Shown: positions 1 to 64,000 of the stretch, piece by piece
Layout of the letters: the number at the start of each line of letters is the position of its first letter
Numbering within the stretch: position 1 is the stretch's first letter
Source of the DNA: Catalinimonas niigatensis
GTDB lineage: Bacteria; Bacteroidota; Bacteroidia; Cytophagales; Cyclobacteriaceae
DNA: 64,000 bases
Assembly: GCF_030506285.1 (NCBI RefSeq)
Contig: NZ_CP119422.1
Coordinates: 5,133,501-5,197,500 of the forward strand
Direction of reading: 5' to 3'
Notes under the pieces: generated by a model
The model's database searches: none
What the model was told of the DNA's origin: nothing
What the model saw: the letters and a program-made list of their open reading frames with translations, nothing else
Program-made: the position numbers and the translations under genes

Positions 1-1005
1 GGTCCTTTGGAGGGTACCAAACGCGATACCTGGGAAGGAGGTATTCGTGTGCCCACTATCGTCAGATGGCCGGGTCACGTACCAGCAGGTGCAAGTGATG
101 ATACGCCTGGCCAGTTCCACGACTGGATGCCTACCTTTGCGGAACTGGCTAATGTACCTGCACCCGCCAATACTGACGGCGTATCATTGCTACCCATACT
201 GAGTGGAAATGGCAACAGAGATCAGGGAAGGGTATATGTAGAGTACTTTCATAATGGTCCCACACGTGAATATGCTGAATTTGATCCTGTGCACCGGGAT
301 GAGCTGAGGGGAGAAATGCAGGTCATTTACCTGGATGGTTACAAAGGAGTGGGTTATAATATACAGTCTGCTGAGGATGAGTTCCGAATCTACGATACCC
401 GTGAAGACTCAGAAGAATTGAATAATCTGGCCGGAAGCAGCGAATATTTTGATGAACTACAGCAGCAAATGAAAGATCAGGTGCTGCGTGTTAGAAGACC
501 CAATTCTTCTGCTGCACGACCGTATGACAGCATTCCGGTACCTGCGCTGGCGTCCGTACAAAATTCTGCACCCGGACTACAGTATCGGTTGTTTTCAGCA
601 GAAACACCCTGGACGCCTAATACGGCCTCCTTGCAGACTGAGCCAGTCAATTCCGGTACTACTGATGCTTTTGCAGTCAGTGTAGGTAATTCAGAAGAAA
701 ATATCGTGGAGTACAGCGGATTTCTAGCAGTGCCGCAAACCGGAAAATATACTTTTTCACTACAAACAAATGGTGGGGCTGTACTTCGAATGCATGAGGC
801 AACACTGATTGATGCCGACAAACTTTATGCATCCGGCTCCGTGGTGAGTTCAGAAATTTTACTGGAAAAGGGTCAGCATCCCATTCATCTCACATATGCC
901 AAAGGCCAGGAAGGAACTCCCAGCTTAACACTGCAATGGAGTGGTCCGGGATTTGGGCAAAAAGAAATAGAAGCGGAAGCCCTGAGCCATGAAGAAATTG
1001 AATAG
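1..1005 (+). CDS. Sulfatase, C-terminal part with PA14-like domain (5' end outside window)
   Basis: The frame is open from the first base, so the true start and the catalytic Cys motif lie upstream of the window. The first residues (GPLEGTKRDTWEGGIRVP) match the late sulfatase signature that follows the substrate-binding Lys in family S1 enzymes. Sulfatase fold continues to about residue 165 of the visible part, including the usual YDT..D..E..NLA tail. From about residue 190 to 325 a second domain follows with the PA14 pattern (EYSGFLAVPQTGKYTFSLQ, then a buried G-x-HPI-x-L-x-Y strand and LQWSGPG). PA14 modules commonly bind carbohydrate, so the enzyme probably holds its glycan while removing sulfate. 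Expected to be secreted; the signal peptide is not visible. It lies 50 bp before another sulfatase on the same strand. Confidence 0.9.
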   Translation, partial: GPLEGTKRDTWEGGIRVPTIVRWPGHVPAGASDDTPGQFHDWMPTFAELANVPAPANTDGVSLLPILSGNGNRDQGRVYVEYFHNGPTREYAEFDPVHRDELRGEMQVIYLDGYKGVGYNIQSAEDEFRIYDTREDSEELNNLAGSSEYFDELQQQMKDQVLRVRRPNSSAARPYDSIPVPALASVQNSAPGLQYRLFSAETPWTPNTASLQTEPVNSGTTDAFAVSVGNSEENIVEYSGFLAVPQTGKYTFSLQTNGGAVLRMHEATLIDADKLYASGSVVSSEILLEKGQHPIHLTYAKGQEGTPSLTLQWSGPGFGQKEIEAEALSHEEIE

Positions 1006-1055
1006 TAAGCTTGAAAATGGACTGATGAAAAACGCTGAAAGGAGAGCTTAAGACA

Positions 1056-2504
1056 ATGAGTTTCAAAAAAATAATAGTACAGAGTGTGGTGATGTTTGGC
1101 TTTTTTGCCACAACTGATCATACCTCCTTTGCTCAGTCAGTTCTAAAACCCAATGTCATCTACATCAACGTGGACGATCTGGGTTACAAAGACCTGGGTT
1201 TTATGGGTAGTGCCTATTATGAAACTCCCAACCTGAATGAGTTAGCCAGCGAGGGTATGGTGTTTACACAGGCTTACGCAGCAGCCTCCAATTGTGCGCC
1301 CAGCCGTGCCTGCCTCATGTCGGGTCTCAACACCCCCAGGCACGGCATTTATACTGTGGCAAATTCTGATAGGGGGGAGGTCAGGGTGAGAAAAATTATC
1401 CCAGTTCCCAACCAAACTGTACTCAATGATACCATATACACCCTGGCTGAGATGTTCCGTGATCAGGGTTATGTGACTGCAACTATTGGTAAATGGCATC
1501 TGGGCGATGATCCCACCACCCAGGGCTTTGAAGCCAACGTAGGGGGTAGTGATAGAGGCAGTCCGGGTAAGGATGGTTATTTTAGCCCCTACAATCTGGC
1601 ACATCTGAATGATGGTCCAGAAGGAGAATACCTGACTGATCGTCTGACCACGGAAGCCATTTCTTTTTTGCAGGCGCATCAGGATACTTCTTTCTTCTTA
1701 TATCTTCCTTTTTATACCGTGCATACTCCGATCATGGGGAAAGCTGCTCTGGTAGAAAAATTTAAGAATAAGAAGACAGGCCTCGGGCAGGATAATCCGG
1801 AATATGCAGCTATGGTTGCTTCTTTGGATGAAAATGTCGGCCGTCTGCTCAGCGAATTAGAACGTCTTGGATTAAAAAATAATACCCTGATCATCTTTAC
1901 TTCCGACAATGGCGGCATACGGGATATTTCCTTCCAGGATCCGTTGAGGGCGGGCAAAGGTTCTTACTATGAAGGGGGCATTCGCGTACCTTTAGTAGTG
2001 CGTTGGCCAGGCATTGTAAAAGCAGGTAGTCAGTGTGAAGAGCCAGTGACTAACCTGGATTTTTTTCCGACCCTTCAGAGTGTCATAGGAGCTCCAAAAA
2101 CCTCTACGACCTTGGATGGAGAGGATATCTTATCTTTGCTGGAAGGTAGAACTATGCCTGAACGCACATTATTCTGGTACTTTCCAATCTATCTGCAAGC
2201 TTATGAGCCAGCAGAAGATGGCGGTCGTGACCCTTTGTTCAGAACCCGTCCCGGTGCAGTGGTACGGCAAGGGGACTGGAAGCTTCATATTTATTTTGAA
2301 GACAAGGGTCTGGAACTGTATAACTTAAAAGAAGATGTAGAAGAGACGCATAACCTGGCCAGGGAAAATCCTGAAAAAGCGAACACATTGTACAATGTAT
2401 TGCAAAGTTGGCTGGAAACGACGCAAGCCCCCATTCCAGGGGAACTGAACCCTGAATATGATGCGGTGTATGAAAGAAAGCAGTTGGAATTATACGATAG
2501 ATAA
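1056..2504 (+). CDS. Secreted family S1 sulfatase (Cys-type)
   Basis: Formylglycine-dependent sulfatase that should hydrolyse sulfate esters of a glycan. A signal peptide ends near residue 26 (SFAQ/S). The metal-binding pair is D40-D41 in NVDDLGY. The maturation motif is C80-A-P-S-R84, in which C80 must be oxidised to formylglycine. GKWHLG (145-150), H223 in VHTP, D284-N285 in TSDNGG and the late RAGKGSYYEGGIRVP segment complete the active site. The 482-residue length is normal for a complete enzyme. It sits 50 bp after the partial sulfatase and probably shares its transcript. Substrate position cannot be read from sequence; S1 subfamily assignment needs a profile search. Confidence 0.93.
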   Translation: MSFKKIIVQSVVMFGFFATTDHTSFAQSVLKPNVIYINVDDLGYKDLGFMGSAYYETPNLNELASEGMVFTQAYAAASNCAPSRACLMSGLNTPRHGIYTVANSDRGEVRVRKIIPVPNQTVLNDTIYTLAEMFRDQGYVTATIGKWHLGDDPTTQGFEANVGGSDRGSPGKDGYFSPYNLAHLNDGPEGEYLTDRLTTEAISFLQAHQDTSFFLYLPFYTVHTPIMGKAALVEKFKNKKTGLGQDNPEYAAMVASLDENVGRLLSELERLGLKNNTLIIFTSDNGGIRDISFQDPLRAGKGSYYEGGIRVPLVVRWPGIVKAGSQCEEPVTNLDFFPTLQSVIGAPKTSTTLDGEDILSLLEGRTMPERTLFWYFPIYLQAYEPAEDGGRDPLFRTRPGAVVRQGDWKLHIYFEDKGLELYNLKEDVEETHNLARENPEKANTLYNVLQSWLETTQAPIPGELNPEYDAVYERKQLELYDR

Positions 2505-2647
2505 AAGCTTTGGAAGATATATTGGATGGCAATGTGGTAGATCCCTTCAGCCGCTGGTTTGTGACCAAAAAGAACTTTCGGGAAGAAGATTATCAATGGC
2601 CAATACCGCAGGGAGAAATCAATATAAATCCTAATTTAGCTAATTAA
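2501..2647 (+). pseudogene. Relic of a SusD/RagB C-terminus
   Basis: Immediately after the sulfatase stop, in another frame, 48 codons read through to a TAA at 2645. The translation contains FVTKKNFREEDYQ and then WPIPQGEININPNL, the hallmark C-terminal tail of SusD/RagB glycan-binding lipoproteins (W/YPIPQ-x-EI-x-x-NPNL). There is no start codon context, and the frame is closed by TAG at 2498. The rest of a SusD gene (about 450 codons) is missing. I infer that a susD gene once ended here and that its body was lost or replaced by recombination. Confidence 0.6.
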
Positions 2648-2712
2648 GTAAAAGTGGTGTTTGTAAAGTAATTTATGGACACTACAAAGTTTTTAATCCT
2701 ACTCAACTTTTT

Positions 2713-4269
2713 ATGAAGCTACTGACACAATGGCGCGCTCTTTTTTTATCTATCTTGTTTTGGAGTTGTACCACTGAACCTGATACTGCAACAAATACTG
2801 AAATCACCGAAGATACCCCGAATATAATAGTGATTTATATGGATGATCTGGGCTATGGCGATGTAAGTGCCTACGGTGCCACAGAAATATCCACTCCCAA
2901 CATGGACAAGATTATCAATGGAGGCGTTCGTTTTACCCAGGGCTATGCTTCTTCTGCCACCTGCACGCCAAGTCGCTATGCCTTACTCACGGGAGTCTAT
3001 CCCTGGAGAAATAAAGACGCGAAAATACTACCGGGCACGGCTCCTCTTGTCATTGATACGGCTCAACTCACCCTTCCCAAAATGCTGAAAAGCCAGGGAT
3101 ACCAGACGGGAATCGTAGGGAAGTGGCACCTAGGCTTGGGTAGTGGCAACGTCAATTGGAATGAGCATGTATCTCCCGGCCCTAATGAAGTAGGCTTTGA
3201 CTATAGTTATATTCTTGCTGCCACCCAGGACAGGGTACCTACTGTTTATATAGAAAATGGTGATGTAGTAGGACTGGATCTTAATGATCCTATTGAGGTG
3301 AGTTATCAGGAAAACTTTGAAGGTGAACCCACCGGTAAGGATAATCCTGAATTGCTGACCATGAGATGGCATCATGGGCACAATAACAGCATTGTCAACG
3401 GAATCCCCCGGATTGGTTTCATGAGAGGGGGTGAGGCAGCGAAGTGGAGTGATGTAGATATGGCGGATCATTTTCTTGAGAAGGCTCAGGAATATGTAAA
3501 AACCCATAAAGAAGAGCCATTCTTTTTATACTATGCGTTGCAGCAACCGCACGTGCCCCGTACACCCAATCCTCGTTTTGTGGGCAGTTCAGGGATGGGT
3601 CCCAGGGGAGATGCCATCCTGGAAGCAGACTGGTGCATTGGCGAGTTTGTAAAAACACTGGAGGAAGAAGGTTTGATGGAAAAGACCCTGATCATTTTTT
3701 CCAGCGACAATGGCCCCGTACTCAACGATGGCTATTATGATGAAGCAGTGGAAAAGCTGGGAGCGCATACACCCGCCGGTACGCTCAGAGGAGGTAAGTA
3801 CAGCCTTTTTGAAGCAGGAACCAGAGTTCCTTTTGCTACTTACTGGCAAGGTACCATTGAGCCTCAGGTGTCTGATGCTTTGGTATGCCAGCTTGACTTG
3901 CTTTCTTCTATGGCAGCACTGGTGGGAAGTGATCAGCAGGCAAGAGATAGTGAAAACTTGCTTGAGGTATTTTTAGGGAGAAGTGAAACAGGCAGAGAAC
4001 AACTCGTGCTGGAAGCCACTTCACGTACCGCTTTTCGTCAGGGCAGCTGGGTGATGATTCCTCCTTATCAGGGACCGGCAGTGAATGAGCAGGTGGACAT
4101 TGAACTGGGCAATGATGATGAGTACCAGCTATACAATTTGGCAGATGACATAGGCCAGCAAAATAACCTCGCCAGTGCTCAGCCGGAAAAGCTGGAGGAG
4201 ATGATGCAGGATTTTGAGCAGATACGGGGCGATGCTGCCGAAGGAATAGAAGATTTAGAGCTAAAGTAG
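2713..4269 (+). CDS. Sulfatase lipoprotein (Cys-type, arylsulfatase-like)
   Basis: Family S1 sulfatase anchored as a lipoprotein: the hydrophobic signal ends in the lipobox FWS-C19. Metal ligands D44-D45 sit in YMDDLGYGD. The formylglycine motif is C84-T-P-S-R88, GKWHLG is at 136-141, HVPRTP and SSDNGP follow, and GGKYSLFEAGTRVP holds the late Lys. At 518 residues it is full length. It has a long insert between GKWHLG and the HxxH region, as seen in several exo-acting glycan sulfatases. The gene follows the SusD relic and precedes the PhoD-like gene by 85 bp on the same strand. Substrate is unknown; co-location suggests the same sulfated glycan as its neighbours. Confidence 0.93.
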   Translation: MKLLTQWRALFLSILFWSCTTEPDTATNTEITEDTPNIIVIYMDDLGYGDVSAYGATEISTPNMDKIINGGVRFTQGYASSATCTPSRYALLTGVYPWRNKDAKILPGTAPLVIDTAQLTLPKMLKSQGYQTGIVGKWHLGLGSGNVNWNEHVSPGPNEVGFDYSYILAATQDRVPTVYIENGDVVGLDLNDPIEVSYQENFEGEPTGKDNPELLTMRWHHGHNNSIVNGIPRIGFMRGGEAAKWSDVDMADHFLEKAQEYVKTHKEEPFFLYYALQQPHVPRTPNPRFVGSSGMGPRGDAILEADWCIGEFVKTLEEEGLMEKTLIIFSSDNGPVLNDGYYDEAVEKLGAHTPAGTLRGGKYSLFEAGTRVPFATYWQGTIEPQVSDALVCQLDLLSSMAALVGSDQQARDSENLLEVFLGRSETGREQLVLEATSRTAFRQGSWVMIPPYQGPAVNEQVDIELGNDDEYQLYNLADDIGQQNNLASAQPEKLEEMMQDFEQIRGDAAEGIEDLELK

Positions 4270-4354
4270 ATTTTTAAAGAGTAAAAGAGGTGCAGCGTCT
4301 CATGAAAAATTAAATAAGAGAATTAAGCTTTTATCAAAACAAACAACCTGAGCT

Positions 4355-6964
4355 ATGGATAGAAGAGAAGCGGTCAAAGCCATTGCCATCAGCACCGTCA
4401 CACCTAAGGTTTTCCTGCAAGGCCAAACTGCTCAGCAGCCTGTTATAGATCAAGACCTTGCTCAAAAAGCAGCTTTTCAAAGTAGCTGGCAAAACTGGCC
4501 CGATATGGAATGGGTAGGCCCCGAATACTGGGGCAACCGCCTGCAGGACTGGCAAATCCGTGATAGCAAAGCCGTGTGCGATGTAAGCAGCAACAACAGA
4601 ACCTTGCATTGCCTGAGCTGCCAGTTGTCTGATCAGCAAGGTGGCTTTGAGACGCGTGTGGAGGTGGAACTGCTCAACCCTCAAGCTTCTGCACAACATT
4701 ATGTCGGCTTCAGGCTGGGAGCCAAAGGGAAATTTGATGACTATCGCTCGGCAGCAGTCTTTGGTAAGGGACTGGATGCAGGAATTACTACTGAGGGCGT
4801 ACTATTTATTGGTGAAACACAGGGAACCCAGAAAGTAGATGTCAGCCAGCCTGTTGATTTAAGACTGCTAGCTACTCCAGAAAATGGAAATTATAAGCTC
4901 AAACTATCTGCTTTGGGAAGCAAGGGCCAAACTTTAGCCGAATTCAGTACAACCAGTATTTCCAATGACATACTCAGGGGTAATATCGCTTTGGTCTCAC
5001 ATTTTACAGACCAAGAAGAAAATAGTACGCAGCCTTCTGTGGCTTTTGGGAACTGGGAAATCAGTGGAGAAAAAGTAAACCATCAGCCTCAACAGACCTT
5101 TGGACCTATCTGCTTTGCCCAGTATACTTTGCATGATCAGACCCTCAAACTCACGGCCCAGTTGGCTCCCGTAGAGGCTATTCCAGAACATCGCATTGTA
5201 ATGCAAATACAGCAGGACAACCAGTGGAAAACGTTGCAGGAAAGAGCCATTGATCCTATGGGAAGAACGGCTCAGTTTCGGATAGAAAACTGGAAGCATC
5301 AGCAGGCAGTGCCCTATCGGGTATTGCTGGAACTTCCTTTGAAAAATGGTAAACAAACCTATAGTTATGAAGGAACGATTGCCAAAGAACCTACCGATGC
5401 TGCACAGGTGAAAATGGCTGTGTTCAGTTGCAATGGAGATTTTGGCTTTCCTGACAATGAAGTGTCGCTGCACGTTAACAAACACAAACCCGACTTGGCG
5501 GTATTCCTGGGCGATCAGTTTTACGAAAGCACCGGTGGTTTTGGCATACAGACCAGTCCGATGGAAAAAGCCAGCCTGGATTATCTGCGCAAGTGGTATA
5601 TGTTTGGCTGGTCGTACCGGGATATTTTCAAAGACATTCCCTCTGCCTGCATTCCCGATGACCATGATGTGTACCATGGCAATGTGTGGGGCGAAGCCGG
5701 CAAGCATGCGCCTACCGATGAAGGATGGACCTATGTAGCCCAGGATCAGGGCGGTTATAAAATGCCTCCCGAGTGGGTCAACATGGTACAGCGTACCCAG
5801 ACAGGCCATCTGCCTGATCCTTATGATCCTACTCCGGTAAAACAGGGAATTGGAGTCTATTATACGAATTGGAATTATGGTGGAATCAGTATGGCGATAC
5901 TGGAAGACCGCAAGTTTAAATCAGCCCCCAAGAACGTACTACCTGAAGCAGCCAAGGTTACCAATGGCTTCATCCAGAATCCTGAGTTTAATATCCAGGC
6001 TCACTATGAGGTTGACGCAGACTTGCTGGGAGAGCGTCAGCTTGCTTTCCTGAAAGACTGGTCAACCAACTGGAATAAAGGAACTGAAATGAAAGCTGTA
6101 CTTTCTCAAACCAATTTTTGTACGGTAGCCACTCTTCCGAAAGGCAGCATCATAGACAGCATTGTCCCCAGGCTCCCAATGCCTGAGCTGGGAGAGTACG
6201 TAGCTGGAGATGCCCCGACTACGGATATGGATTCCAATGGCTGGCCGCAGAAAGGCAGAGATGAAGCCTTACGCATCATCAGAAAATGCTTTGCTTTGCA
6301 CATTGCCGGAGATCAGCATCTGGCCAGTACGGTACACTATGGCATAGATGAATTTGGAGATGCAGGCTATGCCTTTGCCGGTCCGGCCCTGAACAACATC
6401 TTTCCCCGCCGCTGGTGGCCTCCGGTGGATGCTTCTCATCAATCCTTACCAGGACAGCCTACATATACCGGCAACTTTAAGGATGGCTTTGGTAACCTGA
6501 TGACCGTACACGCTGTGGCCAATCCCCGGCAGAGTCACCGGGAGCCAGCCATCATCTACGACCGAGCTACCGGTTATGGCATAGTGACGTTTAACAAGGA
6601 GGATAGGACGATAAAAATAGAGTGCTGGCCCCGCTACGTTGATCCGGAAAAAGAGCCTGAAGGGCAGTATCTGGGCTGGCCCATAACCATCAGACAAGAG
6701 GATAATTACAGTCGCAAAGCAGTTGCTTATCTGGATGAACTACAGATAGAAGGCGTGAAAAATCCATTGCTGGAAGTGATCAATGAGCAAAATGATGAAA
6801 CTGAGTACATGCTCAGAATCAAAGGAAATAATTTTCAACCGCATGTCTTTGCCACCGGAAATTATTCAGTCAGAATCAGCCATCCTGAGTCAGGAAAAGA
6901 GAAGTTGCTCACCGGAATCAAAGCTGAACCTAATATCAAAAAAATAAGAAAAGTGACGATCTAA
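4355..6964 (+). CDS. PhoD-like metallophosphatase with N-terminal LamG-like domain
   Basis: Large (869 residues) member of the PhoD/alkaline phosphatase D metallophosphoesterase group. The metal-binding motifs are present in order: FSCNGDFG near 357, FLGDQFYE (384-391), IPDDHDVYHGN (433-443) and, near the C-terminus, HIAGDQHLAST. Before the phosphatase core, residues about 45-240 look like a concanavalin/LamG-type beta-sandwich. The N-terminus has MDRREAVKAIAIS, a weak twin-arginine-like start, so export through Tat is possible; PhoD enzymes are usually Tat substrates. It lies inside a run of sulfatases, so it may remove phosphate esters or diesters from the same polymer or simply scavenge phosphate. 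Which of these is right cannot be told from sequence. Confidence 0.85.
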   Translation: MDRREAVKAIAISTVTPKVFLQGQTAQQPVIDQDLAQKAAFQSSWQNWPDMEWVGPEYWGNRLQDWQIRDSKAVCDVSSNNRTLHCLSCQLSDQQGGFETRVEVELLNPQASAQHYVGFRLGAKGKFDDYRSAAVFGKGLDAGITTEGVLFIGETQGTQKVDVSQPVDLRLLATPENGNYKLKLSALGSKGQTLAEFSTTSISNDILRGNIALVSHFTDQEENSTQPSVAFGNWEISGEKVNHQPQQTFGPICFAQYTLHDQTLKLTAQLAPVEAIPEHRIVMQIQQDNQWKTLQERAIDPMGRTAQFRIENWKHQQAVPYRVLLELPLKNGKQTYSYEGTIAKEPTDAAQVKMAVFSCNGDFGFPDNEVSLHVNKHKPDLAVFLGDQFYESTGGFGIQTSPMEKASLDYLRKWYMFGWSYRDIFKDIPSACIPDDHDVYHGNVWGEAGKHAPTDEGWTYVAQDQGGYKMPPEWVNMVQRTQTGHLPDPYDPTPVKQGIGVYYTNWNYGGISMAILEDRKFKSAPKNVLPEAAKVTNGFIQNPEFNIQAHYEVDADLLGERQLAFLKDWSTNWNKGTEMKAVLSQTNFCTVATLPKGSIIDSIVPRLPMPELGEYVAGDAPTTDMDSNGWPQKGRDEALRIIRKCFALHIAGDQHLASTVHYGIDEFGDAGYAFAGPALNNIFPRRWWPPVDASHQSLPGQPTYTGNFKDGFGNLMTVHAVANPRQSHREPAIIYDRATGYGIVTFNKEDRTIKIECWPRYVDPEKEPEGQYLGWPITIRQEDNYSRKAVAYLDELQIEGVKNPLLEVINEQNDETEYMLRIKGNNFQPHVFATGNYSVRISHPESGKEKLLTGIKAEPNIKKIRKVTI

Positions 6965-7058
6965 GAAGGATCTCTAATCCGATATCAGTAACTGTAATCA
7001 AAACTGATGTACAATTATTTTGTAATCAATTACAAGTCATGATAATATCCATATTCCC

Positions 7059-8945
7059 ATGAAGTTTACAGCCTTTTTTATTCTGTGTGTTTTTATTTAC
7101 AGCTTATCACAAGCGCAGCAGCCCAACATATTATGGATTACGATAGAGGATACATCACCCCAGTTTATAGGCTGCTATGGCAATGCAGCTGCCAGCACTC
7201 CGGTTATTGATCAACTGGCAGCAGAGGGCATTCGCTTTACCAATGCCTTTTCTACCGGCACAGTATGTTCACCGAGTCGTACGGCCATCATCACTGGAGT
7301 AAAGACCTACAGAACAGGCACCGGCAACCACCGCAGCAAATATCCCATACCTGAATCCATCAAAGGCTTTCCTTACTACATGCAGCAGCAGGGCTACTAT
7401 GTGACCAACAACAGCAAAACAGACTACAATGTCAAAGATGAAAAGGCGTTTATAGAAGAAGCTTGGGATGAAAGTTCCAATGAAGCGGGTTGGTGGGACA
7501 GGAAACTCGGGCAGCCTTTCTTTGCAGTTTTCAACTACAATGACTCCCACCAGTCGCGCACCATGACGCATTCTTATGAATGGTATACACAGGAAGTATT
7601 AGCCAAACTACCAGCAGAGGATCGTATTGGAGAAAATGATTTTGAGATGCCTCCTTTTTATCAGGATAGTCCTGAGATGAGAAAGCAGTTGGCCAGAGTA
7701 TACAATAGCATCAAGCTCACTGATCTTAAGATAGGTGAACTGCTGACACGATTGAAAAAAGATCAGCTGATGGACAGTACCATCATCTTCTTTTATGCCG
7801 ATCATGGAGAGGGGATACCCAGAGGAAAAACCAATGGAATTAATCTAGGTTATCGTGTGCCTTTTGTGGTCTGGTTTCCACCCATGTATCAGCATCTCTC
7901 TCCCTGGGGAACAGCGGTAGTCACTGACGAACTCATAAGTTTTGAAGACCTGGCACCCAGTATGATCAGTCTGGCAGGTGCTAAAATACCTGAATACCTG
8001 AAAGGAAGGGTAATGATAGGAAAAGAAAGAGATAAGCCGGTAGACAAGCTGTTCCTCTCATCCGACCGTTCCGATAACGGCATTGATATGGTAAGAACGG
8101 TAACAGACGGCAAGTATGTGTATTCTCGTAATTTTATGCCCTTTATGCCAGAGCTAAAATACATCAGGTACATGGAAATAGGAGAGATCAAACAAGTGAT
8201 GCGAAAAGATGAAGCAGCCAATAAACTTAATTCATTGCAGCAAAGTCTGTTTGAGCCCCGTCCCGCTGAGTATCTGTATGATATAGAAAATGATCTGTGG
8301 GAAACGCAGAATCTAATAGACGATGCTGCCATGCAGCCTTTATTGGAAAAATGGCGCACAGCATTAAAGGATGAAGTATTATCTTCCAGAGATGTGCTGT
8401 TTCTGCCAGGGTATGCATTAGGCCTGATCTCTGAAAACATCACTCCTTATGAGTTTCGGCTTGATAAAAAGCAGTACCCAATCAAAGAAATATATGCTGC
8501 GGCATCTTTATCAGGCAAAAGAACAGAGGAGGTAGCGAGCCAACAAGTCAAGCTTTTGCAGAGCCCTGACAAAATCATTCGCTACTGGGCCATCACAGGA
8601 TTGAGGTCGCAAAGCAAGGCTTTACTTAAACCCTATCAGGATCAACTGATCAAAGCGATGCAGGATGATTATCCTCCGGTTGGGCTTACAGCCTCAGCAA
8701 TTTCTTATGATGTATTCAGGAATAAAGATGCTGAGGAAAAGCTTAAGCAGTATATCAGGCATGAGAACAAGGATCTGGCGTTGATGGCTATCAATTATCT
8801 ATTGTATGTTCAAGATCCCACACCTTTTACAACATACATACAGCAGGTCTATCAAAGTGAAGAGAGCAATTATGAAGTATCCGCTGCCAGTAAGGACTTC
8901 CTGGGAAAATTAGGTCTAATTCCCAATGATTTTGAGAATAGGTAA
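7059..8945 (+). CDS. Secreted sulfatase, sulfamidase-like, with helical-repeat tail
   Basis: Sulfatase with signal peptide cleaved near residue 20 (LSQAQ). The metal pair is E30-D31 (TIEDTSP) rather than the common DD, as in the N-sulphoglucosamine sulfohydrolase-like S1 subgroup. The maturation motif is C70-S-P-S-R74. ADHGEGIPRGK gives the DHG metal site and following Lys. The sulfatase fold ends near residue 470. The last 150 residues are helical with HEAT-like spacing (RYWAITGLR, VGLTASAIS, LALMAINYLL), a tail seen on several members of this subgroup. It is the last gene of the left + strand run, 94 bp after the PhoD-like gene, and faces a convergent sulfatase across a terminator. Confidence 0.9.
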   Translation: MKFTAFFILCVFIYSLSQAQQPNILWITIEDTSPQFIGCYGNAAASTPVIDQLAAEGIRFTNAFSTGTVCSPSRTAIITGVKTYRTGTGNHRSKYPIPESIKGFPYYMQQQGYYVTNNSKTDYNVKDEKAFIEEAWDESSNEAGWWDRKLGQPFFAVFNYNDSHQSRTMTHSYEWYTQEVLAKLPAEDRIGENDFEMPPFYQDSPEMRKQLARVYNSIKLTDLKIGELLTRLKKDQLMDSTIIFFYADHGEGIPRGKTNGINLGYRVPFVVWFPPMYQHLSPWGTAVVTDELISFEDLAPSMISLAGAKIPEYLKGRVMIGKERDKPVDKLFLSSDRSDNGIDMVRTVTDGKYVYSRNFMPFMPELKYIRYMEIGEIKQVMRKDEAANKLNSLQQSLFEPRPAEYLYDIENDLWETQNLIDDAAMQPLLEKWRTALKDEVLSSRDVLFLPGYALGLISENITPYEFRLDKKQYPIKEIYAAASLSGKRTEEVASQQVKLLQSPDKIIRYWAITGLRSQSKALLKPYQDQLIKAMQDDYPPVGLTASAISYDVFRNKDAEEKLKQYIRHENKDLALMAINYLLYVQDPTPFTTYIQQVYQSEESNYEVSAASKDFLGKLGLIPNDFENR

Positions 8946-8978
8946 GCCGCACCATCGGGTAAAGTAGCCTTGTAAAAA

Positions 8979-8990
8979 TGGTGCGCACCA
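8979..8990. repeat. 12-bp perfect palindrome between convergent genes
   Basis: TGGTGCGCACCA is a perfect palindrome. A copy of its half, GCACCAT at 8949-8955, can also pair with ATGGTGC at 8978-8984. It lies just before the terminator at 9011. It may be part of the transcript-end structure. Confidence 0.4.
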
Positions 8991-9010
8991 AAATAAGGGA
9001 TATACCTTTT

Positions 9011-9040
9011 AAAGCTAAAAAATAAGAGTTTTAGCTTTTT
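9011..9040. terminator. Intrinsic terminator between convergent sulfatase genes
   Basis: A 10-bp stem AAAGCTAAAA / TTTTAGCTTT with an 8-nt loop is flanked by A and T runs, so it could stop transcripts from both sides: the + strand sulfatase ending at 8945 and the - strand sulfatase ending at 9173. Confidence 0.6.
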
Positions 9041-9172
9041 GTAACTTTTGAAAATCAAATTCAAAAACTACGTTTATCACTACAGCCATGCATGAAATTT
9101 GGTGTGGAAGCCTTATCTATGAATAGATCAAAAGCTTAAACTGCGCTCAGCAGCAAATTTCCAGGAAGTACA

Positions 9173-10675
9173 TTATTCTTTAGCCTGCGCAAAGAAAGGC
9201 CATTCAGCATCTTCTTCATGTGCATGCTGCATGATTTGCTCCATTTCATCTACTATCTCGGGATGCTGATCCGCAATATTATGCTCTTCTCCGATGTCCA
9301 CAGAAAGGTCGTAAAGCTCCAGAGGCGCATCAGGATTTTCAGCAATTCCTGTTTTCACTCCCTTCCACTGATCAATGCGTACTGCCTGCTTCTTCCCCTG
9401 CTCATGAAATTCCCAATAAAGATATGCATGTTCCGCTTGCTTTCCTTCATCCAGTAGCTCGGGAAGAAAAGATATGCCATCTACCTCTCTTTTTGCCTCT
9501 ATGCCTGCCAGGGCGCAGGTGGTAGGCAGTACATCCCAAAAAGCAGAGATATGATCGGACTGACTGCCTGCCTCAATCTTTCCGGGCCAGCAGGCGATCA
9601 TGGGCACACGTATCCCCCCTTCGTACAGATCTCTTTTGTAGCCTTTCAGGGGACCGTTGCTGTTGAAAAAATCAGGATCTGCACCACCTTCCAGATGCGG
9701 CCCGTTGTCGCTGCTGAAGATAATGATGGTATTTTCTGCCAGTCCTAATGCCTTCACCTTTTCTACAATCTGCCCCACCTGATCATCCAAAACTGTAATC
9801 ATAGCCGCAAAGGCAGCATGAGGATAAGGCTGCGAGCCATAACCCCCTACTTTAAAGCGGGGGTGATTGATATCATCTACTCCTTCGTAGGGAGTTTCAG
9901 GAGCAAATTTACTTTTGAACTCATAAGGAGGCTCGGGTGATGACTGCTCTCCAAACATGGCCATGTACTCTTCAGGAGCTAGCAGTTCCGCATGAGGCAG
10001 GATAGAAGGGACATACAGAAAGAAAGAAGTATCCTTATGCTGCTCAATAAACTCCAGTGTCTTTTCCTGAATCAGCGTTGGGGCATAGGTGCCTTTCTTT
10101 TCTCCCTCGTTTTCCTCCAGGATCACTTTTTCTTTGTTATGCCACAGCTCCCAGGGGTAATAATTGTGGGCGATGGTCTGGCTGTTGAAACCAAAAAATT
10201 CATCTATTCCCTGATTGACAGGATCTCCTTCAGAACCAGGGAAGCCCAGTCCCCATTTACCAAATGCGCCAGTCACATAACCAGCTTCTTTGAGTATTTC
10301 GGGCAGCAGGCGTATAGAATCCGGTATGGGAAATTGCCCTTCATGCATCCCCCGGTTGCCCCGCACCGTGGTATGCCCGCTATGCTGTCCGGTCATCAGG
10401 CAGGAGCGGGAAGGGGCGCAGACTGTAGTGCCGGCATAATGCTGGGTAAAGCGCATGCCCTGCGCCGCCAGGCGATCAATGTGAGGAGTTTCAAACTTCT
10501 GCTGTCCATAGCAGCTCAGGTCACCATAACCCAGATCATCGGCCAGAATGTAGATGATGTTGGGCTTCCTAATTGCCTCAGCGGTTTCCTGTTCCTCATT
10601 GCCAGTACTACTGCATCCCCAGCTGACGAAATACAGAAACAAAAAAACGATCAGGTATACATTTTTCTTCATCAT
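9173..10675 (-). CDS. Sulfatase lipoprotein (Cys-type, arylsulfatase A-like)
   Basis: Complete S1 sulfatase of 500 residues counted from the ATG at 10675; an upstream TTG is open but adds six residues before the positively charged n-region. The lipobox ends at C21 (SWG-C). Metal ligands D46-D47 lie in ADDLGYGDLS. The formylglycine motif is C86-A-P-S-R90. Further active-site elements are GKWGLGFPG, LPHAELLAPEEY, FSSDNGPH and KGYKRDLYEGGIRVP. The HTTVRGNRG segment after the motif is typical of a common secreted glycan-sulfatase group in Bacteroidota. It is the last gene of the - strand run that begins with susC, 40 bp after the preceding sulfatase. Confidence 0.92.
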   Translation of the reverse strand: MMKKNVYLIVFLFLYFVSWGCSSTGNEEQETAEAIRKPNIIYILADDLGYGDLSCYGQQKFETPHIDRLAAQGMRFTQHYAGTTVCAPSRSCLMTGQHSGHTTVRGNRGMHEGQFPIPDSIRLLPEILKEAGYVTGAFGKWGLGFPGSEGDPVNQGIDEFFGFNSQTIAHNYYPWELWHNKEKVILEENEGEKKGTYAPTLIQEKTLEFIEQHKDTSFFLYVPSILPHAELLAPEEYMAMFGEQSSPEPPYEFKSKFAPETPYEGVDDINHPRFKVGGYGSQPYPHAAFAAMITVLDDQVGQIVEKVKALGLAENTIIIFSSDNGPHLEGGADPDFFNSNGPLKGYKRDLYEGGIRVPMIACWPGKIEAGSQSDHISAFWDVLPTTCALAGIEAKREVDGISFLPELLDEGKQAEHAYLYWEFHEQGKKQAVRIDQWKGVKTGIAENPDAPLELYDLSVDIGEEHNIADQHPEIVDEMEQIMQHAHEEDAEWPFFAQAKE

Positions 10676-10714
10676 AGGTTTGTATACGTTCAAATGTATG
10701 GATAAAAAATAAGC

Positions 10715-12343
10715 TTATGGCTTTACTTTCTTCACTCCTACTTCATCTGCCCAGCTTTGGTAGTCTTCGGCCAGAGTCCGGGTGATGTCCTGGAACTCGC
10801 TGCTGACATCCTCCAGTTCTGTGGGGTCCTGGTCCATATCAAACAATTGCCACTGATAATCAGGCGCATTGGCCACAATCTTCCATTTACCCTTACGGAC
10901 TGCCTGATGGCCAAAGTGTTCCCAGTACAGTGTTCTTTCTTCATCACCCGCTTCGCCTTCAAAAACAGGCAGCAGGCTTTTGCCCCTCAGCGCTTTGACA
11001 GACTTCCCATTATAGTTTGCAGGATAGGCGGTTTTAGCCGCTTCCAAGCAGGTAACCATGATATCAGTGACATGCGCATAGCCCTCTGCAATGCCGGAAG
11101 CGGCGATGCCTTCCGGCCAGTGAGCAATCAGAGGGGTGGCAATGCCTCCTTCGTTCACCCATTGCTTGTATCTGCGAAAGGGAGTGTTGGAGGCAATCGC
11201 CCAGGGTTTTTGATAAGCCACATAAGATCCCGGGTAGCCAATCTCAGCAGAAGGATCATTGAGGCCTCTTCCTGCGATGTCTTCTGCGCAGCCTCCATTG
11301 TCCGACAAGAACAGGATCAGGGTATTGTCCCAGGCATTGTTTTGTTTTAAGGTATTGACCACCTTTCCGATACCCTGGTCCATGCGATCTATCATGGCCG
11401 CATACACTGCCATGCGCCGAGCCCAATCTTCCTTGTTTTCTGCATTTTCCCAAGCGGCTACGCCTTCCTCACGGGGTGCTAAAGCATAGGTAGAATCAAT
11501 GATCCCCATCTCCAGCATGTTCTGATAACGAAGGTCTCTCAGAGAATCCCAGCCCAGCGCATACTTTCCTTCATATTTCTGAATGTCTTCCGGCAAGGCA
11601 TGCAGTGGCCAGTGAGGGGCAGTATAAGCGAGATAAAGCAGAAAGGGCTGCTCTTCTTTTTGCTGAAAATGCTCGTCCAAAAAAGAGACCGCATAATTGG
11701 TAAAAGCATCTGTCATATAAAAACCATCAGCAGGCGGCGCCCAGGGCTGATCATCCAGCACCATCTGCCGCACTCTGGGCTGCTCTTTGATGATTTCAAA
11801 ATAACTGCTCGCTCCGCTGATCAGGCCAAAGTATCGGTCAAAGCCTCTTTGCCGGGGCCAGTGCTCGGGTTTCTCTCCCACATGCCATTTGCCTGACATA
11901 TAGGTAGCGTAATCTGCCTGCTTCAGCACTTCGGCGATGGTAACGGAACTGTTGTTGAGAAAACCCTGGTAAGGACCAGGGGCAGGCTGGCTATCTACAT
12001 TACTGACCATTCCTCCCATACCGGCTTCGTGAGGATAAAGCCCGGTCAGCAAGGACGCCCTGGTAGGACAGCAGCGGGCAGCATTGTAAAACTGGCGGAA
12101 GCGAAGCCCATTTTCTGCAAGTGCATCCAGGTTGGGCGTAGCAATTTCACCACCGTAGCTCCCGATATCGGAATAGCCCATATCATCGGCCATGATGATG
12201 ACGATATTGGGTTTGTCAGCAGCCTTAGTGCTTTCCTGTTCCTGAGGTTGCTGTGTGCAGGCGCTTCCCAGCGTAGCTGCCATGATCAGCATCAGGATTA
12301 TTTTGAGGGCCTGACTACACATTTCAGAATATTTTACATACAT
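10715..12343 (-). CDS. Sulfatase lipoprotein with CCPTR maturation motif
   Basis: S1 sulfatase, about 542 residues from the ATG at 12343, chosen because the lipoprotein signal then starts with a short n-region and reaches the lipobox LGSA-C29; an in-frame ATG at 12385 is also open. Metal ligands are D53-D54 in MADDMGYSDIGSYGGEI. The maturation motif is C91-C-P-T-R95, with a second Cys at the x position. GKWHVGE, TAPHWPLHA, FLSDNGGCAEDI and a late Lys near NEGGIATP follow. This matches the large arylsulfatase group with an SDNGG-C insert. It lies 60 bp after the truncated sulfatase and upstream of the next sulfatase in the same orientation. Confidence 0.92.
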   Translation of the reverse strand: MYVKYSEMCSQALKIILMLIMAATLGSACTQQPQEQESTKAADKPNIVIIMADDMGYSDIGSYGGEIATPNLDALAENGLRFRQFYNAARCCPTRASLLTGLYPHEAGMGGMVSNVDSQPAPGPYQGFLNNSSVTIAEVLKQADYATYMSGKWHVGEKPEHWPRQRGFDRYFGLISGASSYFEIIKEQPRVRQMVLDDQPWAPPADGFYMTDAFTNYAVSFLDEHFQQKEEQPFLLYLAYTAPHWPLHALPEDIQKYEGKYALGWDSLRDLRYQNMLEMGIIDSTYALAPREEGVAAWENAENKEDWARRMAVYAAMIDRMDQGIGKVVNTLKQNNAWDNTLILFLSDNGGCAEDIAGRGLNDPSAEIGYPGSYVAYQKPWAIASNTPFRRYKQWVNEGGIATPLIAHWPEGIAASGIAEGYAHVTDIMVTCLEAAKTAYPANYNGKSVKALRGKSLLPVFEGEAGDEERTLYWEHFGHQAVRKGKWKIVANAPDYQWQLFDMDQDPTELEDVSSEFQDITRTLAEDYQSWADEVGVKKVKP

Positions 12344-12402
12344 ACTGACGGTTTTCCTCTCAAAACTTCTGGAGTAATAGGGCATAGGTTATCGTAGTTT
12401 TC

Positions 12403-12975
12403 TTATTGGTTTGCGGTAGCATTATACACATTTGTATTTCCTTTTTCCCAGGTTTTTGTCAAAGACTGAACAGTTTCCGGAGGGTCTGCCGCAACATTAT
12501 GATTTTCGTAGGGGTCTGTCTGATGATCATAGAGTTCGGTAACAGGCTCCTCCTTCCTGAAATATTTGGTAAAGCGATACCTGTCGGTGCGTACTGTAAT
12601 TCCCTTCCTAAAGTAACTATAAGCAGTGTTTCTCCAATCTTCAGTCTCTGGATTTTTAAGTAAGCTGACAAAACTTTCCCCATCTGTTTGGTGAGGCATT
12701 GCTACCCCACATAATTCCATCAATGAGGGATAAATATCTGCTGTGCTGACCACCTGATCTATTAAAGTTCCCTTTTGCAGACCGGGAGTCTTCACCATCA
12801 GCACACTGCGCAGCGCATATTCAAAATTCGTATGTTTACCCCACACCCGATCATCTACGAGATGCCATCCATGATCGCTCCAAACGATGATAATGGTATT
12901 TTTTTCCAGATCCAGGCGTTTGAGTTCATCCAGCACCTTACCCATAAAAAAAGTGTTGTGAACCGAATTTTTCAC
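12403..12975 (-). pseudogene. 5'-truncated sulfatase (iduronate-2-sulfatase-like C-terminal part)
   Basis: About 190 codons resemble only the second half of an iduronate-2-sulfatase-type enzyme: GKVLDELKRLDLEKNT, WSDHGWHL, VWGKHTNFEYALR, TDGESFVSLL and a normal tail (ELYDHQTDPYENHNVA). The N-terminal half with the metal Asp pair and the C-x-P-x-R motif is absent, so it cannot be an active sulfatase. The only starts are a GTG at 12975 and an internal ATG. The frame is continuous and in register back to the stop codon of the VCBS gene (TAA at 12985-12987), four codons away. I infer a deletion or recombination junction. It may still be transcribed with the operon. Confidence 0.75.
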
Positions 12976-12984
12976 TACAAAAGT

Positions 12985-15900
12985 TTAAGGTATGATGGCT
13001 TCTTCTCCTTTAAAATCATAAAGGCTGACCTTGATTTCATTGCTATTTAATGGAAGTGTCCTGCTTGACTGAGAAAGATACGAATTCCCGTAGTAAAATT
13101 CCTGAACCCTTTGGCTGCTATCCTGATAGGTGATTTTTGCTTTGAAAATATCGCCTGGAATGTTGAGGTAATAAATATTTTGAGTTTCAAGGTTAGACTT
13201 GTATGCCTGTAATGGCCCACTATTATTTGCAAATAAATATATCTGCTGACCTTTCACATGAATACTTGCGACTCCTCTGGAGTTTTTGTCAATCATCAGG
13301 CCTGAATTGATAGGAAGGGTAGGGATAAAGCCCCCTTTTCCGTTGCCTTTAAGAAAAAGGCCTGTTGAAGCATCGTACCTTCCTCCCACAACCTCAGTCC
13401 CAAAATCATTACCCGACAAAAGTACGTCCAGGTGTCCATCCTGATCAAAGTCCTCTGCTAAAATGCCATGTACCGGAGCAAATTGCGCCTCTTTGGGTAA
13501 GGCTACCATTTTGAATTTTCCATTCCCCAGATTTTCCAGATAGCTGGAAGCCAGTTGAAATACCCTGGCGGTATACGCCCGACTTTTGTCTGCCGGAGAC
13601 AAAATATCGTTAATCGTAGCATTGGCATAACTTTCATAATCAGGGAATTTTTTCTTAAGTGCAGGCACCTGACGGATGAGGTCATCTCTGGAATGTACAG
13701 GGTATTCCTGATGATCCACATAGTAGGTCAGGATCGGGTCAGTGAAGCCATTCTGATCCAGGTCGGTGGCATAGATGGTTATAGGTTCTTCCCCGGATGC
13801 CTCATATTTGGTATTCAAGCCCAGGTTGCCGAGTATATAATCCATGTCACCATCCTGGTCAAAGTCCCCACCGTTGATGCTGTTCCACCAGCCAGCCGTA
13901 TAGCTGAGCCCCGTTGCATTGGATACATTTTCCAGTTTGCCATCTGTATTTTTGAAAAACTGAACGGGCATAAATTCTCCAATTACGATGAGATCGGCAT
14001 CCATATCGTTGTCAAAATCGGTCCAGAGCGCATCTTTGACCATGCCTAGCTTCCTCAGACCGGGTGCAAGCGCATCGGTCTTGTCTACAAATTTGCCACC
14101 TTCATTGATGAGCAGGTAACTGTCGGTGGGAATAGGATATTTCTGTGGAATCAGTCGGCCTCCGACAAATAAATCCAGGTCTCCATCCTGGTCCACATCG
14201 GCCGCTTTGACGCAGGAACTGCTGATACGGAGCGTTGATAGTACATTTTGCGTAATTGTAAAATTTCCTTGTCCGTCATTGGCATACAAACGGTCCTGAT
14301 AGTATTCAGAATCTGCATAATGTTCGTTGCTGCCACTGGCGATATAAAGATCCAGATCGCCGTCACTGTCATAGTCAAACAGCAATACACCTAAGTCTTC
14401 TTCATTTTTCTCTTCTGAACCTAGCAGCGCTTTTTTACTAAAAGTGCCATCTTTTTTCTGAAAGAAAAGATAGCCGGAATGGTCATACGCTCCGCCTACA
14501 AAAAAATCTTCCAAACCATCGCCGTTCATATCGGCCACGGCAATGCCGGGCCCCTGATCAGAGAGTTTATGAGGCAAAAGGTATTGCTGGTTAAAATCAT
14601 TGTATTCCGGGTCTATGTGTTGATGATCCAGCCCCAGCGCTTGTGTCATCTCGGTAAACCAGGTATTGCTGACCTTTTGTAAAGCCGGGGAGTGCTGTAG
14701 TGACCCCTCATCCTTACGAATAGTTAGGCTTTGGTTGGCTTTTATTTCTTCGAGTTTAGAATGCCTGCCATCCGGCCAGCTTATCAGGATACTGTCAATT
14801 TCGCTTATTGAGCCCAGACCAAAATGTAAGCCGTAATCTACGGATGACTGATAGCCCCGGGTTACAGACAACTCCGCCATCTGATACATCTCCTGCGCAT
14901 AGACCGACACCTTTGCGCCAATGGCCAGTGGGTTCAGACTATCCCCCACAAGGTGGATGGACAGGTAATGATGATTACTAAGCTGATCAGCTCGGTTTTC
15001 ATAAATGAAAGCAGCTTCATTGATATTATTGACCACCAGATCCAGGTCGCCATCCAGGTCCAGGTCTGCGTAAGCTGCTCCGTTGGATAGGGAAGGCTGG
15101 TCTATGCCCCATTTTTTAGAGGCATCCTCAAAATTTAGCTCACCTTGATTTTCATACACAAAATTGGAAAGTTTGATGGAAGGCATCTGTTTCGCTTTCT
15201 CTTTTAGGATTTGGTCCAGACTATCGGCAGTGATGTTACCTCCCAGCCCTGCGGTATAATTAATAAAATCCAGGTCGGTGATGTCTCTCAGATAACCATT
15301 GGAAATGAATACATCTTTCCAGCCGTCATTGTTGAAATCAGCCATCAGGGGAGCCCAGCTCCAGTCAGTAGCATGCAGATCCAGCAATTGCCCGATTTCT
15401 ACAAATTTAGGTTGAGCTTCATCAATATTTCCCAGGTTGAGCTGAACAGTGTTTCGCATATACTGCGGCATATAACCTTGCTGCAGCGTATATTGAAAGA
15501 GATTGTAGTTCATCGGTCCTGCCATTTTTTTCCTGTGGTAATTGTCCTTCGGAAGCATGTCCAGGGTTATGATGTCATTCAGTCCGTCATTGTTAAAATC
15601 TGCCACATCATGGCCCATACTAAAATGACTCACATGTCCGAAGTAGGCTTTAGATGATTCGGAAAAAGTGACTTTCCCGTCCGGACCCTCCTGATTATTG
15701 ATGTAGAGATAATCGTGGGCAATAAAATCATTGGTGACAAAGACATCCGGCCAGCCATCTCCGTTGATATCACTGATGCTAACGCCCAGTCCCAGGCCAT
15801 CATAAAGTATTCCGGCTTCTACTGTAATATCTTGAAAGGTATTATTTCCATTGTTGCGATAAAGTTTGTCATTGGCAGGTCCACTGCCATCACTGACCAA

Positions 15901-16560
15901 CGGGCGCACCTCATTAGGATTGCGGATAGCATTGGTATGGTTAAGCAGATACATATCCAGGTCTCCGTCACGGTCATAGTCAAAGAAGGCTGCCTGAGTG
16001 GAGTAAGAGGTATCGGCAATGCCATAGACTTCGGCAGATTCTGTAAAGGTGGGTAAGCCACTTTGAACATCTATGCCATTATTGATATATAACTTATTTT
16101 TTCGCTTTTCCGCCTCATAATTTCCGGAACGACAAACATAAATATCAAGCAAGCCATCATTATTGATGTCCACCATACTTACTCCCGTTGACCAGCCATG
16201 GGATAAGATTCCGGCCTGCTCGCTGATGTCGTCAAAATGTAATTGTCCTGTTTCTTCTTTCCTCCGGTTCAGGTAAAGTCGGTCATTGACCATATTGCCG
16301 GTGAAGAAAATATCGGGTAATGAGTCGTTGTTGAGATCGCCAATGGCTACGCCTCCGCCATTGTAGACATAAAAGAAATCTACCATGTTAAAGGTGTCAT
16401 TTTCTTCAATGGTATTGGTGAAATTTACTCCGGTCTGCGCTGCATCCAACAGTTGAAAGAGCGTCTGACTTTCTTTTTCAGAGCTGCTGTTGTCCTCAGA
16501 ACATCCCCAAAGAAGGAGAATGACAGAGAAAAGAAAATATAGAGATAAGGGGCGTTGCAT
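12985..16560 (-). CDS. VCBS/FG-GAP and ASPIC/UnbV repeat lipoprotein (CRTAC1-like)
   Basis: A 1191-residue surface lipoprotein with lipobox LLWG-C20. I count 14 calcium-binding motifs of the form D-x-[DN]-x-[DN]-G-x-x-D, for example DINNDGLLDIY, DFNNDGWKDVF and DFDQDGHLDVL, spread over the whole length as expected for two beta-propellers. Between them, about residues 540-615, is an ASPIC/UnbV segment (GAKVSVYAQEMYQMAELSVTRGY, then FGLG, SWPDGRHSKL). Such proteins are common beside SusC/SusD in Cytophagales. Their role is not established; glycan binding or adhesion is plausible. The gene follows susD after a hairpin. Its C-terminus looks complete, ending in a normal YDFKGE segment. Confidence 0.88.
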   Translation of the reverse strand: MQRPLSLYFLFSVILLLWGCSEDNSSSEKESQTLFQLLDAAQTGVNFTNTIEENDTFNMVDFFYVYNGGGVAIGDLNNDSLPDIFFTGNMVNDRLYLNRRKEETGQLHFDDISEQAGILSHGWSTGVSMVDINNDGLLDIYVCRSGNYEAEKRKNKLYINNGIDVQSGLPTFTESAEVYGIADTSYSTQAAFFDYDRDGDLDMYLLNHTNAIRNPNEVRPLVSDGSGPANDKLYRNNGNNTFQDITVEAGILYDGLGLGVSISDINGDGWPDVFVTNDFIAHDYLYINNQEGPDGKVTFSESSKAYFGHVSHFSMGHDVADFNNDGLNDIITLDMLPKDNYHRKKMAGPMNYNLFQYTLQQGYMPQYMRNTVQLNLGNIDEAQPKFVEIGQLLDLHATDWSWAPLMADFNNDGWKDVFISNGYLRDITDLDFINYTAGLGGNITADSLDQILKEKAKQMPSIKLSNFVYENQGELNFEDASKKWGIDQPSLSNGAAYADLDLDGDLDLVVNNINEAAFIYENRADQLSNHHYLSIHLVGDSLNPLAIGAKVSVYAQEMYQMAELSVTRGYQSSVDYGLHFGLGSISEIDSILISWPDGRHSKLEEIKANQSLTIRKDEGSLQHSPALQKVSNTWFTEMTQALGLDHQHIDPEYNDFNQQYLLPHKLSDQGPGIAVADMNGDGLEDFFVGGAYDHSGYLFFQKKDGTFSKKALLGSEEKNEEDLGVLLFDYDSDGDLDLYIASGSNEHYADSEYYQDRLYANDGQGNFTITQNVLSTLRISSSCVKAADVDQDGDLDLFVGGRLIPQKYPIPTDSYLLINEGGKFVDKTDALAPGLRKLGMVKDALWTDFDNDMDADLIVIGEFMPVQFFKNTDGKLENVSNATGLSYTAGWWNSINGGDFDQDGDMDYILGNLGLNTKYEASGEEPITIYATDLDQNGFTDPILTYYVDHQEYPVHSRDDLIRQVPALKKKFPDYESYANATINDILSPADKSRAYTARVFQLASSYLENLGNGKFKMVALPKEAQFAPVHGILAEDFDQDGHLDVLLSGNDFGTEVVGGRYDASTGLFLKGNGKGGFIPTLPINSGLMIDKNSRGVASIHVKGQQIYLFANNSGPLQAYKSNLETQNIYYLNIPGDIFKAKITYQDSSQRVQEFYYGNSYLSQSSRTLPLNSNEIKVSLYDFKGEEAIIP

Positions 16561-16621
16561 GAATGACGTTTTACCGGATGAAAATAAAAGGCCAGAGTAT
16601 AATCAATTCTATCGTACAAAG

Positions 16622-16652
16622 CATAAAACCTGCTCAATAAGCAGGTTTTATG
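16622..16652. terminator. Hairpin terminator after susD
   Basis: A perfect 13-bp stem (CATAAAACCTGCT / AGCAGGTTTTATG) with a 5-nt loop lies 26 bp beyond the susD stop and 62 bp before the VCBS start. The T-rich 3' arm supports partial termination, which would give susCD transcripts in excess of the downstream sulfatase genes. Confidence 0.6.
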
Positions 16653-16677
16653 ACAAAAAAACTCATGTTAATCAAAA

Positions 16678-18267
16678 TTAATACACTGAATGTTGCTGCA
16701 CATTAGGATTACCCAAGACTTCGTTCAATGGAAGGGGAAGTACATAATCCCTGGGAGATAAAGTCCGGTCTACATCATAGGTATCTATGAATTCCTGAAT
16801 ATAATCACCCAGATAATCCTGTTCCCCTCCAAAAGTACTCTTTCGCTTGAGTTCGGGATAGGTTTCCTGTTCAAAAGCAAATTCCAGTACCCTTTCTTCT
16901 ACGATTGCATCCCTGAGTTCGGACTGACTAAGCCCGGAAAGCGGGTCCAGACCAGCCCTTCGCCGTACCTCATTGATTCCAAAATAAGGATCGCCGGTGC
17001 CACTCTCGTTGGCTGCTTCTGAATGTCCCAGCAACACATCCGCAAAACGCAGATAGACAATGTTTCTTTCGGTAAGGTTCGCATTGGCAATACCCACCTC
17101 TACCAGTTTGGATACCCATCCATTGGAAAAAATCAGCGTTTCCGGGTTGTCAGGATCAGCATCAGCGGCCACCATGCCTCCGAAGCGGCTCAGATTGTAA
17201 GGAGCGTCCTCACTCCAGCGTACGATAGGAAATTCACCTGCGGCATTGACGCCTACACGATTGCTGGGATATTCGGTGATAAAGGTGCCAGGAATTCGTC
17301 TGTCATCGGGATCATACTTCATGCGGAACGCTTTGGTGCCGTTAAGCCAGTGCCAGCCTACTCCACCCAGGCTGTTAGGAAGGTCAGCCGGTACAAAATG
17401 AGAGTGATGGTTGTTATACTCCTCGGCATTGGCTGCTGCAGAAACCTGTGCCTCAAAAATCCGCTCGCCGGAATTTTCATGCTCTACGTCAAAGTTGTGC
17501 GCAAAATCTTCAAACAGCGCAAAGCCTCCTTCATTCATGATGGTTTCGGCAGTGGTACGAGCCTCGTTCCACTTCTCATCCAGAAGATAAGCTTTCACCA
17601 GCAAAGCCAGTGAAGCCCACTTGGTAGCTCTTCCCACATCTGTTCCGGTATACGCTTCAGGCAACACATCCGTGATGGCATTCAGGTCTCCCTCAATCAG
17701 ATCCAGCGCATTACGTTTTCCGTTCTCATTGGAAGGCAAATCCTGATCGCTCTCTGTCCTTTGGGTAGTAAAGGGCACATCATCAAAATACCTGACCAGA
17801 TTGTAGTAGTAAAAAGCCCTTAGAAACATGGCTTCAGCTTTTACCCTGTCTAGTAGAGCAGTATTAGAAACCCCTTCTTCCTTAAGCTCATCAGCTTTTT
17901 CTATGATGGCATTGGCGCGGTTAATATTTCGGTAGGATATTTCCCAATAAGACCTGATATAAAAATCACCTGGGTTTACATTACCATTCTGAAAATCCAG
18001 TGGCCCCTTTTCCCAGCCTACCTGGTAGCCTACCAGGCATTCAAATACATAGCGGTCGTAGAAGTGGTTTTCCCAATTCTGCCCGTAGCCAATACCATCA
18101 TAGATGGCATTGATCCCTAACTCCAATTGCTCAGCGGTGGAAAAGAAATTTTCCTGGGTAATAAAGTCAGGATTTTCATCCAGCTCTTCGCAGGCCAAAG
18201 GGATCAGCATGGCAAAGACCAGGATCAATCTCGGAATTCTTATCATGATTGTTTTCATCTTTTTCAT
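16678..18267 (-). CDS. susD: SusD/RagB-family glycan-binding outer-membrane lipoprotein
   Basis: SusD homologue that caps the SusC transporter and binds the incoming glycan at the cell surface. A lipobox ends at C26 (LIPLA-C). The N-terminal ENPDFITQENFFSTAEQLELGINAIYDG and the EAMFLRAFYYYNLVRYFDDVP helix are classic SusD features. The C-terminus shows the usual NEVRRRAGLDPL, RDAIVEERVLEFAFE and YVLPLPLNEVLGNPN motifs. The 529-residue length is typical. It starts 3 bp after the susC stop, so the two are translated together. An in-frame ATG three codons later (18258) is an equally good start. Confidence 0.96.
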   Translation of the reverse strand: MKKMKTIMIRIPRLILVFAMLIPLACEELDENPDFITQENFFSTAEQLELGINAIYDGIGYGQNWENHFYDRYVFECLVGYQVGWEKGPLDFQNGNVNPGDFYIRSYWEISYRNINRANAIIEKADELKEEGVSNTALLDRVKAEAMFLRAFYYYNLVRYFDDVPFTTQRTESDQDLPSNENGKRNALDLIEGDLNAITDVLPEAYTGTDVGRATKWASLALLVKAYLLDEKWNEARTTAETIMNEGGFALFEDFAHNFDVEHENSGERIFEAQVSAAANAEEYNNHHSHFVPADLPNSLGGVGWHWLNGTKAFRMKYDPDDRRIPGTFITEYPSNRVGVNAAGEFPIVRWSEDAPYNLSRFGGMVAADADPDNPETLIFSNGWVSKLVEVGIANANLTERNIVYLRFADVLLGHSEAANESGTGDPYFGINEVRRRAGLDPLSGLSQSELRDAIVEERVLEFAFEQETYPELKRKSTFGGEQDYLGDYIQEFIDTYDVDRTLSPRDYVLPLPLNEVLGNPNVQQHSVY

Positions 18268-18270
18268 AGA

Positions 18271-21200
18271 TTATAGCCCTAAATTAACACCTACAGTAAA
18301 TGTCCTGGCCCGAGGGTAGGCATCATAATCATCGCCCCGATTCAGGTTGTTTTGCCCCCGGTTATTCACTTCAGGATCAAAGCCGGTATAATCGGTAAAG
18401 AGGAGTGGGTTTTGTGCACTCACATATACCCGGGCGTTGCGGATGAAGTTGGATACCGGTATGGTATAGCCCAATGAAATATTCTGTACCCTGATAAAGC
18501 TACCATCTTCAATGAAGTAATCGGAATCACGGTAAGAGTTGGCAAAATCACGGTTACCATTGATAACCGGGCGCGTAGCGCTAGTATTTTGAGGCGTCCA
18601 TGAATCGGTAAGTATGCTGGCGATCTGGTTGATTTTCTGTACGCCATCACCAATTTCCGACTGTTGCAGGTTTCTGATGTCATTTCCGTGTACACCTCTG
18701 AGGAATATACTGAGGTCAAAGTTCTTAAAATTCAAGGTTGACGTCAGTCCCCAGGTAAAATCAGGGTTAGGATCACCCATGATGATATAGTCATCCGGTG
18801 TGATTTCTCCATCATCGTTGGTATCCTGATAGCGAGGATAGCCAGGCTGGTCACCCGAACGCGAAGGGCTGTTGTCAATTTCCTCCTGTGACTGGAATAA
18901 CCCCAGATAACGGAACCCCCTCCAAACGCCAATCGGATTACCGGCTTCTACCCAGCTTCCATCCACGCCCAGGTGGCCGCTGGTAGAGCTGGAGAAAAAG
19001 GGTGTGCTACTACCCAAATCAGTAATTTGGTTGCGTAAAAAAGAGATGTTACCACTGATGTCCCATCTGAAATCCTGACGGTCAATAGCGATATAATTCA
19101 TGCTCAATTCAAAACCTTTGTTCTCCAGTGAACCGGAATTTTTCAGTACAGAACTGAATCCAAGGCTACTGGGAATGGTAACATAGAGTAACAAATCTTC
19201 GGTAGTGTTGTAGAAATAATCTGCGGTCAGGGTCAATTTATTTTCCAGGAAAGCAAAGTCCATCCCTATGTTAAACATCTGCGTTGACTCCCATTTCAGG
19301 TCAGGATTTCCCAAGCGGGCATCTGCCAGACCCAAGACCAGGTTACCGCCAAACACATAATTGTACTCACTGAGATTCGCCTGAGAGTTATACACCGGGA
19401 TTTCAGAGTTACCGGTAATTCCCCAGCTTGTTCTCAGCTTCAAATCACTCATGGCGGTAGCCAGAGGCGAGTTTTGGAAGAAGTCTTCTTCAATAATTCT
19501 CCATCCCAAAGCTACCGAAGGGAAGTTGGCCCACTTATTGGCCGCCCCAAATCTTGAAGAGCCATCCCGACGGTAAGAGAAAGTGAATAAATACTTCTCC
19601 ATCAGGTTATAGTTGACCCTTCCCAGGAATGATTTCAGTAACCACTCTCTGCGGTCAGAAAAAGGAATCTGGATATCCGTACCACCGCCTAAGGTAGCCT
19701 GATCCACACTGGTGGCCGACAGCCCCCGGTTAGTAGCGCTCATTCCTTCGTTGACTTCTTTCTGGAAGGTATATCCTGCTACCACATCTATGGCATGGTC
19801 TTCATTGAATTGTTTGTTATACGAGAGAATATTCTCATTCAGGATGTTGATAGAGTTTCGGTTGGCTTTGGTCAACTCACCGGCTCTGTCTCTGCCCAGG
19901 CGGGAATTTTCTACCGGGAAGAAAGTCGTTCTACCCGCATTGAGCACATCCGCACCAATACTGGTTTTGAAATTTAACCCTTCAATAATATTCAGGGTAA
20001 AGCCTGTATTTCCCAGTATACGGTTATTGTAATCACTGTCAGTTACAAATTCCAGTTCCTGTAGAGGATTGGTGGCAAAGCGGCCGTCGTAAGAGGCCAG
20101 ACCATAAGTCCCATCCGGATTCCTTACCGGCACGGTAGGGTCAAGGCCCAGCGCAGTGATGATGATACCACCGGGGCCACCCTGATCGGTAGGCGCATTA
20201 TTGGAGTTGGTACGGTTAAAAGACCAGCTGGAACTGATCGTCAGACGGTCATTCAGTGCGCTATTGTCCAGATTGAGCCTGATGCCATACCTGGAGAAAT
20301 CCGTATTTTCAATGATACCTTCATTGTTGAAATAGTTACCTACGATGGCATAGCGCATTTTTTCGTTTCCTCCTGAAAAACTCAACTGATGGTTGTTGAT
20401 TGTTCCTGGGCGGGTGACTTCATCCAGCCAGTTGGTACCTTCACCAATGGCGTCAATTTCTGCCTGGCTGTAGATAGGCGCTCCGCCCTGACTTTGCTCC
20501 AAAGTATTGAGGTAGGTAGCAAACTCACTTCCGTTCAACACATCAATTTTGTTGGCAATGGTTTGTACTGAGTATGAACCATCATATTCAATTTTGCTTT
20601 CACCGGCTCTTCCTCTTTTGGTGGTGATCAGCACTACCCCATTAGATCCTCTTGAACCATAAATAGAAGTAGCAGAAGCATCTTTCAGGATTTCAATGGA
20701 CTCAATGTCATTGGGGTTGATGGTAGACATGATGTTGGAAGGTTGACGACTTCCTCCCACGCCATAGGCACTGTTGTCGGGATAAATGGGAAAACCATCA
20801 ATGACATACAAAGGCTCGCTACCGCTGTTGATGGAATTAGAACCTCTGATCCTTACCGAAACGCCACCGCCAGGAGCCGCTGACGCTTGGGTTACCTGTA
20901 CGCCCGGTGCCCTGGCTTGAATGCCCTGATCAATGGAGGCCACCGGAAATTCTTTGACCGACTCTCCTTTGATAGAAGCTACTGAGCCTGTCAGGTCGCT
21001 TTTCTTGACAGTACCATAACCTACTACAACTACTTCGGAAAGCGACTGGAGATCAGGTGATAAATCTATGTTAATGGTGCTTCTGCCGTTAATTTCTACT
21101 TCAGTTGTTTCATAACCCACAGAAGAAAAAACTAGGGTAGTGGCACCGGAAGGAACAGTCAGATTGTAGTTTCCATCCACATCGGTAACAGTACCAGTGG

Positions 21201-21384
21201 TGCTGCCTTTGACCAGCACGTTTACTCCAGGCAATGCTGAATTATTTTCCAGGTCTTTTACCGTACCTCTTATGGTGGATTGGGCAAAAGAAAGCGAGGA
21301 GAATCCGAAGAAAAATAAACATAGGAGCCAGACAAAAAACTTGTCTGGCTTTAATTTGAATAGTAAAGGTCGTTGTACTTTCAT
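18271..21384 (-). CDS. susC: SusC/RagA-family TonB-dependent outer-membrane transporter
   Basis: TonB-dependent transporter for oligosaccharides, 1037 residues. A signal peptide ends near residue 34 (SLSFAQ). Residues 36-120 form a carboxypeptidase D regulatory-like domain (IRGTVKDLENNSALPGVNVLVKG). The signature EVVVVGYGTVKKSDLTGSV leads into the plug (YVIDGFPI, IESIEILKDASATSIYGSRG), followed by the 22-strand barrel ending in VGVNLGL. A complete SusC; no STN signalling domain is present, so control is likely through the AraC-type protein rather than an anti-sigma factor. The gene lies 407 bp downstream of that regulator on the same strand, and that gap should contain its promoter. Confidence 0.96.
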   Translation of the reverse strand: MKVQRPLLFKLKPDKFFVWLLCLFFFGFSSLSFAQSTIRGTVKDLENNSALPGVNVLVKGSTTGTVTDVDGNYNLTVPSGATTLVFSSVGYETTEVEINGRSTINIDLSPDLQSLSEVVVVGYGTVKKSDLTGSVASIKGESVKEFPVASIDQGIQARAPGVQVTQASAAPGGGVSVRIRGSNSINSGSEPLYVIDGFPIYPDNSAYGVGGSRQPSNIMSTINPNDIESIEILKDASATSIYGSRGSNGVVLITTKRGRAGESKIEYDGSYSVQTIANKIDVLNGSEFATYLNTLEQSQGGAPIYSQAEIDAIGEGTNWLDEVTRPGTINNHQLSFSGGNEKMRYAIVGNYFNNEGIIENTDFSRYGIRLNLDNSALNDRLTISSSWSFNRTNSNNAPTDQGGPGGIIITALGLDPTVPVRNPDGTYGLASYDGRFATNPLQELEFVTDSDYNNRILGNTGFTLNIIEGLNFKTSIGADVLNAGRTTFFPVENSRLGRDRAGELTKANRNSINILNENILSYNKQFNEDHAIDVVAGYTFQKEVNEGMSATNRGLSATSVDQATLGGGTDIQIPFSDRREWLLKSFLGRVNYNLMEKYLFTFSYRRDGSSRFGAANKWANFPSVALGWRIIEEDFFQNSPLATAMSDLKLRTSWGITGNSEIPVYNSQANLSEYNYVFGGNLVLGLADARLGNPDLKWESTQMFNIGMDFAFLENKLTLTADYFYNTTEDLLLYVTIPSSLGFSSVLKNSGSLENKGFELSMNYIAIDRQDFRWDISGNISFLRNQITDLGSSTPFFSSSTSGHLGVDGSWVEAGNPIGVWRGFRYLGLFQSQEEIDNSPSRSGDQPGYPRYQDTNDDGEITPDDYIIMGDPNPDFTWGLTSTLNFKNFDLSIFLRGVHGNDIRNLQQSEIGDGVQKINQIASILTDSWTPQNTSATRPVINGNRDFANSYRDSDYFIEDGSFIRVQNISLGYTIPVSNFIRNARVYVSAQNPLLFTDYTGFDPEVNNRGQNNLNRGDDYDAYPRARTFTVGVNLGL

Positions 21385-21791
21385 AAAAAAAGGATTTGGT
21401 AGATAATGGATTTTTTATGCCGTAGCAGCAAAACAATATTTCAGAATGAAAAATGAATGTGCTAGTTCTTTGAGTACAGGGAAAAACGAAGGAGATTCCC
21501 TTTCATCTTTGGAAAGGTATCGGCAATTCTTTCAGAAATAAATGATCCATCTTATGAAAGAATGGACTATCTTATCCAATAATCAAAAAATTGTATTATT
21601 TACCCCTGATATCAAAATAGCTTTGCCATTTTATTAATATAGTAAGGAATAATTCGTTTATTTTGTAGTGTAAAAAAGTTTTTGAATTTTACAGAATGAA
21701 GGAGTCTTGGAATTAGAAATTGAGCAGCATTTCTTCCGGTTAGCAGGATTTATACAGATAGAGTGAGGGGGTGATTATGGTAAGTAAAACT
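21385..21791 (-). other. Intergenic region upstream of susC
   Basis: This 407-bp gap holds no credible gene. It should contain the susC promoter and leader. No perfect Bacteroidota -7 box was found. Its clearest structure is the group of CTTTC/GAAAG half-sites at 21499-21563, listed separately. The part near 21575-21680 is very AT-rich. Confidence 0.6.
21499..21563. promoter_or_regulatory. Paired inverted repeats upstream of susC, candidate regulator site
   Basis: Four CTTTC/GAAAG half-sites form two inverted repeats: CCTTTC (21499-21504) with GAAAGG (21512-21517), and ATTCTTTCA (21526-21534) with TGAAAGAAT (21555-21563), the latter a perfect 9-bp match with centres 29 bp apart, close to three helical turns. 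Placement between the AraC-type gene and susC makes regulator binding a reasonable guess; it is not proven. Confidence 0.35.
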
Positions 21792-22682
21792 TTACATTTT
21801 GTCTCTTTTTCTGTATTCCAGCGGCGACATTTGCATGACTTTTTTAAATATTCTGGAAAAGTAATACGGGTCCTGATAACCTACTTTATGGGCCACCTCC
21901 TTCACATAGAGCTGGGAAATATCCAGCAACTGGCAGGCATACTGTATCTTGAGCTGTATAAAGTGGTCCACGGGAGAAAAGCCGGTCTTTTGGGTAAATA
22001 ATTTGGAGTAATGTGCGACAGACAAACCCGCCTGATCAGCCAGTTCTTTGAGCGAGAGGGCTTCGCCCACATGGTTTTTCATAAAAGCAATATTCTGGGA
22101 GATGACATCATTGTCTTTGATATTCTGGTGGTGCATAAACTGATCAGGATACAGAAAGGAAGCCAGCAGCCGGTGAAAGCTCAGACTGACATATTCAAGA
22201 TGTGATTTGACATAACCCATAGACAAAGTGTGAATCAGATCTTTGAAAAGGCTGATGCGAAAGTCTTCATCCATGGTATGATGGGCTAACAAAGAGGCCC
22301 TTTTTCCAAAACTGGAAATCAGTTGATCAGTCTTGCTTCCGTCAAAATGTACCCAGTAAATAGTCCATGCACCTTTCTCTTTGGTACTGTAATGATGCGG
22401 AATATTTTTAGGGATAATGATGTAATCATTTTTAGAAAGAAAATAGATCTCTTCTCCAATACATACTTCACCACTTCCGTTGGTTACATAAATCAGAATA
22501 TTTTCATTTGATCCCTGGCTCCTTTTACGAAAATGGAAACGAGCATGAGGATAAAACCCGATATCTGTAATGTATAAATCGCTGGTCAAAGCATTTAACT
22601 GAAGTTGATTTCTTACCGAAGAAGGTAAAACGATACTTTGCTCACCTACGAATCCATCCTTCTTATTTTTCATCATCATCAT
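21792..22682 (-). CDS. AraC-family transcriptional regulator with cupin sensor domain
   Basis: Likely sugar-responsive activator of the flanking operons. Residues about 58-115 form the AraC-type cupin (ILIYVTNGSGEVCIGEEIYFL, IIIPKNIPHHY, WTIYWVHFDG). Residues about 195-296 hold the two helix-turn-helix units: SLKELADQAGLSVAHYSKLF with TGFSPVDHFIQLKI, then VKEVAHKVGYQDPYYFSRIFK with SPLEYRK. Four consecutive ATG codons at 22673-22682 make the exact start uncertain. The gene is divergent from the MFS sugar porter (67 bp apart) and lies upstream of susC, so it is well placed to control both arms of the locus. Confidence 0.93.
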   Translation of the reverse strand: MMMMKNKKDGFVGEQSIVLPSSVRNQLQLNALTSDLYITDIGFYPHARFHFRKRSQGSNENILIYVTNGSGEVCIGEEIYFLSKNDYIIIPKNIPHHYSTKEKGAWTIYWVHFDGSKTDQLISSFGKRASLLAHHTMDEDFRISLFKDLIHTLSMGYVKSHLEYVSLSFHRLLASFLYPDQFMHHQNIKDNDVISQNIAFMKNHVGEALSLKELADQAGLSVAHYSKLFTQKTGFSPVDHFIQLKIQYACQLLDISQLYVKEVAHKVGYQDPYYFSRIFKKVMQMSPLEYRKRDKM

Positions 22683-22749
22683 AATATAGTCCAGTGATTC
22701 CGAAGATAACGCATTTTCTGCTGTTTCTCAATTGCCTTATTTTACTCTT

Positions 22750-24174
22750 ATGCTGGTCAAAGAAAAATTTAACTTTCAATACATCCTTGCCATCTCTTTG
22801 GTTTCAGCCTTGGGCGGCTTATTGTTTGGTTACGACTGGGTGGTTATTGGCGGGGCCAAGCCTTTTTATGAAAGGTTTTTTGGTATTACCAACCAATCTG
22901 CCCTTCAGGGCTGGGCAGTCAGTTGTGCCTTGATAGGCTGTATCGTGGGAGCCGTAAGTTCAGGAAAGATTACTGATGCACTGGGCAGGAAAGTGCCTTT
23001 AATTATGTCGGCAGTGCTTTTTACCGTATCTGCCATCGGCACGGGTATGATAGATACACTAAACTGGTTTATCATATACCGCATTCTGGGAGGAATAGGG
23101 ATTGGACTGGCCTCTACCATTTCTCCGATCTATATCGCCGAACTGGCTCCAGCCCACTATCGCGGAAGGTTGGTTTCGCTGAATCAGCTGACCATTGTGA
23201 TTGGCATCCTGGCCGCCCAGATCATCAACTACCTGATCGCCGAATCTATTCCTACGGGCAGCACCGATGCAGAGATTGCAGCTTCCTGGAATGGGCAGAT
23301 GGGATGGAGATGGATGTTTTGGGCGGAAGTGATTCCTGCATTTACTTTCTTTGCCCTGGCCTTTTTTATTCCCGAAAGTCCGCGCTGGCTGGCAAAGCAA
23401 TCCCGATGGGCGGAAGTTAATAGAACACTTTCCAGAATTGGAGGAAAAGCCTATGCTACAACTGGACAGGAAGAGATTCAACACTCTTTACAGACTCAAA
23501 CACATCAGCCGCAAAATACCAACCTGCTTGGCAAAAACAACCGCTTTATATTGTTGATAGGGATGGTGCTGGCAGTGTTCCAGCAATGGTGCGGGATTAA
23601 TGTGGTTTTTAATTACGCGGATGAAATATTTTCTGCTGCCGGCTACTCCATCAACGATGCCCTGTTCAATATTGTCATCACCGGTATAGTCAATCTGGTG
23701 TTCACCTTTGTCGCCATCCGAACGATAGATCAGTGGGGACGCAGAAAACTGTTATTATTAGGTTCACTAGGTTTGGCCATTACCTATGCTTTGCTGGCTT
23801 TCTGCTATCTGACCGATATCAAAGGTGTGTTTGCCCTTTCCCTGGTGCTGATCGGGATTGCCATCTATGCTATGTCACTGGCTCCGGTAGTCTGGGTAGT
23901 GCTGTCAGAAATCTTTCCCAATCGCATTCGTGGAGTAGCCATGGCCATCGCCACCACTGCCCTTTGGGTAGCTTCTTTTATCCTTACCTATACCTTTCCC
24001 ATATTCAATAGTGGCCTGGGTACTTCGGGAACCTTCTTTCTTTACAGCATCATCTGTCTGGCAGGTTTTGTTTTCGTTCTTCGGACCCTGCCCGAAACCA
24101 AAAATAAATCGCTGGAAGAAATAGAATCGGAAATCCTGACGAATCAAACGGAAGCAAAAGTCCTGGATGCATGA
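22750..24174 (+). CDS. MFS sugar:proton symporter (sugar porter family)
   Basis: Inner-membrane monosaccharide importer with 12 predicted segments, 474 residues. Family signatures: LFGYDWVVIGGA in helix 1, ALGRKVPL after helix 2, the PESPRWL motif at the end of the first half, DQWGRRKLLLLG after helix 8 and PETKNKSLEEIE at the C-terminus. The ATG at 22750 is preferred over a TTG at 22732, giving a normal n-terminus. Likely carries the monosaccharide released by the nearby GH2 and GH36 enzymes; galactose is the best guess because an aldose 1-epimerase ends the operon. Its stop overlaps the next start (ATGA), so it is translationally coupled to the DUF5107 gene. Confidence 0.93.
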   Translation: MLVKEKFNFQYILAISLVSALGGLLFGYDWVVIGGAKPFYERFFGITNQSALQGWAVSCALIGCIVGAVSSGKITDALGRKVPLIMSAVLFTVSAIGTGMIDTLNWFIIYRILGGIGIGLASTISPIYIAELAPAHYRGRLVSLNQLTIVIGILAAQIINYLIAESIPTGSTDAEIAASWNGQMGWRWMFWAEVIPAFTFFALAFFIPESPRWLAKQSRWAEVNRTLSRIGGKAYATTGQEEIQHSLQTQTHQPQNTNLLGKNNRFILLIGMVLAVFQQWCGINVVFNYADEIFSAAGYSINDALFNIVITGIVNLVFTFVAIRTIDQWGRRKLLLLGSLGLAITYALLAFCYLTDIKGVFALSLVLIGIAIYAMSLAPVVWVVLSEIFPNRIRGVAMAIATTALWVASFILTYTFPIFNSGLGTSGTFFLYSIICLAGFVFVLRTLPETKNKSLEEIESEILTNQTEAKVLDA

Positions 24175-27100
24175 AAAAAACAGAAGATAGCATAAGCACT
24201 CCATCCTCTAAAGAAACGATGAAGGTAAGTGCCTGGAGTGAATCCGTCACGATTCCTACTTATCCCATCGGTGAAGCTGAAAAGTACCCGATGTTTCTGG
24301 AAAAAAGAGTATATCAGGGGAGTAGCGGTGTAGTTTATCCTTATCCCGTTGTAGAGAAAATCCATGATGAAAAAGTGGATCATGAATGGCTGGGCGTGTT
24401 TCTGGAAAATGATTTTCTTAAGATCATGATCCTGCCCGAACTGGGAGGGAGGGTACAGATGGCTTACGACAAAATGAAGCAACGCCATTTTGTGTACTAC
24501 AACCAGGTCATCAAACCGGCATTGGTGGGTTTAACCGGTCCCTGGATTTCCGGCGGCATTGAGTTCAACTGGCCGCAGCACCATCGCCCTACCACCTATG
24601 ATCCGGTGGATTTTTGCATAGAAGCAAATGCGGATGGCAGCCAAACGGTCTGGGTCAATGAAATTGAGCGCATGTTCGGCACCAAAGGCAAAGCCGGCTT
24701 TACCCTCCATCCCGATAAAGCTTATCTGGAAATCAAAGTAGATCTGTATAATCGTACGCCTTTTCCACAGACTTTTCTCTGGTGGGCCAACCCTGCTGTC
24801 AAAGTCAATGACGAATATCAATCAGTTTTTCCTCCTGATGTGCATGCAGTATTTGACCACGGCAAACGCGATGTGTCCCACTTTCCTATCGCCAAAGGCA
24901 CTTACTACAAAGTAGATTATTCTGCCGGCGTGGACATCTCCCGTTATAAAAATATTCCCGTACCTACTTCCTACATGGCGGTCAACAGCCAGTATGATTT
25001 TGTAGGAGGATATGAAAACGATAGCAAAGGAGGCCTCTTGCACGTCGCCAATCACCATGTGTCGCCCGGAAAGAAGCAGTGGACCTGGGGAAACGGTGAT
25101 TTTGGCCGGGCCTGGGACCGTAACTTGACCGACGAAGATGGGCCTTATATTGAGCTGATGTGTGGGGTATTTACCGATAATCAGCCGGATTTTTCCTGGT
25201 TGCAGCCCTACGAACAGAAAAGTTTTACCCAGTATTTTATGCCTTATCAGGAGTTGGGGATGGTGAAGAATGCCAACCAGCACGCGATGGTCAATCTGGA
25301 AGTGGAGAATGGTGAAGCTACGCTCAGAGTATATACCACCGGTTTTTTTCCTAACACACACTTGCTACTGTTTGCTAAAGGAGAAAAAATCTGGGAAGAT
25401 CAGCATGATTTTGCTCAGGGTACAGTATATGCGCAGAAAATTAAAGTGGCAGAAACCCTATCGCCTGACGAGCTCAAAGTGGTGGTGCTGAAAGAAGATC
25501 AGCGGAAACTGATTTCCTGGCAGATGGATAAATCAGATTCTGCCGACATCCCTGAACCTGCCAAAGCAGCGCTGGAACCAGAACAGATTGAAAGCACTGA
25601 ATTGCTCTACCTGAACGGACTTCACCTGGAGCAGTACAGGCATGCTACCTATCAACCTACCGATTATTACCGGGAAGCTTTGCGCCGTGATCCAGAAGAT
25701 ATTCGTAACAATACTGCCTTGGGCTTATGGCTGATGCGCCGGGCACAGTTTCAGGAGGCAGAGCAGCATTTTCGGAAAGCCATTGAAAGATGGACGGTAA
25801 GAAATCCTAATCCTTATGATGGAGAAGCGTATTACTTCCTGGGTATCTGCCTGAAGATGCAGCAACACTACCAGGAAGCCTATGAGGCATTGTACAAAGC
25901 CTGCTGGAATGCAGCCTGGCAAAATGCGGCTTACTTTCATCTTGCACAAATAGATGCGCATCGGCAGGATTGGGAACTGGCGCTGGAGCACATAGAAAAA
26001 TCATTGATCAGAAACAGCCAACATCATCAGGCGCGGCACTTGAAAATTATCCTGCTACGGAAATTGGGAAGAAAGGAACAGGCCTTTTCTTATGTAAAGG
26101 AGTCTATCAAAACAGATACTTTTAACCTGGGAGCACTTTACGAGAAATACCTATTGACAAAGGATTCCCGCATACTGGATGAATTTCTTTTTCTGATACG
26201 AAATCATTCTTTCAACTTTGCAGCATTTGCCCTGGATTATGCACTGTCAGGCTGTTATGAAGAAGCCATTGCTATTTTATCCCTACATCAGACGGAGTAT
26301 GATCGTCCTAATCCTCTGCTGGCGTATTACAAAGCTTGGTTTGCTCATCAGGCAGGTAATGCAACAGAAGCCAAAACCTATTATGCTGAAGCAGCAGCCC
26401 AATCTCCGGATTTTGGTTTTCCCAACCGCCTGGATGAGGTGATGGCATTGCAACAGGCTCTTAAAATCAATCCTCAGGATTACCGAGCGCACTATTTTCT
26501 GGGCAACTTTTTCTATGCTTTTAGGCAACATCAGCTTGCGATCAGCCATTGGGAAAAAGCGGCTGCATTGCAGGATGATAACCCAATCACCTATCGCAAT
26601 CTCGCGCTGGCGTATTTCAACAAAACTGCTGAGCCTGAGAAAGCACTGAAGTTTTTGGAAAAAGCTTTCTACATGGACGAAGGTTCGGCACGACTGCTGA
26701 TGGAACTGGACCAATTGTATAAAAGCTTAAATCGCTCTTCCCAGGAGAGGCTGGCTTTTCTGGAAAAATACCCGGAGCTGGTGGCTTTCAGAGATGATCT
26801 TTTCCTGGAGCGGATTACGCTTTTCAATACGCTGGATAGGTACGAAAAGGCGCTTGACTTATTGAGCAGCCGAACTTTCCATCCCTGGGAAGGAGGTGAG
26901 GGGAAAGTCCCGGCGCAATATCTTTACAGTCGCATCGCTTTGGCCTATCAGCATATCCAACATCAGCAGTATACTCAGGCCATAGAGCATCTGACGCTGG
27001 CACAGGAATACCCGGAAAATCTGGGAGAAGGTAAATTATTTGGTGCGCAGGAGAATGATATTTTCTACTGGCTCGGCTGTGCTTACGATGGATTAAATGA

Positions 27101-27545
27101 TCGCAAAAAAGCGGAAGAAGCCTGGGAAAAAGCTTCTGTAGGATTGTCTGAGCCTGAGCCTGCTATCTTTTACAATGATCAGCAACCCGATAAAATCTTT
27201 TACCAGGGTTTGGCTTTGCTGAAGCTCAACCGACAGGAGGAAGCGCATTGCAGGTTCCACAAACTCATTTCTTTCGCAGAGGAACGTGTTACCCAAAAAG
27301 TAAAAATAGATTATTTCGCAGTATCCCTGCCTGATCTGCTGCTGTGGGAAGAGGATCTACAGGCCAGAAACACCCTGTTCTGCCATTATCTGATGGGCCT
27401 GGGCTATCTGGGCCTGGGAGATACAGAGAAAGCAAAAGCTTCATTTCAAAAAGCCCAGCAACTGGACATCCACCATCAGGGAGTGCATTGGCATCACCAA
27501 ATGGCTTTGGACATTCATGTAAAACCGCATTTCACCAAATTTTAG
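24171..27545 (+). CDS. DUF5107 and TPR-repeat protein
   Basis: An 1124-residue protein without signal peptide, so probably cytoplasmic. Residues about 20-360 match DUF5107, whose beta-sandwich resembles aldose-epimerase/carbohydrate-binding folds (FLKIMILPELGGRVQMAYDK, GPWISGGIEFNWPQHHRPT, WWANPAVKVND, WTWGNGDFGRAWDRNLTDEDGPYIELM). The rest is made of tetratricopeptide repeats: a first group near 510-700 (ALRRDPEDIRNNTALGLWLM, ALYKACWNAAWQNAAYFHLA), then near 800-870 and 940-1110. The start codon overlaps the MFS stop. An internal ATG at 24219 would remove 16 residues. DUF5107-TPR proteins often sit beside sugar porters; their reaction is unknown. A role in sensing or modifying imported sugar is inference. 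Confidence 0.88.
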   Translation: MKKTEDSISTPSSKETMKVSAWSESVTIPTYPIGEAEKYPMFLEKRVYQGSSGVVYPYPVVEKIHDEKVDHEWLGVFLENDFLKIMILPELGGRVQMAYDKMKQRHFVYYNQVIKPALVGLTGPWISGGIEFNWPQHHRPTTYDPVDFCIEANADGSQTVWVNEIERMFGTKGKAGFTLHPDKAYLEIKVDLYNRTPFPQTFLWWANPAVKVNDEYQSVFPPDVHAVFDHGKRDVSHFPIAKGTYYKVDYSAGVDISRYKNIPVPTSYMAVNSQYDFVGGYENDSKGGLLHVANHHVSPGKKQWTWGNGDFGRAWDRNLTDEDGPYIELMCGVFTDNQPDFSWLQPYEQKSFTQYFMPYQELGMVKNANQHAMVNLEVENGEATLRVYTTGFFPNTHLLLFAKGEKIWEDQHDFAQGTVYAQKIKVAETLSPDELKVVVLKEDQRKLISWQMDKSDSADIPEPAKAALEPEQIESTELLYLNGLHLEQYRHATYQPTDYYREALRRDPEDIRNNTALGLWLMRRAQFQEAEQHFRKAIERWTVRNPNPYDGEAYYFLGICLKMQQHYQEAYEALYKACWNAAWQNAAYFHLAQIDAHRQDWELALEHIEKSLIRNSQHHQARHLKIILLRKLGRKEQAFSYVKESIKTDTFNLGALYEKYLLTKDSRILDEFLFLIRNHSFNFAAFALDYALSGCYEEAIAILSLHQTEYDRPNPLLAYYKAWFAHQAGNATEAKTYYAEAAAQSPDFGFPNRLDEVMALQQALKINPQDYRAHYFLGNFFYAFRQHQLAISHWEKAAALQDDNPITYRNLALAYFNKTAEPEKALKFLEKAFYMDEGSARLLMELDQLYKSLNRSSQERLAFLEKYPELVAFRDDLFLERITLFNTLDRYEKALDLLSSRTFHPWEGGEGKVPAQYLYSRIALAYQHIQHQQYTQAIEHLTLAQEYPENLGEGKLFGAQENDIFYWLGCAYDGLNDRKKAEEAWEKASVGLSEPEPAIFYNDQQPDKIFYQGLALLKLNRQEEAHCRFHKLISFAEERVTQKVKIDYFAVSLPDLLLWEEDLQARNTLFCHYLMGLGYLGLGDTEKAKASFQKAQQLDIHHQGVHWHHQMALDIHVKPHFTKF

Positions 27546-27576
27546 CATCAAGACAACCTATCCTATGCATCAACTT

Positions 27577-30399
27577 ATGAAAATCAGATTCCTTATTTTT
27601 TGTCTTTTGGCCTTTTGCTGGTCCTGCAACTCCTCTAAACCCCAGGATAGCATAGACCTGAAAGGTAGCTGGGCATTTAAAATAGACGCATCGGACAGAG
27701 GAGAAGCAGAAAGCTGGTTTACCCAAAGTCTGGAGGAAACGGTAGAGCTTCCCGGTTCTATGGCTACCAATGACAAAGGTGATGAGGTAAATCTACAGAC
27801 CGAATGGGTAGGGGGCATCCTCAATCCCGATTGGTACAATGATCCCAATTATGCGCCTTACATGGATTCCAGCAACTTTCGTTTCCCTTTCTGGCTACAG
27901 CCTGTCAAGAAATACACCGGCGCAGCCTGGTACCAAAAGGAAGTAGACATCCCGGATGACTGGCAAGACAAAGCAATTATTTTACATCTGGAAAGGTGCC
28001 ACTGGGAGTCCAGCGTGTGGGTAGATGACCAGAAGGTGGGTTCGCAGAACAGTCTTTCCACTGCCCATCGTTATCCACTGACTTCCTATTTAAGTCCCGG
28101 TAAGCATACGATTTCCATCCGGATAGACAACCGCATCAAAATAGACTTGGGAGAAAATTCACACAGCATCTCCGACCATACGCAATCCAACTGGAATGGT
28201 ATTGTAGGGGAAATCTATCTGGAAAGCAGGCCAAAAACGTATTTTTCAGAGGTGCAATTGTTTCCTGATGCAAGCGCACAATCGGTTACTGTCCGGGGGA
28301 AAGTGAGCGCTGTTGATGCACAAAGCACTCCGCTCAACATTACCGCCCAGGTCAGCGGAAAAAACTTTGAGGCCAATTTGGATGAGCAATCTTTTGAAGT
28401 GAATAGCGAAGGGGCAGAAACGGACTTTGAGTTTACCTACGATTTGGGTGAGGAAGCAAAACTATGGGATGAATTTGATCCCAATGTGTATCAAATGAAG
28501 CTCAGCATAGAAAATGGAGATGAGCATGCAGAAGATTTCGGCTTCAGAGATATTGCGTTTGAAGAACGTCAGTTCGTCATCAACGACAGACCAACTTACC
28601 TGAGGGGTACCCTGGAATGTGCCATTTTCCCCGAAACCGGCTATCCGTCTATGGACGTGGATGCATGGAAGAAAATATACAGCACCATACAGGCCCACGG
28701 ACTGAACCACGTGCGTTTCCATTCCTGGTGTCCGCCCAAAGCTGCTTTTATAGCTGCTGATGAGATGGGTGTTTATCTACAGGTAGAAGCCGCCTCCTGG
28801 GCCAACCAAAGTACGACGCTGGGTGATGGCAAGCCGGTAGATCAATTTGTGCAGGAGGAAAGTGAGCGCATCGTTCAGGCCTATGGTAATCATCCTTCTT
28901 TTCTGATGATGGCCTACGGCAACGAACCGGGAGGCAATCAGTATAAGGAGTTTCTGGCGGAATATGTCAACACCTGGAAAGCCAAAGACGATCGCCGGAT
29001 TTACACTTCAGCCGCCGGATGGCCCGACATTGCCGAAAATGAATTTCATGTACTCCCCGCACCACGCATACAGGCCTGGGGACAGGAGCTGAAAAGCATC
29101 ATCAATGGCAGGCCCCCTTCCACCAACTTTGACTTTACGGATACCATACCCGATGATGGCATCGCTGTGGTTTCGCATGAAATTGGTCAGTGGTGTGTGT
29201 ATCCTGATTTCAAAGAAATAGAGCGCTATACTGGCGTACTCAAAGCCAAAAACTTTGAACTGTTCAGAGAAAGTCTGGAAGCGCATCAGATGGGTGATCT
29301 GGCTGAGGATTTTCTGATGGCTTCGGGTAAATTACAGGCTCTTTGCTATAAAGCAGACATAGAAGCCGCTTTGCGCACCACCAACCAGGCGGGTTTTCAG
29401 TTACTTGACCTTCATGATTTTCCCGGCCAGGGTACGGCGCTGGTAGGCGTATTGAATCCCTTCTGGGAAGAAAAAGGCTACATTACCGCCGAAGAATACA
29501 GCCGCTTCTCTAATTCCACCGTACCCCTGGCCCGACTAGACAAGCGGATATTTGTAGAAGGAGAAAGCATGGAAGCCAAGATTGAAATTGCGCACTTCGG
29601 AAAAGAAGCCCTTCAAAATGTAACGCCCAACTGGACACTCAAAGATACGGAGGGGAACACCATAGTGGAAGGTCAGTTGGATCAGCAAAACATTGCCCTG
29701 GGAAATGGAATTGCGCTGGGAAACATTGCACATACTTTTGAGCAAAATAACCAGCCCAGAAAAGTGGTATTGGAAGTAAGTGTGGATGACTTCAGCAATC
29801 ACTGGGATCTTTGGGTATATCCTCAGTCCTCCCCGACTATTGCCGGAGAAGGCATCAGGCATGTCGCTAAGTTGGATGCCAGCATACTGAACGAACTACA
29901 AAGTGGTGGAAAAGTGTTGCTAAGTTTAGGAAAAGGGAAGGTAGCTGCTGACAAAGGAGGAGAAGTAGGCGTAGGTTTTTCCAGTATCTTCTGGAATACT
30001 GCCTGGACCGGCAATCAGAAACCGCATACTTTGGGAATTCTTTGCGACCCTGAGCATCCGGCCTTGCAGCAATTTCCTACGGAATTTCATTCCAACTGGC
30101 AATGGTGGGATGCCATGAGCCATAGTGATGTGGTCAATCTTAATGAACTGTCGGATGACATACAGCCTATCGTGCGGGTGATTGATGATTGGGTGACCAA
30201 CCGAAGTCTGGGGTTGATTTTTGAAGTCAAGGTAGGAGAGGGAAAACTGCTGATCAGCGGTGTGGATTTGAGAAATCAGCTTAGGCAGCGTCCTGAAGCA
30301 AGACAAATGCTCTCCAGCCTGATGGCCTATATGGAAAGCGATGCTTTTGCTCCTACAGTGACTCTTAGTACTGCACAACTGCTAAGCATACAGCAATAG
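27577..30399 (+). CDS. GH2-like glycoside hydrolase lipoprotein
   Basis: Secreted lipoprotein (lipobox FCWS-C17) with the GH2 layout: an N-terminal jelly-roll sugar-binding domain (residues about 25-215; WYQKEVDIPDDW, SVWVDDQKVG, NWNGIVGEIYLE), an immunoglobulin-like middle domain, and a TIM barrel from about residue 335 (FVINDRPTYLRGTLECAIFP, HVRFHSWCPPKAAFIAADEMG). The probable acid/base is E450 in MAYGNEPGGN and the probable nucleophile E535 in VVSHEIGQWCVYP. Long C-terminal domains follow to residue 940. Activity within GH2 is open (beta-galactosidase, beta-glucuronidase and others). The cluster context favours removal of a beta-linked sugar from a galactose-containing glycan. An ATG four codons upstream (27565) is also possible. 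Confidence 0.85.
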   Translation: MKIRFLIFCLLAFCWSCNSSKPQDSIDLKGSWAFKIDASDRGEAESWFTQSLEETVELPGSMATNDKGDEVNLQTEWVGGILNPDWYNDPNYAPYMDSSNFRFPFWLQPVKKYTGAAWYQKEVDIPDDWQDKAIILHLERCHWESSVWVDDQKVGSQNSLSTAHRYPLTSYLSPGKHTISIRIDNRIKIDLGENSHSISDHTQSNWNGIVGEIYLESRPKTYFSEVQLFPDASAQSVTVRGKVSAVDAQSTPLNITAQVSGKNFEANLDEQSFEVNSEGAETDFEFTYDLGEEAKLWDEFDPNVYQMKLSIENGDEHAEDFGFRDIAFEERQFVINDRPTYLRGTLECAIFPETGYPSMDVDAWKKIYSTIQAHGLNHVRFHSWCPPKAAFIAADEMGVYLQVEAASWANQSTTLGDGKPVDQFVQEESERIVQAYGNHPSFLMMAYGNEPGGNQYKEFLAEYVNTWKAKDDRRIYTSAAGWPDIAENEFHVLPAPRIQAWGQELKSIINGRPPSTNFDFTDTIPDDGIAVVSHEIGQWCVYPDFKEIERYTGVLKAKNFELFRESLEAHQMGDLAEDFLMASGKLQALCYKADIEAALRTTNQAGFQLLDLHDFPGQGTALVGVLNPFWEEKGYITAEEYSRFSNSTVPLARLDKRIFVEGESMEAKIEIAHFGKEALQNVTPNWTLKDTEGNTIVEGQLDQQNIALGNGIALGNIAHTFEQNNQPRKVVLEVSVDDFSNHWDLWVYPQSSPTIAGEGIRHVAKLDASILNELQSGGKVLLSLGKGKVAADKGGEVGVGFSSIFWNTAWTGNQKPHTLGILCDPEHPALQQFPTEFHSNWQWWDAMSHSDVVNLNELSDDIQPIVRVIDDWVTNRSLGLIFEVKVGEGKLLISGVDLRNQLRQRPEARQMLSSLMAYMESDAFAPTVTLSTAQLLSIQQ

Positions 30400-30501
30400 G
30401 TTCAAGCTTAGCGTTTTGGATGCGTATTTTCAGCGATGGGCAAAGTACGATAGAGAGATATCTATCTTATAGAAATTTTAAATAAGACGAAATCATTGAG
30501 C

Positions 30502-33243
30502 ATGAAAAGCAATTACCTGACAAAAAAGAAAATAGGGATACTGATCTCCTTGGGTGTACTGGTTTTTGTAACCTATTGGATGCTTCATGCTTTCTCCAAT
30601 GACAGTCAGCGTGTGGACTTCAACGCAGAGATTCGCCCTATCCTGAATAAAAAATGCATCACCTGCCACGGAGGGGTAAAACGCTCCGCTGAGTTTAGCC
30701 TGCTTTTTCGTACCGAAGCACTGGGAGTCAATGAGTCAGGCAAGCGGGCAATTGTGCCGGGGAATGTGGCTGAGAGTGAAATGATTCACCGCATCAAGCA
30801 TGATGATCCTGAAATGCGTATGCCTCCCGAAGGTGATCCCCTTTCCAAAGAGGAAATTGACCTGCTCACCCAATGGATTGAGGAGGGTGCGCAGTGGGAA
30901 GACCACTGGGCATATGTCAAACCGGAACCTGTGGAACTTCCTGAAACCGATACGGATTGGGGACACAATGAGATTGACCGTTTTGTTTTGGAACGGCTTG
31001 AGCAGGAAAACTTACAGCCTTCTGCTCCTGCCGATAAAGCTATACTTTTGCGCCGCCTCAGTCTTGACCTCATCGGATTACCTCCTACTGAAGAAGAGTT
31101 GAATCACTTTTTAGCCAATACTTCAGCCGATGCCTATGAGCAGGAAGTGGACCGTCTGCTGGCTTCTCCCCGCTATGGTGAGCGCTGGACGGCCATGTGG
31201 ATGGACCTCGCCCGCTATGCTGATTCTAAAGGCTATGAGGCGGACCGGGAACGCAGCATCTGGCAGTACCGCGACTGGCTGATCAAAGCATTCAATGAAG
31301 ACAAGCCTTTTGATCAGTTTACCATTGAACAACTGGCCGGAGACCTGCTTCCCAATCCTACCGATGAGCAACGAATTGCCACGGCATTTCATCGGAATAC
31401 CATGAACAATGACGAAGGAGGTACCGATGATGAAGAATTCCGCGTCGCGGCTGTCATAGACCGGGTGAATACGACCTGGGATATATGGCAGGCTACGACT
31501 ATGGCCTGTGTCCAATGCCATAGCCATCCTTACGATCCGATTCGGCACGAGGATTATTATAAGTCTTATGCTTTCTTCAACAACAGCGCTGATGAAGATG
31601 TCGCCAGCGAGTCGCCCAACTTGAAAACTTTCAAGCATGAAGAAGACCGGCAAAGCCTGGAGGAAGTCAAAAACTGGGTGATTGAACATACTGCATCTGC
31701 CGACCTGAAACTGGAAAAAGCCCAGCAAGTTGTCAATCTGGTCAAAATCACCGAGCCCAAAATTCACGGTCACTCTTTTGACCAGATTCAGAAAGGTACG
31801 CTGGATGGATACAAACGATTGACAGTGGAAGATGGTGGGCATAATCGCATTCCTGATGTACCCCTGAATGAAACCAATCAGATGATGATCCACTACCAGG
31901 CAGGTCAAAGTGGTACGCAGGTAGAAATAAGGTTGGATAGTCTTGATGGTCCTTTGCTCACTACATGGAATATCCAAAAGACAGAAGGTTTTGAAACCAT
32001 AGCCTTGCCTGTCAGGCCGGTAGCAGGAAGACATGATTTGTACCTAAAATTCAAAGCTCCGGGACGAGAAGGCTATCTTTGTACGATTGAGTGGGTGTTG
32101 TTCAATGAAGCGCTGCCCGGTGAAAATCACCCTGGCTATGCACAAACACGTAAGCAGCTTTTCAGCCTGCTCAATAATCCTGAGGTCATCCAGACGCCGG
32201 TCATGTTTGAAAAAGCAGAAGACTATCGCCGGAATACACATGTGTTTGAAAGAGGCAACTGGATGGTGCATGGAGAAGAAGTGCAGCCCGGAGTGCCCCA
32301 GGCCTGGAATGATATGCCGGAAGGTGCCCCCGACAATCGTCTGGGCTTCGCTCAATGGCTGGTCAATAAGGATAATCCTCTTACCGCCCGTGTAACAGTC
32401 AACCGCTTCTGGGCGCAGCTCTTTGGCACCGGGATCATAGAAACCATAGAAGATTTCGGCACGCAAGGTTTTGCTCCTTCCCATCCCGAACTGCTGGACT
32501 GGCTGGCGCAACAGTTCATGTACGAGCATGGCTGGAGTATTAAAAAGATGCTCAAACAGATGGTGATGTCGGCTACCTACCAGCAATCTTCCAAGGCCAC
32601 ACAGGAACTTCTTGCCATTGATCCTGGCAACCGCCTGCTGGCCCGTGGCCCCAGAGTACGTTTGAATGCCGAGCAGGTACGTGACCAGGCATTGGCTATC
32701 AGTGGTTTGCTGAGTGATAAAATGTACGGCCCCAGCGTGATGCCTCTCCAGCCGGAAGGCATCTGGCAGGTGGTATACAATGGTTTGGAATGGAAAACCA
32801 GCGAGGGTGAGGATCAGTACAGAAGGGCGCTCTATACTTATTGGCGCAGGACCAGCCCATACCCCTCCATGATTGCCTTTGATGGCCCCAGCCGGGAATT
32901 TTGTGTGACCCGTCGTATTGACACCAACACCCCGCTTCAGGCATTGGTGACGCTCAATGATCCTGTCTATATGGAGGCTGCCCATGCATTGGCCAAGCGC
33001 ATGCAGCCGGCCGGTCAGGTGGAGGAGCAGATCAAAAAAGGCTATACCCTGGCTACGCTCAGAGAAATTGATGCTGAAAAGCTCCACGAACTGCAAAAAT
33101 TATATGCAGAGACCCTGCTCCATTTTGAAGCACAGCCGGAAGCAGTAGAAAAAATTGCTGGTCAAAACGACATCCAGTTGGCTGTACTGACGATGGTAGC
33201 CAATGTGATCCTTAACCTGGATGAATTCATCACAAAATCTTAA
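30502..33243 (+). CDS. Planctomycete-type cytochrome c / DUF1549 / DUF1553 protein with CBM6-like insert
   Basis: Exported, membrane-tethered protein of 913 residues; one hydrophobic segment at about 11-30 anchors it. Residues 38-115 are a PSCyt1-type cytochrome c domain with haem motif C52-I-T-C-H56 and a likely axial Met in [13 protein letters not shown]1549 follows (about 155-360; [38 protein letters not shown]) and ends in a second haem-like motif C336-V-Q-C-H340 within [13 protein letters not shown]. Residues about 458-538 have CBM6-type strands ([31 protein letters not shown]). DUF1553 fills the rest ([23 protein letters not shown]-like and [15 protein letters not shown]). The TTG at 30496 was rejected as start. 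It is followed after 6 bp by DUF1501. The family's function is unknown; redox chemistry on sugars is inference. Confidence 0.88.
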
Positions 33244-33249
33244 AGCAAC

Positions 33250-34731
33250 ATGGATCTATTTCAAGAACTACAATACAAAAATTTACAGTATAAAACCCGT
33301 CGGCATTTTCTCAAACAGTGCACTTCGGGCCTGGGTGCCATTGCTTTTGGCTCTCTGATGGGATGTAACCCCTTCTCTTCTTCGGCCAAGAAAGAGATGC
33401 TGATGGATACCAGTCCTCTGGGAAATAAGTTTCCTCACTTTGCCCCCAAAGCCAAAAGGATTATTTATCTGCACATGGCAGGCTCACCTTCTCAGCTGGA
33501 ACTCTTTGACTACAAACCGGAACTGGCAAAACTGCATAACCTGGATTGTCCACCTTCACTATTAGAGGGCAAGAAGTTTGCTTTTATCCAGGGTGTACCC
33601 AAAATGCTGGGACCACAGGCGAAGTTCAAAAATCACGGACAGTCGGGTACGATGGTTTCCAACCACCTGCCTCATTTTGCTTCGGTGGTGGATGAAGCGG
33701 CCATCATCAGAACCATGCATACCGATGAGTTTAACCATGCTCCTGCTCAGTTGCTTCTACAGACGGGTGGACCTCGTTTGGGCAGACCCAGTATGGGTTC
33801 CTGGGTAACTTATGGATTAGGTTCTGAAAACGAAAACCTGCCGGGATTTATGGTGTTGGTTTCAGGAGGTAAAACGCCGAGTGCCGGTAAAAGTGTGTGG
33901 GGAAGCGGTTTTTTACCTTCTGTTTATCAGGGGGTACAATGCCGCTCCGAAGGTGATCCTGTTTTGTATGTTTCTAACCCCGATGGGATTGATGGAAATC
34001 TGAGACGCAAGACACTGGACGCCATCAACCGCATCAACGAAAAAGAGTATCAGGAAATGCAAGACCCTGAAATACTGACCAGAATCTCACAGTACGAGAT
34101 GGCTTTTCGCATGCAGACTTCTGTACCCGAAGTGATGGACATTGACAAAGAGCCGGAGCATATCCATAAGATGTATGGCACCGAACCCGGCAAATCTTCC
34201 TTTGCCAACAATTGCCTGCTGGCAAGAAGGCTGGTAGAGAAAGGTGTGCGCTTTGTGCAGCTTTTTGACTGGGGATGGGACTCTCACGGCACTGATAAAA
34301 GCACTGCGCTGGAAGCAGGTTTTCAGGACAAGTGTCGACAGGTAGACCAGCCCATGACTGCTTTGATCAAAGACCTCAAGCAGAGAGGCCTGCTGGAAGA
34401 AACTTTAATTGTTTGGGGAGGGGAATTTGGTCGTACGCCCATGCAGGAAAACCGTAATGGTAAGGAGATGCCTTTCATGGGCCGTGATCACCATACCGAA
34501 GCTTTTACTGTCTGGATGGCCGGAGGTGGTATCAAAGGAGGAGTGACTTATGGAGAAACCGATGAGATCGGATACTATGGCATCAAAGATCGCGTACATA
34601 TCCATGATCTGCAGGCTACCATTCTTCACCAAATGGGCATGGACCATGAAAAGCTTACCTTTCCTTTCCAGGGCAGGGATTTCCGTCTTACCGATGTGGC
34701 GGGTAAAGTCGTCAAAGAGCTGATTGCCTAA
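33250..34731 (+). CDS. Tat-exported DUF1501 protein
   Basis: A 493-residue member of DUF1501, a family placed in the alkaline-phosphatase/sulfatase fold superfamily. The N-terminus has a twin-arginine motif T-R17-R18-HFLK followed by a hydrophobic stretch and C39 (SLMG-C), so it is probably a Tat-exported lipoprotein. Fold landmarks include LHMAGSPSQLELFDYKPEL, FDWGWDSHG, VWGGEFGRTPMQENRNG and FMGRDHHTEAFTVWMAGGGIKGG, the last two resembling the metal-binding loops of the superfamily. No C-x-P-x-R formylglycine motif is seen, so it is not a classical sulfatase. DUF1501 is almost always paired with a DUF1549/DUF1553 protein, as here. The pair presumably acts together in the periplasm. Confidence 0.9.
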   Translation: MDLFQELQYKNLQYKTRRHFLKQCTSGLGAIAFGSLMGCNPFSSSAKKEMLMDTSPLGNKFPHFAPKAKRIIYLHMAGSPSQLELFDYKPELAKLHNLDCPPSLLEGKKFAFIQGVPKMLGPQAKFKNHGQSGTMVSNHLPHFASVVDEAAIIRTMHTDEFNHAPAQLLLQTGGPRLGRPSMGSWVTYGLGSENENLPGFMVLVSGGKTPSAGKSVWGSGFLPSVYQGVQCRSEGDPVLYVSNPDGIDGNLRRKTLDAINRINEKEYQEMQDPEILTRISQYEMAFRMQTSVPEVMDIDKEPEHIHKMYGTEPGKSSFANNCLLARRLVEKGVRFVQLFDWGWDSHGTDKSTALEAGFQDKCRQVDQPMTALIKDLKQRGLLEETLIVWGGEFGRTPMQENRNGKEMPFMGRDHHTEAFTVWMAGGGIKGGVTYGETDEIGYYGIKDRVHIHDLQATILHQMGMDHEKLTFPFQGRDFRLTDVAGKVVKELIA

Positions 34732-34766
34732 ACTATTGATCTAAAATTTGCTGATCTTCCATATCT

Positions 34767-35684
34767 ATGAATCGCAGAACGTTTCTTGCTCAATCCGGTG
34801 CTTTTGGCAGCAGTCTGATGTTAAATAACCTACCACTGGCAAAAGAACATCCGCTTCCATTTACTGTTCCATCCGACTTTTCTCTTAAAATCATGGCCAC
34901 CAACTGGGGCTTTGAGGGAAGCTGGGAAGCCTTTTGCGCCAAAGCCAAAGACAGTGGCTACGATGGCATAGAAGTCTGGGTGCCGCAGCAAGATGAAGAT
35001 CTTGATCAACTGATGAATGCGGTTGACAAACATGATCTCTCTTATGGTTTTCTGGCTTCAGGGTCGGACGCGGATTTCAACAAGCATCTGGCGCAGTTTC
35101 AGCAATCGCTGGACAAGGCACTCAGTCTGAAACCACTTTTTATCAACTGTCACTCCGGTAGAGATTATTTTACTTTTGCGCAGAACAAGCAGATTGTTGA
35201 CTACACTACACAAAAAAATCGTTCGTCGGGCATCAACATCTATCATGAGACCCATCGCTCCCGGATGCTATTTGCTGCGCACATCACCAGACAGTTTATA
35301 GAAAATATTCCTGAACTCAGGCTGACGCTGGATATTTCGCACTGGTGCAATGTACATGAATCGCTGCTACAGGATCAGGAAGAAACTGTAAAGCTGGCAT
35401 TGAGCCGAACAGGGCATGTGCATGCCCGGGTAGGCCATGCGGAAAGTCCGCAGGTCACTGACCCCAGAGCACCGGAATGGAAACAGGAAGTAGAAACCCA
35501 TTTTGCCTGGTGGGATCAGGTGGTGAAACAGAGCATCGCGCAAGGTCAGGCTTTGACCATGACGGCCGAATTTGGTCCGCCCAACTATATGGCGATGGTG
35601 CCCTTTACCCGCCAACCCCTGGCTGACCTCTGGGATGTGAATGCCTACATGATGCAGCTCTGGAGAGAAAGATATAGTAGTTAA
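34767..35684 (+). CDS. Tat-exported sugar isomerase/epimerase-type TIM barrel
   Basis: A 305-residue protein of the xylose-isomerase-like/AP endonuclease 2 TIM-barrel superfamily. It begins MNRRTFLAQSG, a compact Tat signal, so it probably works in the periplasm although most relatives act in the cytoplasm. Barrel landmarks: SGYDGIEVWVP, INCHSGRDYF, IYHETHRSRMLF (Glu and His at a metal site), LTLDISHWCNVHE (Asp and His), HVHARVGHAESPQV and MTAEFGPPNYM. These are the typical metal ligands of the superfamily. Substrate unknown. Members of this fold act in 3-keto-sugar and inositol metabolism, which would fit an exported redox partner next door; that link is inference. Confidence 0.85.
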   Translation: MNRRTFLAQSGAFGSSLMLNNLPLAKEHPLPFTVPSDFSLKIMATNWGFEGSWEAFCAKAKDSGYDGIEVWVPQQDEDLDQLMNAVDKHDLSYGFLASGSDADFNKHLAQFQQSLDKALSLKPLFINCHSGRDYFTFAQNKQIVDYTTQKNRSSGINIYHETHRSRMLFAAHITRQFIENIPELRLTLDISHWCNVHESLLQDQEETVKLALSRTGHVHARVGHAESPQVTDPRAPEWKQEVETHFAWWDQVVKQSIAQGQALTMTAEFGPPNYMAMVPFTRQPLADLWDVNAYMMQLWRERYSS

Positions 35685-35765
35685 ATATTTTGTCAGTAGC
35701 TTTTTAGAAGCTTATTTACTTTTTCTTAGATCATGCAATTCCCTTATTCACCCAACCTATCATCC

Positions 35766-37967
35766 ATGAAGCTAGTAAGCATGTTGGCTAAACATTCCCT
35801 GTCAGTTTTGATTATCATTTTCACGCTTTTTCAGGCATCAGCTCAACAAGTAATCATTCCCATTGAAACCGAGCATACCGCCCAAGTGCTACAGGTCGGC
35901 GAAAATCAGGATCTGGACATCATCTATTTTGGGAAAAAGCTGAGCAATACCGATGAATACAGACAGGTTCCGGTAGTATACAAGCAATCGGAAGATTATA
36001 CGAACATGCTCAATGCGGCCTATACTTCTTCCGGCTCGCGCAATTTGCTGGAGCCTGCCATCACCGTTACCCATGCCGATGGCAACATTTCTCTGGATCT
36101 GAAATATGTGAGTCATCAAACGGAAAAGGTGGACGACAATGTATCTCTGCACAGTATTTTACTGAAAGATCCGGTCTACGATTTTGAGGTGACCCTTTTT
36201 TATAAAACCTATCAGCAGGAAGATGTAGTGGAGCAGTGGTCTGTCATCCGGCATAAGGAGAAAAAGAATGTGGTGCTGCACAAATTTGCTTCAGCTAATA
36301 TTTATCTCAAAGCGGATGATTACTGGCTGCGGCAGTACCACGGCGACTGGGCCAAAGAAATGCAACCTGAAGAAACCCGACTTACACACGGCATTAAGAC
36401 TTTGGATTCCAAACTGGGTACACGAGCCAATCTGTTTCAGCCTTCTGTATTTATGGTTTCTCTGGACAAAGTTGCTACGGAAGAGGAGGGGCAGGTACTC
36501 TATGGCGCTCTGGAATGGAGCGGTAACTTCCGCATTGATCTGGAAATGGACCCGCTGGATAACCTGCGTATCATCGCCGGTATGAATAACTACGCTTCCG
36601 ACTACAGCCTGAAACCCAATGAGGAATTCAAAACTCCTGCTTTTCTGTATACTTTCTCTAGCCAGGGCAAAGGCTTAGCCAGCCGGAATCTACACGACTG
36701 GGCCAGAAACTATCAACTACTGGATGGCAAAGGAACTCGCCTCACCCTGCTTAACAACTGGGAAGCCACTTATTTTGACTTTAATGAGGAAATTCTGAAA
36801 GGATTGCTCAAAGATACCAAAGAACTGGGCGTAGACCTTTTCCTGTTGGATGATGGCTGGTTTGCCAACAAATACCCTCGCAATGGCGACAATGCCGGTC
36901 TGGGCGACTGGGAGGCTAACCGTAAGAAATTGCCCAATGGGATTTCCACTTTGGTACAAGAAGCAGAAGCCAACGAGGTCAAATTCGGCATCTGGATAGA
37001 ACCGGAAATGGTCAATCCCAAAAGTGAATTGTATGAAAAGCATCCCGACTGGGTTATCAAGCAACCCAAGCGGGATGAGTACTACTTCAGGAATCAGCTG
37101 GTGCTGGACCTGAGCAATCCTGAAGTGCAGGATTTTGTATTCAAGGTTGTGGACGATTTGTTTACAGAAAACCCGGACCTGGCTTATATCAAATGGGATT
37201 GCAATGCAGTGATTTACAATGCCTATTCCGCCCATCTCAAAAACCAGTCGCACCTGTACATTGAGTATGTGCGGGGCTTGTACGATGTGCTGGAAAGAGT
37301 ACGGGAGAAATACCCCACCGTACCCATGATGCTTTGCTCCGGCGGTGGCGGAAGGGTAGATTATGCTGCTCTTCAATACTTTACCGAATTCTGGCCCAGC
37401 GACAATACCGATCCCCTGGAGCGCATTTACATGCAGTGGGAATATTCTTACTTCTACCCTGCCATCAGTTCTTCCAACCACGTGACCGACTGGGGTAAGC
37501 AACCCATTAAGTTTCGCACCGATGTGGCCATGATGGGCAAACTGGGCTTTGATATCGTAGTAGACGAACTGGCCCCCCAGGACCTGGAGTTTTGTCAGCA
37601 GGCGATTGAGCATTATGATGAAGTGAAGGACATCATCTGGCAGGGCGATCAGTATCGCCTGTCTCATCCAAGAGAAAGTAGTGTGGCTTCCCTCATGTAT
37701 GTGGATGAAGCGAAGTCTTCCGGGGTGATCTTCAATTACCTGGTAAATCCACGCTATCAGGCAGGCAGCCACAGGCCTATCCGTCTGAAAGGGCTGGATG
37801 CGGATAAACAATACAGGATTGAAGAGATCAATCTGTATCCGGGTACACAGTCTACACTAAATGCAGAGCAAAGCTATTCCGGTGATTTTCTGATGAACGT
37901 CGGCTTCAATCCTGATGTGCGTGCCGGACGTAACAGTGTGGTCTTGCAGATCAGAGAGGTGGACTAA
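35766..37967 (+). CDS. GH36 alpha-galactosidase, secreted
   Basis: Retaining alpha-galactosidase of family GH36 with a signal peptide ending at ASAQ. The ATG at 35766 was preferred because it gives a normal signal peptide; the ATG at 35733 is also open and adds 11 residues. The N-terminal beta-supersandwich is followed by a (beta/alpha)8 barrel with LLNNWEATYFDFNEE, FLLDDGWF, GIWIEPEMVNPKSELYEKHPDW, the nucleophile D478 in YIKWDCNAVI, CSGGGGRVDYA and the acid/base D546 in FWPSDNTDPLERI. The 733-residue length is typical. It should release terminal alpha-galactose, followed by anomer conversion by the next gene, galM, 11 bp downstream. This is the best clue that the locus targets a galactose-bearing glycan. 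Confidence 0.94.
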   Translation: MKLVSMLAKHSLSVLIIIFTLFQASAQQVIIPIETEHTAQVLQVGENQDLDIIYFGKKLSNTDEYRQVPVVYKQSEDYTNMLNAAYTSSGSRNLLEPAITVTHADGNISLDLKYVSHQTEKVDDNVSLHSILLKDPVYDFEVTLFYKTYQQEDVVEQWSVIRHKEKKNVVLHKFASANIYLKADDYWLRQYHGDWAKEMQPEETRLTHGIKTLDSKLGTRANLFQPSVFMVSLDKVATEEEGQVLYGALEWSGNFRIDLEMDPLDNLRIIAGMNNYASDYSLKPNEEFKTPAFLYTFSSQGKGLASRNLHDWARNYQLLDGKGTRLTLLNNWEATYFDFNEEILKGLLKDTKELGVDLFLLDDGWFANKYPRNGDNAGLGDWEANRKKLPNGISTLVQEAEANEVKFGIWIEPEMVNPKSELYEKHPDWVIKQPKRDEYYFRNQLVLDLSNPEVQDFVFKVVDDLFTENPDLAYIKWDCNAVIYNAYSAHLKNQSHLYIEYVRGLYDVLERVREKYPTVPMMLCSGGGGRVDYAALQYFTEFWPSDNTDPLERIYMQWEYSYFYPAISSSNHVTDWGKQPIKFRTDVAMMGKLGFDIVVDELAPQDLEFCQQAIEHYDEVKDIIWQGDQYRLSHPRESSVASLMYVDEAKSSGVIFNYLVNPRYQAGSHRPIRLKGLDADKQYRIEEINLYPGTQSTLNAEQSYSGDFLMNVGFNPDVRAGRNSVVLQIREVD

Positions 37968-37978
37968 ATTATCCAACT

Positions 37979-39001
37979 ATGAAGGAGCGCATCACCACCC
38001 AACGTTGGGGAAAGCATCAGGAGAAAGAGGTGTATCTCTTCAGGATAGAAAATACAGATGGAACCTTTGTGGAACTGACTAACTATGGAGCTTCCATGGT
38101 CTCCATTCATGTTCCTGATCGCAAAGGTGAATTGGGAAATGTGGTGCTGGGCTTTCCAAGTCTGGAAGGTTATGTACAGGATCGCTCTTATGTAGGAGCT
38201 ACCATCGGCAGGTTTGCCAACCGGATCAAAGGCGCTGAATTCACATTAGACGGTAAACGCTATGTGCTGGAGGACAATGATCATGGAAATTCTAATCATG
38301 GCGGGACGAGTGGATTTCATGCCAAAGTCTTTGACTTTGAAGTAGGGGAGGATCAGCTGACCTTTCATTTGCACAGCCCTAATGGAGAGGGAGGTTATCC
38401 GGGAAATCTGCGACTGAGCGTTAGCTATTCCTGGAATGAACATCATGAGATGTACATTCATTATACAGCACATACAGACCAAAAAACCATCACCAATTTT
38501 ACCAACCATGCGTATTTCAATCTATCTTCCGAAGCGCAGTCCATCCTTGACCATGAACTAAACATTGAAGCACAAGAGATGCTGGAAATGGGTGCTGACT
38601 TTATTCCTACAGGAAAGATTATTCCGGTAGCACATATAGATTTTTCTCAGGATAAGATAAGGAGTAAGATGACTTTCCGAAATGATACAGTTAAAGGCTT
38701 GAACAGTTGTTATGTGCTGGATAGAAAAACAGAAAAACCTGATGCTATCTTGATGGATGCTTCATCCGGCAGAAAGATGGAAGTGTTCACTTCCTACCCT
38801 GGCATGTTGCTCTATACCGGTGATTATCTTTTTAGCCAGGTTCCTGGCCACCATTCAAAAAATTACAAAGCTTTTGACGGCCTTTGCCTGGAATGTCAAT
38901 ATTATCCAGACAGCCCTCATCATCCTCATTTCCCTTCTTCCATACTGGAGGTAGGACAGTTGTATGATGAATTCATAAAATTAAGGTTCAATACGTTTTG
39001 A
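37979..39001 (+). CDS. galM: Aldose 1-epimerase (galactose mutarotase)
   Basis: Interconverts alpha and beta anomers of galactose or related hexoses. The 340-residue protein has the family motifs VELTNYGASMVSIHVPDRKG, GATIGRFANRIKGAEF, the SNHGGTSGFHAKVFD segment with its sugar-binding His, TNFTNHAYFNLS (catalytic acid His) and GLCLECQYYPDSPHHP with the catalytic base Glu. No signal peptide, so cytoplasmic. Last gene of the eight-gene operon starting with the MFS porter; pairing with GH36 suggests that galactose is the product handled. Confidence 0.94.
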   Translation: MKERITTQRWGKHQEKEVYLFRIENTDGTFVELTNYGASMVSIHVPDRKGELGNVVLGFPSLEGYVQDRSYVGATIGRFANRIKGAEFTLDGKRYVLEDNDHGNSNHGGTSGFHAKVFDFEVGEDQLTFHLHSPNGEGGYPGNLRLSVSYSWNEHHEMYIHYTAHTDQKTITNFTNHAYFNLSSEAQSILDHELNIEAQEMLEMGADFIPTGKIIPVAHIDFSQDKIRSKMTFRNDTVKGLNSCYVLDRKTEKPDAILMDASSGRKMEVFTSYPGMLLYTGDYLFSQVPGHHSKNYKAFDGLCLECQYYPDSPHHPHFPSSILEVGQLYDEFIKLRFNTF

Positions 39002-39151
39002 ATCACTTTGAGGAAAGATTAGCTGCATGGTATAACCTTTGTAAAGCGACTGTACTTATTCACCTACCGCGCACGATTCATACAAATTTTCCTAGAATAC
39101 AGCCGGTGGAACGGTTGGTTCTGCTACGGTACTTCCCATATACAACAATAT

Positions 39152-39205
39152 AATAAGCGACTTTCACTCGTGCGAAATTATGAGAATCAGAGGCGAGTGC
39201 TTATT
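39152..39205. repeat. Bulged inverted repeat downstream of galM
   Basis: AATAAGC and CACTCG on the left (39152-39158 and 39165-39170) pair with CGAGTGCTTATT at 39194-39205, leaving a 6-nt bulge and a 23-nt loop. It may be a transcript-end structure for the galM operon or a leader element of the next gene. Confidence 0.35.
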
Positions 39206-39286
39206 TTGGAGCATATTCATTTCCAACATATAACCTAAGCAACTTACAAGATGACAGAGTATAGCAAATCTTTAGAAAAATACATT

Positions 39287-39742
39287 ATGCAATGGATAGT
39301 TTATCTAACTGCATTGCAGATGGCTGCTTGCACTGCTGAACCTGCTCAAAATATTGAAGAAGATATAGAAGCAATCACCAATATGAGCAAAGCCAGGGCT
39401 GAAGCTTTTAACAACAGTAATGCTCCGGAAATCGCTGCTCATTTTACTGAAGATGCTGTGCTGATGGCTCCCGGCAAAGAAGCCGGTATCGGTAAGGAGG
39501 CGGTACAAGCTTATTATCAGTCTATTTTTGATGTCTATGTTCCTGAACTTTCCAGCCATTATGAGGAGGTAGAAGTATCGGGAGATATGGCCTATGGCAG
39601 AGGCTTTGCTGAAGTGACGTTAATACCCAGAGAAGGCGGAGCACCTATTGTATCTACTTCCAAATATCTCAATATTCTGAAGCGTCAGTCTGATGGTTCG
39701 TGGAAAACCACCCATGATGTTTGGAATGGAAATGAACCCTAA
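39287..39742 (+). CDS. SnoaL/DUF4440-like lipoprotein
   Basis: Small protein of the NTF2-like fold (SnoaL/DUF4440 type), about 151 residues from the ATG at 39287. That start gives a lipoprotein signal with lipobox QMAA-C; an ATG at 39251 is also open but adds a charged lead. Typical features are the N-terminal helix (MSKARAEAFNNSNAPEIAAHFTEDAVLMAPG), GKEAVQAYYQSIF and a C-terminal sheet ending in WKTTHDVWN. Members include isomerases and many proteins without known activity, so no reaction is proposed. It stands alone after the glycan operon. Confidence 0.8.
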   Translation: MQWIVYLTALQMAACTAEPAQNIEEDIEAITNMSKARAEAFNNSNAPEIAAHFTEDAVLMAPGKEAGIGKEAVQAYYQSIFDVYVPELSSHYEEVEVSGDMAYGRGFAEVTLIPREGGAPIVSTSKYLNILKRQSDGSWKTTHDVWNGNEP

Positions 39743-40085
39743 CTTGAGAGAAGAAGACTAGCTTTTTTGTGTATACCGATTTTTAAGAGAACACGCCCAA
39801 AATATTGATGACAAAGGGGAAACTTTCTTCAGGGGTGCATATGTTGTCAATCTGACAAGGAAGTAGAGATACAGCATTACTTTCCTGTAAAAGTGAGCAT
39901 AGAGCTGTATATTTTACAATTATCTTATACACTACAAAAATTCTCTAAGGTAGAAGTAAAGAAATTTTGTAGATTTACATCTGAAATTTATTTCTCGGAA
40001 AATTTGAATCTTTTTTCTCTTTCCCGGATATTATTAAGCATCTGCCATCTTTAACAAAAAAACATTTTAATTAGCAAAAAAACAT
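39743..40085. other. Intergenic region before the cold-shock-domain gene
   Basis: No gene is seen in this 343-bp stretch. It contains a short inverted repeat, TTGTCA and TGACAA separated by 3 bp (39844-39858), and an AT-rich end that is probably the promoter and leader of the cold-shock-domain gene. A near match to the -7 box, TAGATTTA at 39970-39977, lacks a clear upstream TTTG. Confidence 0.5.
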
Positions 40086-40541
40086 ATGGGTAAATCGAAA
40101 GAAACAGTAAACAAGAAAGAAACAGAAAAGAAAAAGCAGAAAAAGAAGAAAGACAAGGAACAAAAAAGACTGGATAGAAAAGCCAATGCCAAAGAGGGGA
40201 ATAGTCTGGATGATATGATTATGTATGTGGATGAAGATGGCAATTTTACTTCAACCCCTCCTGATCCTACCAAGAAGAGAAAAATCAATGAAGAAGACAT
40301 TGTAATCGGAGTACCTAAGCAAGAGGCGGAAGAACCGGCAGATGTTGTCAGAAAAGGAAAGGTAACTTTCTTTAATGATTCCAAAGGGTACGGATTTATC
40401 AAAGATATAGAAACTCAAGAGAGTGTCTTTGTCCATTTGAATGGCCTGATTGACAGGATCACAGAAAATGACAAAGTGACTTTTGAAGTGGAAATGGGTA
40501 TGAAGGGACCTAACGCAGTAAGCGTAAAGCTAGTCGATTAG
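40086..40541 (+). CDS. Cold-shock-domain protein with basic N-terminal tail
   Basis: A 151-residue RNA/DNA-binding protein. The C-terminal 65 residues form a cold-shock domain: KGKVTFFNDSKGYGFI contains RNP1, SVFVHL is RNP2, and the fold ends in GPNAVSVKLVD. The N-terminal 85 residues are unusual for CspA-type proteins: a Lys/Glu-rich run of about 45 residues followed by the acidic DDMIMYVDEDGNFTSTPPDP. This two-part layout occurs in other Bacteroidota. The tail is probably disordered and helps RNA binding. Likely a single-gene unit. Confidence 0.93.
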   Translation: MGKSKETVNKKETEKKKQKKKKDKEQKRLDRKANAKEGNSLDDMIMYVDEDGNFTSTPPDPTKKRKINEEDIVIGVPKQEAEEPADVVRKGKVTFFNDSKGYGFIKDIETQESVFVHLNGLIDRITENDKVTFEVEMGMKGPNAVSVKLVD

Positions 40542-40618
40542 CGTTCTCATTCTACTACCTGACGTGTTCTGCAGGCTTACTTTCTGTTTAAATAGTTTTT
40601 ACTTGGTAGCCTGCTAGA

Positions 40619-40638
40619 CTTTACACTCCTTTGTAAAG
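40619..40638. terminator. Weak hairpin between convergent genes
   Basis: CTTTACA and TGTAAAG form a 7-bp stem with a 6-nt loop between the cold-shock-domain gene and the convergent tetR gene. No strong T run follows, so its role as a terminator is uncertain. Confidence 0.3.
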
Positions 40639-40643
40639 CACGC

Positions 40644-41210
40644 TTACGAAAGTATGCCGTGCATAAACTGATGCACAACTCTGTACACCAGATCTTCATG
40701 GGGTTGTTTGTTTTCATTTAAGATAAGTCCGATATAAGTATTCAGTATCCCCAGGAAGGTGGTGGTATAGTCCTGATGCCGGTCTTTCATGTTCCCATGT
40801 TGCTCTGCCGCTTTGACAAATACTCTTTCTATGTGTTGGTACTGCTTTTCGTAGTAGGGCGATACCGCCGAATAAGCTTCGCTGTGCGGAGGAGAAAACC
40901 ATAAGGTAAGCTGCATTCTGTAAAATTGCTTATTGGCCTCGGCATATTCAAAATAGTTGCGGGCAATGCTGCGCAATGTTATTGTCAAATCTCCTTCATA
41001 AACAGCCCCTTGCTGCGTAGCTGCGTACAACTCATCAAAATACTGCTCAAGGATGACATCCAGCAGTCCCCGCTTGCTTTCAAAATAGTAATACAAAGTA
41101 GGCTTGGTTACGCCAGCAGCCTGTACAATTTGCTGTACGCTTACCCCCTCATAGCCGTAGGATGCAAAAAGCGGTAAAGCCTGTGATATGATTTCTGTCC
41201 GTTTGTCCAT
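40644..41210 (-). CDS. TetR-family transcriptional regulator
   Basis: Repressor-type regulator of 188 residues. The N-terminal DNA-binding domain is clear: IISQALPLFASYGYEGVSVQQIVQAAGVTKPTLYYYFESKRGLL. The C-terminal ligand and dimer domain is divergent, as usual. It follows the GH13 gene by 92 bp on the same strand and may share its transcript. An 8-of-9 inverted repeat, TGTCTAAAC (41211-41219) and GTTTAGGCA (41240-41248), touches its start codon and could be its own operator. Ligand unknown. Confidence 0.9.
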   Translation of the reverse strand: MDKRTEIISQALPLFASYGYEGVSVQQIVQAAGVTKPTLYYYFESKRGLLDVILEQYFDELYAATQQGAVYEGDLTITLRSIARNYFEYAEANKQFYRMQLTLWFSPPHSEAYSAVSPYYEKQYQHIERVFVKAAEQHGNMKDRHQDYTTTFLGILNTYIGLILNENKQPHEDLVYRVVHQFMHGILS

Positions 41211-41302
41211 TGTCTAAACATTTTCAGTAGAACACCCTGGTTTAGGCAGTCTTCTAATTTATTTTACACGCGGAAGCTTTAAAGAAAAATGAAACGTGTC
41301 AT

Positions 41303-42664
41303 TTACACTACTTTCATGATTCTACCCCAATGAGGATGTACTGTAACCTTGGTTGTTTGGGGATGAATCGCAAAGCTTTCTTCCGGGTTGAGTAAGTCTA
41401 CCAAAGTGCGCCCCTTTTGAGTAGGAATTTTAAGATCTACACTTGTTTCCTCACCAGAAGCATTGACCAATACCACTACATATTCATCATTGCTTTGTCG
41501 GACAAAGGCAAATTGTTCATGAGCTACAAACAACTGCTGATAATTGCCGTATTGGAGTGCGGAGGAAGACTTACGAATTTTTGCCAGACTAGCAATGGTT
41601 TTCGCCAGATCAGGATGAGGACTTTCTTGCGGAGCTCGTCTAAGATCAATGTCAGGACGAAGAATACTGTCATCCCCATCTGCTTTTTTTCCTTTCCAAC
41701 CCCATTCGCTGCCATAGTAAATCGAGGGAATACCCGGAATGGTAAATAGCAATGTATACAAAGGATACAGATGTCGCGAATCATTGAGCGTGCTGGCCAC
41801 CCGATCTACATCATGGTTGTCAGCAAAATTGTACAAAGACAAGTGTTTGTATATGCCCGGATCATCAAACAATCGCTTGAGAGAATGAGCGATTTCAAAG
41901 TAGTTAGCATCTACATGGCTGGAGTACAGGCCTTTATAACATTCATAATTGGTGGTAGAGTCCAAAGTTTCTGCATTGGCCCACTGTCGGTAGTCTCCGT
42001 GAATGACTTCACCCATCAGCCAAAAGTCAGGATTGATCTCATGACAAAAGGAAGCAAGGGCTTTAAGAAAAGATATGTCAATATCTTCGGCTACATCAAG
42101 GCGCAAACCATCAATCTCAAATTTTGATATCCAATCTTGAACTGCCTGAAAAATATGCTCCCTTACCTCTTGATTGTGTAGGTTCAGTTTGACCAGACTG
42201 TAATGTCCATGCCATGCCTCATACTGGAATGGATCGCCATAGGGACTGCTTCCTTCAAATGTAAGTCCGGTAAACCAATCGCGATAGCGGGAATTTTCTC
42301 CATGTTTCAGCACATCACGGAAGGCCCAGAAGTCTCGGCCTACATGATGAAAAACCCCATCCAGAATGACGCGGATGCCATTTTCATGCAGTACTTTCAC
42401 CAGCTTTGCAAGGGTTTCATTAGTACCCAGTCTCCTGTCTACCGTAAAGTAATCTGCTGTATCATAACCATGTTCTCCCGATTCAAATAAAGGCCCCAGA
42501 TATAAGGCGTTGATTCCTAATTGTTTTAGATGTTCAATCCACGAGTAGATTTTATCCAGGCGAGCCAGGGGAGGGGTGGTGAAATCATTTTTCTCAGGAG
42601 CTCCACAAAATCCCAGCGGATAAATATGATAAAAAATTGCTTCGTTTGACCAGTGCTTATTCAT
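41303..42664 (-). CDS. GH13 alpha-amylase family enzyme, cytoplasmic
   Basis: Glycoside hydrolase family 13, 453 residues, no signal peptide. The four conserved regions are intact: DGVFHHVG (102-109), GLRLDVAED with nucleophile D190, GEVIHG with acid/base E219, and FADNHDVDR with D285. A GH13 start (AIFYHIYPLGFCGAP) and a short C-terminal beta domain (VVLVNASGEETSVDL, ending HPHWGRIMKV) complete it. The length and cytoplasmic location suit a maltodextrin- or neopullulanase-type enzyme acting on imported alpha-glucans. It lies upstream of tetR. A 22-bp palindrome sits just upstream of its start. Confidence 0.92.
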   Translation of the reverse strand: MNKHWSNEAIFYHIYPLGFCGAPEKNDFTTPPLARLDKIYSWIEHLKQLGINALYLGPLFESGEHGYDTADYFTVDRRLGTNETLAKLVKVLHENGIRVILDGVFHHVGRDFWAFRDVLKHGENSRYRDWFTGLTFEGSSPYGDPFQYEAWHGHYSLVKLNLHNQEVREHIFQAVQDWISKFEIDGLRLDVAEDIDISFLKALASFCHEINPDFWLMGEVIHGDYRQWANAETLDSTTNYECYKGLYSSHVDANYFEIAHSLKRLFDDPGIYKHLSLYNFADNHDVDRVASTLNDSRHLYPLYTLLFTIPGIPSIYYGSEWGWKGKKADGDDSILRPDIDLRRAPQESPHPDLAKTIASLAKIRKSSSALQYGNYQQLFVAHEQFAFVRQSNDEYVVVLVNASGEETSVDLKIPTQKGRTLVDLLNPEESFAIHPQTTKVTVHPHWGRIMKVV

Positions 42665-42695
42665 TATTTCTCTATTTCTTGCAGTAAGCAGTAAT

Positions 42696-42717
42696 GTATA
42701 CCTACCGGTAAGTATAC
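42696..42717. promoter_or_regulatory. 22-bp imperfect palindrome, candidate operator of the GH13-tetR unit
   Basis: GTATAC arms (42696-42701 and 42712-42717) flank a TACCGGTA core (42703-42710), with only the pair 42702/42711 mismatched. It lies 32 bp before the GH13 start. Next to it, on the - strand, is TAAGCTTTG, one base longer than the Bacteroidota -7 box. Length and symmetry fit a TetR dimer site; binding by the neighbouring TetR is inference. Confidence 0.45.
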
Positions 42718-42866
42718 AAAGCTTAGATAAGAAAGATTCATTTCAGAAATATATATCTGAGGTGAAGAAATGAAAAGCAGATGTATAAAAAGAAATTTTA
42801 TGCCCTACAGAGTCATAGGAGGATAAATAAAGCCTAAGGTTGGAAAATTCGTTTTAAAAGTGGAAA

Positions 42867-45185
42867 CTAACGATGCTCATAGAACAACTTTCCTTTTTGG
42901 GTAATCTTGGCGTATAGCTTTACAAAACGGGCAGAAATCGCTACCAAATCTTTCATTTCCAGCATCAGAGTAAAGTAAAGTGAGGTATTTTTGAATCCGT
43001 ACATTTTGTGCATGACGCCATCTATCTGTGCATCCATCAGATCTTCAATTTTGTTCAGGATGATTTTTTTGCGGGTATTTACCTCCTCAAGTACATGAAA
43101 GTTTTTGTTACCCACCTGTTTTTCCAGGTATCTCAAATAATCAGTAATCATCAGATTGACTTCTCTGATTGCTTCATTTTGTGCTTCTGTCAGAGGTTTG
43201 TGATTATTTTTTACATGAATACTGCTTGCTTCAACGATCAACTCCATAGATTGCAGAATGTCCTGCATCATATCATAGGTTAGCACATACAAATGTGCCG
43301 AAGTTGTCTCTGTGGATTTATTCTTCCGGATAATCTTGAATAGACCACTTTTGACCATAGCATAGTCTTCGTTCAAATCTCCAAGCAACTTACTTGATTT
43401 CTTGAGCGTTGTTTTGTTTTCGTGATGTATTCCTTCTACACTCAGGTTTAAAACCTTATTGATGGTAGCCAGGGTAGAAGATACATCAGCAGACAATTGA
43501 TCCAGCGTTTCATTGACATCGTTGTAGTTGACATCCGAACGTTTGGATTTAAACTCTTTCTTTTCCAGTTTGACGGCATGATATTTTGAGCTACGATAGA
43601 TCAGGTAAAATACCAGAAACATCAATCCTCCGATCATCCAGACCCCTCCGAAGTAGATCAGAGAGGCAAAGATAGCTGCCGCCGTAGAAGCTACAATGGC
43701 AGTCATAAACCAGCCACCGATCACATTCATTACACCTGCAATGCGGTACACTGCGCTTTCTCTGCCCCAGGCACGGTCGGCCAGAGAAGTACCCATAGCT
43801 ACCATAAAAGAGACGTAGGTAGTAGAAAGTGGAAGTTTCATACTGGTGGCTGCCGCAATAAGAACACTCGCTACTGATAAGTTGACGGAAGCTCTTAGGA
43901 GGTCAAAAGCTGCTCCTTCTTTTTCAGCCTTAGCGGATGTCAAAGGTCTGAAGTTGTATTCTATTCTTCTTCTTACCCTACCTGTGAGGACACGATTGAA
44001 AGTAGCGGATACCAGGCGGGCACCTTCCACAATTCCCCTGGAGACCATATTGGTACTAAACCTTTCATCTGTTTCTAACTGACTTCCCAGGTTTACTTCT
44101 GTCTCAGTTACAGACTGTGCTTTTTTGGATAGCCAAAGCGTGATTACCATGACAATTCCAGCCAGCAATAGCAGAAAATAGGGAGTAGCTACTTTTCCGG
44201 ACATGGCTTCCATAGAGAAGTTTTCCGGTGCAATGCCCGACCCATACCAGGCTTCAAAGGACTGCCAACCCGCGATAGGTACTCCGATGAAGTTGACCAG
44301 ATCATTGCCGGCGAAGGCCATTGCCAAAGCGAAGGTACCAAACAACACTACTACCCTGAGGATGTTGATTTTGTAGAGTTGTAGTATAAACATAAGTAAA
44401 GAACATAGAAGTAGCGTTACCAGAAAGGATATCCAGAAGTTTGCCTCCAGCAGGGCTTTACCTTCCGCAAACCAAATCTGATATAGCTGCATGTCTTCCG
44501 GTGCTACGCCTGATATCATGGCACCTAAGCCCTTGTACATGAGGAAAAAAAGCATAGCGGTAATCGCCAAACCTGACCAGATTGCACCAATATATTTCAG
44601 TCGTCTCTCATAATGGAAGGAGAATAGAATCCTTGAAACATACTGCACAAGAGCACCTATGGTAAAGGCAATAATTACCGAAAGTAATATGCCCGTGATA
44701 ATTTCTCCCGCTTTCTCCCAGTTCATAAAGCCGATGATCCCCTCCTCCGGACTATTTACGTTGAACAGGTAGTTTAGCGGAGAGTTATCCTGAAGCGTTT
44801 TGATGAACGAAACAGCAAAAGAAGCACCCAGCATCTCAAAGACGATGGAAACGGTAGTGGAGGTGGGTAATCCGAAGGTATTGAACAGATCCAGCAGGAT
44901 GATATCAGTGATCATAACAGCCAGAAAAATGACCATAATCTCATTGAAGAAGAAATGTTCCGGGTTGAAAATCCCTTTTCTGGTAACCTCCATCATACCA
45001 CCGGAAGACATGGCCCCGAACAAGATACCTGTAGTGGCTACAATCAGTATGACCCTTCGCTTGGCTACTTTTGATCCGATCGCAGAATTTAAGAAGTTAA
45101 CGGCATCATTGCTTACCCCTACCATCAGGTCAAAAACAGCGAGTATAGCCAGGAGTGCGACTGCAAAAAGATAAAAATTCTCCAT
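42867..45185 (-). CDS. pit: Inorganic phosphate transporter, Pit/PHO4 family, with PhoU-like tail
   Basis: Inner-membrane phosphate:cation symporter of 772 residues. Two inverted PHO4 signatures are present: GVSNDAVNFLNSAIGS near residue 23 and FAGNDLVNFIGVPIAGW near 305. The later LPLSTTYVSFMVAMGTSLADRAWG and the early GLPTSTTVSIVFE are also diagnostic. After the last membrane segments (about 540), residues 560-772 form a helical PhoU-like domain (ETLDQLSADVSSTLATINKVL, LYVLTYDMMQDILQSMELIVEAS). This longer form is usual in Bacteroidota; the tail may regulate transport. Monocistronic by position. A perfect -7 box lies upstream. Confidence 0.95.
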   Translation of the reverse strand: MENFYLFAVALLAILAVFDLMVGVSNDAVNFLNSAIGSKVAKRRVILIVATTGILFGAMSSGGMMEVTRKGIFNPEHFFFNEIMVIFLAVMITDIILLDLFNTFGLPTSTTVSIVFEMLGASFAVSFIKTLQDNSPLNYLFNVNSPEEGIIGFMNWEKAGEIITGILLSVIIAFTIGALVQYVSRILFSFHYERRLKYIGAIWSGLAITAMLFFLMYKGLGAMISGVAPEDMQLYQIWFAEGKALLEANFWISFLVTLLLCSLLMFILQLYKINILRVVVLFGTFALAMAFAGNDLVNFIGVPIAGWQSFEAWYGSGIAPENFSMEAMSGKVATPYFLLLLAGIVMVITLWLSKKAQSVTETEVNLGSQLETDERFSTNMVSRGIVEGARLVSATFNRVLTGRVRRRIEYNFRPLTSAKAEKEGAAFDLLRASVNLSVASVLIAAATSMKLPLSTTYVSFMVAMGTSLADRAWGRESAVYRIAGVMNVIGGWFMTAIVASTAAAIFASLIYFGGVWMIGGLMFLVFYLIYRSSKYHAVKLEKKEFKSKRSDVNYNDVNETLDQLSADVSSTLATINKVLNLSVEGIHHENKTTLKKSSKLLGDLNEDYAMVKSGLFKIIRKNKSTETTSAHLYVLTYDMMQDILQSMELIVEASSIHVKNNHKPLTEAQNEAIREVNLMITDYLRYLEKQVGNKNFHVLEEVNTRKKIILNKIEDLMDAQIDGVMHKMYGFKNTSLYFTLMLEMKDLVAISARFVKLYAKITQKGKLFYEHR

Positions 45186-46082
45186 CTTATAAGCTTAATA
45201 TTTTATCACCGGCTAATGCATCCACATAGATAGATAAGGCAGGCATAAGTTGAATAGAGACGGTTTAGTTTTACAAATTTATACTTGTTCACTTATTACA
45301 GATATGCTATCCTAAAGTCTTTAGTTCTGCTCTATATAATATTTTTATACTCAATAGATTCTCTAGTATATGTAATTTTTCTAACCTAATCTCAAGATGT
45401 AAAAATATCTGAGCACAAAAGTATCAAAAATTTTAAGATACCTTAAAATTACAAACATGTTCTTTCTTTATCAGGAAAAGTCTCTGTAGGTTTCTTTTTA
45501 TCTAAAGGAGCTTACAATGCCTCAATATTTAACACTGTGCCGTAGCTTACTGCTATTTTGAGATGCCAAACCTATACTCAATTCAAAGTGAAAATTAAAA
45601 AGCAGTGTACTAATTTTGTAGAACAAAACCTCAGTTTGTATACAAACGATCTCAAAATCACTTCTCAGAGTAATTCAGGCAGTGAAGATAAAAATGAATG
45701 CAAATGGTTGACAACAGGTTAGTTGTGGCTAAGAAATTCTTTGCTGGCATGATTCTTCACTATCCTTCATTGAATTTTTTAACATTATTTTTTAGACTTA
45801 GTTTTTTAAAAACAAGACGTTTAAACATTACTAAAGCTACATGGACCGCTCTTTCTTACTACTATACAAATACACATAACAGTAATTTCCGATAAACAAA
45901 AAAAGAGGAACTAATAGTAAACGGTAGTCGTGTATCAGAAGATGACTTGCTTCAATGCTTGCAAGAGCAAGAGAATGTAGAGGAAGAAAATCACTTCTTT
46001 GCCATTCTTCTTTTTTTGAAATCAACCTGATAGAAAGCATTTTGGAAACTTGTTCTGAAATATCTCTAAATTTCAAAATACT
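45186..46082. other. Long AT-rich intergenic region without a supported gene
   Basis: This 897-bp stretch holds the promoter region of the phosphate transporter and no convincing gene. Small open frames at 45698-45895 (+) and 45837-46076 (-) lack any family resemblance. From 45896 to 46021 on the + strand, 41 codons (ELIVNGSRVSEDDLLQCLQ and onward) read like protein but lack a start codon, so they might be a degenerate gene trace. Confidence 0.5.
45274..45281 (-). promoter_or_regulatory. Candidate -7 box for the phosphate transporter gene
   Basis: On the - strand this reads TAAATTTG, a perfect match to the Bacteroidota TAnnTTTG -7 element, 89 bp before the pit start. No clear TTTG -33 partner is present at the usual distance. 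Confidence 0.35.
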
Positions 46083-46667
46083 GTGGAAGATCTCCTGAAA
46101 GATATCAGAAAATGTATAGTATGTGAGCCTTTTCTACCGCTGGGTGCTCGTCCGGTATTGAGTGCGCACCCCAGGAGCCGAATACTGATTGTAGGTCAGG
46201 CACCGGGTACCAGAGTACATCATAGCGGTATTCCCTGGAACGATCAGAGTGGTAAAACTTTGAGAGCATGGTTGAATGTAAGTGATAAAGAATTTTATAC
46301 TGAAGAGAAATTCGGGATCGTACCGATGGGCTTTTGTTATCCCGGCAGCATGTCCGGCAAGGCCAAGTCGGGAGATCTACCACCAAGAAAAGAGTGCGCT
46401 CCTCTGTGGCATGCTGCGCTCCTTGAAAGAATGCCGGAAGTTCAGCTTACGCTGCTGATAGGACAGTATGCCCAGAAGTACTATTTGGGAAAACAAGCCA
46501 GGAAAAATCTGACGGAAACTGTGCAAAGTTTTGAAGAGTACCTACCCAGATTTTTTCCCTTACCTCACCCTTCTCCCAGAAACAGGATTTGGATAAAGAA
46601 AAACCCATGGTTTGAAGAAATCATCGTCCCCCAATTGCAATATCATGTAAAAAAGATATTACATTGA
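46083..46667 (+). CDS. Uracil-DNA glycosylase-family protein
   Basis: A 194-residue member of the UDG superfamily, starting at a GTG. Landmarks are CIVCEPFLPLGARPVL near the N-terminus, ILIVGQAPGTRVHHSGIPWNDQSG (active-site loop), GFCYPGSMSGKAKSGDLPPRKECAPLWH, LIGQYAQKYYLG and the C-terminal HPSPRN loop. The two N-terminal Cys (C11, C14) lack the other two expected of Fe-S family 4 enzymes. This short subgroup is widespread but its activity is poorly characterised. It acts in the cytoplasm, presumably in DNA repair. No operon partner is evident; the SASA esterase gene begins 66 bp later. Confidence 0.88.
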   Translation: MEDLLKDIRKCIVCEPFLPLGARPVLSAHPRSRILIVGQAPGTRVHHSGIPWNDQSGKTLRAWLNVSDKEFYTEEKFGIVPMGFCYPGSMSGKAKSGDLPPRKECAPLWHAALLERMPEVQLTLLIGQYAQKYYLGKQARKNLTETVQSFEEYLPRFFPLPHPSPRNRIWIKKNPWFEEIIVPQLQYHVKKILH

Positions 46668-46733
46668 AAAGCTCATGCCGTAGCCAATAAATGAAAGAAG
46701 CGGAGAAGCAATCAACCTTAACTTTGAAACGTA

Positions 46734-47582
46734 TTGAAAATTAAGCTTTTTGACCAGCGTATCATCTTGGGAAGCCTGTTAATTTTATCCTTATCCTGTA
46801 GCCCGAAGCTTAGTCAGCGTACCGTTTATTTTCCTAAGCAGGTAACTCATGTAGATAAGTTGCCGCCTCAGGACAACCTATGGGTTTTCATGTTGGCCGG
46901 CCAATCCAATATGGCAGGTCGTGGGCTAGTAGAATCTCAGGATACGATCTCCCATGAACGTATACTCACCATCAGTCAGGAGAATGAATGGATACTGGCA
47001 AAAGAGCCTCTGCACCCTTATGAACCTAATTTAACTGGTCTAGACTGCGGATTAGCGTTTGGAAAAGAACTGATTAAACATCTGCCTGATTCTATCAGCA
47101 TCGCTTTAATTCCCTGTGCGGTAGGTGGCAGTGCCATTCAGCAATGGCTGGGAGATTCTACCTTTAGAGGAGTACAGCTTATGCATAATTTTCAGGAGAA
47201 GGCTGCATTTGCAAAGCAGTACGGGCGTATCAAAGGAGTACTGTGGCATCAGGGAGAAAGTAACGCTACTGCCGAACGTATACCCTTGTATGCAGCACAA
47301 CTGGAGAAATTATTAACAACTTTCAGGGACCATTTGGAGGATGAAAATTTACCTATACTGATAGGAGAACTGGGATCATTTGCCATTCCCAAAGAAAAAA
47401 GTGCCCAATGGGATAGCATCAATCAAGTTATTCATCAGGTTGCTGCATCAGATCCGCATGTAGGTGTAGTGCAAACCGATGATTTGGAGCATAAAGGAGA
47501 TCATGTACATTTTAACTCAGCATCTCAGCGCATATTGGGTAGACGTTTTGCAGAAAAATATATGGAAACCAGCGGCCAGTAA
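46734..47582 (+). CDS. SASA-type carbohydrate esterase lipoprotein (sialate O-acetylesterase domain)
   Basis: SGNH-fold esterase of the SASA/DUF303 group, which removes acetyl groups from sialic acid, xylan or other glycans. Lipobox LSLS-C22. The nucleophile is S58 in LAGQSNMAGRG; the oxyanion region is LIPCAVGGSAIQQW, LWHQGESNA (near 171-179) is the family hallmark, and the catalytic His lies in KGDHVHFNSAS near residue 260. Length of 282 residues is complete. The only in-frame start is a TTG at 46734, because a TGA lies three codons upstream. It is convergent with the GH32 gene, 15 bp apart. Acetylated glycan is the likely target; which one is unknown. Confidence 0.88.
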   Translation: MKIKLFDQRIILGSLLILSLSCSPKLSQRTVYFPKQVTHVDKLPPQDNLWVFMLAGQSNMAGRGLVESQDTISHERILTISQENEWILAKEPLHPYEPNLTGLDCGLAFGKELIKHLPDSISIALIPCAVGGSAIQQWLGDSTFRGVQLMHNFQEKAAFAKQYGRIKGVLWHQGESNATAERIPLYAAQLEKLLTTFRDHLEDENLPILIGELGSFAIPKEKSAQWDSINQVIHQVAASDPHVGVVQTDDLEHKGDHVHFNSASQRILGRRFAEKYMETSGQ

Positions 47583-47597
47583 TCAGAAGCCTGCATA

Positions 47598-49214
47598 TCA
47601 TTGTTCCTCCACTTCTCTTATCTCAGCTGCTACAGGATTCCAGATTGACTGTAATTCCCATATATCCATTGATTTTAAAACAACAGTGCCTCCAACAGAA
47701 TAGATTTCTACACCATCTAGTGCAGGATCTGGAAAAATACGGTTAGTCATGGCTACATAACCATCATTACCAAAAGCCTCAACCACTGAGTGGTCTACAA
47801 ACAAGTGTATTTTAACCGTACCATCATCAGTAGGCATCAGGGCGAGGGTACGTCCGCTAAATGTATCATGAAAGATAGTATCGCCGGATTGGGTTCTGTC
47901 CATAAAAAGGGACTGGGTAGCCGCATCATAACCGATGACAGTTTCCTGTTGATCTCCTTTAAATACTTTGATACCAAACTCACCTGCCAGCTGTTCTGCT
48001 TCAGCCTGGGTGTCAATGGCTTCATAGGCAAACTCAGCAATGATTTCCAATTGTTTGCCCTGAATGTTTTCCAGCGAAAGGTAGTTATCATCTTCCTGTA
48101 ACAGCACATTTTCATCATGCACATGTTTACCACGAATTTTTTGAAGCTCATCCACAGGCTTCTGGGTGAGGCGGGTTCCTTCGGGAAACTCATGCAGATC
48201 TAGTTCTCTTACTAAGGACTGGGCAGAGCGCCAGGGTGTGGTAGGAATTTTTTCTCCATACTGCCAGTTGTTCATCCACCCAATGAGTAATCTTCGCTCT
48301 CCAGGCACATGGTTCCAGGTGACACCGGCATAAAAATCACGGCCATGATCTAATGTCAGCACCAGATCATCCGTATTTTCATTGGTAAAGGTGCTACCGT
48401 CAAAATCACCGACGAAGTATTGCATGGAAGAGCCATTGTCATCGGTATTGTAGGAGACGATAAGTACCCACTTTTTTTCTCCGGTTTCAGCTACTTCCAG
48501 GGCAAAAAGATCGGGGCACTCCCAAATTCCATCTACAAATCCCTGGGCACCAAACTCGCTCATCATGTTCCATTCCAGTAAGTTTTGAGACTCATAAAAG
48601 CGGATTTTATGCTCCTGAGGTAAGGCTACGGCCATGATCCATTTCTGGTCCTCTTCATACCAGAACACTTTAGGATCACGGAAGTCTTTCATATTTTCAT
48701 CCAGTACCGGATTGCCTTCATATTTAGTCCAGGTTCGGCCTCTGTCGTTGCTGTAGGCAATCGCCTGATTTTGCAGAGCATCGGTATGAGCAGTATATAT
48801 CGCGATCAGACAACCCTCAGGCGAATCACAAAGGCCGCTGGTATTATTCTGATCTACTACTGCGCTACCGGAAAAGATCATGATACCCTCTTCCATTTCC
48901 AGGGCAACGGGCAGATGTTCCCAATGCACCAGATCCGTAGACACGGCATGTCCCCAACTCATATTACCCCATTGTATACCTTGGGGATTGTACTGATAAA
49001 AAAGATGATATTCTCCGTCAAAATACACCAGCCCGTTGGGATCATTCATCCAGTTTTCCTGGGGAGTAAAGTGATAAGCTGGTCGGTATAATTCCTGATA
49101 ATAGGTACTATCTACGGTAGTCACTTCCTGTTCTACAGCAGTTTCAGGAGGCTGGGTGCAACTCCATAGGATGAAGAATAGGGAAGTGCAAAGGCAAGCA
49201 TAAAAGTTTTTCAT
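47598..49214 (-). CDS. GH32 fructan/sucrose hydrolase lipoprotein
   Basis: Family GH32 enzyme (levanase, inulinase or invertase type), 538 residues from the ATG at 49214; the TTG at 49223 was not chosen. Lipobox LWS-C19. The catalytic triad is visible: nucleophile D58 in NWMNDPNG, R179-D-P181 in DFRDPKVFW, and acid/base E232 in WECPDLF. The FSGSAVVDQ and YTAHTD blades of the five-bladed propeller are present, and the C-terminal beta-sandwich ends with VHLFVDHSVVEAFGNDG-like residues (IHLFVDHSVVEAF). As a lipoprotein it acts in the periplasm or on the surface. It is divergent from the SemiSWEET gene. Confidence 0.93.
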   Translation of the reverse strand: MKNFYACLCTSLFFILWSCTQPPETAVEQEVTTVDSTYYQELYRPAYHFTPQENWMNDPNGLVYFDGEYHLFYQYNPQGIQWGNMSWGHAVSTDLVHWEHLPVALEMEEGIMIFSGSAVVDQNNTSGLCDSPEGCLIAIYTAHTDALQNQAIAYSNDRGRTWTKYEGNPVLDENMKDFRDPKVFWYEEDQKWIMAVALPQEHKIRFYESQNLLEWNMMSEFGAQGFVDGIWECPDLFALEVAETGEKKWVLIVSYNTDDNGSSMQYFVGDFDGSTFTNENTDDLVLTLDHGRDFYAGVTWNHVPGERRLLIGWMNNWQYGEKIPTTPWRSAQSLVRELDLHEFPEGTRLTQKPVDELQKIRGKHVHDENVLLQEDDNYLSLENIQGKQLEIIAEFAYEAIDTQAEAEQLAGEFGIKVFKGDQQETVIGYDAATQSLFMDRTQSGDTIFHDTFSGRTLALMPTDDGTVKIHLFVDHSVVEAFGNDGYVAMTNRIFPDPALDGVEIYSVGGTVVLKSMDIWELQSIWNPVAAEIREVEEQ

Positions 49215-49472
49215 GTTCAACAATGGATCTGAGTACGGATGACGTGCGTATGTGAGTTCGCTAATTTAGAGCGAATATTTTGTTCATTAACAAAAGAAAC
49301 TCAAAAAAGTCTATCTCAGGAGGAGTTTTATAGAAATGCTGTGAAGTCAAGAGCTAGTTAAGCCCATATTGGGTAGCAAAAAAATATTATTACAAAAATG
49401 ATGAACTGGCATGAAACTTTCGCAAGTATTTCACGAACAACAAAACGTTGAAATCCTTATTTATTTTAATTC

Positions 49473-49727
49473 ATGAGTCAATTTATCGGATTTGTGGCAG
49501 CAGCGCTTACTACAATTGCTTTTCTGCCGCAGGTAATCAAAACATATAAATCCCGTTCTGCTGAAGGCTTATCGTTGAGCACTTTTTCATTGTTAACTTC
49601 GGGCGTACTTCTATGGCTTATTTATGGACTGATGGTGATGGACCTTCCGGTGATTTTTGCTAATTTTTTGACCCTTATACTTGCCATCAGCCTTTTATTT
49701 ATGAAATTTAAATACAAAGCCCAATAG
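49473..49727 (+). CDS. SemiSWEET sugar transporter (PQ-loop)
   Basis: Small inner-membrane sugar transporter of 84 residues with three transmembrane helices, which works as a dimer. The PQ motif is P19-Q20 in AFLPQVIKTYKSRSAEGLS, and the third helix is VIFANFLTLILAISLLFM. Family members carry sucrose or glucose. It is divergent from the GH32 gene across a 258-bp gap, so the pair could share regulation and handle the same sugar. Its stop codon abuts the next ATG, so the two are probably cotranscribed. Confidence 0.92.
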   Translation: MSQFIGFVAAALTTIAFLPQVIKTYKSRSAEGLSLSTFSLLTSGVLLWLIYGLMVMDLPVIFANFLTLILAISLLFMKFKYKAQ

Positions 49728-50243
49728 ATGTTTCTACTCCGCCTTTTACTATGTACTCTGATGTTTAGTCAAAATGCTTGTAGTCAGAAAAACGATAAAC
49801 CGGTGCTATTGATGAATGCAAGTGTGCACAAAGGCAATGGAGAAGTGATTGAGAATGCTGCCCTTGCTTTTCAGGATGAAAAGATTACCCTGCTGGCAGA
49901 TGCCCGGCTCATCCGGCTGGACATGACTGCCTTTGAAGTGGTGGAGGCTTACGGCTTACACATTTATCCGGCAAGTTTGTTAGAAAAGTCACCAGCTATT
50001 ATCTCCGAAAAAGATTCACTGTACTATGTCACACTAAACAGCAGGGACGCAGGTTTGCTCACTTCGGCCAAATTTCCGGCTGCCCAATCTTTGCCGGTGC
50101 TGGAAGAGGGGGCGGAAGCTACTTTTGTGGTGTCAAAGCAAGTGCTTGATGAGGAAGGAGTAGATATTCGTTATCTGGTAGTAAAAGGTAAGCTGAAGCA
50201 AGAAAATAACCTATCTTTGCGCTTATTACGTCCGGATCAATAA
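49728..50243 (+). CDS. Lipoprotein resembling an amidohydrolase composite domain without the barrel
   Basis: A 171-residue protein starting directly after the SemiSWEET stop. The lipobox is near SQNA-C18. Residues about 26-82 (LLMNASVHKGNGEVIENAALAFQDEKITLLADA, then VVEAYGLHIYPAS) match the N-terminal beta composite domain of imidazolonepropionase-like amidohydrolases, in which VHTG.G.VIENG leads to the HxYPG turn before the metal-binding TIM barrel. Here the barrel, with its HxH, Lys and Asp ligands, is absent. The C-terminal part (GAEATFVVSKQVLDEEGVDIRYLVVKGKLKQ) looks like the closing strands of the same domain. So it seems to be a barrel-deleted derivative that has kept an intact frame. 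Catalysis is unlikely; binding is possible. Confidence 0.6.
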   Translation: MFLLRLLLCTLMFSQNACSQKNDKPVLLMNASVHKGNGEVIENAALAFQDEKITLLADARLIRLDMTAFEVVEAYGLHIYPASLLEKSPAIISEKDSLYYVTLNSRDAGLLTSAKFPAAQSLPVLEEGAEATFVVSKQVLDEEGVDIRYLVVKGKLKQENNLSLRLLRPDQ

Positions 50244-50282
50244 CAATCCGGGTGATTATTTTTTATAGTGTAAATTGAACGA

Positions 50283-51149
50283 ATGAATGCTGTGGAAATC
50301 GCTTACCTGACAGAAGAACGTATCCAAAGATTTATCCAGGCTGCGCTGGCAGAAGATATAGGGGAGGGGGATCATTCTTCACTGGCAGCCATACCTGAGG
50401 AAGCAAAAAGCCAGGCACGCCTGCTGATCAAAGGAGAAGGAATACTGGCCGGAATTACATTGGCTGAGAAGATTCTGAAAACGGTAGATCCATCACTGAA
50501 GGTAGACATCTATTTACAGGATGGACAATCCGTAAAATTTGGAGATATCGGCTTCGTTGTTAGCGGTAGTGCGCGATCTATTCTTTCGGCAGAAAGACTG
50601 CTGCTCAATTGCATGCAGCGCATGAGTGGTATTGCCAGCTATACCCATCGTTTGAAGGAACTGATCAAACATACGGATGCCAAACTGCTGGATACCCGTA
50701 AGACGACGCCCAACTTTAGGCTGCCGGAAAAGTGGGCAGTAGTCATAGGTGGAGGTACAAACCACCGTTTTGCGCTCTACGACATGATCATGCTCAAGGA
50801 CAATCACATTGACTTTGCAGGCGGGATTTCGCAGGCGATTCAGCGTACCAGGGCTTATCTGGAGAAATTAGGTAAACCATTGAAAATAGAAGTTGAGACC
50901 CGCAATCTGGAAGAGGTAAAAGAAGTATTGGCTATCGGTGGAGTGGATATCATCATGCTGGATAATATGAGTCCTGAACTCATGCGTGAGGCGGTAGCCT
51001 TGATTGGAGGAAAGTACGGGACTGAAGCTTCCGGCAATATCAATGAGCAAACCATCAGCGCCGTAGCAGAAAGTGGAGTGGATGCGATCTCAGTAGGAGC
51101 ATTGACCCATTCAGTCAAAAGTATGGACATCAGCCTAAAGGCTTTTTAG
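50283..51149 (+). CDS. nadC: Nicotinate-nucleotide diphosphorylase (carboxylating)
   Basis: Quinolinate phosphoribosyltransferase of NAD synthesis: quinolinate plus PRPP gives nicotinate mononucleotide, CO2 and diphosphate. The 288-residue length is standard. Motifs: EDIGEGDHSSLA at the N-terminus, ERLLLNCMQRMSGIAS, LDTRKTTPNFRLPEKWAVVIGGGTNHR, DMIMLKDNHI, IEVETRNLEEVKE, DIIMLDNMSPE and the C-terminal GVDAISVGALTHS. Cytoplasmic. The stop overlaps a small AGCC/GGCT hairpin followed by T residues, perhaps its terminator. nadA and nadB are not in this window. Confidence 0.97.
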   Translation: MNAVEIAYLTEERIQRFIQAALAEDIGEGDHSSLAAIPEEAKSQARLLIKGEGILAGITLAEKILKTVDPSLKVDIYLQDGQSVKFGDIGFVVSGSARSILSAERLLLNCMQRMSGIASYTHRLKELIKHTDAKLLDTRKTTPNFRLPEKWAVVIGGGTNHRFALYDMIMLKDNHIDFAGGISQAIQRTRAYLEKLGKPLKIEVETRNLEEVKEVLAIGGVDIIMLDNMSPELMREAVALIGGKYGTEASGNINEQTISAVAESGVDAISVGALTHSVKSMDISLKAF

Positions 51150-51225
51150 TGCATTTCAATGCCTAGGCTTCTTTTTAACGCATTCTAAAATAGCATTTGA
51201 TAGCCTCTGACTCTCTCCGGAAGTA

Positions 51226-51247
51226 AAACTTTTCACAAGAAAAGTTT
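51226..51247. repeat. Perfect 9-bp hairpin upstream of the YcxB-like gene
   Basis: AAACTTTTC (51226-51234) and GAAAAGTTT (51239-51247) enclose an ACAA tetraloop. It may end the nadC transcript or act in the leader or promoter of the next gene; a near -7 box, TATACTTG, starts at its last base. Confidence 0.4.
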
Positions 51248-51292
51248 ATACTTGCATCCTGATTCTAAAATTTTCAAATCTTTCTTGTAAAA

Positions 51293-51769
51293 ATGATTGT
51301 AAAGACAAAAAAGTATAAACTGGAAACAGGCACTTATATCAAACTGGCGATGCTCAACATTGTCAAAGAACAGTGGTGGGTGCTGCTGATTGCAATAGCC
51401 ATTGCCTGTGGAGCGTTTTTTATATGGTCGTGGTGGTGGATTATCGGAGCTGCCATTGCTCTGACGCTCTATATCCTGTTCTGGCTCATTCAGTTCGCAG
51501 GAGTAACGCAACTGGAGCAGAATAAAATCCTTTTTGAGAGATTGAGTTATGAGATCAACAGCCAGCAGGTGCTGATCAAGGTAAATCCCAAGCAGGGTAT
51601 GCCGCTCAAGTGGGAGATGATCAAGAAAGCACAGATCGGCAAAGATTATTTTCTACTGATCGTATCCAAAGCCCAGATGGTACATTTGCCTTTCCGTATC
51701 TTCAATACAGAAAACGAGAAAAAATTTGTAGAGACCATTCTGAAAAGAAAAGGGTATATCAAGCAGTAA
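51293..51769 (+). CDS. YcxB-like two-helix membrane protein
   Basis: A 158-residue protein with two adjacent membrane helices (about residues 24-44 and 45-65; WWVLLIAIAIACGAFFIW and WWIIGAAIALTLYILFWL). A C-terminal YcxB-like domain follows (ILFERLSYEINSQQVLIKV, WEMIKKAQIGKDYFLLIVSKAQMVHLPFRIF, VETILKRKGYI). The GMPLKWEMIKKA segment with hydrophobic strands is typical of this family. Function unknown. It is convergent with secDF across a strong terminator. Confidence 0.82.
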   Translation: MIVKTKKYKLETGTYIKLAMLNIVKEQWWVLLIAIAIACGAFFIWSWWWIIGAAIALTLYILFWLIQFAGVTQLEQNKILFERLSYEINSQQVLIKVNPKQGMPLKWEMIKKAQIGKDYFLLIVSKAQMVHLPFRIFNTENEKKFVETILKRKGYIKQ

Positions 51770-51855
51770 ATTGCAGATTGAAAATCCAAGATTAAAGATT
51801 CAACATCAATTCAAAATATAAGTTATTAAAATCTGTTTGATGTTGATGTAAAAAG

Positions 51856-51893
51856 AAAAAAGGGGTTCAGAAAATTTCTGAACCCCTTTTTTT
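51856..51893. terminator. Strong bidirectional intrinsic terminator
   Basis: GGGGTTCAGAAA and TTTCTGAACCCC form a perfect 12-bp stem around a single central base. Flanking A and T runs extend the pairing to 18 bp and give a U tract on both strands. It sits between the convergent YcxB-like gene and secDF, so it can end both transcripts. Confidence 0.9.
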
Positions 51894-51918
51894 ATATGCT
51901 CCTTCCGGAGCGGATATT

Positions 51919-54900
51919 TTATACCTTTTGCTTTTTGTCTTTATCGGGGGTAGTCGCTGTAACTGGTTTTCTTCTGCGGGCAGAAAGGTCAACCACTACT
52001 GGAGAAGCGATAAAGATAGAAGAATAAGTACCTACCAGTATACCGATAAATAAGGCGAAAGAAAAGCCTCTCAGCACCTCACCACCAAACAAAAGCAGGA
52101 TCAGTACCACAATCAGAGTAGTAAGTGAGGTAATCAGTGTTCTGGACATTACATCATTTACTGACTGATTGATAACCACAGCAATATCTGACTTGGGTTT
52201 TAAGCCAAGGGTTTCGCGGATACGGTCAAACACAATTACTGTATCGTTGATAGAATAACCCACAATAGTCAGCATAGCTGCGATAAAGACCTGGTCTACT
52301 TCATAGCTGATGCCTAGCAAGCGAGCGATGGCATAGGCAGAAAGTACGAACAATACGTCGTGAAACAAGGCTACAACCGCACCCAAACCATATTGCCACT
52401 TGCGGAAACGTACCAGGATGTAGAGAAAGATCGCAATCAACGCGACCACAATAGATTCCTGTGCGGACTGCTTGATATCGTCGGCGATAGTGGCACCTAC
52501 TTTAGAAGAACTGGAAATAGTGAATGCATTTTCACCTACTTCCGCAGCATTTTCCTGAAAGCTGCTACCGGTAAATTCTTCAATACCGCTGATCAGTCTG
52601 CTTCTTACCTCACCATCAGCCTCGGTAGATTCATCTTCTACCATATAGCTGGTGGTCACCTTAAGCACATTGTTAGCTCCATAGGTTTTTGCTTCAACAC
52701 TGGCATTCTCAAACTCATTGCCCAGAGATGCCTGCAAGTCAGAAGGCACAACAGCCTCATCAAAAGTAATGACATAAGAACGACCTCCTTTGAAGTCAAC
52801 ACCTAAATTAAGTCCACCTTGTGCAATAAGAACCACCATACCCAGCACGATAAAAGTACCGGAGAAAATATAAGCCAATCTTCTTCTGGACATGAAGTCT
52901 AAATTGAGATTAGACAGCATATTGGCAGAGAAAGGCATAGAGAATGACATCTTGCTCTCATCCCCTTTGCGAGTCATCCATTCCATGATTACCCGGGTAA
53001 TGAATACTGCTGAAAAGAATGAGCAGACAATACCAATCATCAGGGTAACGGCAAAACCTCTTACCGGCCCCTGTCCTAACACATACAGAATAACGGCAGT
53101 AATAAAGGTAGTGGCATTAGAGTCAATAATGGAGCTATATGCTTTGCTGTAACCGGCGCTAATGGCTGCTCTCAGTTTGGAGCCTGCCCTGAGTTCTTCA
53201 CGGATACGTTCAAAAATCAGTACGTTGGCATCAATGGACATACCGATAGTCAGTACAATACCGGCAATACCAGGAAGCGTGAGCGAAGCATTAAGCTGAG
53301 CCAGAATTCCAAGAATAAAGAAAATGTTGAATACCAGGGCTATGTTAGCAATCAGACCTCCTTTGGCATAGTAGGCCAGCATAAATAGAACTACTATGGC
53401 TAAACCTGCCAGAATAGAAGTGATGCCCTGCTGTACAGCTTCTTTACCCAATGAAGGACCTACGATCGCTTCTTCTACAATGCGGGTAGGCGCAGGGAGT
53501 GCACCGGCTTCCAGAATATTGGCTAAATCCTGCGCTTCGTTGATGGTAAAATTACCGGAGATAGAAGAGTTTCCGTTAGGAATTTCACCTTGTACCACCG
53601 GTGCAGAATACACCCGCTCATCAAGAATAATAGCCACACGGCGTCCGATACTGTTGGCAGTAAGGCGTTTCCATTTACGGGCACCTTCGGCGTTCATGCG
53701 CATACTCACCGCAGGGCGGGAAGCCTCATCATAATCCTGACGGGCATCTACGATTACTTCTCCGGTCAAAGGAGCCTTGCTTCCTCGCTCACGTTGTATC
53801 GCATAGAGTTCTACTAACTCAATCTCACCCTGTGCTCTGGGTTTTACATCCCAAACAAATTGCAAGTCTGAGGGCAACAATGACTGTACATCTTCGCGCT
53901 GAATAATATCATTAATTTTGGCGGTGTCATCTATATTGTAGACCAGACCGTAGCTCAGAGGCGATTGTAGCAAGCTAAAAAGCGGAGATATCTGAGAGTT
54001 AAGCAAAGAGTCGCTACCGCTTCCTGCTGAGTCTCCTTCACTCAATTGTTGCTCAAGGTCGAGGGAATCTTCTGCCTCACTTTCACCTTCTGTCAGGGCA
54101 GAAAGCTCATCACCAGAAGTTGTGGTGCTTTCCTGCTCTAACCCTTGTAGGTCATCCGTTCCGGCTACCATGCCTTCAGCTACCAGCATATTATTAATTT
54201 CTTCCAGAGAATTTACATACTCACCAGGCTCCAGTACTTGTACAAACTCCAGTTTGGCAACACCTTGCAGCAGGTTTCTCACCCTTTCCGGATTGTCAAT
54301 TCCAGGAAGCTCAATCTGAATACGGCCCTGGTTCTGTAAGCGCTGGATGTTAGGCTGAGAAGTACCAAAACGGTCAATACGTGTCCTGAGAATATTAAAT
54401 GAACGGTCAATGGCATTATCCACTTCTTCATTAATCACATCCAATACTTCTTCATCAGAAGAATCGAAGCTGATGCGGTTGCGGGTTGCAGAATTCACAA
54501 AGATATTGCTAAGCTGTTTTTCAGGAGCTACCTTCTGAAAAGCCTCATAAAAAAGATTGGTAAAGCTTGCCTGGCTATTGGCACGACGTTGCCTGGCCAG
54601 TTCAAGAGCCTGTAGAAAGTCCTCATCCTTGCTGTCTCCGGAGAGGTTTTTAATAATTTCTACTGGAGAAACTTCCAGCACCACATGCATGCCTCCCCGG
54701 AGGTCAAGGCCCAGATTTAGTTCAGTTTCCTGTACTTCTTCGTAAGTAAACTGAGCACCAAAAAAATTGTAAACGGGCTGCTTGAATACAGAGTCCAGGT
54801 ATTCCTGCTTTTTAGCAAAATCAACATTGCCTTCTGTTGTAGTCGCATAGGCTGTCGCGTTCTCCTGTACGTTGTTGGAAACCACGGTAAATGACAGGTA

Positions 54901-54960
54901 GTAAATGCATAACAGTGATATAATCACCGTCAGAACAACTATTCCGGTCTTGTTACGCAT
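51919..54960 (-). CDS. secDF: Protein translocase SecDF fusion
   Basis: SecD and SecF fused in one 1013-residue chain, which uses the proton gradient to help SecYEG export proteins. The ATG at 54960 gives a normal first membrane helix; the open frame extends 28 codons further upstream. SecD half: LGLDLRGGMHVVLEV near residue 75, the P1 periplasmic region with an acidic Ser/Glu-rich insert near residues 260-315, and GMSIDANVLIFERIREELRAG. SecF half begins near 685: NLDFMSRRR, VDFKGGRSYVITF and VGYSINDTVIVFDRIRETLG. The fusion is usual in Bacteroidota and some Firmicutes. Confidence 0.97.
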   Translation of the reverse strand: MRNKTGIVVLTVIISLLCIYYLSFTVVSNNVQENATAYATTTEGNVDFAKKQEYLDSVFKQPVYNFFGAQFTYEEVQETELNLGLDLRGGMHVVLEVSPVEIIKNLSGDSKDEDFLQALELARQRRANSQASFTNLFYEAFQKVAPEKQLSNIFVNSATRNRISFDSSDEEVLDVINEEVDNAIDRSFNILRTRIDRFGTSQPNIQRLQNQGRIQIELPGIDNPERVRNLLQGVAKLEFVQVLEPGEYVNSLEEINNMLVAEGMVAGTDDLQGLEQESTTTSGDELSALTEGESEAEDSLDLEQQLSEGDSAGSGSDSLLNSQISPLFSLLQSPLSYGLVYNIDDTAKINDIIQREDVQSLLPSDLQFVWDVKPRAQGEIELVELYAIQRERGSKAPLTGEVIVDARQDYDEASRPAVSMRMNAEGARKWKRLTANSIGRRVAIILDERVYSAPVVQGEIPNGNSSISGNFTINEAQDLANILEAGALPAPTRIVEEAIVGPSLGKEAVQQGITSILAGLAIVVLFMLAYYAKGGLIANIALVFNIFFILGILAQLNASLTLPGIAGIVLTIGMSIDANVLIFERIREELRAGSKLRAAISAGYSKAYSSIIDSNATTFITAVILYVLGQGPVRGFAVTLMIGIVCSFFSAVFITRVIMEWMTRKGDESKMSFSMPFSANMLSNLNLDFMSRRRLAYIFSGTFIVLGMVVLIAQGGLNLGVDFKGGRSYVITFDEAVVPSDLQASLGNEFENASVEAKTYGANNVLKVTTSYMVEDESTEADGEVRSRLISGIEEFTGSSFQENAAEVGENAFTISSSSKVGATIADDIKQSAQESIVVALIAIFLYILVRFRKWQYGLGAVVALFHDVLFVLSAYAIARLLGISYEVDQVFIAAMLTIVGYSINDTVIVFDRIRETLGLKPKSDIAVVINQSVNDVMSRTLITSLTTLIVVLILLLFGGEVLRGFSFALFIGILVGTYSSIFIASPVVVDLSARRRKPVTATTPDKDKKQKV

Positions 54961-55071
54961 AATAATATAAGTTAAATAGTAAAAGCTTGTTTGATAAGTA
55001 TAAATAAGATAATTCAGCTCATTTGCAAGGCTTCCGGCCAGCAATAAGCATTCATTTTTTGCAGCGAGATG

Positions 55072-55446
55072 TTAGGGTGCGTTGGGAGATATAAAGGTTC
55101 GGAAGAGTATCTTGAAATAACTGCTCTGGGGGAGAGGCAAATCTACATTGACATTTTCAATAATTTCCTCTATCAGTTCCAGTTCAAGGATAGCGCTATA
55201 AATTACGGATATTTGTATTTTATAAATTGGAACAATAGCCTCATAAACAGCAGAAAGCACGGTAATATTTTCTGAAGAACGAGTTTCATCTGCCGATACA
55301 TCCTGATGGTGACTAACAGGCTCACCCAACGACAAATTATGCATCATAAATGGCCGATAGCTTGTAACCAACAGCATCATAAATGTCGTTAGTACAATAA
55401 AAAGATGCTTTCCTTTGCCAGCAGATATCGTTCGTAGCGTGCTCAT
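55072..55446 (-). CDS. Small conserved hypothetical protein ending in ISPNAP
   Basis: A 124-residue protein with an N-terminal hydrophobic segment (about 13-32, HLFIVLTTFMMLLVTSY) that may be a signal or anchor. The rest is short and mixed, ending in PLPQSSYFKILFRTFISPNAP. Small Bacteroidota proteins with a similar YF..LF...ISPNAP end are familiar to me but have no known function. The start is an ATG and the frame is free of stops, and no overlapping gene competes for this stretch. It lies upstream of secDF on the same strand, 111 bp apart. Confidence 0.6.
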   Translation of the reverse strand: MSTLRTISAGKGKHLFIVLTTFMMLLVTSYRPFMMHNLSLGEPVSHHQDVSADETRSSENITVLSAVYEAIVPIYKIQISVIYSAILELELIEEIIENVNVDLPLPQSSYFKILFRTFISPNAP

Positions 55447-55620
55447 AAAATTTGTGAGTGCGAAAGTAGCTATTCTTCAGGTAAACACAAAAGCTTAAAA
55501 TTATATCCATTAATAAAATAAATTTTACAAAGAATGCTTATATATAGTGTAGTATAAGTTTCTGTAAGCAGTAATTAAGGCGAGAGAATGCTTAATATAA
55601 AAGTGAAGAATGGATGCCTC

Positions 55621-55652
55621 TTTGTTTAAAATACGCTTTTTAACTATTTTTG
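55621..55652 (+). promoter_or_regulatory. Bacteroidota-type promoter for the fused E1 gene
   Basis: TTTG at 55621-55624 (-33) and TATTTTTG at 55645-55652 (-7, full match to TAnnTTTG) are 20 bp apart, within the usual spacing. Transcription would begin near 55659, about 40 bp before the GTG start at 55700. Confidence 0.6.
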
Positions 55653-55699
55653 AAAGTGGCGAATTTGCAGGACAGAAGTGAATCACAAAACTCGTTATA

Positions 55700-58126
55700 G
55701 TGGAATCTACCAAGACATACCAAGAAGATATAGGTCATAAACTATCAGTAGAAGAGATTCTTAACGACTATCGTATTGCCTGGGAAAGCAGGCATGCAAG
55801 CTTGATAGGTCGGAAAGAGGTGTTTATGGGAAAGGCGAAATTTGGGGTATTTGGTGATGGCAAAGAGGTAGCACAAATTGCCATGGCCAAAGCGTTTCGT
55901 AAAGGCGATTTCCGTTCTGGCTATTATCGTGACCAGACTTTTATGTTTGCTATTGAGCAAATTACGATACAACAGTTTTTTGCTCAGCTATATGCGCATG
56001 CTACTTTGGAGGCAGAGCCTTCTTCCGGGGGGCGGATGATGAATTCTCACTTTGGTTCACGTATGGTGGATATGCAAAGCGGCGATTTTTTTAGCCAGGT
56101 GGATGCTTATAATTCCGGATCAGATATTTCGCCTACGGCCGGACAGATACCTCGTGCAGTTGGTTTTGCCTATGCTTCTAAGCTCTATAGAGAGAATCCA
56201 CTGCTTCATGGAGAAGCCTTTGAAAAGTTTTCATACAATGGAAATGAAGTGGCTTTTGCCACTATCGGAGATGCGGCTACTTCCGAAGGTATGTTTCTGG
56301 AAACGGTAAATGCTGCCGGAGTACTGCAAATTCCTCTGATCTTATCTGTTTGGGATGATGACTTTGGCATCTCGGTGCCCAAAGAATACCATACCACCAA
56401 ACTGAGTATCTCGGAGGCGCTTGCCGGTTTTCAGAGAACTGAGAATGAACCAGGCCTGGAGATTTTTAGAGTAAAAGGCTGGGACTATGAAAAGCTTTGC
56501 CAGGCTTACCGTATTGCCACAAAAATAGCCCGTAATGAGCATGTACCGGTACTGATGCATGTACAGGATCTTACTCAGCCACAGGGCCATTCTACTTCTG
56601 GTTCCCATGAAAGGTACAAGACCAAAGAACGATTGGCCTGGGAGCGTGAGTATGATTGTAATGTTAAAATGCGAGAGTGGATACTGCATTGCGGTTTTTC
56701 TACTGAGCGCGAACTGGATGCTATAGAGCAACGGGCATTTGAAACCGTAAAAAAGGCAAAAAATGATGCCTGGAAGGCCTATAGAGCAGATATTGATGCT
56801 GAAATTAAGCTTGTATCCAACCTTATTCTGAAAGTTGCCGGACGGAGCTCCCAAAAAGAAGGTATTAGAGAAATTCATCAGGGCCTCAAAAAAACACTGG
56901 CTCCTATCCGTCTGGACTGTGTAAAGGCAGTAAAGAGGACGCTCCGTATTACCCGGGGCGACTCCAGCCCGGAAAGACAAAGCTTGCTCCACTGGTTGAA
57001 GAAAAGTGAAGAAGAGAATTACGACCGCTTTAATGCCCATCTCTACAGCGAGACAGCATCTTCTGCGCTGAAAGTAAAAGAAGTCAAACCTTTATTTGAC
57101 GAAAATGAAAGCCCGGTGGATGGACGGGAAGTATTACAAGCTTGTTTTGACCATATCCTCAGACGTGATCCCCGGGTATTTGCCATTGGCGAGGATGTAG
57201 GAAAAATTGGGGATGTCAATCAGGGATTTGCCGGTTTGCAGGAAAAACACGGAGAAATCAGAATAACGGATACCGGTATCCGTGAATCAACGATTATTGG
57301 ACAGGGAATTGGTACAGCTATGCGCGGTTTGCGCCCGATTACTGAGATTCAATACCTGGATTATATCTTTTATGCTATGGCTACTCTTACGGATGATTTA
57401 GCTTCGCTAAGGTACAGAACCCGTGGAGGCCAGGGTGCGCCTTTGATCATTCGTACCCGTGGGCATCGCCTGGAAGGAATATGGCATTCAGGTTCACCCA
57501 TAGGCTCTATTCTTCATTGCATGCGAGGTATTTATTTGCTGGTACCTAGAAACATGGTACAGGCAGCGGGTTTCTATAATACTATGCTACAGTCTGATGA
57601 CCCGGCAATTATTATAGAGTGCCTGAATGGTTATCGTCTCAAAGAGCGAATTCCTCTTAATTTGGATGAGTTTACTGTACCACTGGGTCAACCAGAAATT
57701 ATTCGTGAAGGGGAAGATATTACCATCGTCACTTATGGTGCTATGTGTAGGGTGGTGATGCAAGGGGCAGAGCAGCTAGCAGAGTTTGGCATTTCCTGTG
57801 AGGTAATAGATGTTCAAACGCTTTTGCCTTTTGATATCAACCATACCATACTGGAATCTGTTAAAAAAACAAACAGGGTAATATTTGCAGATGAGGACGT
57901 GCCCGGTGGTGCTTCAGCCTATATGATGCAGCAGGTGCTGGAAGAACAGGGCGCATATCAATACTTGGATTCTACCCCCAAGACGATCAGTAGTGCTGCT
58001 AATCGTCCTGCCTATGGGTCTGATGGAGATTATTTTTCCAAACCTAATCAGGAAGATGTATTTGATACCGGCTATGCGATGATGGCTGAATATGACCCTG
58101 AGCGTTTTAAAGACTTATATATTTAG
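55700..58126 (+). CDS. 2-oxoisovalerate dehydrogenase E1, fused alpha and beta subunits
   Basis: Thiamine diphosphate-dependent E1 of the branched-chain 2-oxoacid dehydrogenase complex, 808 residues. The alpha half (about 1-400) has GDFRSGYYRDQTFMFA, SSGGRMMNSHFGSR, the TPP motif IGDAATSEGMFLETVNAAG, SVWDDDFGISVP and HSTSGSHERYK. The beta half begins near 475 with DGREVLQACFDHILRRDPRVFAIGEDVG and includes ITDTGIRESTIIGQGIGTAMRGLRPI, YRTRGGQGAPLIIRTRGHR and FADEDVPGGASAYMMQ. It makes branched acyl-CoA from Val, Leu and Ile 2-oxoacids, the primers of iso-fatty acids. The only good start is a GTG at 55700. E2 and E3 are not in this window. Confidence 0.92.
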   Translation: MESTKTYQEDIGHKLSVEEILNDYRIAWESRHASLIGRKEVFMGKAKFGVFGDGKEVAQIAMAKAFRKGDFRSGYYRDQTFMFAIEQITIQQFFAQLYAHATLEAEPSSGGRMMNSHFGSRMVDMQSGDFFSQVDAYNSGSDISPTAGQIPRAVGFAYASKLYRENPLLHGEAFEKFSYNGNEVAFATIGDAATSEGMFLETVNAAGVLQIPLILSVWDDDFGISVPKEYHTTKLSISEALAGFQRTENEPGLEIFRVKGWDYEKLCQAYRIATKIARNEHVPVLMHVQDLTQPQGHSTSGSHERYKTKERLAWEREYDCNVKMREWILHCGFSTERELDAIEQRAFETVKKAKNDAWKAYRADIDAEIKLVSNLILKVAGRSSQKEGIREIHQGLKKTLAPIRLDCVKAVKRTLRITRGDSSPERQSLLHWLKKSEEENYDRFNAHLYSETASSALKVKEVKPLFDENESPVDGREVLQACFDHILRRDPRVFAIGEDVGKIGDVNQGFAGLQEKHGEIRITDTGIRESTIIGQGIGTAMRGLRPITEIQYLDYIFYAMATLTDDLASLRYRTRGGQGAPLIIRTRGHRLEGIWHSGSPIGSILHCMRGIYLLVPRNMVQAAGFYNTMLQSDDPAIIIECLNGYRLKERIPLNLDEFTVPLGQPEIIREGEDITIVTYGAMCRVVMQGAEQLAEFGISCEVIDVQTLLPFDINHTILESVKKTNRVIFADEDVPGGASAYMMQQVLEEQGAYQYLDSTPKTISSAANRPAYGSDGDYFSKPNQEDVFDTGYAMMAEYDPERFKDLYI

Positions 58127-58406
58127 AAAAAGACGTTTCTATTACATGAGGATGCTTACCCTCACTGAAGATTAGAGTGATTCATATAGTGATATCATTA
58201 TAAAAAATAGAAAGATAGTTTTATAATATCTTATTTTCTCATTTCTCATAGAGAAGAAATTTTTTCTTTGACAAGGAAACTCACATAAGCTTATGAAAAG
58301 GATTAATTAAGCAACATGTTTTTTTGACAATAAACTTTAACTTGCAGCTTAATTGTGTTTTTTTGCTCCTCAATAGAATCCGTTTGGAGTTCTTTTTCAG
58401 CATTTT

Positions 58407-59543
58407 ATGAAGATAGCGATAGTACTTAATACTTCCTGGAATGTCTATAATTTCCGCCTGGGTCTGATCAATGCTTTGCAGGAAGATGGGCATCAGGTAG
58501 TTATTCTTGCTCCTCATGATCAATACAGTCATCGCTTAGAAGACCTGGGCTACTCATTTTATCCTATCAAAATGGATAGCAGAGGAGTAAACCCTATAAA
58601 AGATGCGGGTCTGGTTGTAGAATTATACAAATTATACAAAAAAATATCACCAGATATTATTCTCCACTATACAGTTAAGCCAAACATTTATGGTACCCTG
58701 GCAGCACGTGCCGCAGGTATCCCAATGATCAATAATGTGTGCGGCTTAGGTACTGTTTTCTTAAAGAAAGGATGGGTATCCCTGGTGGCTAAAAGTTTGT
58801 ATAAGATAGCCTTTCGTTTTCCGCATAAGGTTTTCTTCCAGAACCACGATGACTTCCAGCTTTTTGTAAGAGAGAAACTGATTAAAAAAAACATTGCTGA
58901 CACAGTACCGGGCTCAGGAATTGATCTGAAGAAATTTGAACCAACTGTAATTCCTGTAGATAAACCCCATGTATTTACTTTTCTGGTAATTTCACGGCTT
59001 ATCTTTGATAAAGGCATCATTGAATATGTAGATGCCATAAAAAAATTAAGATCAGAGGGAGTAAATGCGCACTTTCAGATATTAGGAGCAAAAGATCCTA
59101 TCCACCAAAGGGGTATTCCGGTAGAGATTGTGGATCATTGGGTGGATGAAGGGCTGATTGAATATCTGGGCACTACCGATGATGTAAAGTCAAGGATTGA
59201 ATTGGCAGATTGTGTAGTCTTACCTTCCTATCGGGAAGGTTTACCCCGTACACTTCTGGAGGCTGCCAGCCTGGGCAAACCCATTATCACTACAGACACT
59301 GCGGGCTGCAGGCATGTAGTGGAAGATAATGAGAATGGATTCTTGTGCAAAGTACGTTCGGCAGATGATCTGGCTGAGAAGATGATGAAAATGTTGGGCT
59401 TAAGTCATGAGGAACGAATGAGCATGGGAGAGAAAGGCAGGCTTAAGGTACAACGACAATTTGATGAAAATCTTGTGATCAACAAGTATCAAGAAGCTAT
59501 TAACCATCTGGTAGTAAGTCAGGCTAAAAAACTAATTGCCTGA
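58407..59543 (+). CDS. Glycosyltransferase family 4 protein
   Basis: GT-B fold transferase, 378 residues, likely retaining and acting on a lipid-linked intermediate at the cytoplasmic face of the membrane. The N-terminal domain starts MKIAIVLNTSWNVYNFRLGLINAL and contains HYTVKPNIYGTLAARAAGIP and GSGIDLKKFEP. The C-terminal donor-binding domain has FLVISRLIFDKGIIEYVDAI and the signature SYREGLPRTLLEAASLGKPIITTDTAGCRHVVEDNENGFL, containing the EX7E-type motif. It is the first gene of the exopolysaccharide cluster; a terminator after it suggests that the next genes have their own promoter. Confidence 0.93.
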   Translation: MKIAIVLNTSWNVYNFRLGLINALQEDGHQVVILAPHDQYSHRLEDLGYSFYPIKMDSRGVNPIKDAGLVVELYKLYKKISPDIILHYTVKPNIYGTLAARAAGIPMINNVCGLGTVFLKKGWVSLVAKSLYKIAFRFPHKVFFQNHDDFQLFVREKLIKKNIADTVPGSGIDLKKFEPTVIPVDKPHVFTFLVISRLIFDKGIIEYVDAIKKLRSEGVNAHFQILGAKDPIHQRGIPVEIVDHWVDEGLIEYLGTTDDVKSRIELADCVVLPSYREGLPRTLLEAASLGKPIITTDTAGCRHVVEDNENGFLCKVRSADDLAEKMMKMLGLSHEERMSMGEKGRLKVQRQFDENLVINKYQEAINHLVVSQAKKLIA

Positions 59544-59570
59544 ACTGTATATATTGAATAAATAGAATAC

Positions 59571-59601
59571 AAAAAACCAATGATTCGGCATTGGTTTTTT
59601 T
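59571..59601. terminator. Intrinsic terminator after the glycosyltransferase gene
   Basis: AAAAAACCAATG and CATTGGTTTTTT form a 12-bp stem with a 6-nt loop, followed by more T residues, 27 bp after the stop. Confidence 0.85.
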
Positions 59602-59661
59602 GTTATAACTTTAAGGCTAGTTTTAGAACAACTTTCATATATTCAAAAGCGAACATATATT

Positions 59662-60213
59662 ATGCATATAGAGAAAACAAGTATAGAGGGTTTGGTAGAA
59701 CTTTTTCCGGATGTTTTCGGTGATGAGAGAGGATATTTTTTAGAAACTTACCATATAGAGAAGTTCAGGTCGTTGGGACTGGATTATACCTTTTTACAGG
59801 CGAATCAATCTTTTTCAAAAAAAGGAGCACTCCGCGGACTCCACTTTCAAAACGCACCTTATCAGCAGGGAAAACTGGTGAGAGTAGTTACAGGAAAAGT
59901 GCTGGATGTGGCTGTAGATTTACGGCCCGGATCACCCACTTACGGACAGTACAAGACCTTTGTGCTGGATGGAAAGCTTAGTAATATGGCATTCGTACCT
60001 GAAGGTTTTGCACATGGGTTTTTGACATTGGAAGATGCTGTTTTTACTTATCAATGTACCAATGTGTATCATAAAGCTTCGGAGTCAGGCGTTATCTGGA
60101 ATGATCCTGATTTGAATATTGATTGGGAATTAGAAAAATATGGTATCACTGAGCCAATTGTCTCTGAAAAGGACTTGGCTTTGCCTTCATTTAAAGAAAT
60201 CGCCAGAAAGTAA
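59662..60213 (+). CDS. rfbC: dTDP-4-dehydrorhamnose 3,5-epimerase
   Basis: Third enzyme of dTDP-L-rhamnose synthesis, converting dTDP-4-dehydro-6-deoxyglucose to dTDP-4-dehydrorhamnose. The 183-residue cupin carries FGDERGYFLETYHIEKF, NQSFSKKGALRGLHFQ (with the catalytic His), GKLVRVVTGKVLDVAVDLRPGSPTYGQY, VPEGFAHGFLTL and ESGVIWNDPDLNIDW. All usual active-site elements are there. rfbA, rfbB and rfbD are absent from this window. It is followed after 14 bp by the export lipoprotein gene, so the polymer made here probably contains rhamnose. Confidence 0.96.
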   Translation: MHIEKTSIEGLVELFPDVFGDERGYFLETYHIEKFRSLGLDYTFLQANQSFSKKGALRGLHFQNAPYQQGKLVRVVTGKVLDVAVDLRPGSPTYGQYKTFVLDGKLSNMAFVPEGFAHGFLTLEDAVFTYQCTNVYHKASESGVIWNDPDLNIDWELEKYGITEPIVSEKDLALPSFKEIARK

Positions 60214-60227
60214 ATTATACTATCATT

Positions 60228-61037
60228 TTGGTTCAAACATCCATCAAGTTCTGTAAGAGTAGCTTCTGGCTTCTTAATATATTTTGCCTGCTTTCAAGTT
60301 GTGGAGTTTACAAAAACAGGATACTCTTCCAGACCGAAAAGGAATTAACTCCTGAAGGTATGCTTTTAGCTTTAGAAGAAGCTAAAAGTAATTATACACT
60401 ACAGGAAAATGATTATATAGAAGTTGAGGTATATACGAATGAAGGTGAATTGATTATTGATCCTAACAATGAAATCAGACGAGAGTTAAATTCCGGAGGA
60501 AATAACCAACAGTTAAGACAGCAGGAAAAGCCTCAGTTTTTGATTAGGGAAGGAGGACTCGTAAAACTTCCTCTGGTTGGAGATATAGCTTTGGCAGGAT
60601 TGACACTGAATGAGGCTGACAGCTTATTGGAAAGAGAATATTCAGCTTATTATGAAGACGCTTTTGTCATTACCCGCTATAACAATAAGAGAGTGATTGT
60701 ATTGGGCAGTATGGGAGGACAGGTAATTCCATTGCAGAACGAAAACACTCATCTTATTGAAATATTAGCATTGGCTGGAGGGGTAGGCAACCAATCCAGA
60801 GTGGACAAAATCCGTTTGATCCGAGGAGATTTGAATGATCCTGAAGTAAGAATTATTAATTTGGCGACCATAGAAGGGATGAAGAATGCTTCGCTGAAAG
60901 TGCTTCCAAACGATATCATTTATGTAGAACCTGTGCAAAGAATTACAAGTGAGGCAGTAAGAGATATTTCTCCTATATTGGGTTTGATTACCAGTACATT
61001 AACTTTGATTTTGCTTGTCAACAGATTTAGTGAATAG
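60228..61037 (+). CDS. Polysaccharide export outer-membrane lipoprotein (Wza-like)
   Basis: A 269-residue polysaccharide export protein. The lipobox LLSS-C25 follows a hydrophobic signal. The Poly_export domain reads YTLQENDYIEVEVYTNEGEL and VKLPLVGDIALAGLTLNEADSLLERE. An SLBB-type segment (VIVLGSMGGQVIPLQNENTHLIEILALAGGVGNQSRVDKIRLIRG) follows, then NDIIYVEPV and a final hydrophobic helix (LGLITSTLTLILLVNRF) that could cross the outer membrane. The start is a TTG at 60228; no ATG is available before the signal. It forms the export pore with the Wzc-like kinase encoded 9 bp downstream. Confidence 0.92.
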   Translation: MVQTSIKFCKSSFWLLNIFCLLSSCGVYKNRILFQTEKELTPEGMLLALEEAKSNYTLQENDYIEVEVYTNEGELIIDPNNEIRRELNSGGNNQQLRQQEKPQFLIREGGLVKLPLVGDIALAGLTLNEADSLLEREYSAYYEDAFVITRYNNKRVIVLGSMGGQVIPLQNENTHLIEILALAGGVGNQSRVDKIRLIRGDLNDPEVRIINLATIEGMKNASLKVLPNDIIYVEPVQRITSEAVRDISPILGLITSTLTLILLVNRFSE

Positions 61038-61046
61038 CAAGAAGGT

Positions 61047-63434
61047 ATGAGAAATGAGCAATATGATATGGAAGAAGTGGGCGCAGAAAGCGGCGCACTT
61101 GAGGGACTTGACCTGAACAAAATAGTATTAACTATAAAAAAGAATATTCCCTGGATTATTCTTATTGTATTATCTACCAACATCCTTGCCTATCTCTATA
61201 TCCGTTATACACGCCCTGTATATGAATCCACTTCTATATTACGACTTGATATCAAAAGCGAAGCGAATATACTTGGTTTTGGTAACCTGAATCAAAATCT
61301 GGATAATCTTGCTGGAGAAATTGAGCTGTTGAAGTCTAATCTTTTCTTTAGCAAAGTAGTAGATGTCATTGATATGGATATCAGCTATTATGCTTATGGC
61401 CGTGTTCTTTATCAGGAACGTTATGGAAACTCTCCTTTCAGAGTAGAATATCAGCTTAAAGATCGCTCCTTTTATGACAGACCTATCGACATCGAGATTA
61501 TTAACAACGAACAGTTTGTTCTTTCCTATCCAATGGAAGGAGAGAGATTCTCCAGAGCATACGAATTTGGAGAAGAAATAGAAACCCCTGCCTATCGCTT
61601 CGTAGTTACGCTGACAGAACATTATCGTCCTGATTTCAAAGGAACAGCGTATTATTTTACCATCAATAGCGACCAGTCTCTGGTCAGTTATTTATCAAGT
61701 AATTTGATTGTAGAGCCGGTGAATTTCAAGGCAAATACCATTAAAGTAGGCTTTCAGGGATATGATAAGCAAAAAATCAGAGATCTTGTCACGGTCATAG
61801 ACTCTGTGTATCTGGCCTACACTAAAGAGAAAAAAAACCAGGCTACTGAGCAGAAAATATCCTTTTTAGATGAGCAGCTAGGATTGATAGAGGAGCGTCT
61901 TTCAAAGTATGAAACCTATTTTGAGAACTTTACCATTGCCAATAAAACAGCCAACCTTCAATCAGAGATAGGTAAGGCGATTGTCATGATGGAGGAATTG
62001 GATGCAAGGAAGTTCCAAATGCAAAATACCCTGGAATCTATTGGTAATCTCCGCGAGAAAGTAGAGAACGAAGAACTGATCTTCACTGAGCCAACCAGTT
62101 TTTTGCAGTATCCTGAGGATGTTTTGCAATATGTGCAACAGCTTAATACTTTGCTCAATCAAAGAGAATTGATCCTGGCATCTTACAAAGAAACTTCTAT
62201 TGCTGTCAAGCTTAAAGATCAGAAGATTGATCTCCTGAAGCAGGATATTCTTGGTCTTATCCAGATCTATGACGCCCAGTTTCACCTACAACTGGAAGAG
62301 ATTGAAGAGAAAAAACAGGAAATTGAGGAGGAATTCGTCCAACTTCCTTCTAAGGGTACGCAGTATGGAAAAAACCAGCGCTACTATAATTTGTATGAAG
62401 AAATATTCCTCTCTTTAATCCAGAGAAAGAATGAGTTGGAGATTGCGAAGGCGGGTACTGTCACTGATTTTGTTGTGCTGTTGCCTGCTACCATACCGGG
62501 ATCACCGGTTGCTCCCGAAAAGTTTACTGTTCTTGGCATAGGAGCAGTGAGTGGGATTATTCTAAGTCTGATGTTTCTGGCAGTAGGTTATGTACTCAAC
62601 GATAAAATCAATAGCCAAAGCGAATTGGAAAGGCTGACCGGTGCTCCTATTTTGGGCGCGGTCCCTTTTAAGGGAAAGAAAAATGGTAATCAGGGATTAG
62701 TCGTTGATAAATTTCCGAAATCATCCATTAGTGAAGCATTCCGCTCAATTCGTACCAATATGCAGTTTATGGGCTTGAGAAATGATAAAAAAGTAATTTC
62801 TATCACCTCTACGGTAGGCTCTGAAGGTAAGACTTTTGTGGCATGTAACTTAGGGTACGTCATCGCTTTGTCCGGACAAAAAGTAGTGATTGTAGATGTA
62901 GATCTGCGCAAGCCTAAGGTACATCAGGTCTTTGCTGCTCAGAATGGAAAAAAAGGAGTGAGTACCTATCTCATTGGTGAATATAAACTGGAAGAGTGTA
63001 TCATGGATGTGGGTATTAATCGTTTGGATATCATCAGTGCCGGACCTATTCCCCCTAATCCTTCAGAACTGATCGTAAGCCAGGCTTTCATGGATATGCT
63101 GGAGCAGTTGAAGGAAAAATATGATGTGGTAATATTGGATAGCCCTCCGGTAGGATTGGTAACAGATGGTGTGCTGGTCATGGAGAACGCTGATATTCCG
63201 CTATATGTGTTCAGGGCTAATTACTCTAAAAGAAACTTTGTACATACGCTCACCAAGATGCAAAGGACTAAAAAATTCCCTAATCTGGCTTTAATTCTTA
63301 ATGGCCTTACGGCTACCTCTGATAGTGACTATGCCAATACCAAATATGGTTATGGCTACTATGGCACGGAGGAAGAAGAAAAAGGAGTAGTAGATAAATT
63401 GAAGAAACTGATGGGCATGCAATCAAATCAATAG
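61047..63434 (+). CDS. Exopolysaccharide co-polymerase with tyrosine kinase domain (Wzc-like)
   Basis: Inner-membrane chain-length regulator and BY-kinase, 795 residues. A Wzz domain has a first membrane helix near residues 30-52, a long periplasmic coiled coil (about 260-425) and a second helix near 495-520 preceded by PATIPGSPVAPEK. The cytoplasmic kinase carries Walker A SEGKT (K595), Walker A' VVIVDVDLRKP (D617, D619) and Walker B YDVVILDSPPVG. The C-terminus has a Tyr-rich cluster (DYANTKYGYGYYG, about 761-774), the usual autophosphorylation sites. It controls length and export of the exopolysaccharide with the upstream lipoprotein. Its last 7 bp overlap a convergent gene. Confidence 0.95.
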   Translation: MRNEQYDMEEVGAESGALEGLDLNKIVLTIKKNIPWIILIVLSTNILAYLYIRYTRPVYESTSILRLDIKSEANILGFGNLNQNLDNLAGEIELLKSNLFFSKVVDVIDMDISYYAYGRVLYQERYGNSPFRVEYQLKDRSFYDRPIDIEIINNEQFVLSYPMEGERFSRAYEFGEEIETPAYRFVVTLTEHYRPDFKGTAYYFTINSDQSLVSYLSSNLIVEPVNFKANTIKVGFQGYDKQKIRDLVTVIDSVYLAYTKEKKNQATEQKISFLDEQLGLIEERLSKYETYFENFTIANKTANLQSEIGKAIVMMEELDARKFQMQNTLESIGNLREKVENEELIFTEPTSFLQYPEDVLQYVQQLNTLLNQRELILASYKETSIAVKLKDQKIDLLKQDILGLIQIYDAQFHLQLEEIEEKKQEIEEEFVQLPSKGTQYGKNQRYYNLYEEIFLSLIQRKNELEIAKAGTVTDFVVLLPATIPGSPVAPEKFTVLGIGAVSGIILSLMFLAVGYVLNDKINSQSELERLTGAPILGAVPFKGKKNGNQGLVVDKFPKSSISEAFRSIRTNMQFMGLRNDKKVISITSTVGSEGKTFVACNLGYVIALSGQKVVIVDVDLRKPKVHQVFAAQNGKKGVSTYLIGEYKLEECIMDVGINRLDIISAGPIPPNPSELIVSQAFMDMLEQLKEKYDVVILDSPPVGLVTDGVLVMENADIPLYVFRANYSKRNFVHTLTKMQRTKKFPNLALILNGLTATSDSDYANTKYGYGYYGTEEEEKGVVDKLKKLMGMQSNQ

Positions 63435-64000
63435 TACTTCAGGATTCCTGTGGTAGCATAAACCACGCTGTCTTTAAAGATCATTTTCTGCGTTCCTTTG
63501 GTTTCGTATTGTACTAGCCTAAGATTTCCTTCGGTATTTTCAAAGTGTAATGCCATGTTTCTGTAGGTAGTATAGAGAGGGTTCTCCTCACGGAAAATAG
63601 CTTCTACCGAATGCAGATTGGTGGTAGTATCTTTAAATATGACCTTCATATAAGGAATTTCTACTTCTTCTTTGTTTTTGGCGTAGTAGATCTTTGCCTG
63701 TAAATTCTGCTCTTGTAATATGCTGTCCTGTACTATATATTGATCTCTAAGCACAGGCTTATTTAAGTCAGCATCCGAATATAGCTTAAGGGCTTCCGCC
63801 CAGGCACTGCTATCTTTTTGTATAGTTTTGGTTTCAGTGCTGTCATCAATGCGGGCAGTAACTACTACTTCCGGGTTGAGCCGATCCAGCAAGGCAATTT
63901 GTTCTTCTATCACTCCTTTTAGATCAAAGTAGGGAGTAGCTTGTAGTTGCCTTTCCAGTTTCATCTCTTCAGGCTGGCAACTCCAAAGGGAGAGTAAAGC
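63428..64000 (-). CDS. Lipoprotein of unknown function (5' end outside window)
   Basis: The frame runs past the apparent ATG at 63964 to the window edge; the extra codons read ALLSLWSCQPEE, which is the end of a lipoprotein signal with its lipobox Cys. So the true start is outside the window and the mature protein has about 180 residues. The visible part has strand-rich segments (PEVVVTARIDDSTETKTI, LQAKIYYAKNKEEVEIPYMKVIFKD, LRLVQYETKGTQKMIFKDSVVY) but no family that I recognise. It overlaps the kinase gene by 7 bp at the 3' ends. A periplasmic or outer-membrane location is likely. Confidence 0.8.
   Translation of the reverse strand, partial: ALLSLWSCQPEEMKLERQLQATPYFDLKGVIEEQIALLDRLNPEVVVTARIDDSTETKTIQKDSSAWAEALKLYSDADLNKPVLRDQYIVQDSILQEQNLQAKIYYAKNKEEVEIPYMKVIFKDTTTNLHSVEAIFREENPLYTTYRNMALHFENTEGNLRLVQYETKGTQKMIFKDSVVYATTGILKYY

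Follow-up and report, generated by a model that had tools for sequence, protein, structure and literature searches.

A double-propeller CRTAC1-like lipoprotein encoded beside susCD: a candidate accessory component of SusCD-type importers in Bacteroidota

What does the large lipoprotein encoded next to susD in Catalinimonas niigatensis do? SusCD biology has been modelled largely on gut Bacteroides, and the known extra components are SusE/F/SGBP proteins and surface hydrolases. We analysed a stretch of 64,000 nucleotides (hereafter the window) of this genome, which contains ~50 SusD-type matches. The gene in question, termed X, has susD and susC directly upstream on the same strand, with a gap of 117 nt between susD and X (Table 1).

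Table 1. Features of X and of the surrounding locus; positions are those of the window.
Feature	Positions	Strand	Evidence or remark
X, 1191-aa double-propeller CRTAC1/ASPIC lipoprotein	12985..16560	-	ORF, Pfam, motif scan, structure model
X second 7-bladed propeller, ~residues 630-1128	13177..14673	-	Motifs, structure model
X UnbV_ASPIC domain, residues 546-613	14722..14925	-	Pfam, E 6.9e-26
X first 7-bladed propeller, ~residues 31-530, ends approximate	14971..16470	-	Motifs, model, 9etn alignment (31-618)
X signal peptide and lipobox, residues 1-20, Cys20 then SEDNS	16501..16560	-	
13-bp perfect inverted repeat, loop 5, in the susD-X gap	16622..16652	-	Terminator-/attenuator-like
susD, 529 aa	16678..18267	-	PF07980 and PF14322
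susC, 1037 aa	18271..21384	-	TIGR04056
AraC-type regulator with cupin sensor	21792..22682	-	Homologue kept in 3/3 orthologous susC-susD-X loci
Sugar_tr MFS transporter	22732..24174	+	Homologue kept in 3/3 orthologous loci
DUF5107-TPR protein	24171..27545	+	Matches in 3/3 orthologous loci
GH2 glycosidase	27565..30399	+	Retained at the G118 and G133 loci

From its sequence X looks like an exported lipoprotein. The N-terminus is lipobox-like (LLLWGC-SEDNS), and Cys20 is kept in at least 90% of 90 aligned family members. At E 0.001, Pfam returned only FG-GAP_3 (E 9.1e-73, nine stretches), FG-GAP and UnbV_ASPIC (90.4 bits vs a curated cut-off of 23.4), with no match to PF14292, PF16411, PF18329 or DUF4374. 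Calcium-type motifs lie at residues 75, 131, 194, 264, 321, 408 and 499 in the first propeller and at 677, 729, 788, 848, 899, 933 and 1037 in the second, D-x-[DN]-x-[DN] being found at 14 distinct sites once overlaps were merged. The narrower pattern D.[DN].[DN][GM] gave 15 matches (overlaps counted), whereas 2000 shuffled versions of the X protein averaged 0.39 and never exceeded 4. The initial annotation, which described a lipoprotein of about 1190 residues with 14 motifs and an ASPIC/UnbV segment, is thus borne out.

An AlphaFold2 model (pLDDT 93.5, pTM 0.93) explains the 14 motifs by two predicted 7-bladed propellers. The N-terminal half matches mouse CRTAC1 (9etn_A, chain of 551 residues; Z 37.9, rmsd 2.5, 464 aligned), to which X is also similar in sequence (E 1.3e-14), and in the model the C-terminal half is a separate extra propeller that is not part of the CRTAC1-like fold. 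Full-length Foldseek matches were 9etn and then mostly unrelated multi-propeller proteins. Both X and CRTAC1 carry an FG-GAP propeller followed by ASPIC/UnbV. However, the solved CRTAC1 has a single propeller (chain 551-586 aa), whereas X, a bacterial lipoprotein whose gene adjoins susCD, adds a complete second one of ~500 residues. Moreover, X-family profile matches in sequence to 9etn omit positions 292-475 of the profile, where the conserved residues of blades 5-6 are located. It is in these blades of the first propeller that polar and aromatic residues that are invariant or nearly so are found outside the calcium motifs (K344, Q366, N370, D399-W-S-W402 and N421).

The initial annotation had named the absence of a conserved link with susCD as grounds against its reading; such a link was found. 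Among 80 loci from relatives, not all independent (L056 and L080 represent sister species), X lies directly after susD in 46 (in 40 as its immediate neighbour, in 6 further along an array) and has a same-strand susD one to four genes upstream in a further 16, giving 62/80. No same-strand susD upstream was scored in 17 (one of them, L087, mis-scored), ten of which lack any susD in the examined stretch, and one locus ended at a contig edge. The 79 genes upstream of X gave overlapping Pfam counts of 41 for SusD_RagB, 40 for SusD-like_3, 16 for SusD-like_2 and 6 for SusD-like. Fourteen full-length copies of X occur in the window's genome, where 6 of 11 places have susC-susD-X on one strand; in genome G133, X directly follows susD in 6/14 cases (one as the second of a pair), with 4 more near and on the same strand. 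Eight genomes of a draw across the phylum contained 28 X genes: 6 had a PF07980 susD no more than 500 nt away, 10 had one farther off but inside 8 kb, and 12 had none in that range. The family was found in 31/118 Bacteroidota genomes, and genome G101 has X and no PF07980 susD. The link of X with susCD is not local chance; same-strand placement after susD recurs across many lineages.

With moderate confidence, we regard X as a surface lipoprotein that adds a general third, accessory part to importers of the SusCD type. The analogy is with the propeller lipoproteins BtuG and XusB. BtuG is a propeller. BtuG is a lid on BtuB (PMC10404256) and XusB a 7-bladed propeller lid on XusA (PMC13142918). 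Both resemble X as propeller surface lipoproteins beside a TonB-dependent outer-membrane transporter, but they act as the lid, XusB with one propeller, whereas X is additional to SusD and has two; the XusB family is DUF4374, and X matches FG-GAP/ASPIC instead. Extra surface lipoproteins also assemble on SusCD in the four-component levan and dextran utilisomes (PMC7618045), although one of these extras is a glycoside hydrolase and the other an SGBP, and X by sequence is neither. The arrangement we infer would have X anchored in the outer membrane, facing outwards and docked beside SusC/SusD. Its two propellers, presumably rigidified by bound calcium, would serve as a platform next to the SusD lid. 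A conserved propeller face might capture or position incoming substrate, or keep the complex assembled, so that substrate can be passed on to SusCD.

Support for the outward-facing position varies across the family. A crude lipobox pattern fits 74/90 members, and of the other 16 at least four (L015, L067, L076, L081) have no signal-peptide Cys by eye. The C-SEDN of the window's X resembles SusD N-termini of the same genome and is similar to the SDDFE consensus for outer-face lipoprotein export described in PMC5080379. At least two acidic residues at +2 to +6 occur in only 14 of the 74 lipobox-fitting members; given this scarcity and the missing Cys, outer-face exposure is uncertain for many members.

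A terminator-like hairpin between susD and X is common across X loci, so co-transcription is not assured, and the hairpin might lower the dosage of X below that of SusCD. It may be general to susD rather than special to X, because the hairpin count covered susD genes with X only. The window's own inverted repeat was not in the terminator scan output, and the promoter/terminator scan gave no excess (9 vs 9.1; 5 vs 4.0).

A different reading makes X the substrate-specific surface glycan-binding protein of its locus, equivalent to SusE/SusF/SGBP and here binding a galactose-type, perhaps sulfated, glycan. The lipoprotein gene directly after susD is shared with those proteins, and the invariant W400 and W402 could stack on sugars. 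No SusE/SusF-type domain was found in 28 scanned proteins of the window (50 ORFs of at least 150 aa, many antisense), and a whole-genome search gave 0 matches to PF14292, 0 to PF16411 and a single PF18329 (SGBP_B) match, elsewhere than X. In locus L017 this SGBP_B follows susD, and X is convergent and outside the post-susD slot, which also suits a glycan binder. The earlier statement that no SusE/SusF-like gene is present therefore stands, while the claim that X occupies the usual position of SusE/F does not, as in a genome without such domains no usual occupant has been displaced. We also rejected X as a general SusE/F replacement, since X and the SusE domain co-occur (17 genomes with both, 14 with X only, 27 with SusE only and 60 with neither; odds ratio 2.7, Fisher p 0.03). 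In this test of 118 genomes X was searched at E 1e-100 with the best 6 candidates per genome scored, and some PF14292 matches are in proteins of >1000 aa that are not SusE-like.

The conservation of X also argues against a glycan binder. A substrate-specific binder would be expected to vary most, yet X varies least among the three proteins, with a mean p-distance over 52 loci of 0.57, compared to 0.68 for SusC and 0.73 for SusD. Unlike SusE/SusF/SGBP, X consists of propellers and lacks PF14292, PF16411 and PF18329; in the levan SGBP, two Ig-like domains accompany a binding domain (PMC7618045). In three genomes with orthologous loci, susC-susD-X is kept with the regulator and the MFS transporter (the DUF5107-TPR match in L141 being only a 182-aa ORF, 36% identical), and the fetched stretches hold no match to the window's sulfatases. 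A sulfated-galactan substrate was therefore not inherited with susC-susD-X; the proposal of such a substrate is weakened and is a possibility for the window's strain only. Sulfatases are, moreover, the commonest family among the next same-strand genes after other susDs in the genome (10/34). Of the glycan-binding role first proposed, the link to susD and the look of an exported lipoprotein survive, the displacement of SusE/F does not, and conservation above SusC and SusD counts against it; we consider the role unlikely.

It is improbable, in our view, that X, as a surface or adhesion protein, does no more than share its regulation with susCD and makes no contact with the importer. Unlinked copies and the hairpin in many loci would suit such a protein, as would the adhesive function suggested for FG-GAP and similar repeat proteins in marine flavobacteria (PMC2668756). 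The lack of co-variation within genomes points the same way. Over 52 loci the distances of X and of SusC/SusD are positively correlated (Mantel, r 0.54), a signal confounded by relatedness. Within the window's genome (n=7) r was 0.12 for SusC and 0.12 for SusD, and within G133 (n=5) 0.48 and -0.11, none of them significant. Co-evolution as proof of contact was dropped, as the 52-locus signal is absent within single genomes. Also against the accessory-component reading, X alone as a label on the SusC tree required 17 changes vs a shuffled mean of 19.0 (68/500 as low, not clearly clustered), though the labels X, X nearby and no X together were clustered (17 vs 20.6, 2/200 as low); clustering is weak and one X-specific SusC clade was not found. 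However, direct placement after susD, ordered arrays of several X genes and linkage to several SusD families exceed what co-regulation would need. Quite improbable is an enzyme whose propeller active site acts on a surface substrate before import, for although the conserved blade 5-6 residues and the sugar-active propeller enzyme aldos-2-ulose dehydratase (4a7k, Z 28.2) among the top structural matches to the second propeller would fit, scores near that of 4a7k were also obtained for LGI1, a KICSTOR chain and many other propellers, so that the analogy was rejected as generic, no catalytic motif was recognised by eye, and glycoside hydrolases adjoin X in some loci.

Should X prove to be a subunit of the importer, environmental nutrient uptake would involve a widespread component that has so far been missed, and mammalian CRTAC1 would have a bacterial relative whose molecular context can be tested. 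In the open-licence PMC literature searched, none of the matches listed linked SusD/SusC to UnbV, CRTAC1, ASPIC, VCBS or FG-GAP, and none was found for a stem-loop in an intergenic region with susD, for vanadium-dependent haloperoxidase with SusD, or for an importer with three double propellers and a small lipoprotein.

The last of these arrangements is suggested by the arrays. An ordered cassette, susC-susD-X1-S-X2-X3, where S encodes a small protein, keeps its order between cytophagal and flavobacterial genomes and is ancient. The predicted fold of S resembled no known structure convincingly (best Foldseek E 6e-3, best Z 7.5). The X genes of an array are old paralogs, not equivalent to one another, whose order with susCD is kept, as expected for subunits. 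More tentatively than the general accessory role, X could be a dedicated third core SusCD subunit outside the gut Bacteroides model, some systems combining three different double propellers, as a fixed set, with a small lipoprotein.

The window gene studied here, X, encodes a protein with a lipobox-like signal up to Cys20, followed by SEDNS. Pfam places FG-GAP_3 repeats and a UnbV_ASPIC domain (residues 546-613) in it. There are 14 DxDxDG-type sites, and a narrower motif pattern gave 15 matches (overlaps counted) against a mean of 0.39 in shuffles, bearing out the initial annotation of a lipoprotein of about 1190 residues with 14 motifs and an ASPIC segment. The AlphaFold2 model, made from 90 aligned members (mean pLDDT 93.5, pTM 0.93), predicts two propellers with seven sites each, which explains the total of 14. 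Residues 31-618, ASPIC included, superpose on mouse CRTAC1 (9etn; Z 37.9, rmsd 2.5, 464 residues), whereas residues 630-1128 are predicted to form a further propeller. This second half matched LGI1 EPTP (Z 31), a KICSTOR chain (Z 29), aldos-2-ulose dehydratase (Z 28) and many other propellers at Z 24-27, matches that are generic for the fold. X is a CRTAC1/ASPIC family member plus an added second propeller, the latter distinguishing it from CRTAC1. Outside the calcium motifs, residues invariant across the 90 members include W400-S401-W402, N370 and N421, whilst K344, Q366 and D399 are conserved at ≥90%; all lie within blades 5-6 of the first propeller and may form a putative binding or active site.

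Coordinates of X and associated features
Feature	Location	Strand	Detail
X	window 12985-16560	minus	1191 residues
Stem in susD-X gap	window 16622-16652		13 bp
Sulfatases	window 9173-12975		
C-terminal sulfatase piece	window 12403-12975		190 aa; 9 nt past end of X
PSCyt1/PSCyt2/PSD1 gene with CBM6, then DUF1501	window 30496-34731		
ASPIC match in 109-aa frame (locus L016)	genome 2398977-2399183	minus	beside intact convergent X
PAP2-superfamily gene (L014)	12922-14265		
PAP2-superfamily gene (L015)	12004-13347		
PAP2-superfamily gene (L021)	13627-14943		

As initially annotated, X directly follows susD, with susC and susD immediately upstream. The susC-susD-X order is kept in orthologous loci at 75% (L140), 62% (L141) and 51% (L143) identity, which also keep homologues of the AraC regulator and MFS sugar transporter, and DUF5107-TPR matches; a fourth relative (L142, 50%, in genome G133) has no adjoining susCD pair. 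GH2 is retained in the G118 and G133 loci too, and PSD1, DUF1501 and AP_endonuc_2 genes in that of G118. No ORF matching the window sulfatases or GH36 was found in the fetched stretches of the orthologous loci, and the sulfatases therefore look like a local addition. Of the 301-position Pfam sulfatase domain, the piece beside X matches 216-301 only. PSCyt1/PSCyt2/PSD1 and DUF1501 domains are known mainly from Planctomycetes; both genes have second copies in the G118 locus.

The genome (7.13 Mb, one contig) contains 15 ASPIC matches, 14 in full-length X and one in a 109-aa frame; 0/14 control genomes matched. The other 13 full-length copies share 41-49% identity with the window X. Of all X places of the genome (n = 11), six showed single-strand susC-susD-X (the window, L009, L011, L013, L014 and L018), the SusD of L009 belonging to another family (PF12741). 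The binomial p for this adjacency is 4e-10, with 56 susD and 5800 genes as rough inputs, the latter an estimate. Elsewhere, a sulfatase and a short ORF separate susD from X (L010), X is convergent to a susCD pair (L012, L016, L017), or the order is X, PAP2 gene, susC (L015). The short-frame match at L016 lies just downstream of the susCD pair, where X is usually found, and may be the remnant of a degraded X.

How often CRTAC1-like genes follow susD was surveyed in the best 80 of 522 confirmed relatives from a genome contig scan, picked by similarity and not by context. Loci were scored with custom-built susC, susD and X HMMs, ignoring unlabelled ORFs <150 aa. X stood immediately after susD in 40, was a later member of a susD-headed array in six, and had a same-strand susD 1-4 genes upstream in 16; susD was elsewhere in the stretch in seven, ten were without susD and one met a contig end. 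In one of the seven (L087) X follows susD by map, an antisense ORF having masked the matched X. Pfam labels of 79 upstream genes (SusD_RagB 41, SusD-like_3 40, SusD-like_2 16, SusD-like 6; overlapping counts) agree with this scoring. Carriers among these 80 include, by title, Cytophagales, Flavobacteriaceae, Chitinophagales, Saprospiraceae and others. L087 and L044 carry susC-susD-X in metagenome bins titled 'Gemmatimonadetes' (one) and Calditrichota (one); bins can be mis-assigned, and either whole-unit transfer or mis-binning would account for them. Samples drawn another way agree with the linkage, but are weaker: in G133, 6/14 X lie directly after susD, four more near and four not, and in eight genomes 6/28 lie within 500 nt of a PF07980 susD, ten more within 8 kb, with 12 unlinked. 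A PAP2-superfamily gene of ~440-460 aa often lies 3′ of X (12/50 next genes; 14/77 operon-like downstream genes), and 2/77 of the latter matched the vanadium chloroperoxidase second domain.

Across 52 susC-susD-X triples, mean p-distance was 0.574 for X, 0.684 for SusC and 0.731 for SusD, the last raised by a mixture of Pfam families. The same order held in the own genome (0.552, 0.654, 0.737; n = 7) and G133 (0.540, 0.650, 0.738; n = 5). Because X changes least of the three, these data speak for a general rather than substrate-specific role. X distances correlate with those of SusC (r 0.54) and SusD (r 0.45) across loci, compared with 0.88 for SusC-SusD; within these two genomes the X correlations were not significant. 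The SusCs linked to X are distributed across the SusC tree (17 changes vs 19.0 shuffled; three-label version 17 vs 20.6, 2/200 shuffles as low), and X has therefore been combined with many SusCD lineages. The best supported reading makes X an accessory component of SusCD importers in general, one that would act as a platform built of propellers or as a partner in hand-over. BtuG (PMC10404256), XusB (PMC13142918) and the utilisomes (PMC7618045) are precedents for lipoproteins seated on TonB-dependent transporters. An X-susCD link was not found in the literature searched (open-licence PMC only).

The proposal that X takes the usual place of SusE/F-type binding proteins held only in part. PF14292 and PF16411 had no matches in the genome, and PF18329 matched one gene, at a different locus; each matched in 1/14 control genomes, Bacteroides ihuae. 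The description of a place usually taken by SusE/F does not fit this genome. After 40 other susDs there were 34 same-strand next genes, ten being sulfatases, and SusE/F was absent from the 25 of 66 next-gene families listed. Moreover, X occurred in 31, a SusE domain in 44 and both in 17 of 118 genomes of the phylum (odds ratio 2.7, p 0.03); there is no mutual exclusion. By the domains tested X belongs to none of SusE/F, SGBP-B or XusB.

Spacing in the window is 3 nt for susC-susD and 117 nt for susD-X; over 52 loci the medians were 12.5 and 112.5 nt, taking the first start codon as start. Perfect stems of at least eight pairs occur in 23/44 susD-X gaps of ≥60 nt vs 0.35 expected from shuffles, and the mean folding z of these gaps is -4.7. 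The simplest inference is that the stem would act by read-through attenuation, yielding less X than SusCD; possibly X is transcribed separately from susD.

Two or more X stand behind one susD in 14 loci. The best match lay inside the own array for 0/33 members, and the tandem label clusters on the X tree (10 changes vs 17.8 shuffled, 0/500 as low). Without correction for relatedness, first and last members co-vary across 13 arrays (r 0.85, p 2e-4). The full order susC-susD-X1-S-X2-X3 is common to five loci: L011 in the own genome, L057 (Maribacter), L071 (Roseivirga), L090 (Marinoscillum) and L095 (Algoriphagus). S, a lipoprotein-like protein of ~190 aa, has its gene next to X genes or flanked by them, and F, C and N are invariant around its 'ELNKQG' stretch. 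Its own profile found it in 13 of the loci examined, further ones being L053, L055, L056, L059, L062, L077, L080 and L099. None of five scanned (L056, L057, L071, L090, L095) had a Pfam match, and its AlphaFold model (pLDDT 89.5) gave no convincing fold match in structure comparison. In L061 a short ORF occupies the S position but encodes another protein, with a weak Calx-beta match.
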